Positions 1-64,000 of a DNA stretch of 64,000 nt are shown piece after piece. Origin of the DNA: Pantoea agglomerans (GTDB taxonomy: Bacteria > Pseudomonadota > Gammaproteobacteria > Enterobacterales > Enterobacteriaceae); contig NZ_CP083809.1 in the NCBI RefSeq assembly GCF_020149765.1, positions 2,294,001-2,358,000 of the forward strand. Direction: 5' to 3'. Under the pieces are notes generated by a model. The model ran no database searches and had not been told where the DNA came from. It saw only the letters and a list, made by a program, of their open reading frames with translations. A program made the translations under genes and the position numbers. Positions within the stretch are counted from its first letter, which is position 1. Each line of letters starts with the position of its first letter.

Positions 1-218
1 AGCTGGGCAACAACAATAACTTTCACCGCCTGCGCATCGGCATCGGCCATCCGGGCGACCGTAATAAGGTGACGGGATTTGTGCTGGGCAAGCCGCCCGC
101 CAGCGAGCAGAAGCTGATCGACGACGCGATTGATGAAGCAGCGCGCTGTACCGAAGTGTGGCTCAAGGAGGATCGCCTGAAGGCGATGAACCGGCTGCAC
201 GCGTTCAAGGCGAGCTAA
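1..218 (+). CDS. pth: peptidyl-tRNA hydrolase, C-terminal part
   Basis: The last 72 codons of a protein whose start lies before the window, read from base 3 to the TAA at 216-218. The residues [20 protein letters not shown] and the run VLGKPP match the conserved C-terminal half of peptidyl-tRNA hydrolase, which releases peptides from prematurely dropped peptidyl-tRNAs in the cytosol. It lies immediately upstream of ychF, the same order as in E. coli, which supports the call. Confidence 0.93.
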
Positions 219-243
219 ACGCCCTGCCCGCGCGATTTCTGTG

Positions 244-249
244 TATAAT
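244..249 (+). promoter_or_regulatory. probable -10 box for ychF
   Basis: A perfect TATAAT lies in the 103-base gap between pth and ychF, about 70 bases upstream of the ychF start codon. No strong -35 is obvious, so ychF may be served both by this promoter and by read-through from pth. Confidence 0.5.
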
Positions 250-321
250 GCGCCAACTTTTTTTCGTTTCCGGCAATGCCTGCAGCAGGCGTTGCACCTC
301 AAGTTAGAAGGGTAATCAACC

Positions 322-1413
322 ATGGGATTCAAATGCGGTATCGTGGGCCTGCCGAACGTCGGTAAATCCACCCTGTTCAACGCGCTGACTAAAGCGGGCA
401 TCGAAGCGGCTAACTTCCCCTTCTGCACCATTGAGCCCAACACCGGCGTGGTGCCGATGCCGGATCCGCGCCTTGATCAGCTGGCGGAGATCGTCAAACC
501 GCAGCGCCTGGTGCCGACCACCATGGAGTTTGTCGATATCGCAGGTCTGGTGAAAGGCGCGTCGAAAGGTGAAGGCCTGGGCAACCAGTTCCTGACCAAT
601 ATCCGCGAAACCGAAGCGATCGGCCACGTGGTGCGCTGCTTCGAGAACGAGAATATCATTCACGTCGCGGGCAAAGTCGATCCGGCGGAAGATATCGACG
701 TGATCAACACCGAGCTGGCGCTCTCCGATCTGGAAACCTGCGAGCGCGCCATTCAGCGCGTGCAGAAGAAAGCTAAAGGCGGCGACAAAGATGCGAAGGT
801 CGAGCTGGCCGCGCTGGAGAAGTGCCTGCCCCATCTGGAAAACGCCGGTATGCTGCGCGCGCTGAAGCTGGACGCCGATGAGAAAGCGGCGATCCGCTAT
901 CTGAGCTTCCTGACGCTGAAGCCGACCATGTATATCGCCAACGTCAACGAAGACGGTTTCGAGAATAACCCGTACCTCGATCAGGTGCGCGCCATCGCCG
1001 AAGCGGAAGGCTCCGTCGTAGTGCCGGTCTGCGCCGCCGTTGAGTCAGATATCGCCGAGCTGGACGATGAAGATCGCGCCGAGTTTATGGCCGAGCTGGG
1101 TCTGGAAGAGCCGGGCCTGAACCGCGTGATCCGCGCTGGCTACGCCCTGCTGAACCTGCAGACCTACTTCACTGCAGGCGTGAAAGAAGTGCGCGCCTGG
1201 ACTATCCCGGTTGGCGCCACCGCGCCACAGGCGGCAGGCAAGATCCATACTGACTTCGAGAAAGGCTTTATCCGCGCGCAGACCATCGCGTTTGAGGACT
1301 TTATCGCTTACAAGGGCGAGCAAGGCGCGAAAGAAGCGGGCAAGATGCGTTCAGAAGGTAAAGAGTACATTGTCAAAGATGGCGATGTGATGAACTTTTT
1401 GTTTAACGTCTAA
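322..1413 (+). CDS. ychF: redox-regulated ATPase YchF (Obg-family P-loop NTPase)
   Basis: 363 residues, the usual length of the family. The N-terminal G domain begins [20 protein letters not shown] with the Walker A/G1 motif GLPNVGKS at residues 8-15. [17 protein letters not shown] (about 73-89) is G3 and the Obg-type glycine-rich segment. The C-terminal TGS domain follows ([20 protein letters not shown], about 305-324, and the terminal [12 protein letters not shown]). YchF binds the ribosome and prefers ATP to GTP. The ATG is preceded by AGAAGGG at suitable spacing. Its 3' end, including the last two codons and stop, forms the left copy of a direct repeat that bounds the downstream island, so the gene is the integration target and is left intact. 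Confidence 0.97.
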
Positions 1414-1425
1414 ATAAGTTTTGTT
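1405..1425 (+). repeat. left att-like direct repeat at the ychF 3' end
   Basis: A 21-base sequence starting AACGTCTAAATAAG covers the last codons and stop of ychF and recurs perfectly at 19741-19761. A looser similarity then continues for about 200 bases in both copies (CACCTCATGAAGTTC, the ATCCACGC hairpin, CATTTTA-GTGAG). This is the expected footprint of a tyrosine integrase using the 3' end of ychF and restoring its coding sequence. Confidence 0.8.
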
Positions 1426-1472
1426 TTCGCATGAGGTGTCAGAGCACCTCATGAAGTTCAAAAAAAACCACA

Positions 1473-1499
1473 AAATCCACGCGCCTGCGTGGATTTTTT
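1473..1499 (+). terminator. rho-independent terminator after ychF
   Basis: Stem AATCCACGC / GCGTGGATT with a four-base loop and a run of T. An additional hairpin ATGAGGTG...CACCTCAT (1431-1452) lies just upstream. The same arrangement is repeated after the right att copy. Confidence 0.8.
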
Positions 1500-2018
1500 A
1501 CTCCACATTATCTCATATGATCTCATGTAAAAGCAGTCTAAGATGAGTACAATTCGTTTCCATTATCATTTTAGGTGAGAACAATAACGGTCTAAGAAAT
1601 AAACAAGGAGCCGCTATACTCACTGATATGCAATGCCGTAATGCCAGGCAGAAAAAAATTTTATGTTCGTCGGAATAACGTTTCTTCACAGTGATGCTCC
1701 CATGTTGCTAATGAAGACATTACTCACATCGCGGTGTATTAATCAACAGGGAGCAGGTCACATCTAAGATTACCAGAATGCTAGCATTACTTCTGTAGTA
1801 TTTAGACTAGAGCTGTGCAATTAATTTTATTTTTCGATGAAAATGTGCGTTCCCCGTTCAGAGTGGATATAGCTAACAACTGTCTTTCATTTATTTCATG
1901 ACCCGCCTGCAGACTATAAATTTTCCTGATACCCCTTACCGATGAACATTAATATCACTCCGTAGTTGATGCGAAAAAAAATAGAAGCTAAGTGGTTAAC
2001 AGGCGAAAATGTTAATAT
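1500..2018. other. gene-free left edge of the island, with a possible integrase-start relic near 1637
   Basis: No intact gene is seen in these 520 AT-rich bases. The stretch to about 1620 resembles the leader in front of the integrase remnant at 19989. An ATGCCAGGCAGAAAAAAA segment at about 1637 is similar to that integrase start (ATGGCCAGGCCAAAAGAAAA), after which similarity fades. I infer an eroded integrase 5' end; the match is short and uncertain. Confidence 0.35.
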
Positions 2019-3065
2019 TTAACCCTCCATATATAATGCTATCTGAGTCGTCATATCTTGATCCCTGTCAATATTGATCTTGTCATCAGTAAAATCCAGC
2101 ACAAAGAAATGATGATTTTGCGGCGGGACAACTTTAGAGTAAAAACAGAAGTACTCATTGTTCATTTCATATTGTAAATTTACAGATATTTTTCTAATTT
2201 TTTTATTCTTCACTAAATCCATAAACATTTTATTTAAATCTGACTTTTTGCTTTCCTTGTCATCATCTTGAATTTTAGGGTCAAAGTAACGTATGAAACA
2301 GTTTTCAATGATTCTACCTTCATTATCAACTTCAATCTCATCCAGTTGAGAATTTGAAATATTAAACATCACATTGTAGTTATTATTCAGAGATATAACT
2401 CTTGGGTTGAATAAGCTAAAATAAACAAAAAAATCATTATCATCATTTGAAACACTATACAGCATCTTCGATAAGCCACGATGAATAAAATCAACAGGAC
2501 GTTTATGCGGATTACGTGTATATCCTACGTAATGCACTTCCGTATGAATTCCTAAATCAATGTGATTTTCTTTCACGAAATCATGGACTGAAATCACAAA
2601 TGAATTTCCATCTTCATGTTGAATGTAGAGAAACTTCTCAGTCACTCTAACATTTGGCATTATTTTTACTTCCCCATCCTGCGTAAACTTGCGAAAGAAA
2701 TATTTTACCCGAAACTTTCGCTCTTCTTTGCCAATCAATAGAGTGAATACTATATTTTTTGTGAAAGGGTTATACCTAGGCTTCCTCTTAATTGAAAATC
2801 TCACTTTCTTTCTTGAACCTAAGAAATAAACAAATCTCTTTTCACAGTTTTCCCTCACATGTTTCTCGATGGCGACGAGATAGTTTTTTATTATCTTATT
2901 TGTTCTGATATCATCGGGAGGATTAATTATCATATCATACCAGATGCAATCGGTTTTTATGAGATCTATCCACCATGATTTATCGGATTGTGAATATGCC
3001 ACATTAGATTTTATAAAATTAAAGTTTCCGCGAGTCATAAAACGCCTTATCACGTATAAAGTCAC
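2019..3065 (-). CDS. AT-rich hypothetical protein with a weak GIY-YIG-like segment
   Basis: 348 residues, strongly AT-rich and Lys/Asn/Ile/Phe-rich, unlike the GC-rich chromosome and clearly acquired. No family is recognised. In the middle (about residues 173-200) the run VHYVGYTRNPHKRP followed by HRGLSKMLY resembles the core of GIY-YIG nucleases (Y-V-G-x-T-x-N-P-x-x-R), but no confident catalytic Glu/Tyr set can be assigned. There is no signal peptide or membrane segment. It sits at the left edge of the island, transcribed in the same direction as the defence operon but separated from it by about 950 bases of fragments. It could be an independent defence or restriction gene. Confidence 0.6.
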   Translation of the reverse strand: MTLYVIRRFMTRGNFNFIKSNVAYSQSDKSWWIDLIKTDCIWYDMIINPPDDIRTNKIIKNYLVAIEKHVRENCEKRFVYFLGSRKKVRFSIKRKPRYNPFTKNIVFTLLIGKEERKFRVKYFFRKFTQDGEVKIMPNVRVTEKFLYIQHEDGNSFVISVHDFVKENHIDLGIHTEVHYVGYTRNPHKRPVDFIHRGLSKMLYSVSNDDNDFFVYFSLFNPRVISLNNNYNVMFNISNSQLDEIEVDNEGRIIENCFIRYFDPKIQDDDKESKKSDLNKMFMDLVKNKKIRKISVNLQYEMNNEYFCFYSKVVPPQNHHFFVLDFTDDKINIDRDQDMTTQIALYMEG

Positions 3066-4016
3066 CCAACCATAGATTCAGTAGCAGACGGTTCGCATAC
3101 TATTGCTTCCGTTTGTGCCCTAATATTTTCATAATTCATTAGTTGGCATCCCTACATCTTTAGTCTCACATGTATGCCATCAAGCCATCAGATCCCTTTC
3201 GACAGCCCAAAGGCAGAAAGGAGCATATCGAAGCTGCCGGTTAGCGCAGCAGGCTAAAAACCTGGTCTACAGGATGTCCGCAGATCGCTCAGAGCAGATG
3301 TTCCTTGTATCTGGCTATGTTGATCCCTGGGCAAGATTTCATCCCCCCTGATTTTATCAACCGGTGATGAGTCCCAGCTAACTAAATGGCCCTTCGATAT
3401 TTTTTCTCTATTAACAGATATGGATGAGCCCAGTCAGTTACCTCTTCATATGAACAAACCCATCATGATCCAATGCGCAAATGGCCTTATGGCTGACAGC
3501 GTAACCATAAACCGCCCAACTTTCCAGACCCTGTAACATGTGCGACAAAAATTTTCGACGCATTAAATCCGACTTCCAGCGTTTACTAGTTGCCACATTT
3601 TTGTAGGTAATATTGGATAGTTGCCCTACTTCATTGGTTATATATTTATCGTAACGATTGGTTCTAGCTGTGCTCCTTAATGATCCAGCAATAAAGCCAA
3701 ATCTCGCCGTAAAGGTTTCAGAAGATGTTTCTAGCGTTTCAGTACTTGTATAGCCTGCCTCTACCTCACCTAATTCACGGTTCAACAAGCGTCTTATGCT
3801 GGATTTAAGTAATAGGGTAACAAACATGGCATTGAATATGCAGGAAAACCTGAATTACCTCATCAGCTCTTCAGCAACAAGCAACACCCGGCAGATATAG
3901 CTCGTTTCCAGTACTACAAGGGACTTTGCGGAAATGCCAATACCCAACAGCCCATGCCGTATTATCACGAGCTGGCATCCCTAGATGTCATAATTGACGC
4001 CACGTGCCAAACACGC
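3066..4016. other. degenerate interval between hypothetical gene and defence operon
   Basis: About 950 bases with no convincing intact gene. The only sizeable frame is 3438-3827 on the minus strand (129 residues, ending CALDHDGFVHMKR). It matches no family I recognise and has no clear ribosome site, so it may be a remnant or chance. The composition is intermediate between the AT-rich gene on the left and the operon on the right, suggesting decayed mobile DNA. Confidence 0.4.
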
Positions 4017-4605
4017 TCACCTAATGCAAGATGGCAGACTTTGTAAGCTAATACCAGTCTCAAAGAGCTTTATACGATTGCATGTAAGCCACCGTAACGG
4101 TGACTCTTTCACCAGCTCCGCACCTGTTTCAGCCAGTCGCGACAGGAAATTGAAAATGAATACTTTATTCTTCGTTGTGGGACTATCGTTATAGTAATCT
4201 AGTAATGCATCCAGATTGATTTCAAGCGGCTTAAAATTGTTCCAGCCCCCCTACTATCAACTTCCTGAAGGCAGCGTTAGGTATATCACGTTTAGACTTC
4301 TCATGTTTGGCACGCTGCCCATGACCTATGGCAATCTCAATCAGTTCATCAAATGAGTAACGTTTACGCTTGCTGAAAATGTCCGTCAAATAACGGTAGC
4401 AATCCTTACAGCTAAGGTATGCCTCGCTGTCGGTGCAAAATAATTTACGAAAAAATCGCTGAGAAACAACATATTCCCGGCATGAGCGCCGAGCATTGGA
4501 ATAACCGATTAGTTTGATAATTCCCGCGCTTGCCAGCGCCTCCATTGCACGCTCATACGTCGGCCCACTTTCCTTGAATATGTCAAGACATTTCTCCCTA
4601 ACCAA
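4017..4605 (-). pseudogene. small island protein, frameshifted at a G6 run
   Basis: The upstream frame gives 124 residues starting at TTG (4605) and stopping at 4231. The next frame from about 4250 down to the TGA at 4017-4019 reads about 75 further plausible residues (LEINLDALLDYYNDSPTTKN, then FNFLSRLAETGAELVKESPL). The frames join exactly if one G is removed from the run of six at 4246-4251 (C on the plus strand), giving about 195 residues. The first half looks like a winged-helix or regulator-like fold (ERAMEALASAGIIKLIGYSN), but no family is assigned. It begins 26 bases after the nuclease gene, so it is probably the last gene of the defence operon. TTG is the assumed start; an in-frame stop lies at 4645-4647. 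Confidence 0.5.
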
Positions 4606-4631
4606 CTCAAAGGTAAGCGTTTTCCCCAGAT

Positions 4632-5780
4632 TTAATTCTTTCCTTCACTTTGCCAGTGAAACTGAAACGCCGATCTTCTCGTATCCTGCATGTTGATGAC
4701 ATAGAAGTTGCGGGGAAAATACTCTGTTGATGTCTCACTGAAGGTGTTTAATCCGTACAATGCAATTTTTTTTCCTGTTATTTCCGTTGGTTCTGGAATG
4801 GTGCTGGAAGGCACACGAAAGACCTTAACAACTGAATTATCGGGTAGCAGGATCTTCAGCGTAAGAAGATGATCGTCACTTTCCGCTTCAAGTAATTTTC
4901 CGCTGATATCGATTCCGCCATGCTGAAGATCAGAAAGAGACGGTTGCATCTGCTTGCGTAGCTTTTCTGTCCAAGCCGGGCACGAGCAACGGCAGGAACA
5001 ATGGGAGCAGTACGTGCCAGGACAAGCCAGCTCATATACTGAAAGTGGGATATTCCGGGGCAAAAGTCGATTAATATTTTTGATAATCGTAGTGACCCGT
5101 TCAATCAGGTCTGTATCCAGTGTCCCTTCCCAGCTATCACGGCTCCCCGTCAGAACTAACCCAATGTTCATGTCAGGTGCTCGCTCTTTTAACATTATGC
5201 CATAGGCCGCGATCTGTAACAGGTTAGCTTCTTTCGGCTGGTTTTGTTCGTCTGTTACCTTTCCAGTTTTCAAATCAACTACGTTTAACCGATCGGGTCG
5301 CTCCTGATATATGAGGTCGGCCCGCCCATGCATATCGAAATCATTGCTGGTCAGCATAACCTCCCGGCCAACGGGTAATGTTTTTTCGTGTGCAGGAACC
5401 CCTTTTACGAAAACAGGCGGCAGAAGCGATCTGACGTAGCGGATCTGGGTAACAAGCATTTGGCGCGACACCAGCCCGGCAACGCCGTGACGGTCATATA
5501 TCCAGTTTGCTACCGGCCCGGCGCGTCGATTGGCTGTCAGCGCGATTGTAAAATCATTTTCCAGTTGCCTGAGGGTATAATTCCCGAAAGCGGCCTCCCT
5601 GTGTATCACTGAATTGACGCGTTGATGTATTACCTGGCCCAGAATCACTCCCGGATGCAGCGGTAAACGAGCGTAAGAATGAGCTTCACTTTCCAGCAGG
5701 TATTTCGCCGGGCAAACGGCGAAATACCCCAACAGGGAAGGAAGCACCGGACGAGTACGCGATAGCGTCATTTCATTCAT
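4632..5780 (-). CDS. Cas4/RecB-like PD-(D/E)XK nuclease with Fe-S-type cysteines
   Basis: 382 residues from the ATG at 5780. The frame is open further upstream, but AGGAG overlapping the druE stop codon fixes this start. The motif HGRADLI followed by VVDLKTGK is the D...D-x-K core of PD-(D/E)XK nucleases. An early cysteine in LGYFAVCPAKYLLESE and a later cluster CPGTYCSHCSCRCSC are arranged as in Cas4/AddB, where one N-terminal and three C-terminal cysteines hold a 4Fe-4S cluster. A C-terminal domain of about 100 residues is unassigned. The gene lies 7 bases after druE, so it is translationally coupled. A dedicated nuclease is not part of the Druantia type II set as I know it, so this may be an accessory effector. 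Confidence 0.85.
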   Translation of the reverse strand: MNEMTLSRTRPVLPSLLGYFAVCPAKYLLESEAHSYARLPLHPGVILGQVIHQRVNSVIHREAAFGNYTLRQLENDFTIALTANRRAGPVANWIYDRHGVAGLVSRQMLVTQIRYVRSLLPPVFVKGVPAHEKTLPVGREVMLTSNDFDMHGRADLIYQERPDRLNVVDLKTGKVTDEQNQPKEANLLQIAAYGIMLKERAPDMNIGLVLTGSRDSWEGTLDTDLIERVTTIIKNINRLLPRNIPLSVYELACPGTYCSHCSCRCSCPAWTEKLRKQMQPSLSDLQHGGIDISGKLLEAESDDHLLTLKILLPDNSVVKVFRVPSSTIPEPTEITGKKIALYGLNTFSETSTEYFPRNFYVINMQDTRRSAFQFHWQSEGKN

Positions 5781-5787
5781 TGCATTA

Positions 5788-8736
5788 TCACTCCTGAGAT
5801 GAGGACGCCTGAGTCCGTAATTTCGCCATTTCAGTCCCCATGCGGCGGGACAATGCAAAAGTATTCGTCGCGTCTACATCCACCTCATATGAAAATGCCT
5901 CAAGTTCGGGGTTTGCAGCAAATGCAGCATCGGGATCCCAGAATGGATGTAGTACGGCGGCCCAGCGCCCGTCCCCGGTGCGAATCACGGGTATATTCCC
6001 CATCACTTTTACGTCACTGTCGCTGTATAGCGAAGCGGCCTCTTTGGCTAATCGTAGGGCATTTTCCGGCCAGTCCGACACGCCCGGAGATGTAAAATCA
6101 CCGTTCAGCCCGGCGTTATAGGTTTGATCCAGAAGAAGTTGAATAACATCCAGTCCCAGACGCCAGTCCAGCAATCCGTGATATGGCTGGTTTCCGTATC
6201 GGTGGAGGCAGTGATAACACCCCTGAAAGCAGCGTTCGCGATGTTCGGGTTGCAGGAACTCAGCCAGCGGGTAGGCCTTTTTGTTATTTAAAATATTCTT
6301 CATGACCTCAAGGATAATGAGAGAACCGGATGCCCCCTTCTGCTGTAGCCGTTCACATAATCCTGAACCATTAACCAGGCGATCGGCCATTTGCAGAATC
6401 GGTACCGATTTACCGTTTTTCAACATTTGAACGCGGGGTTCCAGAATTTCGATTTCTTCAGGATCAATATCCAGCAGCTCTTTTGATGCATAGTTAACAA
6501 TGATAAAAGACGCCGAGAGCGCAGCAGCCCTGAATGCCGGAGTAAGCGTGGAATACTGTAGCCGGAGACCCGGCGGGGTTTGGGCAACCCTCAGCGCCAG
6601 TAGATCAGTCACTTTAGGCGCGGCAAGATAAAATGTGTTTCGATTTTCCCCTCGATCGGTAAAGCGGTTTTTAACTAACAGATCGGTCTCAATGATTTGG
6701 CTATCCATCCAAACCCGGTTCGCCCACAGCGACTGGTAAGTCCCTTGCTTTCTGAAAGGGACCGATAGGCTTCCCTGTGTTGCGCTGAAACCACGCCATT
6801 TTTTATCGGTGTAAACTCCCCGATTCAGGCGGTGCAGACATGTCTGCGGCTGAAGCTGTATCGCCACATTAACGCCAGGCTGTGGCATTGCAGAAAAAGT
6901 ATAGGCTTCTGCTATTGATACACGACTGGCCGTAGTCAGGATCTGATCAAAATCCTCTTTGGCCGATTTTGGTTCCAGCGTGGTGATAAATCCATAAGGA
7001 ACATAGCATTGATAGCGTTCCGCGTTATCCATAACGGCGCCGCAGATAGTACATTCTGTAGCCAGTGTGTTTGCAGGGGCCCAGACGTTGCACACCGGAC
7101 AGGCGGTCATTGTTCTGAGTTCACCCGGTTCGCAGGCATTTGAATAAAATGATCGTGGATTTTTTCTGCTTTGCTTAAGCATTCCACTATAACCTGCCGT
7201 AAAGTAGCGTCGTTTGTCCTGAACCAGAATTTTTCCGGGGGCAAATTCCTGTATCGCAATATCCAGATCGCGATCCATGCTGGCAAATTCGATTTCTTTT
7301 TCGCCTGTGCTGACGGGCCTTGTCAGCAACAGGCGTGATCGGGTCGGCATGCCATACATTGGAAATTTACCGTGTTCCGCCAGCGCTTCTGCCAGTCCTT
7401 TCGCCTCCATTGCACTGTCGTTCAGTACGGCGTTAATATCCTGAATCAGTTGTTCCGGCGTCAAAGGCTGAATAATTTTCTGGAATAAATGTTGGTCTTG
7501 CTGCGTGCAAGTCCGGGCAAATTCATCGCGTGCCAGGATGGTTGCTTCGATGGCCCGCCGGATTTTTGGCAGCCATTCTGCCTGGTTTTCTTTCAGCCAG
7601 TGTACCGGGAAAAACTCACCGTGGTTATCAGGGGTGTACGCGTATTCGTCAACCGGCCATGGGTGATCTGCTTTTTCCGTTTGCTGCCTTAACCATTTGA
7701 ATGCCGACACCAGCCAGATTTTTCGTACCAGTCTCTGGCAGATCATCTCCAGCTTTGTGGTCAAAAACGGTGGCGGAGGGAGATCACCGGTAATTTTTTC
7801 CGGATAGCGGAAGTAAAACAGATCGTGACTCTTGCTGCGACACGCGGTTAATACGAATGAAAACGCCTGTCCGCGTCGTCCGGCACGTCCCACACGCTGT
7901 TGATAATTAAAGCGTTGTGGAGGCATGTTAGCCTGAAAGACCGCGCGTAAATCACCGATATCCACTCCCACTTCCATGGTTGTGGTTACGGAAAGCACAT
8001 CGACCACGCGAGCTGCCCGGTCAAGGTCTCGATCGGGCGCAAAATCTTTCATTCCCTCCGGTAAAATATCATCGTCGTCGGCAATCAGAATACCTTTAAA
8101 CCGGCGTAGCCTTGCCGCCGGGTTTTCGGTCATTCCAGTCAGTTCCTCTGAGCGCATCCGGTGAATACCAGAAGAATGTGAGAGACGTTTGCCAAGATAA
8201 TGTTGCATCTGGAGCGTTTTTGCCTCGCTGCACGGCGTTTCTGGTAAAGGAGAGTAGCAGCGAGTACAGATTCCCGCGCCGGTGTGCATGTGTATACGCC
8301 CACAACGGGAGCAGCGCCAGACGCGATCGGTAGGTTCCGCCAGGCGAAAGTGCATTTTGCCAATATCAATAATACCGCCCTGATGACCCGCCAGCTCCAG
8401 TCGCCGGAGAAAATTATCAATTAAAGATAAAGGCTCGCCTCCTGAACGCTGGCATATCTCCTGCGTAAAGCGGTACAGGCGGTTTCTACGATTGACATCG
8501 CGCGCTGAACTCCATGGGGTTTCTGGCTTTGTATATTGTGAAGGGGTAACCCGGTACGCGTCAGCCAACACACGAAACATTGCGTCATAAATCGCGAGAT
8601 GTTCCCGTGAGTCGTTTCCGGTAATTGGAAGGCAGGGATAACCCCAACCGGACTCTTCCAGCGCGAAGTAGGTTTTACTGAATACGCTTTCCCCCACCAG
8701 CCGTTTCAGATCGCGTGAAATCTCCTGTCGTGCCAC
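5788..8736 (-). CDS. druE: DruE-like helicase, C-terminal half (helicase C + DUF1998)
   Basis: 982 residues if it restarts at GTG 8736. It carries superfamily 2 motifs V and VI: VTTTMEVGVDIGDL and QRVGRAGRRGQAF. Zinc-binding pairs follow (CSRCG...CTRC, CPVC...CTIC), then a C-terminal DUF1998-type cysteine set CFQGCYHCLHRYGN. It reads in the same frame as the 8809-11736 segment, separated only by the TAA at 8809-8811 and 24 codons (QLFEKNAQGAW...). A single codon change would fuse both into one protein of about 1,980 residues, near the usual size of DruE. A restart at GTG is possible but no strong ribosome site precedes it. Confidence 0.8.
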   Translation of the reverse strand: MARQEISRDLKRLVGESVFSKTYFALEESGWGYPCLPITGNDSREHLAIYDAMFRVLADAYRVTPSQYTKPETPWSSARDVNRRNRLYRFTQEICQRSGGEPLSLIDNFLRRLELAGHQGGIIDIGKMHFRLAEPTDRVWRCSRCGRIHMHTGAGICTRCYSPLPETPCSEAKTLQMQHYLGKRLSHSSGIHRMRSEELTGMTENPAARLRRFKGILIADDDDILPEGMKDFAPDRDLDRAARVVDVLSVTTTMEVGVDIGDLRAVFQANMPPQRFNYQQRVGRAGRRGQAFSFVLTACRSKSHDLFYFRYPEKITGDLPPPPFLTTKLEMICQRLVRKIWLVSAFKWLRQQTEKADHPWPVDEYAYTPDNHGEFFPVHWLKENQAEWLPKIRRAIEATILARDEFARTCTQQDQHLFQKIIQPLTPEQLIQDINAVLNDSAMEAKGLAEALAEHGKFPMYGMPTRSRLLLTRPVSTGEKEIEFASMDRDLDIAIQEFAPGKILVQDKRRYFTAGYSGMLKQSRKNPRSFYSNACEPGELRTMTACPVCNVWAPANTLATECTICGAVMDNAERYQCYVPYGFITTLEPKSAKEDFDQILTTASRVSIAEAYTFSAMPQPGVNVAIQLQPQTCLHRLNRGVYTDKKWRGFSATQGSLSVPFRKQGTYQSLWANRVWMDSQIIETDLLVKNRFTDRGENRNTFYLAAPKVTDLLALRVAQTPPGLRLQYSTLTPAFRAAALSASFIIVNYASKELLDIDPEEIEILEPRVQMLKNGKSVPILQMADRLVNGSGLCERLQQKGASGSLIILEVMKNILNNKKAYPLAEFLQPEHRERCFQGCYHCLHRYGNQPYHGLLDWRLGLDVIQLLLDQTYNAGLNGDFTSPGVSDWPENALRLAKEAASLYSDSDVKVMGNIPVIRTGDGRWAAVLHPFWDPDAAFAANPELEAFSYEVDVDATNTFALSRRMGTEMAKLRTQASSSQE

Positions 8737-8808
8737 AAGCAGGTTGTCTTCATAGGATGGAAGCGCCTTCCAGCACCACGCCCCCTGCGCGTTCTTTTCA
8801 AAGAGTTG

Positions 8809-11736
8809 TTACCATGCAAAGGTCAGCGTGCCTTCTTCATGTTTTTCAGGATCGGGAACAGGCGCGATGCCAGTACGATCGGAAGGGTGAATACCTGCAT
8901 CTACCTGCGCCCTTAACAGCAGGCCAAGCGGTTGACCTGCATCCGGTGATTCAGGTTCGAGGATTTCACGCAGAGGTATGCTGTCAGCTTCAGGCTTTGA
9001 TAATAACCCTCTGATTTTCTTTCGTTCATCAGCAAGTTGATCCAATTCATCCTCTTCCTCATCCGACCTTACGTTGAGGTTAATCAGTGTTTTGTTCCGG
9101 TTCTCTATCTCTGCCTGGCGTATTTTTAGTTGGTTATGGGACGGTTTATCAGCCGCAATGGACTGTAGCGAATGGACAACAATTTCTCGTCTGACGTCGT
9201 CATGATGACCCGATTCCAGATCGAGCGCCGCCCTTGCGGCATCTTGACGACTATCTGAAAACGTTACAAGTTGCTCACGGTTACCCGATCGCTGTAGTTC
9301 CGCCATTAGCGAGCTGGTCAGTAGCTGTGTCGTTTTCGAAAAACCGACGCGAAAGCTACGGATTGGGGAAAGCTTACCTTTGCCGTATTTGTAGGATGTA
9401 CCACATGCCGGACACTGAAAAGGTAGCGCCGTTCCCGGTGACTGGCTGGATGACTGGCCTCTTTCCGGGGTAGAAAATTCACCGGGTTTGACATCATAGA
9501 ACCAGCCCGCAATATAGTTTTCTGACAACTGTTTTAATAACGGAACAGGATGCTTAATGGTGGCGGTATACGGATCGTAACTGGCTTTTACCCATGTACC
9601 GAAAGTATTGTCATTGTCGCTTTTTAGCTCCTCATTTCCTTTCGGCCAGAAACGTTCGACGACAGGCATAAATAACGCGTATTCTTCAGCAGATCGGCGT
9701 TCTACCATGACTGATTTTGCGTGTTCGGGCAGTTGTTCCGTATCCGGGTCGTTGGGTAAAAGTTCAATTCGATTTTCTGCACCAGAAAAGACTGAAGGTT
9801 TACCGCCCAAGAAGAGATTGCCGCAGCATTCACAATAAAGTAATTCGACACGTCGCGATTTTTTATCTTTGCCGTAACGTAAGCCGGACTCTATGGTAAG
9901 ATCGCCAAAATAGCGGTGATTGATTTCTTGCGCAGATGCAGCGCTGGGGACGGAAATTGGCGCGGCATATAACCCTTCTAGTGCACGCAAAAAAGCATGC
10001 GCGCGGAAACGCGGCGCACCGATATCATCAGGAAAGGCATGTGAAAACCATTGCGGCCAGTCTCCCTCAGTCGAGCGTAACCAGATTAATGCCCGGAGCG
10101 CTTTTTCACTATTGGGTTGAGCGCTAAATATGCGTGAACTAAGCATTTTAATTGATGTGGCTCTCGGAGAATGATCGTCCGTATAGCAGCCACTTTCAAG
10201 CAGGTTGGCTGCCTGTAAGACGACACGTTGCGCCAGTTGTTCTGTAGAGGCTTCACTGGCTGTCATTCCCATGCTGCGGGCGACATTCTGCCAATATTGT
10301 AATGAGGTAAGTGGTGCTTGCTGTAACTTAAGCACTGCGTGATAAAACGCCTCCAGATCCCCTTGGAAAAGAGACATATTGCCCGGGGGAAGGGTGTCAC
10401 CTTTGATAATACATTCTCTCCAGTCGCTGGAAGAGGCACCTGCGGGTAATCCCCGCTGACCGAACATTCCCCATAAATATTCGACGCTTTGATCACCTTC
10501 AGACCCTTCAACGGGTAAAGAGGCGCTGGAGGCCAGAATACGCAATTTGTGTCGGTGTTTTTCCTGATCCAGCCCCAGCCGGTTGATCAAATGTTTAAGC
10601 AAGTAGCTGACTTCAGTACCAGCGGTTCCTCGCTGTAGATGAAGTTCGTCAAGAATAAGATAAAAATAGGCATCAGGATCGCGCTCAATCCACTGTCGGG
10701 TTTGCTCAAAAATAGGATCGTCCACCTCGCGAACCAGCATCGTTGAGAGCATGCTGGTGTTGGTGATCAAAATATCGGGCGGTGTCTTTTGCATTTCCCA
10801 GCGGCTGAGAACCTCTCCGCCAGCGGTTCGGGGGAAATTAAACGATAATTCGTTATCCTTGTCCTGCTGCGCTTGTCGTACCGCCTCCTGATGGGTCTCT
10901 TCCGTTAATTGCATATATTCACGCAGCTCAGTGATTTTTTTAGCTACGCGCTTTTTCTCATTTTTTTCTTTACTGAGTCGGGGATGTTTAAGCCAGCCAG
11001 TTACTTTAGTTGCGCTGGTATAACGGCCAAAGAAGATCCGGTTGCCGCCGAAATGCGTATCCATGACATCATGAGCTTCGCTGGAATCCAGCGCTCGTCG
11101 CATACGTACCAGTTGATCTTCTACCAAGGCATTCATCGGGTAGAGGATCAGCGCGCGTACCGCTTTCGGACGAGCAGCGGCTTCATGCTCGCGCATGAAG
11201 CTGGGCTGTTTATCCGCTTCCTTATGCCACCACGGTTGCCAGCGCTTCAACGCCGGGCTTTGCGGCCAGCCGGTAGCTTCTTTTGCGATCTGTGCCAGAA
11301 CCGGCAGTAAAAATGATTCGGTTTTACCGGAACCGGTCCCGGAGGTGACAATGCCCGGTTTCCCTTGCTGTACCCCTCTTTTCAGCATGTCCAGTTGATG
11401 GGTATAAAGATTAAAACGTCCCTTAGTTGAATCCGTTTTATTGCGGGGCAGAAGTCCACCTAAACAGAGGTCGATGAATGCCGCCCTTTGTTGCGCATTA
11501 AACCCTGGCAACCATGTCTGACCATGAGCATCATTTCGTAATTCACTGATAGTTAAGCCATAGTTCTGATATCGGGACATCGGCTCAAGAAATAGATCGG
11601 CGCATAATGTCCCTTGCTGTTCCAGTAACGCTCGCCGTTCAGTCTGTATGTCTGATGAACCAATACGGAAGGCCGTTTCAAGGTACGAAATATAAAAATC
11701 TCTTATTGATTCAAATGTTTCCAGTGGGTTATTCAT
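8809..11736 (-). CDS. druE: DruE-like helicase, N-terminal half (DEAD/DEAH ATPase domain), ends at an in-frame TAA
   Basis: 975 residues. Walker A is TSGTGSGKTES (about 131-141). YPMNALVEDQLVRMRRAL is motif Ia and LILDELHLQRG is the DExH box. ILASSASL is motif III. Zinc-like pairs CECCGN and CPACGT come later. Helicase motifs IV-VI are absent because they lie in the downstream half. The final residues TFAW are followed by TAA CAA in frame; a CAA-to-TAA change would explain it. In Druantia, DruE is the large helicase common to all types and is essential for phage resistance. The ATG is preceded by AAAGGATTAATA. Either the system is inactive or the two halves assemble. Confidence 0.82.
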   Translation of the reverse strand: MNNPLETFESIRDFYISYLETAFRIGSSDIQTERRALLEQQGTLCADLFLEPMSRYQNYGLTISELRNDAHGQTWLPGFNAQQRAAFIDLCLGGLLPRNKTDSTKGRFNLYTHQLDMLKRGVQQGKPGIVTSGTGSGKTESFLLPVLAQIAKEATGWPQSPALKRWQPWWHKEADKQPSFMREHEAAARPKAVRALILYPMNALVEDQLVRMRRALDSSEAHDVMDTHFGGNRIFFGRYTSATKVTGWLKHPRLSKEKNEKKRVAKKITELREYMQLTEETHQEAVRQAQQDKDNELSFNFPRTAGGEVLSRWEMQKTPPDILITNTSMLSTMLVREVDDPIFEQTRQWIERDPDAYFYLILDELHLQRGTAGTEVSYLLKHLINRLGLDQEKHRHKLRILASSASLPVEGSEGDQSVEYLWGMFGQRGLPAGASSSDWRECIIKGDTLPPGNMSLFQGDLEAFYHAVLKLQQAPLTSLQYWQNVARSMGMTASEASTEQLAQRVVLQAANLLESGCYTDDHSPRATSIKMLSSRIFSAQPNSEKALRALIWLRSTEGDWPQWFSHAFPDDIGAPRFRAHAFLRALEGLYAAPISVPSAASAQEINHRYFGDLTIESGLRYGKDKKSRRVELLYCECCGNLFLGGKPSVFSGAENRIELLPNDPDTEQLPEHAKSVMVERRSAEEYALFMPVVERFWPKGNEELKSDNDNTFGTWVKASYDPYTATIKHPVPLLKQLSENYIAGWFYDVKPGEFSTPERGQSSSQSPGTALPFQCPACGTSYKYGKGKLSPIRSFRVGFSKTTQLLTSSLMAELQRSGNREQLVTFSDSRQDAARAALDLESGHHDDVRREIVVHSLQSIAADKPSHNQLKIRQAEIENRNKTLINLNVRSDEEEDELDQLADERKKIRGLLSKPEADSIPLREILEPESPDAGQPLGLLLRAQVDAGIHPSDRTGIAPVPDPEKHEEGTLTFAW

Positions 11737-11750
11737 TATTAATCCTTTGC

Positions 11751-14531
11751 TTATAACTGGAAAAGGGTCTCAAGTACGCTTGCAGATTCACCGATAGTCA
11801 TTTCCTGAACATATGGCCCTAACTCCGGGGCAAGAGCGTCAATCGTGGTCGAAATATCTTGTGCCGTACTACGGCCTAGGCTATAAGCCAGACGGGCAAC
11901 AGCTTGTGCTTGTTCATCAGGAAGTAAAGAGAGTAGCGCTGCTTCTAGCACTTCCCTTGGCGCACAAGCTTGGTACTCTGGCTGGGGGTTGTCCACATTG
12001 ATTGTCTGCCATAGTTCAAGGGTAATACGAGAAGGCGTGATGTCAGTATTTTGCTCAAATAGCCGTTCATCCGACCATATATTTTCTGCAAGAAACAGGG
12101 GTAACTGGTAAGCAAGAGGAGCCTGTAATGGAAACGTGCTTTTCCCGGTGGTGAATGTGAGTAAAAAAAGTATCGGGTGTCGGATGGGCAAATGTCGTAG
12201 AGCCTGCCGCCGATCCGTCCAACTGCATGCGGCAGGATGGCGAGTTCTGAATAAGCACTCTTGGAGTTCAGGGAGCAGCGTTTCTGGAGGAGTGCGGTTA
12301 AAACCACGCAATTCAACGATGCTCGCCAGCCCTGCCTCTTGTTGATGGGTCAAAAAATCGCCTAGCGTCATGGTATTAGTATCGCCGGATAAACGGATCA
12401 ATGTGGGGGAGTTCATTAAATCACTGAAGCTAAAATGGTCGCTATGTACCGATACTTCCCCCCAAACATTCCCAGCTAAGAGATTCGCTAGTGAGGCGAT
12501 AGTCTCTTTCGTCTGTTTTCCCATCAATCCGACTGCGGGTGTAACACTCGCAGCGGCAATCAGGCTGGATAATAAAGATTCACTTAGTCCCGTCGCCAGA
12601 GCCTGTTTTTCGATAGCCGATGATAGTTGATGTTTGCGAGTCAGGGCATTCGTCTCTGCTAATGGAAAATTAGAATTTACTGATTCGGCTACAGATTCTG
12701 GTGCTATTCGTCGTTGGGCAGGTTGTTCCTGCACTGTTTCATTTTTAATTATCGCCCGCAGTAACGCTGTCTGGGCCAGCGTTTCAATTCCCGCTTGAGA
12801 TGCAGCTTCGAAGGTCTTTTTAATCCGTTGTTCCAGTTCATTTTCTTGCTGACGTAGCGCTTTATTAATACGATCGGTCTCTTTTTTCAGTTTTTTCTTC
12901 TGGTCGTCGATTTCATTTTCAAGCTGTATTTTCTTTTCAGATAATACCTTTATTGATTGTTTAATCTGGTACTGTTCTTCTTCGTAACGAGTCAGTATTT
13001 CTTGTTTCTCAATATTAATTTGCGCTTCAACCTCAGGTAAAGCCAATAACTGTTGAGTCGTATCGTTAAGAAAGGATTTTGTATCTGCTATCTGTTCCAG
13101 GTGAGATACTGCACGAAGATAGGATGCCTCATTATCAGACTCATGTTCAGCAATAAAATGGGTTAAATTTTGTAGCTGTCCTTTACTGAATTGAGGGAAA
13201 TCTTTTGCTGAATCAGTGCGTTTAAGCAGGCGTTTGATCCACGTGCTAGCTTCAGCGCAATCATATTTTTTACTCACCTGAGGGAGTTCAGTGATCACCC
13301 TGAGGGCATGAGAACCAAGTAGTGTCTGAGAAACCTGACGATAACTCTCTAGCGGCATATCAAAGTCATATTTTTTAGGATCAGACAAGTCACCCGGTAA
13401 TCTTAGGGATACGCCATCACTTAGATGAAAAATGACCGCCGTATCGTTTTGCGGCTGGTAGCGGGTCAGTAACCACTCTCTGACAGCATCAGGCTCATCA
13501 GAGGCATGAGGCAGCGCAACGACAGGATAAACGCGCGACAGGTAGTCAGTAATAACATACTGCGCGGGTTTATCAGACGGCTGATATCGGGCTTTCCATA
13601 TTGCTATTTCACCCCGAGTAATTTTTTTGCTGAAATGGCTTTCAAAACCAATGGCTTCACCTCCATGGGGGAAAAGATCTTTTACCAGTTCCTCCGGGAG
13701 GTCTCGTAGGTTGCCATTAATTAACAGACTAATCGGCATAACAAAAAAAGCGCCGGTTGCGGTTAACGCTAACACTTTTCCAATGAACATAACTTCGTCC
13801 ATCGAACTGTCGATTTCTTTGGAAACAACGGGAGGAGCCTGTATTACACTGGTACCATCTATTGTTTTAAGGTCGTAACTGGCTTCAAACTGATCGATAA
13901 GCTCACCCAATTTTCGCGCCATCGGTAAAGAATGTTCTGATAGCTTTGTCCGCCATCGATTATCGGCTGTTCGCGTTCCCCTGAGTGCATCAACCAATCC
14001 CCCAACAAACAGCGGTATAGTGCGCTCTGGCTTAGGAATTTCTCTACCCTGACTAATTAAGGCACAATGTTCAATGTCTTCATCCATGAAATTAATTGTC
14101 GAAGAGTCAGAAACACCATGTTGGGGTAAATCTATTTCTTCACCATTCAGGAATTTCGTTATAATTTCAGGGCAGTCAGAAGAAATATAGAATCCCAGAA
14201 TAGTGCGCCATAACGGTTTACAGAGTTCAATATCTTCCGCATTACTTTCTGCTTCTAACAGATCTCTAAGAACATTTTCTGGGTCATTTTGTTCAGAAAA
14301 CGTTAAATTTTCACGAAGCCAATCAGACACAACAAGTTTGGCCTTAGGTGGTAACGTACGGAGAAAATGTAACCTTTTCTCTGGTCCTTTAGGTAAATTA
14401 TCTGCTTTAGCGCCATTTCTGGTGAGCCTTTGCTTGCACTCTTGCAAGCATCTGATCAATTCATGAGCTTCTGTACCGAAGCTGTACATTTGGCCCAGCC
14501 GGTCGCTGATAATACTTTTCTTTTTAGCCAT
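11751..14531 (-). CDS. druG: DruG-like large protein with coiled coil
   Basis: 926 residues from the ATG at 14531, chosen because AAGGAG lies 9-10 bases upstream; the frame stays open to 14552 without an equally good site. It is a soluble protein with a marked coiled coil around residues 520-590 (EEEQYQIKQSIKVLSEKKIQ, DDQKKKLKKETDRINK). No catalytic motif is recognised. It occupies the druG position, between the druF candidate and the helicase, 15 bases before druE. By position and size it fits DruG of Druantia type II, whose biochemical role is unknown to me. A long coiled coil suggests a scaffold that bridges partners. Confidence 0.68.
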   Translation of the reverse strand: MAKKKSIISDRLGQMYSFGTEAHELIRCLQECKQRLTRNGAKADNLPKGPEKRLHFLRTLPPKAKLVVSDWLRENLTFSEQNDPENVLRDLLEAESNAEDIELCKPLWRTILGFYISSDCPEIITKFLNGEEIDLPQHGVSDSSTINFMDEDIEHCALISQGREIPKPERTIPLFVGGLVDALRGTRTADNRWRTKLSEHSLPMARKLGELIDQFEASYDLKTIDGTSVIQAPPVVSKEIDSSMDEVMFIGKVLALTATGAFFVMPISLLINGNLRDLPEELVKDLFPHGGEAIGFESHFSKKITRGEIAIWKARYQPSDKPAQYVITDYLSRVYPVVALPHASDEPDAVREWLLTRYQPQNDTAVIFHLSDGVSLRLPGDLSDPKKYDFDMPLESYRQVSQTLLGSHALRVITELPQVSKKYDCAEASTWIKRLLKRTDSAKDFPQFSKGQLQNLTHFIAEHESDNEASYLRAVSHLEQIADTKSFLNDTTQQLLALPEVEAQINIEKQEILTRYEEEQYQIKQSIKVLSEKKIQLENEIDDQKKKLKKETDRINKALRQQENELEQRIKKTFEAASQAGIETLAQTALLRAIIKNETVQEQPAQRRIAPESVAESVNSNFPLAETNALTRKHQLSSAIEKQALATGLSESLLSSLIAAASVTPAVGLMGKQTKETIASLANLLAGNVWGEVSVHSDHFSFSDLMNSPTLIRLSGDTNTMTLGDFLTHQQEAGLASIVELRGFNRTPPETLLPELQECLFRTRHPAACSWTDRRQALRHLPIRHPILFLLTFTTGKSTFPLQAPLAYQLPLFLAENIWSDERLFEQNTDITPSRITLELWQTINVDNPQPEYQACAPREVLEAALLSLLPDEQAQAVARLAYSLGRSTAQDISTTIDALAPELGPYVQEMTIGESASVLETLFQL

Positions 14532-14566
14532 GTTAAACGTTCTCCTTACCACCTGATTCTGTAAAA

Positions 14567-17338
14567 TTACTGGAAGGTTCTACGCAGCTTGCGTGTTGTC
14601 AGCGCTCTGTTCCGTCGTTCCAACGCGCGTTGGCACGAAGGGGAAACCATTACATTGTCCCAGAGTGGAAATTTCCCCCCTGCAAATAAGTAACCACCAT
14701 TATCTGTTATCGACAAGCATCCATGGGCAACATGGATCCACCACTGTAAAACGGAGGGCGGTAACGCAAAGATTTTCTTTGGCCAGCACCAGTCAGTATC
14801 GCCTTTTTGCACGCCAACCGTTTCTCCTGAACATATCATCTGAGCCATTAATGCCCAGGAGAAGCTATCAGTTTGCCAGTATCCGGTGTTCTGCCGAATA
14901 AAATAACGATAACGCTGCTTTTCCTGACACCGTATCAATAGATTATTAGCCGTTTGAGTAAGCCGCTGTTCTTCTGACCATTTGTATTTTTCAGCTTGCC
15001 ATAGCGACACATGGAGTTCCGGGGGTAAAGCCGGGATAAACTGCATTTGAGACAGTGGTAGCAATACTCCGCTCAAAGCATTTACGGGGAAATCGTCGTG
15101 ACTAACCAAACGTAACCCAAACTTTTCAATGAAAGCATGAATACGCTCTTTGGCTGATAGATGCAATTCAATACAACCCATTGAACAACCTTTATCCTCA
15201 ACCAACCGACGCCCTATTCGCTCACCGTTATTAAGTGCTTCTTGGAGAAGATTACGTTCACTTCTTGTAAACATCCCCAGAATTCGGGCAACAATTCCCT
15301 GCTCAGTGACATCAACGGAAATGGTTCTTTCAGCCAATGAGACTAACGAATATGGCGCATGACGTCGTTGTACTACACAAAGCCAGCCAGCAGCAAAGAG
15401 CATGCGACGCAATTGCCACTCGGGTATCCTCGTTACCTGTGATACGGGGTCAATATGTTGTTTTAATTCACCAAAAGGCAATGTGCTACGACGTTGAAAA
15501 CGCAATGCCAGCGCCTCAGCGAGCCAGTCAAATGCTGCGGGTATATTATGTAACTCGGTATATTGGCATGTTACAGGAAGGCAATTTTTATACTGCCATA
15601 ACATCTGAGCACCACTCAATGGTGTTATTTTTTCGCGTTTCAGTGGGGGGATCACTGCCGTATCCCCTAACGCCATTAATACTCCCGATGGTCCATCAAT
15701 AAGCCATTCATGTGGCTCTGTAATTTTACAATAAGTGGCGTAAGGCGCGTGATCTAACACGTGTACATCAAAATTTACTGGGATATCTGAATGCGCTAAC
15801 GTAAGTTCGTAGCGACAAAATGCCTGACCAGATATTTCCATCAACTCCTCTGGTGGAATGAATAATCCTTCAGCTCCCTGAGATAGCGAGCCATGAGTTA
15901 ATACTTCTCCGTCTTTATTGCTGATGACATAGCATCCTCTTAGTACTTCAGGCATATGAATTATTGGTGTACTGGCAGGGTTAAGCAGTATAGCCTGTCC
16001 AAATCGCGCTGCACCTGACATACGAGGTCGAGCAGGCTGCCATCCCTGTATTAGAAAACGACGGGCTTCTTCTGGTAACAAACGGGCAATCTTATCCAGC
16101 GTTTGCCTGCCAACTTTATCGGAAGAAACTATCGACCATTTGGTAGATTTAATATCCCGACGTTGTACTCTTTCGCCAACCTTCTTCAAGACAGCGTAAA
16201 TACTGTCTGCATATGTATGATGAAGTATTAAATAGGTTGGAGAATCTTCATAATATTCTCCTTCTGAACTAATATGACAAAAATCATCACGAAAAAGCGG
16301 CAAACACCCAGACCGCAGTGCGACTCCCACTCGTGATTTATAGAAATAACCCTTCCCTTTTTTTAATAATAAATCCAAGGAATTTAATGTGGTGCCTATG
16401 TCTCGTTCGTAATATATATTATTATAGTTCTCTATTTCATTAGGCAAGGAGTAATAACGCTGGATTTCTGAGGCTTTAGCAGCAGCGTCATCCATAAGAA
16501 GATAAATCTCCGGATTACCTGAATCATTAAACTCCATGTGAATACAATACTTACCATTCTCTTTGAGTTGTTCTCTTTCTGTGTGTACAGTGATATCACG
16601 GACAGCGCCCCAAAAAGGAGAGTCATAAGCCTGCTGCATAGCAGCCTTTGAAAGTAATGTTCTGAACTCAATAAACTCTTGGTTAAAAACTTCGCTAAAA
16701 TAAGATATATATTGATGTACTACCTTATTAACTGATTCAAAAGTTGAATGGTTATCTAATTTATTATCGATGAGAATATTCCGTAAAAAGACCTCATCTT
16801 TGTAGCAGGGAAAAGCAATTCTCTTGGAATACCCAATCAATCTTTCATGCTTTGATGGCCTTGGCAAGATTAAACGGGTACAGTTTTGTCTTTTACTACT
16901 CCATCTTTCTAACCTTTCCCATAAGTTGGGTAATTCAGTAAAAACAAATTTTTTATTTTTATCAAAGCCAAGCAGCACAGAAAATCGAACCCGAAAATCC
17001 CTTTCGTCATGTGTTTCATCATCAGCACTGGCAGCAAGTAATGTTAAATATAAAACGGCAAAATAAGTAGGGTATCCTTTTATTTGCGCTAAAATGTCTA
17101 ATCGCGACTCATCCCTGAGAGCATCCTGGATTTTAGACGCTTTTTTTCCGAACGAAATCAGGAAACTTCGCTTAGCATCCTCTTTGCTACGTGGACCTGC
17201 AAGTTGCTCAAAAATGCGTCCCGTAGTATCAATTCGGCTTAAAGTCGAGCCTGTATGCGAAGACTCAAAAAAGACGATCTTTACTAGTTCAGCATTCCAT
17301 TCTTCTAAAGTAACCGGGAAAGAATTATCCATACTCAC
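14567..17338 (-). CDS. druF: DruF-like large protein of unknown fold
   Basis: 923 residues with a GTG start (an ATG two codons on, 17332, is equally possible; GGTGAG precedes it). It contains no helicase, nuclease or methyltransferase motif that I recognise and no membrane segment. The C-terminal third has a Trp-rich stretch (CWPKKIFALPPSVLQWWIHV). It begins 3 bases after the methyltransferase stop, indicating translational coupling. Order and size (methyltransferase, about 920, about 930, DUF1998 helicase) match druM-druF-druG-druE of Druantia type II. The name is therefore positional inference, not a domain match. Confidence 0.66.
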   Translation of the reverse strand: MSMDNSFPVTLEEWNAELVKIVFFESSHTGSTLSRIDTTGRIFEQLAGPRSKEDAKRSFLISFGKKASKIQDALRDESRLDILAQIKGYPTYFAVLYLTLLAASADDETHDERDFRVRFSVLLGFDKNKKFVFTELPNLWERLERWSSKRQNCTRLILPRPSKHERLIGYSKRIAFPCYKDEVFLRNILIDNKLDNHSTFESVNKVVHQYISYFSEVFNQEFIEFRTLLSKAAMQQAYDSPFWGAVRDITVHTEREQLKENGKYCIHMEFNDSGNPEIYLLMDDAAAKASEIQRYYSLPNEIENYNNIYYERDIGTTLNSLDLLLKKGKGYFYKSRVGVALRSGCLPLFRDDFCHISSEGEYYEDSPTYLILHHTYADSIYAVLKKVGERVQRRDIKSTKWSIVSSDKVGRQTLDKIARLLPEEARRFLIQGWQPARPRMSGAARFGQAILLNPASTPIIHMPEVLRGCYVISNKDGEVLTHGSLSQGAEGLFIPPEELMEISGQAFCRYELTLAHSDIPVNFDVHVLDHAPYATYCKITEPHEWLIDGPSGVLMALGDTAVIPPLKREKITPLSGAQMLWQYKNCLPVTCQYTELHNIPAAFDWLAEALALRFQRRSTLPFGELKQHIDPVSQVTRIPEWQLRRMLFAAGWLCVVQRRHAPYSLVSLAERTISVDVTEQGIVARILGMFTRSERNLLQEALNNGERIGRRLVEDKGCSMGCIELHLSAKERIHAFIEKFGLRLVSHDDFPVNALSGVLLPLSQMQFIPALPPELHVSLWQAEKYKWSEEQRLTQTANNLLIRCQEKQRYRYFIRQNTGYWQTDSFSWALMAQMICSGETVGVQKGDTDWCWPKKIFALPPSVLQWWIHVAHGCLSITDNGGYLFAGGKFPLWDNVMVSPSCQRALERRNRALTTRKLRRTFQ

Positions 17339-17341
17339 CGC

Positions 17342-18490
17342 CTAATTACCGTTCGCTGTCATCTTTTTCAAACCAGCACCAGAAAATAAATGCCGAAAAA
17401 GTACCTCAGCCAGCAGTGGGGGAACAGCATTACCAATTTGGGTAAATTTTGACTCGACGTCTCCTACAGGCTCAAAATCCTGTGGAAAAGTTTGTATTCG
17501 TGCACATTCCCGCCATGATAACCGCCTTGCCTGTTCCAGTTTGGGACGAGAAGTATCAACAATTAGATGCTCATATTCATCAGAAAAGTCCCAGCGCTGC
17601 TTCCAGCCATCCTCCAGGTTTGACCATGTTAACTTCATCACCGGGCTGGCAGGATGTAATGTCACATGACGCCAGTTAGCTACGACGGTGTAAGCAGGGC
17701 TGTCCCATAGAGCTTTACGATTTCGGGACATGAAATACCATGAGAAATGCCCTTCAGGATCATGTGGTCGTTCGTAAAACTCACCTTCAGGCCATAGTGG
17801 TAAATCCCTAATAGCCTCACCATGTGAAACATAGGGTTTTAAATGAGGATTCTTTTTTGTCGCTTTCCCATGTGTTTCAGCAGGAAATTCAAAGTATTGC
17901 CCCAGATCGTTTCTGACGCCAATAATAAACAAACGCTTGCGCGACTGAGGCACGCCGTAAGCCCTCGCGTTTACCATATGATAGCTGACTTGGTACCCGG
18001 CAGCTTTATATGCCGTGAGCTGTTGTTCCAGAAAGCTACCTGCCCCTAAATGTTTCAAGCCCGAAACATTTTCAGCAACAAAATACTTCGGCTGAACAGT
18101 CTCTAATACCCGTAGAAAGTGTTTATAAAGGTTTGTTCTGTCGTCATTGTTAGGTTTTCTGTTACCTGCCATTGAAAATGACTGGCAGGGATAGCCTCCA
18201 ACAACAATATCAACATCTGGAAAAGACAGAATTTGAGAGATATCACTATGCCTGATATCACTATCGGGGAAATAGTTCCCTAATGTTTTGCAGGCATTCT
18301 CTACAACATCGTTGGCAAAGACGATGTCTCCACCAGCTGAGGTAATTCCAAAATCCATACCACCACAACCGGAGAAAAGTGAAAGTACCCGAATATTATC
18401 GTTCTCTCTCTCAAAAACACTGCTCATACGCCCATACCAAATATCTTCTTCTAACAAACCGTAACTGGTTTTTATTTGCCATAAAATCAT
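17342..18490 (-). CDS. druM: DNA (cytosine-5) methyltransferase, DruM-like
   Basis: 382 residues with the ordered C5-methyltransferase motifs: I LSLFSGCGGMDFG, IV GGYPCQSFS with the catalytic Cys, VI AENVSG, VIII QSRKRLFIIG and X IGNAVPP. The target-recognition region lies between VIII and IX/X (about 210-320). It transfers a methyl group from SAM to C5 of cytosine. As first gene of the operon it probably marks host DNA so that the helicase/nuclease complex ignores it. The ATG at 18490 has no good ribosome site; ATG 18427 (MSSVFEREN) is an alternative start. Confidence 0.9.
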   Translation of the reverse strand: MILWQIKTSYGLLEEDIWYGRMSSVFERENDNIRVLSLFSGCGGMDFGITSAGGDIVFANDVVENACKTLGNYFPDSDIRHSDISQILSFPDVDIVVGGYPCQSFSMAGNRKPNNDDRTNLYKHFLRVLETVQPKYFVAENVSGLKHLGAGSFLEQQLTAYKAAGYQVSYHMVNARAYGVPQSRKRLFIIGVRNDLGQYFEFPAETHGKATKKNPHLKPYVSHGEAIRDLPLWPEGEFYERPHDPEGHFSWYFMSRNRKALWDSPAYTVVANWRHVTLHPASPVMKLTWSNLEDGWKQRWDFSDEYEHLIVDTSRPKLEQARRLSWRECARIQTFPQDFEPVGDVESKFTQIGNAVPPLLAEVLFRHLFSGAGLKKMTANGN

Positions 18491-18495
18491 AGAGA

Positions 18496-18523
18496 AAGAT
18501 TATACACCTGTGTAAAGAATCTT
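18496..18523. promoter_or_regulatory. inverted repeat overlapping the druM promoter
   Basis: An imperfect palindrome with arms AAGATTATACAC and GTGTAAAGAATCTT separated by CT lies immediately upstream of the druM start. On the coding strand it contains TATAAT, so a bound repressor would block transcription. Control of the operon by methylation or by a small regulator is inference. Confidence 0.4.
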
Positions 18524-18595
18524 ACATCAATATACTTAGCCTTTGAGGGGCAAGTGATGTTTTTGTTGTTAAGGTCTTACTAAAATGGCCGTTCT

Positions 18596-19400
<805 letters not shown>

Positions 19401-19740
19401 TTGTAGGCTTTCTCTCTGGATTTAGCGCTATCGACTTGTCAAGCATCAAGCTTCATGGGGGCATCTCCCAAAGCCAAACACAGAATATCCCTACTTATGC
19501 CCCCAACTATGATTTGACTTCGGTTGAGTCGAGTTGATAACAGAGATAAGGTACGGGCCAAAAATCGCATCATACGGGCTTTTAGTTGATTTCAATTGAT
19601 TGAAATGAGTTTGAAATAGTACCGATAATTGGCGACGAATCCACCACCTTCGCATTACGAATGTGAGCCAACTCAAAAATGAGTACAAATAAAAATTAAA
19701 TAAAACAATAAAAATCAACCTCATAAAAAAATCACAATTC

Positions 19741-19761
19741 AACGTCTAAATAAGTTTTGTT
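19741..19761 (+). repeat. right att-like direct repeat
   Basis: A perfect 21-base copy of 1405-1425, beginning AACGTCTAAATAAG. It marks the right end of the 18.3-kb island. It is itself followed by a leader and integrase remnant like those expected at the left end of another element, so it may also be the left end of a second, tandem element. Confidence 0.8.
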
Positions 19762-19809
19762 GTTTCATGGGGTTTCACAGCACCTCATGAAGTTCACAAA
19801 AAATCTATA

Positions 19810-19836
19810 AAATCCACGCAACTGCGTGGGTTTTTC
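19810..19836 (+). terminator. second copy of the ychF-type terminator
   Basis: Stem AATCCACGCA / TGCGTGGGTT with a T run, homologous to the hairpin at 1473-1499. It is part of the imperfect ~200-base repeat that follows each att copy. Confidence 0.7.
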
Positions 19837-19988
19837 ATTTCTTAGTGTTCCAACTCATCTCGTCACGACGCGGTGAAAAATGAGAACAAAGATGGGTACA
19901 ACATGCTTCCATCTTCATTTTAAGTGAGTCCTGTAACAAAAGAATAAATAAACAGGTGTCCTTCAGGCCCACTGACACACAAAGCCGC

Positions 19989-20490
19989 ATGGCCAGGCCA
20001 AAAGAAAAACTCTATCGGCTCAATGACTTTAATGGCCTCTACCTCGAAGTGGAACCCAATGGCGAAAAGGCCTGGCGCTATCGGTTTAAACTCAAGGGTA
20101 AATCCAGCATGTTTGCGTTGGGTGAGTATGCAGCGATAAAGCTCGCCGAAGCGCGAGAGAAATGCGAGCAAGCGCGTAAGCAGGTCGCAGATGGAGTTAG
20201 TCCGACACAGGCTCGTCAGTTAGATAAGATCCGCAAGGTCAATGACGCTTCTAACACCTTTGAGCTGATCGCTAAAGAGTGGTTGCAAATGAAAGACTGG
20301 GCCGAAATATTCAAACACGCCGACTGGATATGTTTTAACGTGTGTTTTTCCGCAATATTGGCAAACTCCCTATCAGGCAAATCACACTGCATCATATTTT
20401 CAAAATACTTTAGATAGCCTCTAAATGCGGCGCACCGACCGTTGCAGCTGAAGCCCTTGGATTATTCAATCGATTTTCGATCTGGCGATA
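19989..20490 (+). pseudogene. P4-family tyrosine integrase, truncated and frameshifted
   Basis: The ATG at 19989 opens MARPKEKLYRLNDFNGLYLE. The DUF4102 arm-binding domain runs to about residue 80 (MFALGEYAAIKLAEAREKCE), then the start of the core-binding domain (NTFELIAKEWLQMKDWAE). A frameshift near 20310 moves the reading to RRLDMF...RNIGKLPIRQIT, and a further shift gives KCGAPTVAAEALGLF, all recognisable integrase sequence. The catalytic R..H-x-x-R..Y domain is absent. It points away from ychF directly after the att copy, the standard place for an integrase. It is inactive. Confidence 0.85.
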
Positions 20491-20847
20491 GCGACACTTA
20501 ATTTAATTTTTTCTTCTTACGAATACGCGGAAATGCTTGAGAAAAATACGGATGGCCATTTATACAGTTCATCCTTCTGGATAAGTTTTGCCTTAACAGC
20601 CGTCAGGCGAGCGTTCCTGCATCAGACCGAAGAGTCCCGTGTTTTTTCCTGATGAAGAGTTTAATGGCTATAGCTGAAGCAGAGATATTCACCGTGTAAA
20701 AAAATAGCCGCCTCAAAAGCCATTAGATGTGGTTGATCACATCCTGGCTTCTGGCCATGCTGCGGAATGCTCAGCATCAGGCAACATCATTGTCGTTGTC
20801 TGCTGCAAAGTTATCGCCAGTCTGGCTATAACAGCGTATTTTTTAAG
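20491..20847. other. gene-free remnant interval
   Basis: About 360 bases after the integrase relic. I see no frame with family resemblance, no RNA gene and no strong terminator. It appears to be decayed island DNA. Confidence 0.45.
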
Positions 20848-21363
20848 TCAGTACATTGCTTTATGTTTAGAGCGATACCATGAGATATACAAATTTAGCG
20901 TACCGCCCCAGAATATACCATCCAGAACGCCGCTTAACAGACCGAAAAGTAGATTGTAATGCAACGAATGGAAGAGCACTGGCCATAGAGCCAATGAAGC
21001 CGTTAGGGCAAATTTCGCGATAAATAGCAGCACAATCAACACTAACGTCAGCGGTGTTCCCGCCCGGATAATTACGTTTTCTTCTGCACCGTTTCGCAGT
21101 CTGGGTTGGGAACTCCACAGTGCCCATCCAATTCCGATGCCTAAAATTACCCCGACTAGCATCAACGCCAAAGATGCGTCTGTTTCCACTGTTTCATGGA
21201 CAACGCTATAGACGCCCCAGACAAGGAATATTAGCGGCAATATAAATAGACGTTCTATGCGCATTTCACGGTCGGATAGTGCGGTAATCCCACGCTTAAT
21301 GAGAAAAACAAGTAACACCCAGACCCAAACAGGAGTATCTTTAACAAAATGAGTAACAGTCAT
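20848..21363 (-). CDS. small multi-pass membrane protein (DUF6622-like)
   Basis: 171 residues with about four or five hydrophobic helices: VWVWVLLVFLIKRGITAL, LFILPLIFLVWGVYSVV, LALMLVGVILGIGIGWALW, LTLVLIVLLFIAKFALTASL, and a last one in the C-terminal third. Organisation and length resemble DUF6622 inner-membrane proteins, whose function is unknown. It is intact although both sides are integrase debris, so it is either retained cargo or chromosomal. AGGAAAATA precedes the ATG. Confidence 0.7.
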   Translation of the reverse strand: MTVTHFVKDTPVWVWVLLVFLIKRGITALSDREMRIERLFILPLIFLVWGVYSVVHETVETDASLALMLVGVILGIGIGWALWSSQPRLRNGAEENVIIRAGTPLTLVLIVLLFIAKFALTASLALWPVLFHSLHYNLLFGLLSGVLDGIFWGGTLNLYISWYRSKHKAMY

Positions 21364-22042
21364 ATTATTTTCCTCGGTTAACGTGGTGTGGAAAGGAAGT
21401 AGCAGCCGATTGAAAATCGTTTTCTATAGTGATCTCGAATCATCTCAGGAAAATAATATGAAGCCAAAAGTGCCAGCACGATTAAAGACAAAGATACAAG
21501 CCTAAGAGTTAGCGACCAGCTGAAGGGAACATGCTTTCCATATCGTCACCTATAGCCAGTGTTTTGGCAGCGCTTTGTATTTGTCCCGTAAATCGCTGAA
21601 ACTGTCAATGACGTATTCAACACCTTTGAGCTAATCACCATAGAGGGGTTGCGAGCGGATCATGCTTTCACGCAGCCCCTGATACATTGATTCGCAAAAA
21701 CCGCTAATTTGCTAAAGAACCTTTAGCCCTGTACCAGGACAACATGCTGATGCGTAATAAAAACCGCTTATAGCTCGCGTTTTGTTTCGATAATCACTAC
21801 AACGAGCCGGTGTATACTGGCCAGCATAAATTGCACATCAACCAGTACAGCCTCGTTTTCCCCTGTAGGGATGGCAGAGCAAACGCTCACCCCATCATAC
21901 ATGTCGCTACTGGCAAAACTTTTGCTGCGTTCACGCTCGCTCTGGCGCGCCGCCCCCCCTGCGCCCTGCTCACCGTTAAAAAGGTTTTCAATTCGCGCCG
22001 GAAAGGGATAATACCCCACCGCTTTCCGATAAAGGACCGACG
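21364..22042. other. intergenic region with a third integrase scrap, upstream of dcuS
   Basis: At about 21605-21660 the sequence GTCAATGACGTATTCAACAC and the following bases match the core-binding region of the integrase relic at 20235-20290 (same NDxxNTFELI coding). It is a duplicated fragment of about 60 bases. No catalytic domain or att copy is found. The remainder to 22042 is the dcuS leader, with AAAGGA before its ATG. Confidence 0.55.
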
Positions 22043-23656
22043 ATGCGCGACACACCGCAAGGCAACCTGACCCGCAAAAAACATATGAAGCTCAGCACGC
22101 TGGTCACGCTGATGATCGGCGCGGTAGTGACCTTCGTGCTGCTCAGCGTGCATCTGCTCTACTTCTTCCAGATCGGCAACGCCACGCAGAACCAGCTGGA
22201 AGACAAGGCGATGGCCGTGGCGCGCACGCTGGCGGACGTGCCCGCCATTCAACAGGCGCTGAGCGGGCCGCCGGACGCCGGCATTATCCAGCCTATCGCC
22301 CGCGCGGCACAGCAGCACAACAATCTGCTGTTTGTGGTGGTGACCAATATGCAGGGCATCCGCTACTCCCATCTGAATCCGGCGCTTATCGGCAAGCATT
22401 TTATCGGCGACGACATCAACCCGGCGCTGCAGGGCAAAGAGAACGTCTCGGTCAATCGCGGCTCGCTGGCAGAGGCGCTGCGCGTCTTTACGCCGGTCTA
22501 TAACGCGCAGCAGCAGCAGATCGGCGTGGTGTCGATAGGTATCTCGCTGGAGGCGGTCAGCGTGCAGATCAACCAGAGCCGCTGGAGCATTATCTGGACC
22601 ATCCTGATCGGCGCGCTGGCGGGCACGCTGGGCACGCTGGCGCTGGTAAAAACCCTGAAGCGCATCCTCTTTGGGCTTGAGCCCTGGGAGATCTCCTCGC
22701 TGTTCGAACAGCGCCAGGCGATCCTGCACTCGGTAAAAGAGGGGGTTATCGCCGTGGACGCCCACGCCGAGGTGTCGCTGATCAACGAGGCGGCGCAAAA
22801 GCTGCTAACGGAGGAAGGCTCCGGCAGCATGGATGACGCCAGCGTGATCCACGCGCAGCTGCGGGATACGCTGGCTACCGGCCGCGCGCGGCGCGATGAA
22901 GAGCTGAATATCAACGGCCAGGTGCTGCTGAGCAATACCGTGCCGGTCTACAGTCAGCAGCGGCTTATCGGCGCGGTCTGCACCTTCAGGGATAAAACCG
23001 AAATCACGCGGCTGCTGCAGCGCCTGAGCGGCATGGTAAACTACGTCGACGCGCTGCGTGAGCGCTCGCATGAGTTTATGAATAAGCTGCACGTTATTCT
23101 TGGCCTGCTGCATATGAAAAACTATGAGCAGGTCGAAGCCTATATTTTAAAGACGGCGAACAACTACCAGACCGAAATCGGTTCGCTGCTCGATAAGATC
23201 AAGTCGCCGGTGATCGCCGGCTTCCTGCTGAGTAAAATCAATCGCGCCTCGGACAGCGGCCATCGCCTGACGCTGAGCGACGCCAGCTTCCTGCCCGATA
23301 TCGGCAACGAGCAGCAGATCGCCGTGCTGATCACCGTGCTCGGCAACCTGATCGAGAACGCCCTCGACGCGCTGGGCAGTGAACACAACGGCGATATCCA
23401 CGTGATGCTGCACTACCAGAACGGCTGGCTGGCGTGCGAGGTCAGCGATGACGGACCAGGCATACCGACCGACAAGCTGGATGCTATCTTTGACAAAGGC
23501 TTTTCGACTAAAGGCGAGGATCGCGGCGTCGGGCTGTATCTGCTGAAGCAGCAGACGGAAAGCCTGGGCGGCAGCGTCAGCGTGGAGTCGGAACCGGGCG
23601 TGTTTACCCAATTTTTTGTACAACTTCCCTGGGATGGAGGCAACAAAACCGCATGA
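22043..23656 (+). CDS. dcuS: C4-dicarboxylate sensor histidine kinase DcuS
   Basis: 537 residues (E. coli DcuS is 543). A first membrane helix (about 20-42) precedes a periplasmic PASP domain with the ligand signature RYSHLNPALIGKHFIGDD and NRGSLAEALRVFTPVY, then a second helix (about 180-202). A cytoplasmic PAS domain follows (VKEGVIAVDAHAEVSLINEA). The H-box is ALRERSHEFMNKLHVILGLL and the ATPase motifs are NLIENALDAL, DDGPGIP and GVGLYLLKQQ. The residues are much closer to DcuS than to CitA. It senses external fumarate, malate or succinate and phosphorylates DcuR. The stop overlaps the dcuR start by 4 bases. ATG 22085 is a possible alternative start. Confidence 0.93.
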   Translation: MRDTPQGNLTRKKHMKLSTLVTLMIGAVVTFVLLSVHLLYFFQIGNATQNQLEDKAMAVARTLADVPAIQQALSGPPDAGIIQPIARAAQQHNNLLFVVVTNMQGIRYSHLNPALIGKHFIGDDINPALQGKENVSVNRGSLAEALRVFTPVYNAQQQQIGVVSIGISLEAVSVQINQSRWSIIWTILIGALAGTLGTLALVKTLKRILFGLEPWEISSLFEQRQAILHSVKEGVIAVDAHAEVSLINEAAQKLLTEEGSGSMDDASVIHAQLRDTLATGRARRDEELNINGQVLLSNTVPVYSQQRLIGAVCTFRDKTEITRLLQRLSGMVNYVDALRERSHEFMNKLHVILGLLHMKNYEQVEAYILKTANNYQTEIGSLLDKIKSPVIAGFLLSKINRASDSGHRLTLSDASFLPDIGNEQQIAVLITVLGNLIENALDALGSEHNGDIHVMLHYQNGWLACEVSDDGPGIPTDKLDAIFDKGFSTKGEDRGVGLYLLKQQTESLGGSVSVESEPGVFTQFFVQLPWDGGNKTA

Positions 23657-24372
23657 TCAATGTGTTAGTGGTCGATGATGACGCTATGGTCGCCGAGCTG
23701 AATCGCGTTTACGTCGGGCAGGTGCCGGGCTTTCACTGCGTCGGCACGGCGTCGACGCTGCAGCAGGCGAAAGAGATGATCCTCCACAGCGAGCCCGCCG
23801 TGGATCTGGTGCTGCTCGATATCTATCTGCAGCATGAGAACGGGCTGGATCTGCTGCCGGAGCTGCGCGAGGCAAAGCAGCCTGTCGAGGTGATCATTAT
23901 CTCATCCGCTGCCGACGCCGCCACCATCAAAACCTCCCTGCACTACGGGGTGGTGGATTACCTGATCAAACCCTTCCAGTTCCCGCGTTTTGAAGAGGCG
24001 CTCACCAACTGGCGACAGAAGAAGTCGCTGATGGATAACCACCTCTACTATCAGCAGGCGGAAGTCGACCAGCTGATCCACGGCAACCCGCCCACCAGCA
24101 ACGACAGCAAACGGCTGCCGAAGGGTCTGACGCCGCAGACGCTGCGCACCCTCTGCCAGTGGATTGATGCCAATCCCGGCAGCGAGTTCTCTACCGACGA
24201 GCTGGCGGCGGAGGTGAATATCTCGCGCGTCTCCTGCCGCAAATACCTGATCTGGCTGGCGCAGATCAATATTCTTTTCACCAGCATCCACTACGGCGCA
24301 ACCGGCCGGCCGGTCTATCGCTACCGCCTGCAGCCGGAATACCATTCGCTGCTCAGGCAGTACTGTCAGTAA
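23653..24372 (+). CDS. dcuR: C4-dicarboxylate response regulator DcuR
   Basis: 239 residues, the same length as E. coli DcuR. The receiver domain (1-120) has the acidic pair VVDDDAM, the phosphoacceptor in LVLLDIYLQHENGLDLLP and the Lys of YLIKPF. The C-terminal part carries the CitB-type helix-turn-helix (GLTPQTLRTLCQWID, SRVSCRKYLIWL). It activates fumarate respiration and uptake genes. ATGA overlap with dcuS gives coupled translation. Its stop overlaps the convergent apbE end by 20 bases. In this context the neighbouring fumarate reductase, transporter and fumarase are likely targets. Confidence 0.94.
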   Translation: MINVLVVDDDAMVAELNRVYVGQVPGFHCVGTASTLQQAKEMILHSEPAVDLVLLDIYLQHENGLDLLPELREAKQPVEVIIISSAADAATIKTSLHYGVVDYLIKPFQFPRFEEALTNWRQKKSLMDNHLYYQQAEVDQLIHGNPPTSNDSKRLPKGLTPQTLRTLCQWIDANPGSEFSTDELAAEVNISRVSCRKYLIWLAQINILFTSIHYGATGRPVYRYRLQPEYHSLLRQYCQ

Positions 24373-25327
24373 TCAGCCGGTAGCGGCGGTCATGCAGGCG
24401 AAACGCGAACTGGCGCGACGAAGAGCAGATCACCTGCTGGTCGCGGGTCACGAATATCGCCTCGATGTGCGGCGCGTCGTGCAGCGCCTCGAGGCTCTGC
24501 TCCACCCCCAGCCCGTAAAGCAGCGTGGTGTAGATATCGCCGTCTATCGAGCGGTCGGAAATCACCGTGACGCTCAGCAGCTCGTTGTCGAGCGGATAGC
24601 CGCTGCGCGCGTCGAGAATATGGTGATAGAGGCGCCCGTCCAGCTCGAAATAGCGTTCGTAGATCCCCGAGGTCACCACCGATTTACCCGCCACCTCAAT
24701 CACGCCGATAAGCGCGTCGGCCGCCCCGAAGGGGGTTTTCAGCCCCACCGACCAGCCGGCAGCCTGCGGCGGCGCGCCGAGCGTCTGCACATTGCCGCCC
24801 AGGTTAATCAGCGCCCTTTCCACGCCGTGCTGGCGCAGAAAGCTGCGTACCAGATCGGCGATATAGCCTTTCGCGATAGCGCCTAAATCGATCTCCATGC
24901 CCGGCTGGCGCAGAAACACGCTGCGCCGCGCGGGATCCAGCTCCACCTGGCGCGGATCGGTCAGCGCCATCAGCCTCTCCAGCTCGGCGTGCGGCGGCAC
25001 GCTGCGGCCCTGAAAGCCAATCTTCCAGCGCTTGACCAGCGGGCCGATGGTGAAATTAAACAGGCTCTGCGGCAATAAACTCACCTGGTGCGCGCACTGG
25101 ATCAGATCGAACACCTCGCGGCTGACGCAGACCGCCTCTTTGCCTGCGGCGTGGTTGATCGCCATCACTTCGGAGTGGGCGCGGTTGACGGTGAGGATAT
25201 TCTCCTGATGGCGAATAAGACGGAAGACCTGCGCGGCCAGCGCCGCATTATCGTCAAAGAGTTTAAGAAGGATGGGCGAACCCATAAGCACTGCGGAATA
25301 GGCGTAAACGCCTTCGTCGGCTGACAT
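24353..25327 (-). CDS. apbE: FAD:protein FMN transferase ApbE
   Basis: 324 residues. Motifs of the family are visible: GSPILLKLFDD at the N-terminus, AIAKGYIADLVRSFLRQHGV, ALINLGGNVQTLG, and HHILDARSGYP with the conserved His/Asp for Mg-FAD. ApbE links FMN covalently to a Thr/Ser of target flavoproteins. There is no lipoprotein signal (no Leu-rich stretch plus Cys), so this version is predicted cytoplasmic, matching a cytoplasmic target. It lies 115 bases after the fumarate reductase, whose FMN-binding domain carries the required SGATTQS motif, and most likely modifies it. Confidence 0.92.
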   Translation of the reverse strand: MSADEGVYAYSAVLMGSPILLKLFDDNAALAAQVFRLIRHQENILTVNRAHSEVMAINHAAGKEAVCVSREVFDLIQCAHQVSLLPQSLFNFTIGPLVKRWKIGFQGRSVPPHAELERLMALTDPRQVELDPARRSVFLRQPGMEIDLGAIAKGYIADLVRSFLRQHGVERALINLGGNVQTLGAPPQAAGWSVGLKTPFGAADALIGVIEVAGKSVVTSGIYERYFELDGRLYHHILDARSGYPLDNELLSVTVISDRSIDGDIYTTLLYGLGVEQSLEALHDAPHIEAIFVTRDQQVICSSSRQFAFRLHDRRYRLITDSTA

Positions 25328-25442
25328 ACTCGCCTCGGCTGTCTAAGTGGATCCGGGCGCGGCGGTAACGGCGCGCCGGGCGTTGCTGCCCTGCGCGCCG
25401 TGCGCCATCCCTGGCGCGGCGCTCGTAGCCGCCAGCGGCGGG

Positions 25443-28220
25443 CTAGCCGCGCGCCAGGGCCGCCGCGTTACGTCCGGCAAGGATACCAAAGATAATGATA
25501 TCCGCTACAGCGTTGCCGCCAATGCGGTTGGCGCCGTGGATGCCGCCGACCACTTCCCCCGCCGCCCAGGCACCACGGATCACCTGTTTGTTGCTGTCGA
25601 GCACCGCAGTGTCGGTGTTGATGGTGACACCGCCCATGGTGTGATGCACCCCTGGCGCGATGCGGATGGCGTAAAACGGTCCCTGATTAAGCGGATGACG
25701 CAGCGCGGTGGTACGGCCGAAATCCTCATCCTTCTGGTCCACCACAAACTGGTTGTAGCGCGCCAGCGTCTCTTCAAGCGTGGTGTGCTCCATATTGAGC
25801 TTCACTGCCAGCTCGCCCACGGTGGGCGCGCTGATAACAAAGCCTTTGGCGATATACTCATCCGCCGCTTTGTTGTTTGCGCGAACCTGCTCATCGAAGA
25901 CCACCCAGGCGCTTTTCTCCGGCAGCGCGATAATCTGCGCGGAAACTTTGTCGCGCGTCTCCATCTCGTTAAAGAAGCGTTTGCCCGCCTGTGAAACCAG
26001 GATAGCACCGCCGCCGCGAATCGACTCGGAGATCAGATAGGAGGTGGTCTGTTCCACCGTCGGGTGGATCTGGATTTCGCCCATATCCACGGTATCCGCG
26101 CCCAGCTTCTGCAGCATAGCGATGCCGCTGCCGGTAGCGCCTTTGTGGTTAGTGGTGACAAAGCCGTCCAGCTCAGGGCGGTATTTCACCACCATCTCGC
26201 GGTTGGCGCTGAAGCCACCGGTGGCGACGATAACGCTTTTCGCATAGAGGATGCGGCTGTCGTAATACTCATCCACCACCTTCACGCCGGTCACCGCGCC
26301 ATTCTCGGTGAGAATTTCCGCGACCGAGGTATCGAGCAGCACTTCAATATTGCGCTTGTTGATGTTTTTCACCAGGCCGCTGATCAGGTAGCCGCCGACC
26401 GCCGAGCGGTCCGCAGGACGGTGCGTACGGTCGATACTCATACCGCCGGTGATGGTGATATCGTTCAGCTCAATGCCGTGATCCGCCAGCCAGTCGATCG
26501 CCTCCGGTGCCAGATCGACAAACTCACGCAGCAGCGCCGGGTTGTTTTTGTGCTGGCCGCCCTTCAGCGTCTCCTGATAGAAAAGCTCTTTGCTGTCTTT
26601 GATGCCCTTCATCGCCTGGAAGCGGGTTTCCGCCGCGTTCATGCCCACGGAGGCTTTGATGGTGTTGCCGCCGATGGTCGGCATCTTCTCGATGATCACC
26701 ACGCGCGCGCCTTCGTCGTGCGCCTGAATCGCCGCCGCCAGGCCTGCGCCGCCGCTGCCGATCACCACTACGTCGTAGTTCTGCGGCGCGGAAGGATTAC
26801 CGCCCTCTTCAATCACATACTCTTTGCTGGAGGTAGAGAGCGCGCGCGATACTGCTTTTTTCAGCGCCTCGCTCTGGGTTGTGGCGCCGCTGATGGCGTC
26901 AACGTGCGGGCTGTTAGCCACCAGAATACGGCTACGCAGGCTCTCAAAGGTCTCGGTGAAATCGACGTCCAGCGTATCGTCCGGCACCAGCGAGATATCG
27001 GTGATGCGGTCGGTATCGAGGGTGACGTTGATTTTCAGCTTCAGCGCTTCCGCCTCGACTTTTTCCTGATAGACGCCCGCTTTATATTTGCGGCCCGGCG
27101 CGCTGACTTCGCGGATCATCGCGTCCACCAGCGAGAAGCGCCACAGCGGCTCCGGGATCATCAGCGCTTCGCGCTGGGTGCTGTCAATGTAGAGGTCGAG
27201 ATGCTCGTTGTTGAGCACGCGATCCGCCCAGTTCGGGTAGGCGATACAGGCTTTGCCGATCGCCACCAGATCGTAGCCGTGCTCCAGCGCCATCTCGGCG
27301 TCAGCTTTATTCACCACGCCGCCCACGCCGATGACCGGCACTTTCGCCAGGCGTTCGGAGCGCTGTGCAATATATTTGTCGATCAGCGGCGTTGGGTCGC
27401 GGGTATCGACGATAGAGGGACGCAGCAGCTGGCCCACGGAGAAGTGCACGTAGTCAAGGCCGCGCTCCGCCAGTTTCTCCAGCAGATAGAGCGTGTCGTC
27501 AAAGCGAATGCCGGGTACTTCAATCTCTTCCGGCGAGAAGCGATAGCCGATAATAAAGGTGTTATCTGCGATGCGCTCCGCCATTTTATGGGCGATATCC
27601 AGCACCGCCAGCGGGAAGCGGGCGCGGTTTTCACGGCTGCCGCCCCACTTGTCGTCGCGCTGGTTAGAGTTAGGCGAATAGAACTGCTGAATCAGGTAGG
27701 TATTGGCGCCGTGCAGCTCTACGCCGTCGAAGCCCGCCTTGATGGCGCGGTTCACCGCGTCACCGAATTTAGTGATCATCACTTCAACTTCATCGGCGGT
27801 CAGCGCCTGCGGTTTGGTCGCGCCTTCGCGCGGCGCGGCGATGGCGCTCGGGCCGACCGGCGTTTTACCGCCAATCAGCTCCGGCTCCACCATACGGCCG
27901 CCGTGATAGATCTGCAGGATAGCGGTCGAACCCTGGGATTTAATCGCGTCGGCGATGCGCGCCAGTCCCGCGATTTTGTTGTCGTTGTCGATGGCGATAG
28001 CGCCGGGAAAGGCGGGCCCTTTGGCGTCAATAAAGCAGCACTCGACGATGACGGTACCCAGCGTGCCTGCGCGCGCGCGATAGTACTCAACCAGCTCGCT
28101 GGTCACGGTGCCGTCATAAAATCCCGTACAGGTGGTCATCGGCGCCATGACCAGTCGATTTTTTAATACCGCGCCGTTAGGTAAAGTCAGCGGATTTAAA
28201 AGCGGGGTGCGAGTATTCAT
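25443..28220 (-). CDS. NADH-dependent fumarate reductase (OYE-like, FMN-bind and FAD domains)
   Basis: 925 residues in three domains. Residues 1-360 are an Old Yellow Enzyme/NADH:flavin oxidoreductase barrel (KNRLVMAPMTT, FDGVELHGANTYLIQQFYSP, GVGGVVNKADAEMAL). Residues about 370-460 are an FMN_bind domain with DAISGATTQSEAL, the site of covalent FMN. From about 480 comes a fumarate reductase/FAD_binding_2 domain (VVVIGSGGAGLAAAIQAH, DRTHRPADRSAVGG, HTMGGVTINTDTAV). The layout equals the soluble Klebsiella NADH:fumarate reductase. There is no signal peptide and no heme motif, so it acts in the cytosol, re-oxidising NADH with fumarate. A CCGGAG site precedes the ATG. Urocanate or other enoate reduction cannot be excluded. 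Confidence 0.9.
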   Translation of the reverse strand: MNTRTPLLNPLTLPNGAVLKNRLVMAPMTTCTGFYDGTVTSELVEYYRARAGTLGTVIVECCFIDAKGPAFPGAIAIDNDNKIAGLARIADAIKSQGSTAILQIYHGGRMVEPELIGGKTPVGPSAIAAPREGATKPQALTADEVEVMITKFGDAVNRAIKAGFDGVELHGANTYLIQQFYSPNSNQRDDKWGGSRENRARFPLAVLDIAHKMAERIADNTFIIGYRFSPEEIEVPGIRFDDTLYLLEKLAERGLDYVHFSVGQLLRPSIVDTRDPTPLIDKYIAQRSERLAKVPVIGVGGVVNKADAEMALEHGYDLVAIGKACIAYPNWADRVLNNEHLDLYIDSTQREALMIPEPLWRFSLVDAMIREVSAPGRKYKAGVYQEKVEAEALKLKINVTLDTDRITDISLVPDDTLDVDFTETFESLRSRILVANSPHVDAISGATTQSEALKKAVSRALSTSSKEYVIEEGGNPSAPQNYDVVVIGSGGAGLAAAIQAHDEGARVVIIEKMPTIGGNTIKASVGMNAAETRFQAMKGIKDSKELFYQETLKGGQHKNNPALLREFVDLAPEAIDWLADHGIELNDITITGGMSIDRTHRPADRSAVGGYLISGLVKNINKRNIEVLLDTSVAEILTENGAVTGVKVVDEYYDSRILYAKSVIVATGGFSANREMVVKYRPELDGFVTTNHKGATGSGIAMLQKLGADTVDMGEIQIHPTVEQTTSYLISESIRGGGAILVSQAGKRFFNEMETRDKVSAQIIALPEKSAWVVFDEQVRANNKAADEYIAKGFVISAPTVGELAVKLNMEHTTLEETLARYNQFVVDQKDEDFGRTTALRHPLNQGPFYAIRIAPGVHHTMGGVTINTDTAVLDSNKQVIRGAWAAGEVVGGIHGANRIGGNAVADIIIFGILAGRNAAALARG

Positions 28221-28794
28221 TTAGATTAACTCCGGAAATTAAAAGCTGAGAAATTCTGCGGACGAGGCACTCTGGTGAATTATTAAAAAGTCCGGCTTGA
28301 TGCAACTAATATACCAGCAACTTTAGTTACGAAAGAAATGAATATAGTTATAAAACTTTTAAAGCAGCGGAGTTATTTATTTTGCAAAGCCAGAGAATTT
28401 GGTTATAGTAATGTTAACGAAAGCGCTAAAAAAATCAAATTATTGTTATAAGTAAAAATTTTTTCAATACTTTTCAATAAGGTAAAAGAGATGAAATTTA
28501 TACCAAAAAGCGCCGATAACCTCATTTCCCAGCATAAAATCCTTTTATGCGTGCCGCACGCATTTTAAAGCAGCTGATTCAAATTAACGCCGCACTCACT
28601 CTTTGATCTAGATCAAAATTTACAATTATGGCAGGCGCATCATATAGGCACGGAGCAAAAGTTTATTTAATAAAGTTGTCATGTGAAGACGTTATTCAAT
28701 AAGGTTTTGCTGAAGGCGTTCTACGCGCACGAATAAATAAAGGGCGCATCAACAAAGCCGACACTCTCTTCTTTATAACTTGCAGACCCTTACT
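28221..28794. promoter_or_regulatory. 570-base divergent control region between fumarate reductase and transporter
   Basis: AT-rich and gene-free. It contains the FNR palindrome listed separately and several A/T tracts. It probably drives fumarate reductase-apbE leftward and the transporter-fumarase genes rightward. DcuR sites are loosely defined and I cannot place them. Confidence 0.6.
28603..28616. promoter_or_regulatory. FNR box
   Basis: TTGATCTAGATCAA is a perfect match to the FNR consensus TTGAT-N4-ATCAA. It lies about 180 bases before the transporter start and 385 before the reductase start. This suits anaerobic activation of one or both divergent units. Confidence 0.75.
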
Positions 28795-30309
28795 ATGAAT
28801 ATGAAAACGACGCTGAACAACGCCGCGCAACCTGCGGCTGTCCCGCCGCCGGGACAACATAAACGCTGGATCATGCTCGCTCTGCCCATCGTAGTCGCCA
28901 TCCTGCTACTGCTGGTGCCGACACCCGCCGGACTGGAGCCCTACGCCTGGCACTTTTTCGCCATTTTCGTCGGCGTTATCGTCGGCCTGATTTTCGAACC
29001 GCTGCCGGGGGCAGTTATCGGCCTGACCGGGGTTGTGGTTATCGCCCTTTTCAGCCAGTTTGTGCTGTTTAGCCCCGCCGAGCTGGCGAAGCCCGGTTTT
29101 AAAGTCGCCACTGAGGCCTTTAAGTGGGGCGTTAGCGGCTTCGGCAACTCCACCGTCTGGCTGATTTTCGGCGCCTTTATGTTCGCTGCCGGCTACGATA
29201 AGACCCAGTTCGGCCGCCGCCTGGCGCTGATTCTGGTGAAATATCTCGGCCGTCGCAGCCTGACGCTCGGCTACGCCATTACCTTCGCCGATCTGCTGCT
29301 GGCTCCTTTTACGCCGTCAAATACCGCGCGCAGCGGCGGCACCATCTACCCGATTATCGCCAACCTGCCGCCGCTCTACGGCTCTAAACCCAACGACCCG
29401 AGCGCGCGCCGCATCGGCTCTTACCTGATGTGGGTGGCGATTACCGCCGCCTGTATCACCAGCTCGATGTTCCTGTCGGCGCTGGCACCGAACCTGCTGG
29501 CGCTGGCGCTGGTGAAAAGCGTCGTCGGCTTCGATATCTCCTGGGGCATGTGGTTTATCGCCTTCCTGCCGCTCGGCGTGCTGCTGATCCTGACCATGCC
29601 ACTGCTGGCCTACTGGCTCTATCCGCCGGAAGTGAAGGTTAACGACGAAGTGCCGCGCTGGGCTACCGCCGAGCTGCAGAAGCTGGGCAAACTGTCACGC
29701 AATGAGATTCTGCTGCTGATTTTCGTGGTCTGTGCGCTGCTGATGTGGATTTTCGCCACCGCCTGGATTGAGCCTGCGATGGCCGCGCTGCTGATTATCA
29801 TCCTGATGCTCTGGACCGGCGTGCTGAACTGGAGCGACATCACCAGCAACAAGGCGGCGTGGAACACCTTCGCCTGGTTCGCCACGCTGGTGGCGCTGGC
29901 GGATGGTCTGGCACGCGTTGGCTTTATCGCCTGGCTGGGCAAAGAGGGCGGCCTGCTGCTGCAGGGTTATGACCCGCAGATCTCCGCGGTGGTGCTGCTT
30001 ATCGCCTTCTATCTGCTGCACTACCTGTTCGCCAGCACCACGGCGCATACCACCGCGCTGCTTCCCGCGATGCTGACCATCGCCGCGGCGATCCCTGGCA
30101 TCAATATGCCGGTGTTCTGCCTGATGCTCTGTACCTCCCTTGGCGTGATGGGCATTATCACCCCTTACGGCACCGGCCCCAGCCCGATTTACTACGGCAG
30201 CGGCTATCTGCCGACCAAAGACTACTGGCGTCTGGGCACCATTTTCGGCCTGCTCTTCCTGGTGCTGCTGATGCTGATCGCCTATCCGTGGATGGTAATG
30301 ATGTTCTAA
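28795..30309 (+). CDS. DASS-family dicarboxylate transporter (CitT/TtdT-like)
   Basis: 504 residues from ATG 28795; the frame is open from 28780 but only via TTG, and ATG 28801 is also possible because no clear ribosome site exists. It has twelve or so hydrophobic segments, the signature LLAPFTPSNTARSGGTIYPI (SNT motif of the anion-binding loop) and the second loop with STTAHTTALLPAM and YGTGPSPIYYGSGYLP. The family exchanges or co-transports citrate, tartrate, succinate, malate or 2-oxoglutarate across the inner membrane. Beside fumarase and fumarate reductase it probably works as a malate or tartrate:succinate antiporter. The substrate is inferred from context only. Confidence 0.88.
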   Translation: MNMKTTLNNAAQPAAVPPPGQHKRWIMLALPIVVAILLLLVPTPAGLEPYAWHFFAIFVGVIVGLIFEPLPGAVIGLTGVVVIALFSQFVLFSPAELAKPGFKVATEAFKWGVSGFGNSTVWLIFGAFMFAAGYDKTQFGRRLALILVKYLGRRSLTLGYAITFADLLLAPFTPSNTARSGGTIYPIIANLPPLYGSKPNDPSARRIGSYLMWVAITAACITSSMFLSALAPNLLALALVKSVVGFDISWGMWFIAFLPLGVLLILTMPLLAYWLYPPEVKVNDEVPRWATAELQKLGKLSRNEILLLIFVVCALLMWIFATAWIEPAMAALLIIILMLWTGVLNWSDITSNKAAWNTFAWFATLVALADGLARVGFIAWLGKEGGLLLQGYDPQISAVVLLIAFYLLHYLFASTTAHTTALLPAMLTIAAAIPGINMPVFCLMLCTSLGVMGIITPYGTGPSPIYYGSGYLPTKDYWRLGTIFGLLFLVLLMLIAYPWMVMMF

Positions 30310-30361
30310 ACCAGGCGACGAGACAGGTTAATAAAGTGTAAAATCTTTTCCCTTCAGCTTA

Positions 30362-30388
30362 CGCCAGCCGCGTCCTGCACGGCTGGCG
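30362..30388. repeat. hairpin between transporter and fumarase
   Basis: A nine-base perfect stem CGCCAGCCG / CGGCTGGCG with a nine-base loop and no T run. It may stabilise or attenuate the mRNA between the two genes rather than terminate it. Confidence 0.5.
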
Positions 30389-30460
30389 AAATAAAAACCA
30401 ACAATATTTGCGGCTGTTTGTTTCGCCCTGAGCGAGCCGTCGCCGCATAAGTGAGCCGAG

Positions 30461-32107
<1,647 letters not shown>

Positions 32108-32184
32108 AGCTTAACTACCTCATAGAAGGCGTGACATTTGTGCTCACGCGGCTGGCAGGGCGCTTTACGCATCCCTGCTCGCTC

Positions 32185-32210
32185 GACCCGCGACATCCAC
32201 GTCGCGGGTC
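32185..32210. terminator. strong hairpin after fumarase
   Basis: A ten-base perfect stem GACCCGCGAC / GTCGCGGGTC with a six-base loop and no long T tract. It is either a termination or an mRNA-end stabilising structure. Confidence 0.45.
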
Positions 32211-32308
32211 GCTTTGCTCCCCGAACCCTTTCAGCCGCGTATTAAGCCTCTGCGCTGCCTGCCGGAATCTGTTTCAGGCGCATTGTGCTTGTCTGATACG
32301 CCGACAGC

Positions 32309-32488
32309 TTACCAGAAGCGCGGCACTTCAGCCGCCTCGCCCGCCTCTGCTGTCAGCCGCCGTGCGGCGTCGCCGCTATCGCGCAGAGAGACCGCCTGCC
32401 GGGTCGGCAGGTTAACAGCAATAATGCTGTACTCCAGCCCATCCAGCACCTCATCATGTTCGGTCAGCACATTATATAATTCGTTCAT
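32309..32488 (-). CDS. 59-residue hypothetical protein
   Basis: AAGGA lies six bases from the ATG at 32488 and directly against the ATG two codons upstream, which makes MNELYNVLTEHDEVLDGLEY the likely N-terminus. It is an acidic, soluble small protein. The C-terminal half (RDSGDAARRLTAEAGEAAEV) is low-complexity and Ala-rich. It stands alone, between fumarase and the aldehyde dehydrogenase. The family is not recognised. Confidence 0.5.
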   Translation of the reverse strand: MNELYNVLTEHDEVLDGLEYSIIAVNLPTRQAVSLRDSGDAARRLTAEAGEAAEVPRFW

Positions 32489-32668
32489 CAACATTCCTTA
32501 TTCAGTTCGGCCTCAGGCCCGGCGGGAACGCCTCTCCAGACCATGCCATAGCAATCTTACGCGGTTATGACAGTTAACAATGGGTCGAAAAAACGCGAAA
32601 TGCGTTGAGATGAATATGGAACAAAAACGGCGCGTTGCCCAGAGAGCAGCGCGCCGCAGGCCGCGAAA

Positions 32669-34189
32669 TCAGAAGAAACCGAGCGGCTGTACGCTGTAGC
32701 TCACCAGCAGGTTTTTGGTCTGCTGATAGTGATCCAGCATCATCTTGTGCGTCTCGCGCCCGATGCCCGATTTTTTATAGCCGCCAAAGGCGGCGTGTGC
32801 CGGGTAGAGGTGGTAGCAGTTGGTCCAGACGCGCCCCGCCTTGATGGCGCGGCCGACGCGGTAGGCGCGGTTGATATCGCGCGTCCAGACGCCGGCGCCC
32901 AGCCCGTAAATCGAGTCGTTGGCGATAGCGATCGCTTCCGCCTCATCCTTAAAGGTGGTGATGCCGACCACCGGCCCGAAGATCTCCTCCTGGAAGACGC
33001 GCATACTGTTGTCACCCTTCAGCAGCGTCGGCTGAATGTAGTAGCCGCTGGCGAGCGAGCCTTCCAGCTTCTCTACGCCGCCGCCGGTGAGCACCTCTGC
33101 CCCCTCCTGACGAGCAATCTCCAGATAGGAGAGGATCTTGTCGAACTGCTGCTGCGACGCCTGCGCGCCGACCATGGTTTCGCTATCCATTGGGTCGCCG
33201 CGCTTGATGGTTTTGATGCGCTTCATCACCGCCGCCATAAAGGGCTCATAGATCGACTCCTGCACCAGCGCGCGCGACGGACAGGTGCAGACCTCGCCCT
33301 GGTTAAGGAAGCCGAGTACCACCCCTTCAGCCGCCTTCTCAATAAAGCTCTCTTCCGCCTGCATGATATCTTCGAAGAAAATATTCGGCGATTTGCCGCC
33401 CAGCTCAACGGTAGAGGGGATCATGCTTTTCGCCGCCAGCTCGAGAATATGGCCGCCGGTCGCCGTCGAGCCGGTAAAGGCCACTTTAGCGATATCGGGA
33501 TGGGAAGCCAGCGCCTCGCCCGCCAATTTGCCGTAGCCGTGTACGACGTTAAGCACGCCGGGCGGCAGCAGATCTTTGATCAGCTCGACAAACAGCGTAA
33601 TGCTCAGCGGCGTCTGCTCGGCCGGCTTTAGCACCACGCAGTTGCCCGCGCCCAGCGCCGGGGCCAGCTTCCACGCCGCCATCAGCAGCGGGAAGTTCCA
33701 GGGGATAATCTGCGCCACCACGCCGAGCGGCTCATGGAAATGGTAGGCGGCGGTAAACTCGTCGATCTCGGCGGCGGTGCCCTCCTGCGCCCGCACGCAG
33801 CCGGCGAAATAGCGGAAGTGATCCACCGCCAGCGGCATATCGGCGGCCAGGGTTTCGCGCACCGGCTTGCCGTTATCCCAGGTCTCGTTCACCGCCATAT
33901 ATTCCAGATTTTGCTCCAGCCGATCGGCAATTTTTAGCAGCGCCAGCGAACGCTGCTGCGGCGAGGTTTTGCCCCAGGCCTCGGCGGCAGCCTGCGCCGC
34001 GGCGACGGCGTTATCCACATCCGCCTTGTCCGAACGCGGGAACTCCCCTGCAACCGAGCCGTTTACCGGCGAGGTATTGGTGAAATAGTTGCCGTTCACC
34101 GGCGTCACAAATTCGCCGTTAATAAAGTTGCCGTACGTTTTCTGCAGCTGAATCAGAGAACCCTGTTCCCCGGGAGAGGCGTAACGCAT
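32669..34189 (-). CDS. aldB: NAD(P)-dependent aldehyde dehydrogenase, AldB-like
   Basis: 506 residues from the ATG at 34189, which follows AAGGAG; six codons of open frame lie upstream. Motifs seen are [20 protein letters not shown] (cofactor groove), FTGSTATGG, catalytic Glu in [12 protein letters not shown] and catalytic Cys in [14 protein letters not shown]. The ending [19 protein letters not shown] is closely E. coli AldB-like. It oxidises acetaldehyde and related small aldehydes to acids. It is monocistronic, flanked by gene-free stretches on both sides. Close paralogues (ExaC/AcoD) have the same motifs, so the exact substrate is open. Confidence 0.88.
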
Positions 34190-34423
34190 GGTAAATCTCC
34201 TTAACATGGCTGGGATTTAAACAACATTGAAACTTGTTGTTAACAATGGATGAACAAACCCAGCCTGTCAGATGTTGCCTTCGGAAACTGTGACCGCCGC
34301 AAAGGAAAAGCGCGCCGACCGGGCACACAGAAAATTCTGAGAATAAGCCGAAGCGGCAAAAAAAAGCGAAACCCGGGGTCGAAACAGGGTCAACAGATAA
34401 GGTTAATCACAGGAGAGAGTGAC

Positions 34424-34987
34424 ATGCTGGCTTCGGCTTTTACCCTTATGCGCGCAAAAGCAGAATTTATTCATCAGTTTATTCGCAATCCGCGCAAGAT
34501 GGGCAGCATTACGCCTTCCTCGGCGGCGCTGTGCCGCACCATGAGCGACAGCGTCTGCTGGCACAGCGCGCTGCGCGTCGCCGAACTCGGCGCGGGCGAC
34601 GGCGTGCTGACGCGTTATCTGCTGGCGCGCATGCAGCCGCAGGCGACGCTGGATGCGTTTGAGATTAGCGCGCCGCTGGCGGATAAACTGCGCGCGCTGG
34701 GGGATGCGCGTTTGCAGGTGCGCACCTGTTCGGCGGAGTATCTGAGCGGCGAGTATGACGCGATCTTTTCCGGCCTGCCGTTGCTGTCGCTGCCGCCCGC
34801 GCTGCGCAACAACATCCTGCGCGCGGCCTTCGAGGCGCTCGGGCCGGGGGGCGTTTTCGTGCAGTTTCAGTACACCTCGCTCACCCAGCCCGATCTGTCG
34901 CGCTACTTTATCTGGCAGCGTCAGCGGGTGCTGAAAAACGTGCCGCCCGCCTGGGTTTATCGCTGCCGTCGCAGCTACGCGCCCTGA
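34424..34987 (+). CDS. class I SAM-dependent methyltransferase (PmtA-like)
   Basis: 187 residues from ATG 34424, supported by ACAGGAGAGAG upstream; a longer frame to 34250 lacks such a site. RNPRKMGSITPSSAALCRTM and VAELGAGDGVLTRYLL (SAM motif I) match the phospholipid N-methyltransferase/PmtA-like group. IFSGLPLLSLPPALRNNI and GPGGVFVQFQYT complete the fold. It may methylate a phospholipid head group, but E. coli relatives of this kind are uncharacterised. It ends overlapping the convergent amidotransferase by 13 bases. Confidence 0.8.
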   Translation: MLASAFTLMRAKAEFIHQFIRNPRKMGSITPSSAALCRTMSDSVCWHSALRVAELGAGDGVLTRYLLARMQPQATLDAFEISAPLADKLRALGDARLQVRTCSAEYLSGEYDAIFSGLPLLSLPPALRNNILRAAFEALGPGGVFVQFQYTSLTQPDLSRYFIWQRQRVLKNVPPAWVYRCRRSYAP

Positions 34988-35697
34988 GCCTGGCTCGCCT
35001 GCGGGCGCGTCTGCTGCCAGAACGCCATCAGCAGCTGCCGCGCCCAGTCCGCGCCGTCGATATCCGCGCCGCTGTCGCTGATCCCCGCCGGCAGGCAGGC
35101 GCTCATAATCTGGCGTGAAAATTCCGGGTGAAACTGCACCGACAGCGCCTGCGGCGAGTAGCGCAGGATCTGACAGGCATCTTTCTGCGATGTCGCCAGC
35201 ACCTGTGCCTGCGGCGGCGGCACAATCACCGACTGGCGGTGCGACAGCCAGACGCTGAAGCGTCCCGGCAGCACCGAGAGCAGCGCGTCGCGCTGCGCCG
35301 CCGCGTCGCACGTCAGCGGCAGCAGCCCGCGCTCCCAGCCGTTGGGGTTGTCCGCCACCTTGCCGCCCAGCGCGTAGGCCATCAGCTGGTGGCCGTAGCA
35401 GACGCCCAGCAGCGGCAGCTCTGCGTCGATCGCCGCCCGCACCCACGCCGCGCTGCGCTCGCTCCACTCGGCGTGGTCGGTCACCATCGCCCAGGAGCCG
35501 CTGAGGATCGCGCCGCTGATGCGATCGAACTGCGGCAGCGACTCGCCCAGATGGGGACGCACAATAAGATAATCGTCGGGCTGCAGGCCAAGCGCATCAA
35601 TAAACCAGCGCGGCTGTTCGCCGATACGCGCCGCAACCTCGGCAGGGGGAACCTCTAACTGAATCAGGGCAAGGGGCAAAGCGGAAGTGGATAGCAT
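34975..35697 (-). CDS. class I glutamine amidotransferase-like protein
   Basis: 240 residues. The nucleophile elbow LLGVCYGHQLMAYALGG carries the catalytic Cys, and VQFHPEFS gives the His-x-Glu of the triad. No synthetase domain follows, so this is a stand-alone GuaA-N-like amidase of the YfeJ kind, acting on glutamine or a gamma-glutamyl compound. It is convergent with the methyltransferase. Confidence 0.88.
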   Translation of the reverse strand: MLSTSALPLALIQLEVPPAEVAARIGEQPRWFIDALGLQPDDYLIVRPHLGESLPQFDRISGAILSGSWAMVTDHAEWSERSAAWVRAAIDAELPLLGVCYGHQLMAYALGGKVADNPNGWERGLLPLTCDAAAQRDALLSVLPGRFSVWLSHRQSVIVPPPQAQVLATSQKDACQILRYSPQALSVQFHPEFSRQIMSACLPAGISDSGADIDGADWARQLLMAFWQQTRPQASQAQGA

Positions 35698-35879
35698 ACC
35701 GAACCGGATCCTCTACGGGTGAGCGTCTCGGTGAATCAGTCTGACAGCAAAGCGGCGGCGTGTCTTATGATTTTCCTGCACGGGTCATAACAGAAAAATA
35801 TTTGTCATCGCCTGTCGGCCTCTCCCCGCTTCGTGCCATCATTAGGGCGTAACGAAAAATAACAGCGAAGGACGGGATT

Positions 35880-36764
35880 GTGGCACTGCGGCATTTTTTT
35901 CTGATTTTGATGGTGGTCTCTATCTGGGCGTTCAATAACGTAGCGGTGAAGTGGGGCCTGCTGGAGCTGCCGCCGCTGTTTCTCACCTGGATGCGCTTTG
36001 TGGTGGTGGCGATTGTGTTGATCCCCTTCTGCCGCATCACGCGTCAGCAGCTTCCCTGGCTGCTGGCGCTCGCCTTTACCTTCGGCTTTATGCACTTTTC
36101 GCTGCTGTTCGTCGGCATGCGCTATACCGACGCCGGCACCGGCGCGATTGTGGTACAGCTCGGCACGCCGATCGCCATGCTGCTGGCGATGGTGGTGCTG
36201 AAAGAGCGGCTGCGCGCGATCCAGCTGGTGGGCATCGCCATCTCCCTGTGCGGCGTGGCGGTGCTCTCCGGCAGTCCAACCATCCCCGCCTGGTGGGTGC
36301 TGGCGATCCTGCTCTGCAGCGCCACCGGCTGGGCGGTGAGCAACCTGATCGTGAAAAAATCGCCGCCGATCCAGCCGCTGACCATGACCGGCTGGATCGC
36401 CTTTCTGGCGGTGCCCATCGTTGGCCTGTCGAGCTTTGTGATGGAGTCGAACCAGTTTTATGCGCTGAGCCAGGCGGGATGGCGCGGCTGGTTTGGCATT
36501 CTCTACAGCGCGATCGCCTCGTCGATTGTCGCCTATACCCTCTGGTACGGATTGCTGAAGAAGTACAACGTCAATCTGATTATGCCCTACTCGCTGCTGA
36601 CGCCGGTGCTGTCGGTACTGATGGGTATTGTGGTGCTGGGCGACAGCCTCAACCGCTTTAAAATCATCGGTGCCTCGCTGGTGGTGTGCGGCACGGCGAT
36701 AGCGGTGATCAATCTGCGCAGCCTGCGCATGCACGCGCGCTTCCCGCGTTTGCGCCGCCGCTGA
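35880..36764 (+). CDS. EamA/DMT-family transporter
   Basis: 294 residues starting at GTG after GAAGGACGGGATT. It has ten hydrophobic segments as two five-helix repeats, each with the EamA signature (SIWAFNNVAVKWGL in the first; TGWAVSNLIVKK and YSLLTPVLSVLMGIVVLGD in the second). It is an inner-membrane metabolite exporter, probably of amino acids or related compounds. The tail RMHARFPRLRRR is basic and cytosolic. Confidence 0.9.
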   Translation: MALRHFFLILMVVSIWAFNNVAVKWGLLELPPLFLTWMRFVVVAIVLIPFCRITRQQLPWLLALAFTFGFMHFSLLFVGMRYTDAGTGAIVVQLGTPIAMLLAMVVLKERLRAIQLVGIAISLCGVAVLSGSPTIPAWWVLAILLCSATGWAVSNLIVKKSPPIQPLTMTGWIAFLAVPIVGLSSFVMESNQFYALSQAGWRGWFGILYSAIASSIVAYTLWYGLLKKYNVNLIMPYSLLTPVLSVLMGIVVLGDSLNRFKIIGASLVVCGTAIAVINLRSLRMHARFPRLRRR

Positions 36765-36810
36765 AAAGCGGTGCTATGCTCTGGATACCGTCTGTTTCTG
36801 GAGAACGATT

Positions 36811-38175
36811 ATGGATCATCAGCTTGCCGCGTCCCTGTGGCAGCAGCTGTGGCAAGGATTGCGTGGCCCCGGCGACGCAACCGCCCCGCCCACCTTTCTT
36901 GATACCGCGACCTTCTCATCCGCTTTCGCCGTCAGCGAGCTGGCGGCCACCAGCATCGGGCTGGCGACTCAGGCGACGGCCGCTTTTATCGGTTCCCGGC
37001 AGCCGGTCAGCGTAAACGTCCGCCTCGCCTCGCGCTGGTTTCAGACCAGCTTCTTTCCCCGCAATCGCCCTTCGCCTGCGCTGTGGGACGCCTTTGCCGG
37101 TGATTACCCCTGCGCCGACGGCTGGATCCGCCTGCACACCAATGCGCCGCAGCATCGCGCGGCGATGGAGCGCGTGCTGGGCAGGCATCCCGACCGCGAC
37201 GCGCTGGCGCAGCAGGTGGCGCGCTGGCAGGCTGACGCGCTGGAGCAGGCGGTGGTCGACGCCGGCGGCTGCGCCGCGCGTATGCGCAGCGAACAGCAGT
37301 GGCACCAGCATCCGCAGGGCCAGGCAGTGCGCGAGGAGCCGCTGATCGCCTGGCAACAGGGTGATGCCGCCCCCGCGCGCAGCTGGCCGATGCCCGCCGC
37401 GCGACCGCTGCTCGGCGTTCGGGTACTGGATTTGACGCGCGTTATCGCCGGGCCGGTAGCAACTCGCTTTCTCGCCAGCCTCGGCGCGCAGGTGCTGCGT
37501 CTCGATCCGCCTGGCTGGGGCGAGCCGACGCTCGACGAAGAGATCGCCTGTGGCAAACGGCGCGCGGTGGTCGATTTCAAAACAGCGGCGGGCAGCAACA
37601 GGCTGCGCGCGCTGCTGCACCAGGCGGACGTGCTGATACACGGCTATCGCGCCGACGCGCTGGAGCAGCTGGGATTTGACGCTGAGACGCGCGCCCGGCT
37701 GGCGCCGGGCCTGGTGGACGTCAGCCTGAACGCCTGGGGCTGGCGCGGGCCGTGGCGCAACCGGCGCGGCTTCGACAGTCTGGTACAGATGGCGAGCGGT
37801 ATCGCTGAGAGCGGCATGCGCTGGGCAGAAGCGGAGAAGCCGACGCCGCTGCCGGTACAGGCGCTGGATCACGCCACCGGCTATCTGATGGCCGCCGCGG
37901 CGCTGGAGGGGCTGCGCCAGCGCCACACCACCGGCTACGGCGTCAGGGCGCGGCTGTCGCTGGCCCGCACCGCCCTGCTGCTGCAGCAGCATCCCTCTCG
38001 GGACGCAAGCCTGGCCGCAGGCATTAAAGCGCATGCGCACGACACGCTGCCGACCACAGAGCTGACGCCCTGGGGCATCGGCGAACGGCTGCGCGCCGCT
38101 GCCCGGCTGCCCGGCACGCCTCAGATCTGTGCAACGCCAGGCTGCGAGCCGGGTACGCACCCGGCGCGCTGGTAG
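36811..38175 (+). CDS. CaiB/BaiF (family III) CoA transferase
   Basis: 454 residues with the ATG after TCTGGAGAACG. The second half has the canonical start PLLGVRVLDLTRVIAGPVAT and LASLGAQVLRLDPPGWGEPT, then CGKRRAVVDFKT and ALDHATGYLMAAAALEGLRQ. The first half (about 1-185) resembles a degenerate second copy. Family III enzymes move CoA between carboxylic acids. The catalytic Asp expected after the Rossmann segment is not clearly placed. No partner gene identifies the substrate. Confidence 0.83.
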   Translation: MDHQLAASLWQQLWQGLRGPGDATAPPTFLDTATFSSAFAVSELAATSIGLATQATAAFIGSRQPVSVNVRLASRWFQTSFFPRNRPSPALWDAFAGDYPCADGWIRLHTNAPQHRAAMERVLGRHPDRDALAQQVARWQADALEQAVVDAGGCAARMRSEQQWHQHPQGQAVREEPLIAWQQGDAAPARSWPMPAARPLLGVRVLDLTRVIAGPVATRFLASLGAQVLRLDPPGWGEPTLDEEIACGKRRAVVDFKTAAGSNRLRALLHQADVLIHGYRADALEQLGFDAETRARLAPGLVDVSLNAWGWRGPWRNRRGFDSLVQMASGIAESGMRWAEAEKPTPLPVQALDHATGYLMAAAALEGLRQRHTTGYGVRARLSLARTALLLQQHPSRDASLAAGIKAHAHDTLPTTELTPWGIGERLRAAARLPGTPQICATPGCEPGTHPARW

Positions 38176-38197
38176 AGCTGCGCGCCGGAGTGCTTCA

Positions 38198-38764
38198 TCA
38201 CGCTTCGCCGTCGTCTTCGGCGGCCTCGTTCAGCTCGTCCCACATCGCCTGGATCGCCTCACGGCTCAGCATCGCCAGCGTGCGGTAAAAGGCGGTGGTG
38301 GCGTGCGCCTCGACCTTGCCGAGAAACGCGCCGCACCAGGGCAGCAGGTAGCTGTCAAACAGGGCGCACTGCGCCGCGCTCTCATCTTCCGCCGACTGAT
38401 CTTCCAGCCAGGAGGCCGCCAGCATCAGCACGCCGAAGTGGTCAGCGGGGGCGTCGCTGAGCGGCATACCGCGCGAGGCGAGAAAGGCGCGCACTTCCGG
38501 CTCCGGCTTGCCTTCCGGCCACTGCGACGCGTAAGGCGGTACCTTACAGTCGGGGCCGACGAACAGCGCATTGTAATCCGCCGCCAGCGCCTGCGGATCG
38601 CTGTTCTGCTGCAGACGCTGCAGCAGCTCGTCCTGCTCCAGTGGCCACTGTGCGCCAAGTTTGCCCTCGCGCAGCAGGGTAAACAGCGGGACCAGCAGCG
38701 GATCCTGCGGCTGACGGTTAAACAGGGAGCCGATAACGCGGCAGAGGATGGAAAACTCGTTCAT
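38198..38764 (-). CDS. ycdY: TorD/DmsD-family chaperone YcdY
   Basis: 188 residues, all-helical, with the TorD-like core FVGPDCKVPPYASQWPEGKP and DAPADHFGVLMLAASWLEDQ. In E. coli YcdY assists the zinc phosphatase YcdX, and the pair is adjacent here too, though the neighbouring ycdX copy is now broken. The MNEFSILCRVIGSLFNR start at 38764 is the usual one. Confidence 0.9.
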   Translation of the reverse strand: MNEFSILCRVIGSLFNRQPQDPLLVPLFTLLREGKLGAQWPLEQDELLQRLQQNSDPQALAADYNALFVGPDCKVPPYASQWPEGKPEPEVRAFLASRGMPLSDAPADHFGVLMLAASWLEDQSAEDESAAQCALFDSYLLPWCGAFLGKVEAHATTAFYRTLAMLSREAIQAMWDELNEAAEDDGEA

Positions 38765-38787
38765 GCACTATTCCAGAGGCTAAAGGG

Positions 38788-39055
38788 TTAGAAATCTGCC
38801 AGTTCGGCAATCTGTTTGCCGGTGCGCTGTTCAGGAAAATCGAGCAGGCGGCGCGGCGTGACATTTAACACGCGATCTTCAGGAAAATCCACTGCGCGCG
38901 TGATGCGCAGACAGTGCTCGAACTGCCCCAGCGTAAAGGCGGTGTGGAAATCGGCGCCAAACGCCAGCTTGCCGCCGGCGTCGCGCACCGCTTCAGCGAT
39001 GGCACGGCAGTTCGGCGACCGCGCGGATATCCATCGAAAACTCAGGGTTAGCGAA
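38788..39055 (-). pseudogene. ycdX: partial, internally deleted copy of ycdX
   Basis: It matches the 3' third of the intact ycdX at 45154-45490 with scattered substitutions. A 77-base deletion has occurred between two TTCGGC repeats (45377 and 45454 in the intact copy; one TTCGGC remains at 39011-39016). Beyond about 39055 similarity ends. The stop is TAA here and TGA in the intact gene. It retains the native position next to ycdY. Confidence 0.9.
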
Positions 39056-39302
39056 AGTTACTGGTGAACCCATCATATTCCACTGTTAAACCCTCTGACA
39101 ATCAAGCAATTAAGGTACTTACAGGTTAGTCATTAACCCTAAGATATCATGCAGATCTTTACCAACCTCCAGGTATATACACTTTCATATTGCATAAGAA
39201 AATAACATTAGATAATTAGAAAAATTATCTTGATGCAATTAAATACCAACCCTATTATCTAATCACCCCAGCGGGATATGTTCTTCAGGATTTGGAGGCA
39301 TA
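39056..39302. other. AT-rich leader of the toxin-antitoxin pair
   Basis: No coding frame is evident. AT-rich, abruptly different from ycdX sequence at about 39056, so it starts the accessory block. It presumably holds the toxin-antitoxin promoter; GGAGGC precedes the toxin ATG. Confidence 0.5.
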
Positions 39303-39563
39303 ATGGTTGAAGTGGTTTGGTCTAAGCGTGCATTGAAGCACCTGACTAAGATCGATAGCCGCTATCGGAAATTCATTAACGAGAAGACCCAGCAGTTAGT
39401 CACCTTCCCTCTTGTGACTTTAGACATAAAGAAGTTACAGGATACCGATAACCCGTACCGGTTACGAGTTGGTGACTACCGGGTAATCTTTGAGTTGATA
39501 GAGGGTGAGCCGGTAGTACTTAGAATCGAAGAAGTGACACGCAGAACATCAAGGACTTACTGA
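39303..39563 (+). CDS. RelE/HigB-type toxin
   Basis: 86 residues: VEVVWSKRALKHLTKIDSRY at the N-terminus and YRLRVGDYRVIFEL, the RelE-superfamily core, with basic residues along the last strand (RIEEVTRRTSRTY). Such proteins usually cleave ribosome-bound mRNA. It precedes its antitoxin, the HigBA-like order, by 69 bases. It lies at the left end of the accessory block. Confidence 0.88.
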   Translation: MVEVVWSKRALKHLTKIDSRYRKFINEKTQQLVTFPLVTLDIKKLQDTDNPYRLRVGDYRVIFELIEGEPVVLRIEEVTRRTSRTY

Positions 39564-39632
39564 TACAAGGCGGGGCGCCCAGCCATTATGCTCCATGACA
39601 TTAACCGCGACGCTAAGACACCCGGATAAACT

Positions 39633-39998
39633 ATGTCAAAACAGTATATTTATGATGAAGCAGGTAAACCGCAATTTGTGGTACTTCCTGTAGCAGAGTA
39701 TGAAAAGCTTCTCTTAGACGCTGAAGGCGAATGGGAGAGCATACCGGTTGAAGCTGGCCCAGATGATGACGAAACTGTACCTGGTGCCGTCGTAAACATC
39801 ATGGTTGAACAGGATGTAAGTTTACAGGCTGCCTGGCGTATCTATCGTGGCTTAAGCCAGTATGATGTCGCTGAAAAGTTGGGTACGACTCAGAGCGCTA
39901 TCTCTCAGTTAGAACGCGCAGAGAGTAAGCCACAGAAGAAGACGCGTGAACGGCTTGCGAAGCTCTATGATTGCCGTCCAGAACAGTTAGTACTTTAA
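39633..39998 (+). CDS. HTH-XRE antitoxin
   Basis: 121 residues. The N-terminal 60 residues (QYIYDEAGKPQFVVLPVAEY) look like a toxin-binding region. The C-terminal XRE helix-turn-helix is LSQYDVAEKLGTTQSAISQL followed by ERAESKPQKKTRERLAKLYD. It should neutralise the toxin and repress the pair. A damaged scrap of its 3' end recurs at 44872-44945. Confidence 0.9.
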   Translation: MSKQYIYDEAGKPQFVVLPVAEYEKLLLDAEGEWESIPVEAGPDDDETVPGAVVNIMVEQDVSLQAAWRIYRGLSQYDVAEKLGTTQSAISQLERAESKPQKKTRERLAKLYDCRPEQLVL

Positions 39999-40006
39999 AA
40001 GATACA

Positions 40007-40030
40007 GGCCACCTCTGCGGTGGCCTTTGT
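40007..40030 (+). terminator. terminator after antitoxin
   Basis: Stem GGCCACC / GGTGGCC with loop TCTGC and then TTTGT. It is duplicated at about 44923-44945 in the antitoxin scrap. Confidence 0.65.
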
Positions 40031-40099
40031 ATGAATATAATTACTATTATCTAAAGACATATATTCTCCTTGCGTGATTTTTGAGAATCCATCTTATTT

Positions 40100-40140
40100 A
40101 AGTACTGGCAACTTAATGCCAGTACTTTTTTATTTTATTT
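40100..40140 (+). terminator. second, stronger terminator
   Basis: An 11-base perfect stem AAGTACTGGCA / TGCCAGTACTT around ACTTAA, then T-rich sequence on the plus strand. The tail overlaps the 3' end of the convergent structural gene. A related ACTTAATGCCAGTACT string recurs near 44574. Confidence 0.75.
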
Positions 40141-41901
40141 TGTTATTAATTCGTACATATCCTGTTTTGGATTCAGTTGTTTGTAGAGCAGATACGTGCC
40201 TAAACCTCTCATGATCTCGCCACTCCAGATTCCAAAAAACATACCATTATTCTCTACACCATTGCCGGTATCCAGACGTACAGCAGGACTCCATGAGCCA
40301 TTCATTATGTGCCCAGGGATTCCGGTATCAATGAAATTCCGCTCAAGTTCCCCTACCACATCCTCAATAAACTCAGGCAGTACAGAGAGTGTTGAGCCTG
40401 CCAGTACTGCGAAGCATGAACCGGCTAACCATAAACCTGACATATGCCCTGTGAAGTCTGTGGTATCGAATACGCTACTCCCATCAGTGTTCCAGTCAGT
40501 AGGCGTACACCCATGCTCTTTGAATTTCTGAGCTAACCAGGTAGCCCAGTTCTCAACATACTGTTGCAACTTAGGCGGCACTGGTTTGTTCTGGATCGCC
40601 AGCTCGTACCAGGCACGTGCAGCATTGCAGTAAGCACGAGGCTGATAGCCTGGCCACGCATGACCATCCCCCCAATGGTACATAGTCCAGGTATCAGGTT
40701 CGCCGTACTTAAGGTTGTCCCAACGGTTCCAGATGTATGCACTCATACCAGGCCCCAACTCACCAAAATTATCAAAATAACTTTGTTGGGAAGCCCATAA
40801 AAATTCGACCATATTATTAAGGTGAGTAGTCCATTCATTGGGTACTCGATCATGAGTATAAATGAACGGATGCATGTACCCTGGATAAGGCATCCCACGC
40901 CATCCATCGAACCGAACGTTGCCTGGTACAGAAATATTACTGAACGGAATAACGCCTGGCGTAAATGCTAAATTATTTGGCTTGTAGTCGAGAATAGTAC
41001 AGTCACCGAGGCGGGCAGTATATGCAGCATCCCCTGAGATCGTTACGCTGTACTTTATGGTGTAGCCATCATCCAGTGAGAACGTTGGCGGTACATCATT
41101 CACGCAGTACCAGTAGAAGTGTGTTTCAGTACTATCTACAGGCGTAATTGAGAACTCTTCTAGTACTGAGTATACCGGCGTGGACGGCCTTTCTTCAGTA
41201 TCAGCATGGTTAGGTTGATAATCTCTGAGTACTAACTGGCTTGAGACCAGATTTTGAGTAACGTATGTCTCTGTTGGCTGTAATGTCCACTGCCAACGCC
41301 AGCCGTTATCATCTTCAATACCAATCTCTACCTGCCTGGTAGCTTTGTACGTAATGCTGTTCAGTACCGATGTACCTGCATCCAGTAACCAGAAACCAAT
41401 ACCCATACCTGCACTGTCTGATGTGAATACCGTATGGTTCACTGAACCCTGACGTGATCCAAGGATGTTGTAATCTGTCATCATCGACGTACTTACGTCT
41501 GGCTCACCATACGTATAGACGCTTCTCAGATCAGCCATGAAGTATTCTTTCCCGTTAAGGTCAGTTACCGGAGTGAGAGAGCTAAGAGGTAGATCATACG
41601 TCTGCACAGCAGTACTGGTACTTGGCGGTAACTCGTACTGGTACTCGCGTGCTGATGGATCGTTATCTGTCTTCTGCTGTGAGAGGGTTAGTCTGATACG
41701 AGCACGGAGCGGATTACCGGCGTTGTCTACCCCGCCAAATTGAGTACGTACTTTGGAATCTTTCGAGATCCTGAACCAGACAGCCTGTTGTTCTAGTGTG
41801 GTTTGTGCGGCTGCACTTTGTTCTATAACTATGTAGCCTTCTGCATCACGGCTGTAAGACGCTTCCTGTTCACCCGGATAGAAATAGTTGAATCGCCACG
41901 G
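40135..41901 (-). pseudogene. phage-like structural protein, C-terminal part, cut by an IS element
   Basis: Native sequence starts with the residues WRFNYFYPGEQEASYSRD at 41901; the frame upstream to 41925 is IS sequence. About 588 residues remain. There are repeats of aromatic-rich helices (MVEFLWASQQSYFDN, MYHWGDGHAWPGYQP, WYELAIQNKPVPPKLQQYVE) suggestive of an alpha/alpha barrel, and a beta-rich first part. No enzyme motif is assigned. The look is that of a tail or virion-associated protein of a large phage. The frame relation to the 43104-44195 part suggests one original gene, but the IS footprint hides the junction. Confidence 0.55.
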
Positions 41902-41945
41902 GTTTAACAGACACCTCCGAGTCATTTAAGATGGCTTAAAGAGAG

Positions 41946-42230
41946 GTGCCCATGAGCGGTAAGCGTTATCCCGAAGAGTTTAAAATTGAAGCAGTCAAAC
42001 AGGTTGTTGATCGTGGTCATTCTGTTTCCAGCGTTGCAACACGTCTCGATATCACCACCCACAGCCTTTACGCCTGGATAAAGAAGTACGGTCCGGAATC
42101 TTCCACTAATAAAGAACAGTCAGATGCTCAGGCCGAGATCCGCCGTCTCCAGAAAGAGCTGAAGCGGGTTACCGACGAACGGGACATATTAAAAAAAGCC
42201 GCGGCGTACTTCGCAAAGCTGTCCGACTGA
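41946..42230 (+). CDS. IS3-family OrfA (HTH transposase subunit)
   Basis: 94 residues: MSGKRYPEEFKIEAVKQVVD, then a helix-turn-helix (HSVSSVATRLDITTHSLYAW) and a leucine-zipper-like segment (EIRRLQKELKRVTDERDILK). An A7G slippery run at 42191-42198 near the end permits -1 frameshifting into orfB to make the fused transposase. Confidence 0.92.
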   Translation: MPMSGKRYPEEFKIEAVKQVVDRGHSVSSVATRLDITTHSLYAWIKKYGPESSTNKEQSDAQAEIRRLQKELKRVTDERDILKKAAAYFAKLSD

Positions 42231-43099
42231 GGTACGCCTTTATCCGTGACAACACCTGTTGCTGGCCTGTTCGCCTGCTCTGTCGGGTGCTGGATGTTCA
42301 TCCCAGTGGCTTTTACGCCTGGCTTCAGCAGCCGCATTCACAACGCCATCAGGCAGACCTGAGACTGACAGGACAGATTAAACAGTTCTGGCTGGAATCG
42401 GGATGCGTCTATGGTTATCGCAAGATCCATCTGGATCTGCGGGACAGCGGGCAACAGTGCGGAGTGAACCGGGTCTGGCGGCTGATGAAACGTGTCGGGA
42501 TAAAGGCTCAGGTCGGATACCGGAGCCCGCGGGCACGTAAAGGCGAGGCCAGTATCGTGTCGCCCAACAGGCTCCAGCGGCAGTTCAATCCGGATGCTCC
42601 GGATGAGCGTTGGGTAACGGACATAACCTACATCAGGACCCACGAAGGCTGGCTGTATCTTGCCGTGGTTGTTGATCTGTTCTCACGCAAAATTATCGGC
42701 TGGTCCATGCAATCCCGGATGACAAAGGACATTGTCCTGAACGCACTGCTGATGGCTGTATGGCGGCGTAATCCCCAAAAACAGGTGCTGGTTCACTCGG
42801 ATCAGGGCAGTCAGTACACAAGCCATGAGTGGCAGTCGTTCCTGAAATCACACGGCCTGGAGGGCAGCATGAGCCGTCGTGGTAACTGCCACGATAATGC
42901 GGTTGCAGAAAGCTTTTTCCAGTTATTGAAACGCGAGCGGATAAAGAAAAAGATCTACGGAACGCGGGAAGAAGCCCGCAGCGATATTTTTGATTACATC
43001 GAAATGTTTTATAACAGTAAGCGTCGGCATGGTTCGAGCGAGCAAATGCCTCCGGCTGAATATGAAAACCAGTATTATCAACGGCTCAGAAGTGTCTAG
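42195..43099 (+). CDS. IS3-family OrfB (DDE transposase), made by -1 frameshift
   Basis: The frame is open upstream of the internal ATG 42287 back through the slippery A run, so the active product is OrfAB. The integrase core has the DDE residues: DITYIRTHEGWLYLAVVVDL, HSDQGSQYTSHEWQ and the Glu in NCHDNAVAESFFQLLKRE. The frame is intact, so the element could still be mobile. Confidence 0.93.
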
Positions 43100-43100
43100 A

Positions 43101-44195
43101 TTATCCGTGGCGATTCAAGTCATAGGAGATGCCATCAGTAAAAGGCGATTTGTCGATAGTACTTTTACGGAAGAAGCGATCATACAAATCGATTTCTGAA
43201 TATGACTTACAGGTTTCCAGAGAACACTGCCATGCACGGTAATAAAGATCATCACCAGTAAGCTTCCATAACAGATAAGCACCATCACAAAACCATTGTT
43301 CGGCATCAGCCGCATTACCAAAGTTGCCTTTAGTTACCGGCACATTGAGAGGTCTGTTATGCCATGCAGAGTTAGTCGGCATCAGATAACCACCAAACTC
43401 TACCGGTACTTTACCGGCAAAGTTAGTCTTATAGTCGCCAGTGATAGAAGTATCTTTCAACTGCATAGTACCCTTCTCATCTTCTGAGTGACCGGTACTC
43501 AGAACATTGCCATCCCAGTCAATTTTTTTACCTTCCCAGTTGATAATCCAGTCAATGTCATACTGTTGGCCGTCATTACTCCAGTCAATACTGCCATCTG
43601 CTTTCACTGCCTGGACTGAAGCGTTGATAGCGTCCCATGTAAGTTCACCAACATAGGCAAAAGTGGCTTTATCAAGATACTCACCAAAGTATGGTGAACC
43701 GTGAGGTACTTTTGTTAATCCATTAGTATAAGGAAGTATTACCCGCTTAAATCCTGAGTGAGTCGGTGATTCCCAATCGATAGGGTAATTCGCAAGTACC
43801 GGTTCTTTACCATTCACAAGCCAGTTGCTGATATACATTCGTGGCGTGTCTGGTACTGGCTCCTGATAGAAGTAATCAACAAACGCCTGGAATATTTTTT
43901 TTGCCATATTTAAATGCCACTCATCACGAGTTGCCATATAGACATAGCAATGACCAAGTATCTGCAAAGAACCTGATTCGCTTGGAGCATCTCCGTTTGG
44001 TTGTGCTTCTTGCATACTGGCAGCAATGAAATGGCGGTTATTGCTTAATACCATTTGCTCGTTGAAAACATAATGTTGCTTTGAAGCATCAATCGTTTCC
44101 CCGGTATTCCTTTCAAGGAAGCATCTGTGCCCATTTAAAAGTTTTAATACGTTATCAGATAAATCTTTTTCATTATCCCATGTGCTATGTATCAT
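43101..44195 (-). pseudogene. phage-like structural protein, N-terminal part
   Basis: 364 residues from ATG 44195 to the TAA created at the IS junction (43101-43103). It has helical, aromatic-rich segments (MAKKIFQAFVDYFYQEPVP, WFCDGAYLLWKLTGDDLYY). It ends LYDRFFRKSTIDKSPF then DGISYDLNRHG. With the downstream part it would make a protein of about 950 residues. Base composition is lower in GC than the chromosome and the word GTAC is very frequent. It is probably a virion or tail-associated protein; an exopolysaccharide-acting enzyme is possible. Confidence 0.55.
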
Positions 44196-44213
44196 ATAAT
44201 CCTCTCTATTAGT

Positions 44214-44540
44214 TCATGTTAAACCATCCACCATTGAAGAATCCTGAAAATGTATTCCCCCCTTATTACTGGCGAGAGTAAGCCCATCCATTATGTTTGC
44301 TTCCAATGACAGTTGTGGTTTTCTGTCCTGTGACCATTTCACGTTTAAAGGCCAGTTAATGGCACGATCGCCAAAAACATCTTGCACTACTAACAATATA
44401 AGCTGTCGAAATGCAGACTCACTGCCATAGGGTATTAGTACTGGCACGCTCTAACGTAATGTGAAATACGGATGCAGTACTTGCGTCAATTTTGATCGAA
44501 TCTGCCCCGGCCAACGTTGGTGATTTTTAGCTGGAAGCGA
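44214..44540 (-). pseudogene. fragment of another phage-tail-like protein
   Basis: Two frames join: about 44540-44440 gives SPTLAGADSIKIDASTASVF and ITLERASTN, and 44447-44214 gives INWPLNVKWSQDRKPQLSLE. The last piece resembles the closing domain of phage tail fibre or capsid decoration proteins. A frameshift near 44440 separates them. It is upstream of, and codirectional with, the structural gene. Confidence 0.45.
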
Positions 44541-44801
44541 CTGGAAACGGGTTCGCTTCTGTATAGTAACGGTACTTAATGCCAGTACTGGTTTTTGCGA
44601 AGATTACGCTATCCTCCTGTAGTCCTAATATAGCCTTAGAGTTACCGTGCATGATCTCTAAATCTGTTGTGAGGTTGTTCATACGCATTTCATTCGTAGT
44701 TTTCTTGCGTCAGGATTTTTCCAAATCCGTTTTGAGACTGGATACATGTTCGGATATTTTGCATTGGGGTGATGACAAACGCTCTATACTGCTGTTCCAG
44801 C
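44541..44801. other. gene-free interval in accessory block
   Basis: No supported gene. It contains a second copy of the ACTTAATGCCAGTACT string near 44574, linking it to the terminator at 40100. Confidence 0.4.
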
Positions 44802-44871
44802 AATTAACGGGAATGCTCAGTAGCCGCGCAGGCGGTTAACGCAGCCCGACGGTTGCTCGCCCGCCTCGATG
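44802..44871 (-). repeat. duplicated 3' end of ghrA
   Basis: 70 bases matching the last codons and trailer of ghrA (45930-45999) with about three mismatches, in the same orientation. It fuses at 44871 to the antitoxin scrap, so this is a recombination junction. Confidence 0.85.
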
Positions 44872-44945
44872 AGTTGGGTACGACTCAGAGTGCTATCTCT
44901 CAGTGAGTACTTTAAAGGATAGAGGCCACCTCTGTGGTGGCCCGT
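44872..44945 (+). repeat. duplicated, deleted 3' end of the antitoxin gene
   Basis: AGTTGGGTACGACTCAGAG and the following bases match 39878-39910, then jump to the last codons and terminator (39987-40025). The 78 missing bases lie between two CAGTTAG repeats at 39906 and 39984, pointing to a short-repeat deletion. Confidence 0.85.
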
Positions 44946-45153
44946 TTATTTAAGATTGCTTTATATTTCTTCTTTGTCAGTCAGAGTACCGGCGAGGCGT
45001 TCACTCTCCCTCAAACGCCTTGTACTGAGGCACCGCTTGTCAGGCCTGACTGGATGCTGCTGAGAACACTCACAGTAGCCCTTACCTCCTGCATTCCCAT
45101 CGACCTTATGCGCGCTCTTGCTTCTGCGAAACGTCACGCCACTGCAGTAAGGG

Positions 45154-45891
45154 TCAGAAATCTGCCAGTTCGGCAATCTGTTTGCCGGTGCGCTGTTCAA
45201 GAAAATCGAGCAGGCGGCGCGGCGTGACATTTAACACGCGATCTTCGGGAAAATCCACTGCGCGCGTGATGCGCAGGCAGTGCTCGAACTGCCCCAGCGT
45301 AAAGGCGGTGTGGGAATCGGAGCCAAACGCCAGCTTGCCGCCGGCGTCGCGCACCGCTTCGGCGATGGCGCGGCAGTTCGGCTCGCTGCCGGGGCGCGAG
45401 GTGGTAAAAGAGGAGTTGTTGATCTCCAGCGCCACATTGTAATGCGCGGCCGCTTCGGCGACGGCGCGGATATCGATCGGAAACTTCGGGTTGCCCGGAT
45501 GGCTGATGATATGCGCCACGCCGTTCGCCATGGTGGCGATCATCGCGTCAGTGTGATGGCTCTTGTCGCGCGGCGCGTAAACCGGCTCGTGAAAACCAGC
45601 GATAATCAGATCCAGCGAGCCGAGCATCGGCCCGGTGCAGTCGATTTCACCCTGCTGGTTTTTAATATTGGCTTCGATGCCGCGCAAAATGCCGACGCCG
45701 TCGATCACGCGCGGCCAGATTTTCATATTCACAAAGTGCCAGTAGTGTGGCGCGTCGGCCATATCGGGGCCGTGATCGGTAATGGCAAAGAGTCGGATGC
45801 CGTTGTTTTTCGCCTGTGCGACATAGTCGTGCAGCGTGCTGTAGGCGTGGGTACTGGCGACGGTATGCATATGCAAATCAACGGGGTACAT
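45154..45891 (-). CDS. ycdX: PHP-domain zinc phosphatase YcdX
   Basis: 245 residues with the metal ligands of the PHP fold: [48 protein letters not shown] and [12 protein letters not shown]. In E. coli YcdX is a trinuclear-zinc phosphatase linked to swarming, with YcdY as chaperone. This complete copy lies 6 kb from ycdY because the accessory block sits between them. A truncated copy remains beside ycdY. Confidence 0.95.
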
Positions 45892-45944
45892 TATTTTCTC
45901 CTTTCAGCCGCCCGCCCGGGCGGTCAATAAATTAACGGGAATGC

Positions 45945-46886
45945 TCAGTAGCCGCGCTGGCGGTCGACGCAGCCCGACGGTTGCTCGCCCGCCTCGATGG
46001 CACCGATGCCGCGCGTAATGGCGTCCATCGCCTCGTCCGTCAGCGTCAATGCCGCAATATGCGGCGTGACGGTGACGCGCGGATGACGCCACAGCGGATT
46101 CTCCTGCGGCAGCGGCTCCTGCTGGAACACATCAAGCGCGGCGGCGCGCAGCTGCCCGCTCTCCAGCGCCGCCAGCAGATCCGCCTCCACCACCTGCGCG
46201 CCGCGCGCCATATTGAGAAAACAGGCGTGCGGCGGTAGCTGGCTCAGCGTATGCGCGTTAAACAGGTTAAGGGTTTCCGGCGTAGTGGGCAGCAGGTTGA
46301 TCGCCACCTGCGTGCCGCGCAGAAAGTCGTCGAGGCTCTCACGTCCGGCAAAGCTCTCGACGCCGGCGATGCGCTTCGGCGTGCGGCTCCAGACCCGCAG
46401 CGGAAAACCCCAGGGCCTGAGCGCCTCAATGACGCTCTGCCCCAGCACGCCTGCGCCGAGCACGCCGACGCTGAACGCCTCGCGCGCCACCGGCGGCAAA
46501 GGCTGCCACTGCGCCTGCCGCTGCTGCCTGGCGTAGTCGTCGAAGCGGCGGAACCAGCCAAGCACGCAGCAGAGCGCATACTCCTGCATCTGGCGCGCCA
46601 TACCGCTATCCTCCAGGCGGACCAGCGGCACCGACGGCGGCAGCATATCGGGGTAGCGCGCCAGCCGGGAGAGAATATCGTCGACGCCCGCCCCCATAAC
46701 GAATACGCCGCGCAGGCCGGAACGGTGCGCCAGCATCTCGCGCGGCGGCTGCCACAGAATAGCGTAATCGGCGGGCGCGTCGTCGCCCGGCTGCCAGCGC
46801 CGCACCCGCGCCTGGGGCAACCGCCGCTGCATGCCCGTCAGCCAGACGTCGCCATCCTGCGTCGGGTGATACCAGATAATATCCAT
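45945..46886 (-). CDS. ghrA: glyoxylate/hydroxypyruvate reductase A
   Basis: 313 residues of the D-2-hydroxyacid dehydrogenase family: NAD(P) Rossmann motif [45 protein letters not shown] and catalytic His in [11 protein letters not shown]. It reduces glyoxylate and hydroxypyruvate with NADPH. ghrA-ycdX-ycdY is the E. coli order. It is 53 bases upstream of ycdX and probably cotranscribed. Confidence 0.94.
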
Positions 46887-47087
46887 CTCGCTCCTCGTTT
46901 TTTGCCCTCAGCCTCCGGTAAAAGCGGCGTCAGGGCAAGCAAAAACCACCGCCCCGCCGCCAGCTTCTGTTCCGGTCTGCTTCACATTTCCGCAGTCTCG
47001 TTGCGCCACGTTGTCAGTTTACGACTAAAGTTGTTTGAGTGGTCAATGCGTTACGCGCGGCCGCCTTTCGGACAAGGAGAAAAACCG

Positions 47088-48773
47088 ATGAAGAAAACTG
47101 TGGTAACCGCGCCTGTCGGGCGTCATGGAGTCGCGCCAGTGCTGCTGACTCTGCTGCTGGGGTTGCCTGCGCTGACGGCGCAGGCAGAGGACAATTCACG
47201 CATGCTCAGCAGCCAGCCGCAGCCGCCCGATGTCCGGCTGGGGCCGTTGTTTAGCGCGGTACAGCAGGCGAAATTCTATCCCGACCAGAAAACCTTCGCC
47301 GACGCGGTGCCTAAGTTCGATCCCGCGTCGATTCTGGCAGACTGGCAGATGCAGAAAAATCAGCGCAACTTCGATCTGAAGCGTTTCGTCGCCAGCAACT
47401 TTACCCTGCCCGCCGCGGGCGAAAAGTATGTGCCGCCCGCCGGACAGAGCCTGCGCGCCCATATCGACGGCCTGTGGCCGGTGCTGACGCGCACCGCCAA
47501 AAGCGCCGGCCGCTACGATTCACTGCTGCCGCTGCCGAAGCCCTACGTGGTGCCGGGCGGCCGCTTCCGCGAGGTCTACTACTGGGACAGCTATTTCACC
47601 ATGCTCGGCCTGGCGGAGAGCGGCCACTGGGATCGCGTGCAGGATATGGTGGATAACTTTGCGTGGGAGCTGGACACGTACGGCCATATTCCCAACGGCA
47701 ACCGCAGCTACTACCTCAGCCGCTCGCAGCCGCCTTTCTTTAGCCTGATGGTCGATCTGCTGGCGACCCACGAGGGCGACGCGGCCTACAGCAAATATCT
47801 GCCGCAGCTGCAGAAAGAGTATGACTACTGGATGGCGGACAGCGATAGCGTCGCCGCTGGCCAGGCGAGCAAGCGCGTCATCAAGCTGGCGGACGGCACC
47901 CTGCTTAACCGCTACTGGGACGCGCGCGACGTGCCGCGCACCGAATCCTGGCTGGATGACGTTAATACCGCGAAAAAAGCGCCACAGCGCGACAAAGGCG
48001 AACTTTACCGCGACCTGCGTGCCGGTGCCGCCTCCGGCTGGGACTTCAGCTCGCGCTGGTTCAGCGACGCGCACAATCTCGCCTCGATCCGCACCACCCA
48101 GCTGGCGCCGGTCGATCTCAACAGCCTGATGTTCCATCTGGAGCAGACGCTGGCCAAAGCTTATCGCCTCGACAAGCAGCAGGATAAAGCGAAGCAGTTT
48201 GCCGATCTGGCAGAGAAGCGTCAGGCGGCGGTAAACCGCTATCTGTGGGATGAGAAGCAGGGCTGGTACGCTGACTACGACACGAAAACGCGTCAGGCCA
48301 GCCCGCAGCTCACCGCCGCGGCGCTCTTCCCGCTCTATATGCAGCTGGCCAGCGACCGGCAGGCGGATCGCACCGCCTCGGCGGTTGAGAAACAGCTGCT
48401 GAAAGCGGGCGGCCTGCTTACCACCACGGTAAATAATGGCCAGCAGTGGGACGCCCCCAACGGCTGGGCGCCGCTGCAGTGGGTGGCGGTGGAAGGTCTG
48501 GAGCACTACAACAAGCCGCAGCTGGCGCAGCAGGTTGGCATGCGCTTCCTGCAGAACGTACAGACCACCTACGACAAAGAGCATAAGCTGGTCGAGAAGT
48601 ACGTGGTCGACGGGCCGAACCTCGGCGGCGGCGGCGGCGGTGAATATCCGCTGCAGGACGGCTTTGGCTGGACCAACGGCGTGACGCTGATGCTGCTCGA
48701 CAAGTACTGTCCGAAAGAGAAAACCTGCAACAGCGTGCAGGATCTTCCCCAGGCCGCAGCGACGGCGAAGTAA
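47088..48773 (+). CDS. treA: periplasmic alpha,alpha-trehalase
   Basis: 561 residues from ATG 47088 after ACAAGGAGA. A signal peptide ends at about residue 34 ([13 protein letters not shown]). GH37 signatures are [20 protein letters not shown] and [13 protein letters not shown], and the Gly-rich loop [19 protein letters not shown] ends the catalytic region. It splits trehalose into two glucoses in the periplasm. The reading frame is open far upstream, antisense to ghrA, but that extension has no support. Confidence 0.96.
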
Positions 48774-48782
48774 TCCTCTCAG

Positions 48783-48819
48783 GCGAAGGGCCGCTCCCGG
48801 CTCTTCGCTTCCTTTTTTT
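48783..48819 (+). terminator. terminator after treA
   Basis: Stem GCGAAGGGCC / GGCTCTTCGC followed by seven T. Confidence 0.8.
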
Positions 48820-48862
48820 AACGCCTCCCCTCTAACAATCCTTGAAACATTTTTGACATATT

Positions 48863-48881
48863 GATAATAATTCTCACTCTG
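48863..48881. promoter_or_regulatory. probable Fur box
   Basis: GATAATAATTCTCACTCTG resembles the Fur 19-mer (GATAATGATAATCATTATC), with the strongest match in its left half, about 65 bases before the TonB receptor. It suits iron repression. Confidence 0.6.
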
Positions 48882-48943
48882 ATTTTAAGAATCTTTATCA
48901 ATAATGTGCCGCCTGCCAGGGGCGGACCGAACAAGGACAGGAC

Positions 48944-51046
48944 ATGACGCTGCCGTTTCCCCCTCATCGCTGCGCCCTGCTGTGCGCGCTGGCGATGACT
49001 CTGCCCGCCGCCAGCCTGGCGGCCGACACGCTAATGGTGACCGCCTCCCCCCAGGAGAGCGCCGACGCCCCGACCCAGGGCTATCTCGCCACCACCAGCG
49101 CGGGCGCCACCAAAAGCGATCGCCCGCTGGTGAAGACGCCGCAGTCGGTGTCGGTGATCACCCGCCAGCAGATAGACGATCAGGGCGCCATCGATCTCAA
49201 CCAGGTGCTGAACTATACGCCCGGGGTGTTCACCAACTTTGGCGGCGCGGCAACGCGCTATGACACCATTTCGCTGCGCGGCTTCCACGGCGGCGACGTG
49301 GATAACACCTTCCTTGACGGCCTGCGCCTGATGAGCGACGGCGGCAGCTATAACGTTTTGCAGGTCGATCCCTGGTTTCTGGAGCGCGTCGACGTCATTA
49401 AAGGCCCCTCTTCTGCCCTTTACGGCCAGACGGTGCCGGGCGGGCTGGTGAACCAGACCACGCGCCGCCCGCAGTTCAGCGAAGCGGGCCATTTTCGGCT
49501 GACGGCGGGCACGCAGAATACGCGCGGCGCAGCCTTCGACTACACCAACGCCATCAGCAACGAGTGGGCGTTTCGCCTGACCGGGATGACGCGCAACAGC
49601 GATACCCAGTATGACCATACGCGCGAGGAGAAGTATGCGCTGATGCCGCAGCTGATGTGGCAGCCCACGGAAGATACGCAGCTGCTGCTGCGCGCTTATC
49701 TGCAAAAAGATCCGTCGGGCGGCTATCACGGCTCGGTGCCGGGCGACGGCGCGCTGAGTGCCCATAACGGCGCGAAGCTCAGCACCGGCTTTTACGACGG
49801 CGATCCGTCGCTGGACCAGTTCAAGCGCCGCGAGCAGATCTACAGCTATGACTTCCAGCATCACTTCAGCGACGTCTGGTCATTTACCTCTACCGGCAGC
49901 TACAGCCACGCTAATGTCGATCTCGACCAGGTTTATCAGATCGGCTGGCAGGCGCCCGGCAGCAACATCCTTAACCGCTACTACTCCGGCGAGCGCTCGT
50001 CGCTTTCCGCCTGGGCGACGGATAACCGCGTCACGGCGGAGTTCGACACTGGCGAGCTGTCGCATCGCCTGTCGATCGGCGCGGAGTATCACCGCTATAA
50101 AAACGATTTAAGCGAGGCGAGCGACGCAGCCAGCGCGCTCAACGCCGCCACCGGCGAGGCGCTCGGCCCGATGCCGGACTACAGCTGGACGCGCGAGACG
50201 CGCCGCTACTACCAGACCGGCCTCTATCTGCAGGATGAGATGACGTGGGATCGCTGGCATCTCGATCTCTCCGGCCGCTACGACCGCATCGTCGCCGACA
50301 ACAGCGGCACGGCGCGCCGTCAGGATGACCACATCAGCGGGCGGGCGGCGCTGCTCTACGCCTTCGATAATGGCCTCTCCCCTTATCTGAGCTACAGCCA
50401 GGCCATTACGCCGACCGCGCTTACCGGATCCGACGGCAATCTGCTGCAGCCCACCACCTCTGAACAGTATGAGGCGGGCCTGAAATATCAGCCGCCGGGC
50501 ACGCGCGATCTCTACAGCCTGGCGATCTACGATCTGACGCAGAAAGATGTCGCGACGCGTAATATTGTTGACTCCACCTATACGCCGACCGGCAAGGTGC
50601 ATTCGCAGGGCATCGAGCTGGAGGCGCACAATCAGCTGACGCCGCGCCTGAGCACGGTGGCGGGTTATACCCTTAACCACCTGCGCTATAAAGAGACGGT
50701 GGACGGCAACGACGGCCACACGCCTTACGTGACGCCGAACAGCATGGCGTCGCTGTGGGGACACTATCAGTTCGACGCCGGCATCAGCGCGGGGGCCGGG
50801 GTGCGCTATATCGGCAAGCAGTGGGCGGATAACGGGAACAGCCGGCGCGTGCCGTCGGTAACGCTGTTTGACGCCTCGGTGCGCGCCGATCTCGGCGTCT
50901 GGAACAGCGCGCTGCGCGGCGCATGGCTACAGCTTAACGCCAGCAACCTGACCGATCGCCACTATGTGGCGGCCTGTTACGGCACCGGCTACTGCTACTG
51001 GGGCGCGGAGCGTTCGCTGCTGGTGTCGGTGGGATACGATTTCTGA
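48944..51046 (+). CDS. TonB-dependent siderophore receptor (FoxA/FhuA-like)
   Basis: 700 residues. A signal peptide ends near LPAASLAA. The TonB-box-like DTLMVTA follows, then the plug domain (KTPQSVSVITRQQIDDQGAI, YDTISLRGF, VDVIKGPSSALYGQTVPGG). A 22-strand barrel ends in the outer-membrane consensus aromatic terminus VSVGYDF. Size and plug resemble hydroxamate receptors such as FoxA (ferrioxamine) or FhuA. The exact siderophore is not decided here. AAGGACAGG precedes the ATG. Confidence 0.92.
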   Translation: MTLPFPPHRCALLCALAMTLPAASLAADTLMVTASPQESADAPTQGYLATTSAGATKSDRPLVKTPQSVSVITRQQIDDQGAIDLNQVLNYTPGVFTNFGGAATRYDTISLRGFHGGDVDNTFLDGLRLMSDGGSYNVLQVDPWFLERVDVIKGPSSALYGQTVPGGLVNQTTRRPQFSEAGHFRLTAGTQNTRGAAFDYTNAISNEWAFRLTGMTRNSDTQYDHTREEKYALMPQLMWQPTEDTQLLLRAYLQKDPSGGYHGSVPGDGALSAHNGAKLSTGFYDGDPSLDQFKRREQIYSYDFQHHFSDVWSFTSTGSYSHANVDLDQVYQIGWQAPGSNILNRYYSGERSSLSAWATDNRVTAEFDTGELSHRLSIGAEYHRYKNDLSEASDAASALNAATGEALGPMPDYSWTRETRRYYQTGLYLQDEMTWDRWHLDLSGRYDRIVADNSGTARRQDDHISGRAALLYAFDNGLSPYLSYSQAITPTALTGSDGNLLQPTTSEQYEAGLKYQPPGTRDLYSLAIYDLTQKDVATRNIVDSTYTPTGKVHSQGIELEAHNQLTPRLSTVAGYTLNHLRYKETVDGNDGHTPYVTPNSMASLWGHYQFDAGISAGAGVRYIGKQWADNGNSRRVPSVTLFDASVRADLGVWNSALRGAWLQLNASNLTDRHYVAACYGTGYCYWGAERSLLVSVGYDF

Positions 51047-51058
51047 CGGGGAAAGTAA

Positions 51059-51083
51059 AACGGGACGACAAAGTCGTCCCGTT
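51059..51083. terminator. bidirectional terminator-like hairpin
   Basis: A perfect 11-base stem AACGGGACGAC / GTCGTCCCGTT with loop AAA between the convergent receptor gene and ymgE. Confidence 0.65.
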
Positions 51084-51104
51084 GCAGTTCTTACGCTAAG
51101 CGTG

Positions 51105-51353
51105 TCAGCTGCGGACTTTACGGTAGATAAACAGCACCACGATAGCGCCAATTACCGCAACCACAAAGCTGCCGAAGTTAAAGCCGTCTACTCGGCCGAA
51201 GCCAAACAGGGTGCTGATCCAGCCGCCGACAACCGCACCGACGATCCCCAGGATCACCGTAACGATAAAACCACCGCCATCTTTGCCCGGCATGATCCAT
51301 TTAGCGAGAATACCGGCGATTAAACCAAAGATGATCCATGAAATGATACCCAT
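51105..51353 (-). CDS. ymgE: GlsB/YeaQ/YmgE-family membrane protein
   Basis: 82 residues and three hydrophobic segments: ISWIIFGLIAGILAKWIMPG, IVTVILGIVGAVVGGWISTL, and SFVVAVIGAIVVLFIYRKV. It is a member of the transglycosylase-associated/stress-response inner-membrane family with no known enzymatic activity. Its nearest E. coli relative is YmgE. GAAGGAGTAG precedes the start. Confidence 0.9.
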   Translation of the reverse strand: MGIISWIIFGLIAGILAKWIMPGKDGGGFIVTVILGIVGAVVGGWISTLFGFGRVDGFNFGSFVVAVIGAIVVLFIYRKVRS

Positions 51354-51560
51354 CGACTACTCCTTCCTTTCTGTTTAGGTTGTGACCGCCTGATTAATCA
51401 GGAGAATTACAGAGGTAAGTATAGACAGGAAATTCTCTTGTGCAGGATAAACCGCGACAAAAATTGACTTAAGATCTAAAGCTTCCGCGCCCGTCGCCGA
51501 TAACGGAGAGTGCATAAAGCCTCTGTTAACAGCAAATTTGCCCTCTTTTGGAGCCCGTAA

Positions 51561-52295
51561 GTGAAAGAAGCCGACAAAGAACAGTATCTCAAACGTGGCA
51601 CGCTGGCCGTTCTGGGCGTGATAAAGGATTTGCTGCGTTTACAGACGCCCTTAATGGTCACTTTTTCACGCGGTCAGTTTATCAGCCGTATGCTGGACGC
51701 CGACGAAGATCGCATTATTTTCGACTTCGGCAGCAACAATCTGGACAACGAGTACGTTCTTTCCTGCGATCAGGTGAGCATCTTCGCTGAAACCTACGGC
51801 GCGAAAGTCGAGTTCAGCCTGGCGTCGCTGGAGAGAACCACCTTCGAGGGCCTGCCCGCCTTTAGCGCACCGCTGCCTGAGCTGCTGTGGCAGATCCAGC
51901 GCCGCGAGTTTTTCCGTATCTCCGTGCCGCTGGAGCCGACCTTTTACTGCCACAGCGAGTGGCCTGGCGGCAAAAAGGTGCGTTTCCGCCTGCAGGATCT
52001 GTCGCTGGGCGGCATCGGCGTGCTGGTGGACGAGCCGCTGCCGGAGGGCCTGAGCAGCGGCGACAAGTTTAAAAAACTGCACGTCGAGCTGGGCGAATAT
52101 GGTCAGTTCGAGGTTGGCGCGCAGCTGCTGCATATTGGCGAGCGCAGCGTGGTGACCAGCAAAAACGAAACGCGCGTCACGCCGCGTCTTAGCTTTCGCT
52201 TTACCGCTATCGAGCCGCTGCAGGAGCGTCAGCTGCAGCAGGTCATTTTCGCCCTTGAGCGCCTGGCGCGCGACAAAGCGAACCGATTTCAGTAA
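51561..52295 (+). CDS. ycgR: flagellar brake protein YcgR (c-di-GMP receptor)
   Basis: 244 residues, E. coli length, with a GTG start after GGAG. The N-terminal YcgR domain (to about 108) precedes a PilZ domain with the c-di-GMP-binding RREFFRISVP (R-x-x-x-R) and DLSLGGIGV (D/N-x-S-x-x-G). Bound to c-di-GMP it slows the flagellar motor. The monocistronic position, apart from flagellar clusters, is as in E. coli. Confidence 0.95.
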   Translation: MKEADKEQYLKRGTLAVLGVIKDLLRLQTPLMVTFSRGQFISRMLDADEDRIIFDFGSNNLDNEYVLSCDQVSIFAETYGAKVEFSLASLERTTFEGLPAFSAPLPELLWQIQRREFFRISVPLEPTFYCHSEWPGGKKVRFRLQDLSLGGIGVLVDEPLPEGLSSGDKFKKLHVELGEYGQFEVGAQLLHIGERSVVTSKNETRVTPRLSFRFTAIEPLQERQLQQVIFALERLARDKANRFQ

Positions 52296-52390
52296 TTATT
52301 CAGTGATTTGCGCCGCCACCCGGCGCATCCAGGCTATGCTTCTCCTTGCTCTTTTTTTTAAACCGGCTCCCAGCAAGGAGAAATTCCCCA

Positions 52391-53515
52391 ATGGAAAACT
52401 GGCTCTCATCCGGCTATTTTCAACGCCTTTTTCTTAATCAGGCTTTCTGGATCAACAGCGCTATCGTGACGGCAGGTACGCTGGTGATCTACTGGCTGCT
52501 GCGCAGCGCTATCCGCTTTATCTCCAGCCGCATTGCCCGCTACAGCGAGCAGCGCCATGTGCGCTTCACCTCGATTCTGGTGGAGATCCTGCGCAGCACC
52601 AGCCAGCTGCTGCTGCTGATTTTTTCGCTGCTTATCGCCCTGCGCTTCGTTGACGTTCCCGCCAGCTGGGACGGCTTTATTTCCCACGGCTGGTTCCTGG
52701 CGTTCGCCGTGCAGCTGGCCATGTGGATCGACTGCGGCATCCGGCTGTGGCTGCATAACCTGCTGCGCGATCCGGTCCACGTGCGCAACCCGGTGACCAC
52801 GGTGATCCTGGGCATTCTGCTGCGCATGGTGGTGTGGGTGATGATGCTGCTCGCCATTCTGTCGAATATGGGCATCAATATTACCGCGCTGGTGGCGAGC
52901 CTCGGCGTCGGCGGTATCGCTATCGCGCTGGCGATTCAGACCGTGCTGAGCGACGTTTTCGCCTCGCTGGCGATCGGCTTCGATAAGCCTTTCGAGCACG
53001 GCGATTTTATCGTGTTTGGCGATATCGCCGGCTCTATCGAGCATATCGGCCTGAAGACCACCCGCCTGCGCAGCCTGAGCGGCGAGCAGATCGTCTGTTC
53101 CAATACCATTCTGCTGCAGCAGACCATCCACAACTACAAGCGTATGGAGCAGCGACGCATCCTGTTTCGCTTCGGCCTGAGTTATGGCACGCCTTCGGCG
53201 CAGGTGCGCGAGGTGAGCGAACTGGTGAAGACGATTATTCAGGGCATTGAGCTGACCCGCTTCGACCGCGCCCATTTTTTCGCCTTTGAGGATTCGAAGC
53301 TGACCTTCGAGGTGGTCTACTTCGTGCTCGACGCCGACTACAACAAATATATGGATATTCAGCAGGAGATTAACCTGCAGCTGATGGCGGCGCTGGAGCA
53401 GCGCGATGTGCGCTTCGCCTTCCCGATCCGTCAGGTGGAGTTCAGCGGCGGCCGCATTCCGCCGGTGGAGATGCTGCGCGCGGAGAACGACGAGGAAGAG
53501 GCGCGACGGGCGTAG
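52391..53515 (+). CDS. MscS-family mechanosensitive channel
   Basis: 374 residues from ATG 52391 after AAGGAG; the frame is open 15 codons upstream but without a site. It has four or five transmembrane helices, with the pore helix NITALVASLGVGGIAIALAI, then the beta domain TVLSDVFASLAIGFDKPFEH, GDFIVFGDIAGSIEHIGLKT and RSLSGEQIVCSNT. The C-terminal cytoplasmic domain is shorter than in MscK. It releases ions under hypo-osmotic stress. It resembles the small, uncharacterised MscS paralogues more than MscS itself. Confidence 0.88.
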   Translation: MENWLSSGYFQRLFLNQAFWINSAIVTAGTLVIYWLLRSAIRFISSRIARYSEQRHVRFTSILVEILRSTSQLLLLIFSLLIALRFVDVPASWDGFISHGWFLAFAVQLAMWIDCGIRLWLHNLLRDPVHVRNPVTTVILGILLRMVVWVMMLLAILSNMGINITALVASLGVGGIAIALAIQTVLSDVFASLAIGFDKPFEHGDFIVFGDIAGSIEHIGLKTTRLRSLSGEQIVCSNTILLQQTIHNYKRMEQRRILFRFGLSYGTPSAQVREVSELVKTIIQGIELTRFDRAHFFAFEDSKLTFEVVYFVLDADYNKYMDIQQEINLQLMAALEQRDVRFAFPIRQVEFSGGRIPPVEMLRAENDEEEARRA

Positions 53516-53872
53516 TCTGCCTGGCCCCGTCGCTTTGCGTTTCGCGCCGGTTCAAGGGCGTTTCGCCCTTTCCCCTTAGCATGGGTGCGGCTGTTTATAA
53601 GCCCTGGGTTAGTATTGGTCATCCCAGGCTTTTTCAGGCGGTTAAGAAACGCATAACGTCGGTGACAAGGGGCGAAGAGCAAAGCGTCCCGCGACAAGGA
53701 CAAAACGCCGGAAGCGTTTTTGAACAACGCAACGCGCTGGCGCGGTGACGGGCGCCCCTCAGGGATAAGGGGCGTAAACGCGCGGGTCGAGCCGCCCGGG
53801 ATAACGCTTTTTGCGTCTTAGCCATCGGGCCTTGTCACCTACTTCTGCACCCTGCCCCTATTTTGCCAGCCA
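53516..53872. other. 357-base gene-poor block between channel and kinase genes
   Basis: It contains a hairpin AAGGGCG-TTT-CGCCCTT (53554-53570) that may end the channel mRNA. The rest holds short GC-rich inverted stretches and no supported gene. It looks like an intergenic repeat of the kind scattered in enterobacterial chromosomes, but only one copy is in this window. Confidence 0.4.
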
Positions 53873-55360
53873 TCACGCCGGCTGAAAGCGGCAGCGCGCC
53901 ACCGCCTCTGTCCATCCCTGATAACACTCCCGCATCGCCTGCGCCTGCTCGCTGCGCGGCTCCACGCGCGTGCCCCCCTGCAGCGCCTGCATCTCGTCCC
54001 CCTGCTGCCACCAGCCCAGCACCTTGCCCGCCAGCAGCGCCGCGCCGAGCGCGGAGACCTCCGCCGTGGGGGCGCGCAGCAGCGGGCGCTGCAGCACATC
54101 CGCCTGCAGCTGCATCAGCCAGTCGTTGGCGGTGGCGCTGCCGTCAACGCAGAGCGCCGACAGCCGCTGGCCGCTCGCCTGCTCCATCGCCAGAAAGACG
54201 TCCGCGATCTGATAGACGATCGACTCCAGCGCTACGCGCGCCAGCACCGCAGGCGTGGCGGCGTCGGTCAGGCCACAGACCATGCCGCGCGCCCGCAGAT
54301 CCCACCAGGGGGCGCCCAGCCCGGAGAGCGCGGGCACAAAATAGATCCCCTGACTGCTGTCGGTGGTGCGCGCCAGCGCGGTCAGCTCGTGCGGGTCCTG
54401 GATGCCGAGCATGCTGCCCAGCCAGGCCGCGCCGGAGCCGGTATGGGTAATATTGCCCTCGAAGGCGAAGCGCAGCGCGCCGTCGTGCCAGGCGACGGTG
54501 GTGCTCAGGCCGTTGTCGGTCAGCAGCGGCGTCGCCATCGACATCATCAGCGAAGAGCCGGTGCCGTAGGTCGCCTTCACCACCTCTTCGTCGCCGCGCC
54601 GCTGCGCCTGCAGCGCCGCATGGGAATCGCCGATGCGCGCCAGAATCGGCGTGCCCGGTGTCAGGCCGGGAATATCGCTGACCGCTACCGCGCCCTGCGC
54701 GCTGGCCGACGGCACGATAGTCGGCAACGCGGCGCGCGGCAGCTGGAACAGCCGCAGCAGCTCATCGTCCCAGCCGCTGCTATGCAGACTGTAGAGCTGG
54801 GTGCGCGCGGCGTTGGCGTGATCGGTGACGAACATCTCCCCCGCGCTGAGCTGCCAGCCGAGCCAGCTGTCTACCGTGCCGATGCAGAGCTCGCCCGCCG
54901 CCGCACGCGCCGCGCCGTCCGGGATCGCCGCCAGCATGCCGGTGAGCTTCGCCGCCGGGAACATCGGGTCCACCGCCAGCCCGGTCAGCCCGGTAATACG
55001 CGAGGCGCTGCCCGCGGCGCGCAGATCGCGGCAAAAGGCTTCCGACCGCCGGTCCTGCCAGCTCACCAGCGGCGTCAGCGGCCTGCCGTCGCGCCGCTGC
55101 CAGATTAGCACCGACTCGCGCTGATTGCTGATCGCCACCGCCGCCACCGGCGCGCCGCCGCACTGCGCCAGGCAGGCGGTCACCGCCTGTTTCACCGCCA
55201 GCCAGATCGCCAGCGCATCCTGCTCCGCCAGCCCCGGCTGCGGATGGGAGAGCGTCAGCGGCTGGCTGCCGCGCGCCACGACGCGACCCTGGCGATTGAC
55301 GGCGATCGCCTTGGCATTGGTCGTGCCTTCATCTATCGCCAGAATAAGGGGGTCTTGCAT
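53873..55360 (-). CDS. FGGY-family sugar kinase
   Basis: 495 residues from ATG 55360 (AGGAG upstream). FGGY features are LILAIDEGTTNAKAIAV (phosphate-1), ISNQRESVLIWQRRDG, LVSWQDRRS, SHAALQAQ and the C-terminal ALCVDGSATANDWLMQLQAD (adenosine motif). The family phosphorylates sugars and polyols. Last gene of the operon, 2 bases from the transketolase gene. With it, the probable substrate is a branched or straight ketopentose such as D-apulose; xylulose or erythrulose are alternatives. Confidence 0.9.
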   Translation of the reverse strand: MQDPLILAIDEGTTNAKAIAVNRQGRVVARGSQPLTLSHPQPGLAEQDALAIWLAVKQAVTACLAQCGGAPVAAVAISNQRESVLIWQRRDGRPLTPLVSWQDRRSEAFCRDLRAAGSASRITGLTGLAVDPMFPAAKLTGMLAAIPDGAARAAAGELCIGTVDSWLGWQLSAGEMFVTDHANAARTQLYSLHSSGWDDELLRLFQLPRAALPTIVPSASAQGAVAVSDIPGLTPGTPILARIGDSHAALQAQRRGDEEVVKATYGTGSSLMMSMATPLLTDNGLSTTVAWHDGALRFAFEGNITHTGSGAAWLGSMLGIQDPHELTALARTTDSSQGIYFVPALSGLGAPWWDLRARGMVCGLTDAATPAVLARVALESIVYQIADVFLAMEQASGQRLSALCVDGSATANDWLMQLQADVLQRPLLRAPTAEVSALGAALLAGKVLGWWQQGDEMQALQGGTRVEPRSEQAQAMRECYQGWTEAVARCRFQPA

Positions 55361-55362
55361 GG

Positions 55363-56307
55363 TCAGGCTCCTGCGCAAATGCGCACTGCGCTTTTAACGA
55401 CGCTCGCGGCGTCGATGCCGTGATACGCGCGCGTAGAGGCGCGATCGCCCGCGATAGCGTACTGCCCGTCCGGGATGCCCAGCCGCAGCAGCGGAATAGC
55501 GCAGCCCCCTTCCGCCAGCACCTCAGCCACCAGGCTGCCGACGCCGCCGTTGACGTTGTGCTCTTCCACGCTGATCGCGGCTGGATAGTGATTTAGCAGG
55601 TTGCGCAGCTGTTGGGTATCGCAGGGTCTGATGGATGGAACGCTGATCACACCCGCCGAGATCCCTTTCTCTGCCAGCAGCTCCGCCGCGCGTACAATCT
55701 CATGCACCGTCGACCCCATCGCCACCAGCGCGATATCAGTGCCGGCGCGCAGCTGATCGATTCTGCCCGGCTCGAAGCGGTAATCGTCATCGTGCAGCTG
55801 CGGCAGATCTTTGCCGTCGAGGCGGATATAGACCGGGCCGACGTGCTCAAGCGCATAGTCGATAATCTGACGGCACTCCAGCGGACAGGCGGGCGCGTAG
55901 ATTTCGATGTTGCCGAAGCCGCGCATCACCGCAATATCGTCGATGCTGTGGTGGGTGCTGGCGAGCGGGCCGTAGCTGGCACCGGCGTTGAGGCCGAACA
56001 GCTTTACGTTGGTGTTGTTGTAGCAGACGTCGACCTTGACCTGCTCGTTGGCGCGCGATACCAGAAAAGGCGCGGCGTTGCAGGTCACGGCGATCTTGCC
56101 GCCCAGCGCCAGCCCGGCAGCGGCACCGACCAGGGTCTGCTCGGCGATGCCGACGTTCACCAGCCGATCGGGAAAGGCTTTGATAAAGGGCGCGATTTTT
56201 GCGGTTGAGGTGGAGTCCGCCACCACCGGCACCAGATCCACGCCGCGATTCACCGCGTCGATAAAGGCCGTCACCATGACGCTGGCTAAATGCTGTGCAT
56301 TACTCAT
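55363..56307 (-). CDS. transketolase-like protein, C-terminal subunit
   Basis: 314 residues comprising the pyrimidine-binding and C-terminal transketolase domains: ADSTSTAKIAPFIKAFPDR, VNVGIAEQTLVGAAAGLA (the catalytic Glu), YGPLASTHHSIDDIAVM, SVEEHNVNGGVGSLVAEVL. It pairs with the subunit encoded just upstream, with which it overlaps by 8 bases. Split transketolases of this size commonly serve specialised sugar pathways. Confidence 0.92.
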   Translation of the reverse strand: MSNAQHLASVMVTAFIDAVNRGVDLVPVVADSTSTAKIAPFIKAFPDRLVNVGIAEQTLVGAAAGLALGGKIAVTCNAAPFLVSRANEQVKVDVCYNNTNVKLFGLNAGASYGPLASTHHSIDDIAVMRGFGNIEIYAPACPLECRQIIDYALEHVGPVYIRLDGKDLPQLHDDDYRFEPGRIDQLRAGTDIALVAMGSTVHEIVRAAELLAEKGISAGVISVPSIRPCDTQQLRNLLNHYPAAISVEEHNVNGGVGSLVAEVLAEGGCAIPLLRLGIPDGQYAIAGDRASTRAYHGIDAASVVKSAVRICAGA

Positions 56308-57130
56308 CTTTCAGTTCCTCCAGTGCCAGTTCGATCTCTTCGCCTTTCGGCACGCGGTGATGCCACTCCGCCTTACTCTGAATAAAGGAGATGCCGTAGC
56401 CTTTTTCGGTATGCGCCACGATGACCTGCGGCTTGCCGTTCTGCGGCAGGCTTTCAAGGGTCTCGACCAGCTGCGCCATATCGTTGCCGTTGCACTCCGT
56501 CACCGCCAGCCCGAAGGCGCGCCATTTTTCCGGCAGCGGATCGGTATTCATAATGTCGCGCGTTGTGCCCGCCAGCTGCAGCTTGTTCTTGTCGTTGATA
56601 ATAATCAGGTTGTCGAGGCCGTAGTGGGCCGCCACCAGCGCGGCCTCCCAGTTGCTGCCCTCCGCCAGCTCGCCGTCGCCGGTCACCACGAAGATGCGCC
56701 GCTTGCTGCCATCTTTTTTCGCCGCCAGCGCCAGCCCCACCGCCACCGGCAGGCCGTGGCCGAGCGCGCCGGTATTCAGCTCGACGCCGGGGGTCTTCTG
56801 CCGCACCGGATGGCCCGGCAAGGGCGAATCAGCGTGCTGATAGAGAGGCAGCCAGTCGACGGGGAAATAGCCCGCCTCCGCCAGCACGCAGTAGTAACCG
56901 CCAACCGCATGGCCTTTGGACTGGATATAGATGTCGCGCTGCGGATCGTCAGTGCGATCCGGCGCGCAGTCGAGAATGCGAAAGTAGAGCGCGGTCAGAA
57001 TATCCGCCTGCGACAGATCCGCGCCGGTATGGCCACCGGCCGGGCTGCCCGCGTTAAGCTGGATAATGCGGCGGCGTACGGCGCGCGCCTTGCGCTGCAG
57101 TTCATCAACCGGAAGTTTGAAAGGATTCAT
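56300..57130 (-). CDS. transketolase-like protein, N-terminal (TPP) subunit
   Basis: 276 residues with the thiamine-diphosphate domain: PAGGHTGADLSQADILTALY, GALGHGLPVAVGLALAAK, and the Mg-TPP motif GDGELAEGSNWEAALVAAHY then NLIIINDKNKLQ. It forms the active enzyme with the C-terminal subunit. The 95-base gap upstream contains a palindrome shared with the regulator promoter, so this gene may start a second transcript. Confidence 0.93.
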   Translation of the reverse strand: MNPFKLPVDELQRKARAVRRRIIQLNAGSPAGGHTGADLSQADILTALYFRILDCAPDRTDDPQRDIYIQSKGHAVGGYYCVLAEAGYFPVDWLPLYQHADSPLPGHPVRQKTPGVELNTGALGHGLPVAVGLALAAKKDGSKRRIFVVTGDGELAEGSNWEAALVAAHYGLDNLIIINDKNKLQLAGTTRDIMNTDPLPEKWRAFGLAVTECNGNDMAQLVETLESLPQNGKPQVIVAHTEKGYGISFIQSKAEWHHRVPKGEEIELALEELKDE

Positions 57131-57159
57131 ACATCACCTCTGAATTAAAAACCACACAC

Positions 57160-57171
57160 GAATATATATTC
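57160..57171. promoter_or_regulatory. candidate operator for the SorC-type regulator (site 2)
   Basis: GAATATATATTC is a perfect palindrome just upstream of the transketolase genes. It differs by one base from the core of the site at 61424-61435. Confidence 0.55.
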
Positions 57172-57225
57172 ATAACGGGTAAAAAAAGGGGGTGCAGCAA
57201 AAGGAGAGGCCTGCACCGCCACCGA

Positions 57226-58332
57226 TTAACTTTTTGCCTCCTCGCCCTCCTCGATCAGCGCCTTCTGCGCCACCACCGCCGCTTTCTGCTGCATGCGGTT
57301 TTGCATCTGGTCGATGATGACGGCGATGATAATGACGATGCCCTTGATCACCATCTGCCAGAATTCGCTCACCCCCATCATGATCAGGCCGTCAGCGAGA
57401 AAGCCGATAACAAAGGCGCCAACCAGGGTGCCGAGAATGGTGCCGCGCCCACCCGCCAGCGAGGTGCCGCCCAGCACCACCGCCGCAATGGCGTTCATCT
57501 CAAACGAGGTGCCGTTGGCCGGATGGCTGGCCACCAGCTGCGACGAGACGACGATGCCCGCAATCGCCGCGCAGAAGCCGGAGAGGGTATAAACCCAGAT
57601 TTTCACCTGCTTTACTTTGACGCCGGAAAGCTCCGCCGCGCGCTCGTTATCGCCGATAGCGTAGACCTGGCGGCCGAACGGCAGGCGACGGGCGATATAG
57701 GCGATAACCAGCGCCAGCACGATCATCATCCAGATGGCGTACGGCAGCCCGAGCAGCGTTCCGGCGCCGATGCGGTCAAAGCCGGTATTGCCGAGCAGCG
57801 GATTGCCCTGCAGTCCGGGGAAGGTTTCACCGCCCGAGGTCAGCATCGCCGCACCGCGCAGGATATACATGGTGCCGAGCGTGCAGATAAAGGGAGCCAC
57901 GTTGTAGCGGGTGATAATCCAGCCGTTGGCCGCGCCGATCAGGCCGCCTGTTAGCAGCACCAGCGGCACAATCACCCAGACGCTGGGAAAGATGGCGATG
58001 CCGAACATCGGCAGCACGATCCCTTTGGTGATCAGCCAGCCGGCGAGCATGCCGCACAGCCCCAGGGTGGCGCCGATAGAGAGATCGATGCCGGCGGTGA
58101 TAATGACGAAGGTGATGCCCAGCGCCAGAAAGGCGTTGATGGCGATATGCTTCACCATAATCACCAGGCTGCCGGGGGCGAGAAAGTCCGGCACGGCGAT
58201 CGCAAAGAAGCCAACAATCAAAAAGAGCGCGATAAAGGTGCGCAGCTTCAGCAGCAGCAGAATAATGCTTTCGCGCGAGTTAAACGCCTTCGCCGGTTGC
58301 CCTGCCATTGTCATCGCGTTATTGCCTTTCAT
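57226..58332 (-). CDS. sugar ABC transporter permease (RbsC-like)
   Basis: 368 residues and about ten hydrophobic helices. Family signatures are ITAGIDLSIGATLGLCGMLA and NAIAAVVLGGTSLAGGRGTI. It forms the inner-membrane channel of a ribose-type importer. The start lies 2 bases after the ATPase stop. Confidence 0.93.
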   Translation of the reverse strand: MKGNNAMTMAGQPAKAFNSRESIILLLLKLRTFIALFLIVGFFAIAVPDFLAPGSLVIMVKHIAINAFLALGITFVIITAGIDLSIGATLGLCGMLAGWLITKGIVLPMFGIAIFPSVWVIVPLVLLTGGLIGAANGWIITRYNVAPFICTLGTMYILRGAAMLTSGGETFPGLQGNPLLGNTGFDRIGAGTLLGLPYAIWMMIVLALVIAYIARRLPFGRQVYAIGDNERAAELSGVKVKQVKIWVYTLSGFCAAIAGIVVSSQLVASHPANGTSFEMNAIAAVVLGGTSLAGGRGTILGTLVGAFVIGFLADGLIMMGVSEFWQMVIKGIVIIIAVIIDQMQNRMQQKAAVVAQKALIEEGEEAKS

Positions 58333-58334
58333 GC

Positions 58335-61410
<3,076 letters not shown>

Positions 61411-61421
61411 CTATTCTCCGC

Positions 61422-61437
61422 TTGAATAAATATTCAA
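61422..61437. promoter_or_regulatory. candidate operator for the SorC-type regulator (site 1)
   Basis: TTGAATAAATATTCAA, a near-perfect palindrome 15 bases before the binding-protein start, with a further half site TATTCAA at 61449-61455. Its core recurs at 57160. Confidence 0.6.
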
Positions 61438-61590
61438 TTGCGATTTTATATTCAAGATGACTATGCACCCGCTCCTGTCGGGCGCGCAACCCCGAGTGTT
61501 TAAAAAGCGAAAAGGATCACAAAATGTCCCGCGTTGTGATTTCCCGCATCCTGGTTAACAATACCAGGCCGACACAGAGAGGAAGGATGA

Positions 61591-62538
61591 ATGGCGAAAC
61601 AGGATGAGCAACGGCTGATGGTGAAGATTGCCACGCTTTACTACAGCGAAGGGATGAAGCAGTCAGATATCGCGCAGATGCTGAAGTTGTCGCAATCTTT
61701 TGTCTCGCGCATTCTCAACCGCAGCGTGAAAGAGGGCGTGGTAAAGATCAGCGTCGTGCCGCCCGCCAATATCTTTCCGGCGCTGGAGAAGGCGATTGAG
61801 CAGAGCTATGGGCTGCCGCAGGCGATTGTGGTCGACGTGCCGGAAAACGCCTCCTCGCAGCAGATCAAGCAGGCGATTGGCTCGGCGGCGGCGCACTATC
61901 TGGAAACGCGGCTGCGCGCCGACGAGCTGATCGGCATCTCCTCCTGGAGCGGCACCATCCGCGCCATGGTGGATGCGCTGCACCCCTTTAACGCCGCCTG
62001 CAAAGGGGTGATCCAGCTGCTGGGCGGCGTCGGCGCCAACGGCAACGTGCAGGCGACGATTCTGACGCAGAACCTCGCGGCGCTGCTCAACTGCCCCTCC
62101 TGGCTGCTGCCCTCGCAGTCGATCGAGCATTCGGTGCAGGATCGCCAGCGGCTGGCGGCTAACGCTGATGTCGCAGAGGTGCTGGAGAAGTTTGATCAGG
62201 TGGATCTGGCTATCGTCGGCATCGGCGATCTGGAGCCGTCGGCGCTGCTGCGCAACTCCGGCAACTATTACGACGAAGAGATGCTGCGCACCCTTGCGCA
62301 GCGCGGCGCGGTAGGCGATATCTGCCTGCACTACTTCGACGCACAGGGCGAGCCGGTGCTGAGCGAGGAGGAGGATCCGGTGATCGGCATGGAGCTGGAA
62401 CAGGTGCGCAACTGCCCGCAGGTGGTGGCGCTGGCGGGCGGCAAAGAGAAGGCGCACGCCATCCGCGGCGCGCTGCGCGGCGGCTACGTTAACGTGCTCA
62501 TCGTCGATTACCCCACCGCGCGGCTGCTGGTGGAGTAA
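61591..62538 (+). CDS. SorC/DeoR-type sugar-binding transcriptional regulator
   Basis: 315 residues. The N-terminal helix-turn-helix (KIATLYYSEGMKQSDIAQML, KLSQSFVSRILNRSVKEG) is followed by the SorC sugar-binding domain (GSAAAHYLETRLRADELIGI, CKGVIQLLGGVGANGNVQAT, ALAGGKEKAHAIRGALRGGY). The effector is usually a phosphorylated sugar; here perhaps the kinase product. It is transcribed divergently from the importer operon. Confidence 0.92.
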   Translation: MAKQDEQRLMVKIATLYYSEGMKQSDIAQMLKLSQSFVSRILNRSVKEGVVKISVVPPANIFPALEKAIEQSYGLPQAIVVDVPENASSQQIKQAIGSAAAHYLETRLRADELIGISSWSGTIRAMVDALHPFNAACKGVIQLLGGVGANGNVQATILTQNLAALLNCPSWLLPSQSIEHSVQDRQRLAANADVAEVLEKFDQVDLAIVGIGDLEPSALLRNSGNYYDEEMLRTLAQRGAVGDICLHYFDAQGEPVLSEEEDPVIGMELEQVRNCPQVVALAGGKEKAHAIRGALRGGYVNVLIVDYPTARLLVE

Positions 62539-62542
62539 GAGG

Positions 62543-63169
62543 TCAGATGGTGCGGTACGCCGTGGTGACCTTCCACAGGTAGCGCGGCGCCTGCGCGGCG
62601 GGATGCTTGTTCTGGACGTGCTGGTAGAACTCGTCCGGCGACATGGCGTTGATCATGGCAATTGCCCGATCGCGGTCGCGGGAAAAAGTGCGCAGCAGCG
62701 CGCCGGCGCCGTTGGCGTAGGAGACGATAGTGGCGTAGCGCAGCGTCAGCGGGTCGCGAATGCCCGAGAGCGCCGACTGCTGCAGGATTTTGATATAGGC
62801 AGCGCCAATATCGATATTTTTCGCCGGATCGCGCAGTTCGGCGTTCGACGGCTGACCGCGGCGCCCCTGCACGCGATAGACCTCCCTGCCCGCCGTCGAG
62901 GCTTTAATCTGCATCAGCCCCACCGCGTTAGAGCGGCTGACGACGCCGGGATTGCCGCCCGATTCGACAGTGATAATGGCGCTGAGCAGTTTCTCATCAA
63001 CGCCATAATGACTGGCAGCATCTTCGGTGAACATCGCCCAGTTCGCGTTAATTCTGGACGGCGGCGCCTGGGTTAACGGCGTATTGGGTTGCCTGACAAT
63101 CTGTTTTGACGGTTCGCTGGCGCAGCCCGCCAGCAGCAGCGCGGAGAGAGCAAGGTATCGAAATTTCAC
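62543..63169 (-). CDS. emtA: membrane-bound lytic transglycosylase EmtA (MltE)
   Basis: 208 residues from GTG 63169 (AGGAT nine bases upstream). A TTG at 63190 is an alternative. A lipoprotein signal (LALSALLLAGCASEP) places it in the outer membrane. SLT motifs are LLSAIITVESGGNPGVVSRS, with the catalytic Glu, and AVGLMQIKASTAG, with a conserved aromatic YIKILQQSALSG later. It cleaves peptidoglycan strands endolytically. It stands divergent to ldcA, as in E. coli. Confidence 0.94.
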   Translation of the reverse strand: MKFRYLALSALLLAGCASEPSKQIVRQPNTPLTQAPPSRINANWAMFTEDAASHYGVDEKLLSAIITVESGGNPGVVSRSNAVGLMQIKASTAGREVYRVQGRRGQPSNAELRDPAKNIDIGAAYIKILQQSALSGIRDPLTLRYATIVSYANGAGALLRTFSRDRDRAIAMINAMSPDEFYQHVQNKHPAAQAPRYLWKVTTAYRTI

Positions 63170-63339
63170 CAATTTTTCATCCTGATGCAATGTGGTCGCA
63201 GGCTATCATACCTGGCGCGCGCCGCAGCAAAATTACCGTTTATCCTAATTGCGTTAAAAAGCGTGTCGCCCAGTGACTTCCGTCGCGCTTTTCGTCATCA
63301 TCGGCCCGTTAATTGCCCGTTAACCGCAGGAATAGCCTT

Positions 63340-64000
63340 ATGATTTCTCGTTCCGTCCATCTTGTTTCCCCCTCTGGATATTGTCACAACCAGCCAGCCG
63401 CCTGGCGCGGCGTCGAGCGGCTGCGCGCGGCGGGCCACCAGGTCGATAATCTGGAAACTATCGGCCGCCGCTTTCAGCGCTTCGCCGGCACCGACGCTGA
63501 ACGCCTCGCCGAATTTAACCGGCTGGCGCAGCTCGACGCGCTGCCCGATATTGTGCTGGCGGTGCGCGGCGGCTACGGTGCCAGCCGTCTGCTGGCGCAG
63601 ATCGATTACGTCGGGCTGCAGCGCCGCCTGCTGAATCAGCCGCTGGCGCTATGCGGCCACAGCGACTTTACCGCCCTGCAGCTCGCCCTGCTGGCGCAGA
63701 CCGGCCTGATCACCTTTAGCGCGCCGATGCTGGCCGGCAACTTCGGCGCAGAGGTTTTATCTGAATTTACCCTGGCGCACTTCTGGCAGGCGCTGACTTC
63801 GCCTACAGTCAATGTTGGCTGGCGCAGCGAGACGCCGGACGCCGGCGAGTGGCAGGGCACGCTGTGGGGCGGCAATCTGGCGATGATCTGCTCGCTGATC
63901 GGCACCCCCTGGCTGCCGCAGTTCGACGATGGGATTCTGGTGATCGAGGATGTTAATGAGCATCCGTTCCGCATCGAGCGCATGCTGATCCAGCTGCAGC
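63340..64000 (+). CDS. ldcA: L,D-carboxypeptidase LdcA, N-terminal part
   Basis: 220 codons from ATG 63340 to the window end; the gene runs on. VHLVSPSGYCHNQPAAWRGV opens, then VLAVRGGYGASRLLAQIDYV and the nucleophile LALCGHSDFTALQLALLAQT (Ser of the Ser-Glu-His triad). It removes the terminal D-Ala from cytoplasmic murein tetrapeptides during recycling. Next to emtA it forms a peptidoglycan pair. Confidence 0.95.
   Translation, partial: MISRSVHLVSPSGYCHNQPAAWRGVERLRAAGHQVDNLETIGRRFQRFAGTDAERLAEFNRLAQLDALPDIVLAVRGGYGASRLLAQIDYVGLQRRLLNQPLALCGHSDFTALQLALLAQTGLITFSAPMLAGNFGAEVLSEFTLAHFWQALTSPTVNVGWRSETPDAGEWQGTLWGGNLAMICSLIGTPWLPQFDDGILVIEDVNEHPFRIERMLIQLQ

Follow-up and report, generated by a model that had tools for sequence, protein, structure and literature searches.

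A very likely five-gene Druantia type II cassette with an interrupted helicase gene, borne by a decayed integrative element at the ychF 3' end in Pantoea agglomerans

The window analysed here, a stretch of 64,000 nucleotides of Pantoea agglomerans contig NZ_CP083809.1 (assembly GCF_020149765.1, positions 2,294,001 to 2,358,000), harbors a row of long genes on one strand close to ychF, which the sequence-only reading had taken for a Druantia type II-like defence operon on a ychF-linked island. The locus raises the questions of whether the operon is indeed Druantia type II, whether it could still work in this genome, and how it came to lie beside ychF. Druantia type II was reportedly first described by Doron and co-workers in 2018, with the gene order druM-druF-druG-druE.

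Gene order and identity of the operon

On the minus strand, five genes follow one another in the block at 4632-18490 of the window, in the order druM-druF-druG-druE-druK:

17342..18490, minus strand: druM, C5-cytosine DNA methyltransferase; ORF of 382 aa, likely start Met22 at 18427
14567..17338, minus strand: druF; ORF of 923 aa, PADLOC DruF2
11751..14552, minus strand: druG; ORF of 933 aa, likely start Met8 at 14531, PADLOC DruG2
8809..11736, minus strand: N-terminal part of druE; 975 aa, PADLOC DruE2
8809..8811, minus strand: in-frame TAA, codon 976 of druE; a sense codon in Shewanella chilikensis and Xenorhabdus bovienii
5788..8808, minus strand: C-terminal part of druE; 1,006 codons past the stop, with GTG at 8736 as the earliest start listed
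4632..5780, minus strand: druK, Cas4/RecB-like PD-(D/E)XK nuclease; 382 aa, PADLOC DruK

The order and tight coupling of the genes proposed from the letters alone were borne out by the shared strand and by intergenic gaps of 3 nt (druM/druF), 14 nt (druF/druG) and 14 nt (druG/druE), and the two proteins of about 925 residues correspond to the druF and druG ORFs. druK lies inside the stretch to which the operon had been assigned but was missing from its gene list. The longest stop-free run in the block is 1,006 codons, compared with no more than 219 in 50 base shuffles, and the G+C content is 0.38-0.53 per kilobase of the block vs 0.58-0.63 at 22-28 kb of the window.

Comparison with the PADLOC profile models showed that all four proteins of the original gene set match type II models at 762 to 1755 bits. 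These were DruM2 (PDLC00031, 762.4 bits, druM residues 22-382), DruF2 (PDLC00022, 1754.6 bits, druF residues 3-922), DruG2 (PDLC00024, 1754.4 bits, druG residues 8-933), and DruE2 (PDLC00015), which matched the N-terminal part of druE with 1336.4 bits (profile positions 2-916 of 1887) and the C-terminal part, read as ORF 5788-8736, with 1352.9 bits (profile positions 942-1886 of 1887). The Druantia type II identity was hence supported: both DruF and DruG found their models, and no DISARM or other model gave a better match. DruF and DruG, earlier placed by size and order only, are now placed by sequence models that cover nearly their whole length. Judged by its sequence, the operon would be Druantia type II by descent, the interrupted druE lowering only the likelihood of a working system; owing to this interruption, "probably inactive defence operon" is the more apt name.

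DruM, claimed earlier as a C5-methyltransferase, matched Pfam PF00145 (230.8 bits) in agreement with that claim, and its best solved relative by sequence was M.HaeIII (PDB 1dct, 157.1 bits). The motifs PCQ, ENV and QIGNAVPP were found to be present in DruM, the frame of which is open, in contrast to that of druE. For DruF, 84 homologs were found and the AlphaFold2 model had a mean pLDDT of 86.1, with no sequence relative in the PDB at E <= 0.1. DruG showed a predicted coiled coil at about 505-599 and an OB/cold-shock-like stretch at about 246-343; its predicted model is poor, the C-terminal part being mostly of low confidence, and a PDB search with its profile turned up no GTPase. No Pfam match over the curated cut-off was obtained for DruF or DruG, and neither of their models gave a Foldseek match with E <= 0.001.

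The in-frame stop of druE

The helicase had been described as a single DUF1998/superfamily 2 frame of about 1,980 residues. The single frame did not hold, as the 1,983-codon reading at 5788-11736 contains a TAA at codon 976, with 975 codons before and 1,006 after it. The superfamily 2 assignment was retained, with Pfam DEAD and Helicase_C matches on the two parts. The DUF1998 name stood only in part: a C-x3-C-x2-C motif is present at residues 1836-1843, but neither part matched Pfam DUF1998 at E <= 0.05. The N-terminal part contains the Walker A motif GTGSGKT at residue 133 and DELH at 363, and the C-terminal part contains motif VI (QRVGRAGR) at 1280, Cys pairs and a degenerate C-terminal domain, so that the stop separates Walker A and DELH from motif VI. 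Type II DruE is reported to terminate in an inactivated Vsr domain (PMC12458937). The report on the type III DruE structure places the ATP cleft between two RecA lobes and has it formed by both (PMC13192584). By analogy, the 975-residue N-terminal part alone should not be an ATPase, since the site is built from both lobes. With the stop lying between the ATPase lobes, the effector arm is most likely dead in this genome, and Druantia II is probably switched off.

Among solved structures, PDB 9wae_A matched the N-terminal part of druE with 610.9 bits and the C-terminal part with 555.5 bits. The 9wae series comprises seven entries of a protein of 1970 aa named "Helicase". As it matches the Rhizobium DruE2 at 1616.9 bits as well as both parts of DruE here, it is a DruE2-type protein. 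A literature search for 9WAE, 9WDS and 9WDY, for which other wording is possible and which had most subscription papers outside its scope, found no paper. PDB 9tu7, named "DEAD/DEAH box helicase", gave 65.1 and 66.4 bits to the two parts, and we infer it to be the type III DruE dealt with in PMC13192584.

In S. chilikensis and X. bovienii, druE is intact as one 1,980-residue frame, with DruE protein identities of 94% and 87%, respectively. The gene in the window is otherwise whole, the TAA being the sole break in its frame. The dN/dS of druE was 0.16 before the stop and 0.11 after it against S. chilikensis, and 0.10 and 0.11 against X. bovienii; as such pairwise values average over the whole divergence, they accommodate a young stop and a harmless one alike. 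The absence of decay in the codons past the stop suggests that the break is recent or else an assembly error. An assembly or sequencing error, behind which the operon would be an intact and working Druantia II, is improbable. It would fit with a single affected codon and with a remaining frame that is open and no less constrained than the part preceding the stop, but long-read errors are typically insertions or deletions and not codon substitutions such as the one seen here, and the assembly consists of 5 contigs, listed as 100% complete with 0.01% contamination.

The codon affected lies within a short W-x-x-L-F stretch that is kept in all six aligned relatives, in each of which druE is a single frame. 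This conservation argues against a natural split site, and it is very improbable that DruE functions as two chains, with the part past the stop re-initiated and the lobes assembling. Stretches variable in length and sequence on both sides of the stop, its position between the regions matched by DruE2 and close to the borders of the PDB 9wae matches, and the constraint (dN/dS) on both parts would be consistent with two chains. So would the report of Bell et al. (PMC12458937) that the helicase and OB-CON-DUF1998 parts are sporadically separated in YprA lineages, but the separation point given in that paper lies elsewhere in the protein. Moreover, the first restart is a GTG at codon 1001, which on visual inspection has no clear ribosome site, and a start there would lose 24 codons. 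A search of the genome for the C-terminal part of druE gave one match, the locus itself, and hence no second copy; no tRNA gene was found in the window.

The druK gene, cassette relatives and the ychF island

The druK ORF reads 4632-5858 from a TTG; the likely start is the ATG at 5780, which has AGGAG upstream and lies 7 nt past the druE stop. DruK matched PADLOC PDLC00058 with 712.8 bits, Pfam PF12705 (PDDEXK_1) with 50.6 bits and PF01930 (Cas_Cas4) with 27.4 bits, PADLOC Cas4 models with up to 48.5 bits, and a Cas4-Cas1 fusion model with 27.8 bits. Cas4-like nucleases are comparable to AddB and Dna2. The motifs GR-x-D, D-[LF]-K (D-L-K at residue 195) and LQ..Y are kept in the DruK sequences of the window, S. 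chilikensis, X. bovienii and Rubrobacter. With regard to an iron-sulfur cluster of the Cas4 kind, a Cys-Pro near the N terminus together with a C-terminal Cys group was observed in three sequences; in the Rubrobacter protein, the N-terminal Cys did not align and the C-terminal Cys group was less regular. No separate cas1 or cas2 was found among the 10 window ORFs scanned.

In each of the three type II cassettes opened, druE is followed by druK, as it is in Rubrobacter, an actinobacterial relative. Rubrobacter marinus carries on its plasmid NZ_CP045122.1 a DruE2 (1917.2 bits) and, 4 nt past it, a DruK-like protein (92.1 bits); a DruM2 (419.3 bits) and a short ORF resembling DruF2 (59.7 bits) lie upstream of druE, and the 473-aa ORF preceding druE matched no model. 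The order at 222000-246000 of this plasmid is vsr, druM, short druF, two ORFs, druE2 and druK, and past druK lie genes for an ATP-binding protein, a restriction endonuclease and an integrase. A DruE2-like helicase without an adjacent DruK occurs at plasmid loci of Rhizobium, Sinorhizobium and Roseomonas (that of Rhizobium gave 2205.0 bits in a PADLOC scan; the remaining two were compared by alignment only). A tblastn search with DruK over the plasmid records matched Rubrobacter only, with nothing elsewhere on those three plasmids. DruK thus occurs in four of the seven loci, a small and uneven sample in which three are close relatives, and it is not universal beside DruE2-like helicases. A literature search found no paper pairing Druantia with DruK, other wording being possible and most subscription papers being outside its scope; druK can be regarded as an under-described fifth gene of the cassette.

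Of 392 genomes in the GTDB family, two gave a DruG match and the same two a DruK match; DruK was found in none of 14 control genomes. From the coordinates, the second of these genomes is inferred to hold the same contig as the X. bovienii locus. DruG occurred in 1 of 369 genomes of the class and 1 of 61 of the genus, and the DruF profile in 1 of 398 genomes of the phylum, the window's own genome in each case. Scanning genome contigs with a single protein yielded two loci. The 13.9-kb block had no megablast match among 20,395 records of E. coli (5,426 genomes), nor among 72,556 plasmid records, and druE DNA gave none in E. coli in sensitive mode; DruG was absent from the plasmid records and, by two peptide patterns only, from IMG/VR, and DruK from the phage records, all collections that may omit records near the window.

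The S. chilikensis cassette aligned in one piece with window positions 4630-18456 at 91.9% DNA identity, and that of X. bovienii aligned at 4659-18506 with 79.5%; tblastn found druM, druF, druG and druK in both. A single alignment at 91.9% that reaches from close to the start of druM as far as the stop of druK favours a joint transfer of all five genes. The surroundings of the cassette differ, as judged by eye: it lies behind guaB-guaA-like ORFs in S. chilikensis and beside another integrase-like ORF in X. bovienii. In the S. chilikensis region, guaB-guaA-like ORFs (690-4239) and a short tyrosine integrase (4547-5314) come before the cassette and an AbiEi/AbiEii-like pair (20012-21860) after it, likewise by eye. 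Against X. bovienii (region 7163-13105), the dS of druE was 0.62 and that of druM, druF, druG and druK 1.0-1.5; the lower value of druE hints at gene exchange within the operon.

The linkage of the island to ychF, as proposed earlier, was upheld by repeats of the ychF 3' end on either side of the block. The features of the island borders are as follows:

322..1413, plus strand: ychF ORF, host gene, the 3' end of which is the left border of the island
1402..1467, no strand: left direct repeat of 66 nt (88%), ychF 3' end and following bases (attL-like)
19738..19803, no strand: right direct repeat (attR-like), 58/66 identical
19956..20417, plus strand: tyrosine-integrase remnant with Arm DNA-binding domain; ORF of 153 aa, PF13356 78.3 bits
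21604..21652, plus strand: another short piece of this integrase coding sequence; 49-nt repeat of 20238-20286, 82%

The best identity reached in 20 base shuffles was 35 of 66 positions, vs the 58 observed. The ychF DNA matched in 59 of 60 genomes of the genus, the window's own included. Positions 19741-20456 match DNA directly beside ychF in another genome of the genus (L027) at 79%, where they form part of a longer integrase-like frame. Only integrase remnants were recognised, and the island can probably no longer move by itself. In six regions of the genus, the distance from ychF to the conserved beginning of a sensor-kinase stretch ranges from about 0.14 kb to about 10 kb with differing contents, the shortest coming from a 2.9-Mb genome (L030) in which the kinase gene is itself broken; the ychF site would be a hot spot. 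Taken together, the locus is very likely a five-gene Druantia type II cassette carried by a decayed integrative element, the entry point of which was the 3' end of ychF, with an effector arm that is most likely dead.

Other features of the window were also observed. Upstream of druM, at 18560-19000, lies a remnant resembling a GNAT-type acetyltransferase gene (by eye). An ORF of 348 aa with very low G+C at 2019-3065, minus strand, matched PHROG 7779 (function unknown) with 647.7 bits and was without a match in Pfam, NCBIfam and PADLOC at the limits applied; it has 25 homologs, and its DNA is matched in 61 of the 5,426 E. coli genomes. In the two E. coli loci opened, the homologs have yfdR on one side and an integrase on the other, at the edge of a prophage, which is a common location of accessory and defence genes. 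An IS3-like transposase ORF (42287-43099) lies in a low-G+C patch between ORFs 40135-41925 and 43101-44195, which may be parts of one gene (both by eye).

Proposed mechanism and comparison with known systems

In intact relatives, DruM would methylate host cytosines and so mark self DNA, and DruF and DruG would sense infection or unmarked DNA and serve DruE as adaptors. DruE would load on DNA with exposed single strands and translocate using ATP, and DruK, as a Cas4-like nuclease, would cleave the strand opened by DruE. It is tentatively suggested, at somewhat less than even likelihood, that type II of this lineage is a two-gene helicase-nuclease in which DruE has lost its own nuclease and DruK replaces it, acting in an AddAB/RecBCD-like manner against DNA unmarked by DruM. 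If DruK is the type II nuclease, a missing step of Druantia type II becomes testable. The single stop in druE next to an open druM could possibly be what early loss of a modification-linked defence system looks like, with the effector going first and the methyltransferase kept.

DISARM, Dpd, and Druantia III and IV were rejected on PADLOC scores, the best non-Druantia models on the helicase parts being DpdJ (63.7 bits), BrxHI (34.1 bits) and DISARM DrmA (30.4 bits, spanning 70 residues only). DISARM comprises a DrmA helicase with separate DrmB and DrmC genes, and a DUF1998-type Cys motif and a C5-methyltransferase, both present here, occur in it as well. The runners-up on DruM were a type II methyltransferase model (281.1 bits) and DrmMII of DISARM (199.0 bits). 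That the operon is DISARM, Dpd or another YprA-helicase system instead of Druantia II nevertheless has next to no likelihood, as DruE2 scored over 1,300 bits and DruM2 far above DrmMII, and DruF and DruG matched Druantia models only. DrmB and DrmC, given as separate genes beside the DrmA helicase in PMC12458937, were not among the matches listed for the 10 ORFs scanned with PADLOC. Druantia type IV is described, in PMC8565338, as DruE, DruF and DruL without DruM and DruG; here DruM2 and DruG2 are present, and DruE4 scored 666.5 and 567.4 bits on the helicase parts, under DruE2. DruL was not among the matches listed for the 10 ORFs scanned (for DruM, the best 25 of 63 matches).

DruK shares its Pfam and PADLOC matches and its motifs with PD-(D/E)XK nucleases of the Cas4/AddB/Dna2 type, but is linked genetically to druE instead. 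According to PMC13192584, the type III DruE belongs to the same YprA-type helicase family with zinc modules; it has, however, its own PLD nuclease, whereas the nuclease here is a separate gene behind druE. Bell et al. (2025) place Druantia I and II in type IV CoCoNuT, which, in their reports, has an inactivated CnuB-like GTPase bearing a coiled coil (PMC12458937, PMC11090510). DruG here likewise has a predicted coiled coil, plus the OB/cold-shock-like stretch, but a GTPase domain was not detected in it, in a model with a mostly low-confidence C-terminal part. The protein of PDB 9wae is a single chain, unlike the two-part druE of the window. The closest agreement is with Druantia type II itself: all four proteins match its models over their full or nearly full length and in the same order, whereas druE is interrupted by an in-frame stop and a fifth gene, druK, for which PADLOC has models, follows behind it. 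The operon is hence one more case of a known system, in a worn-out state.
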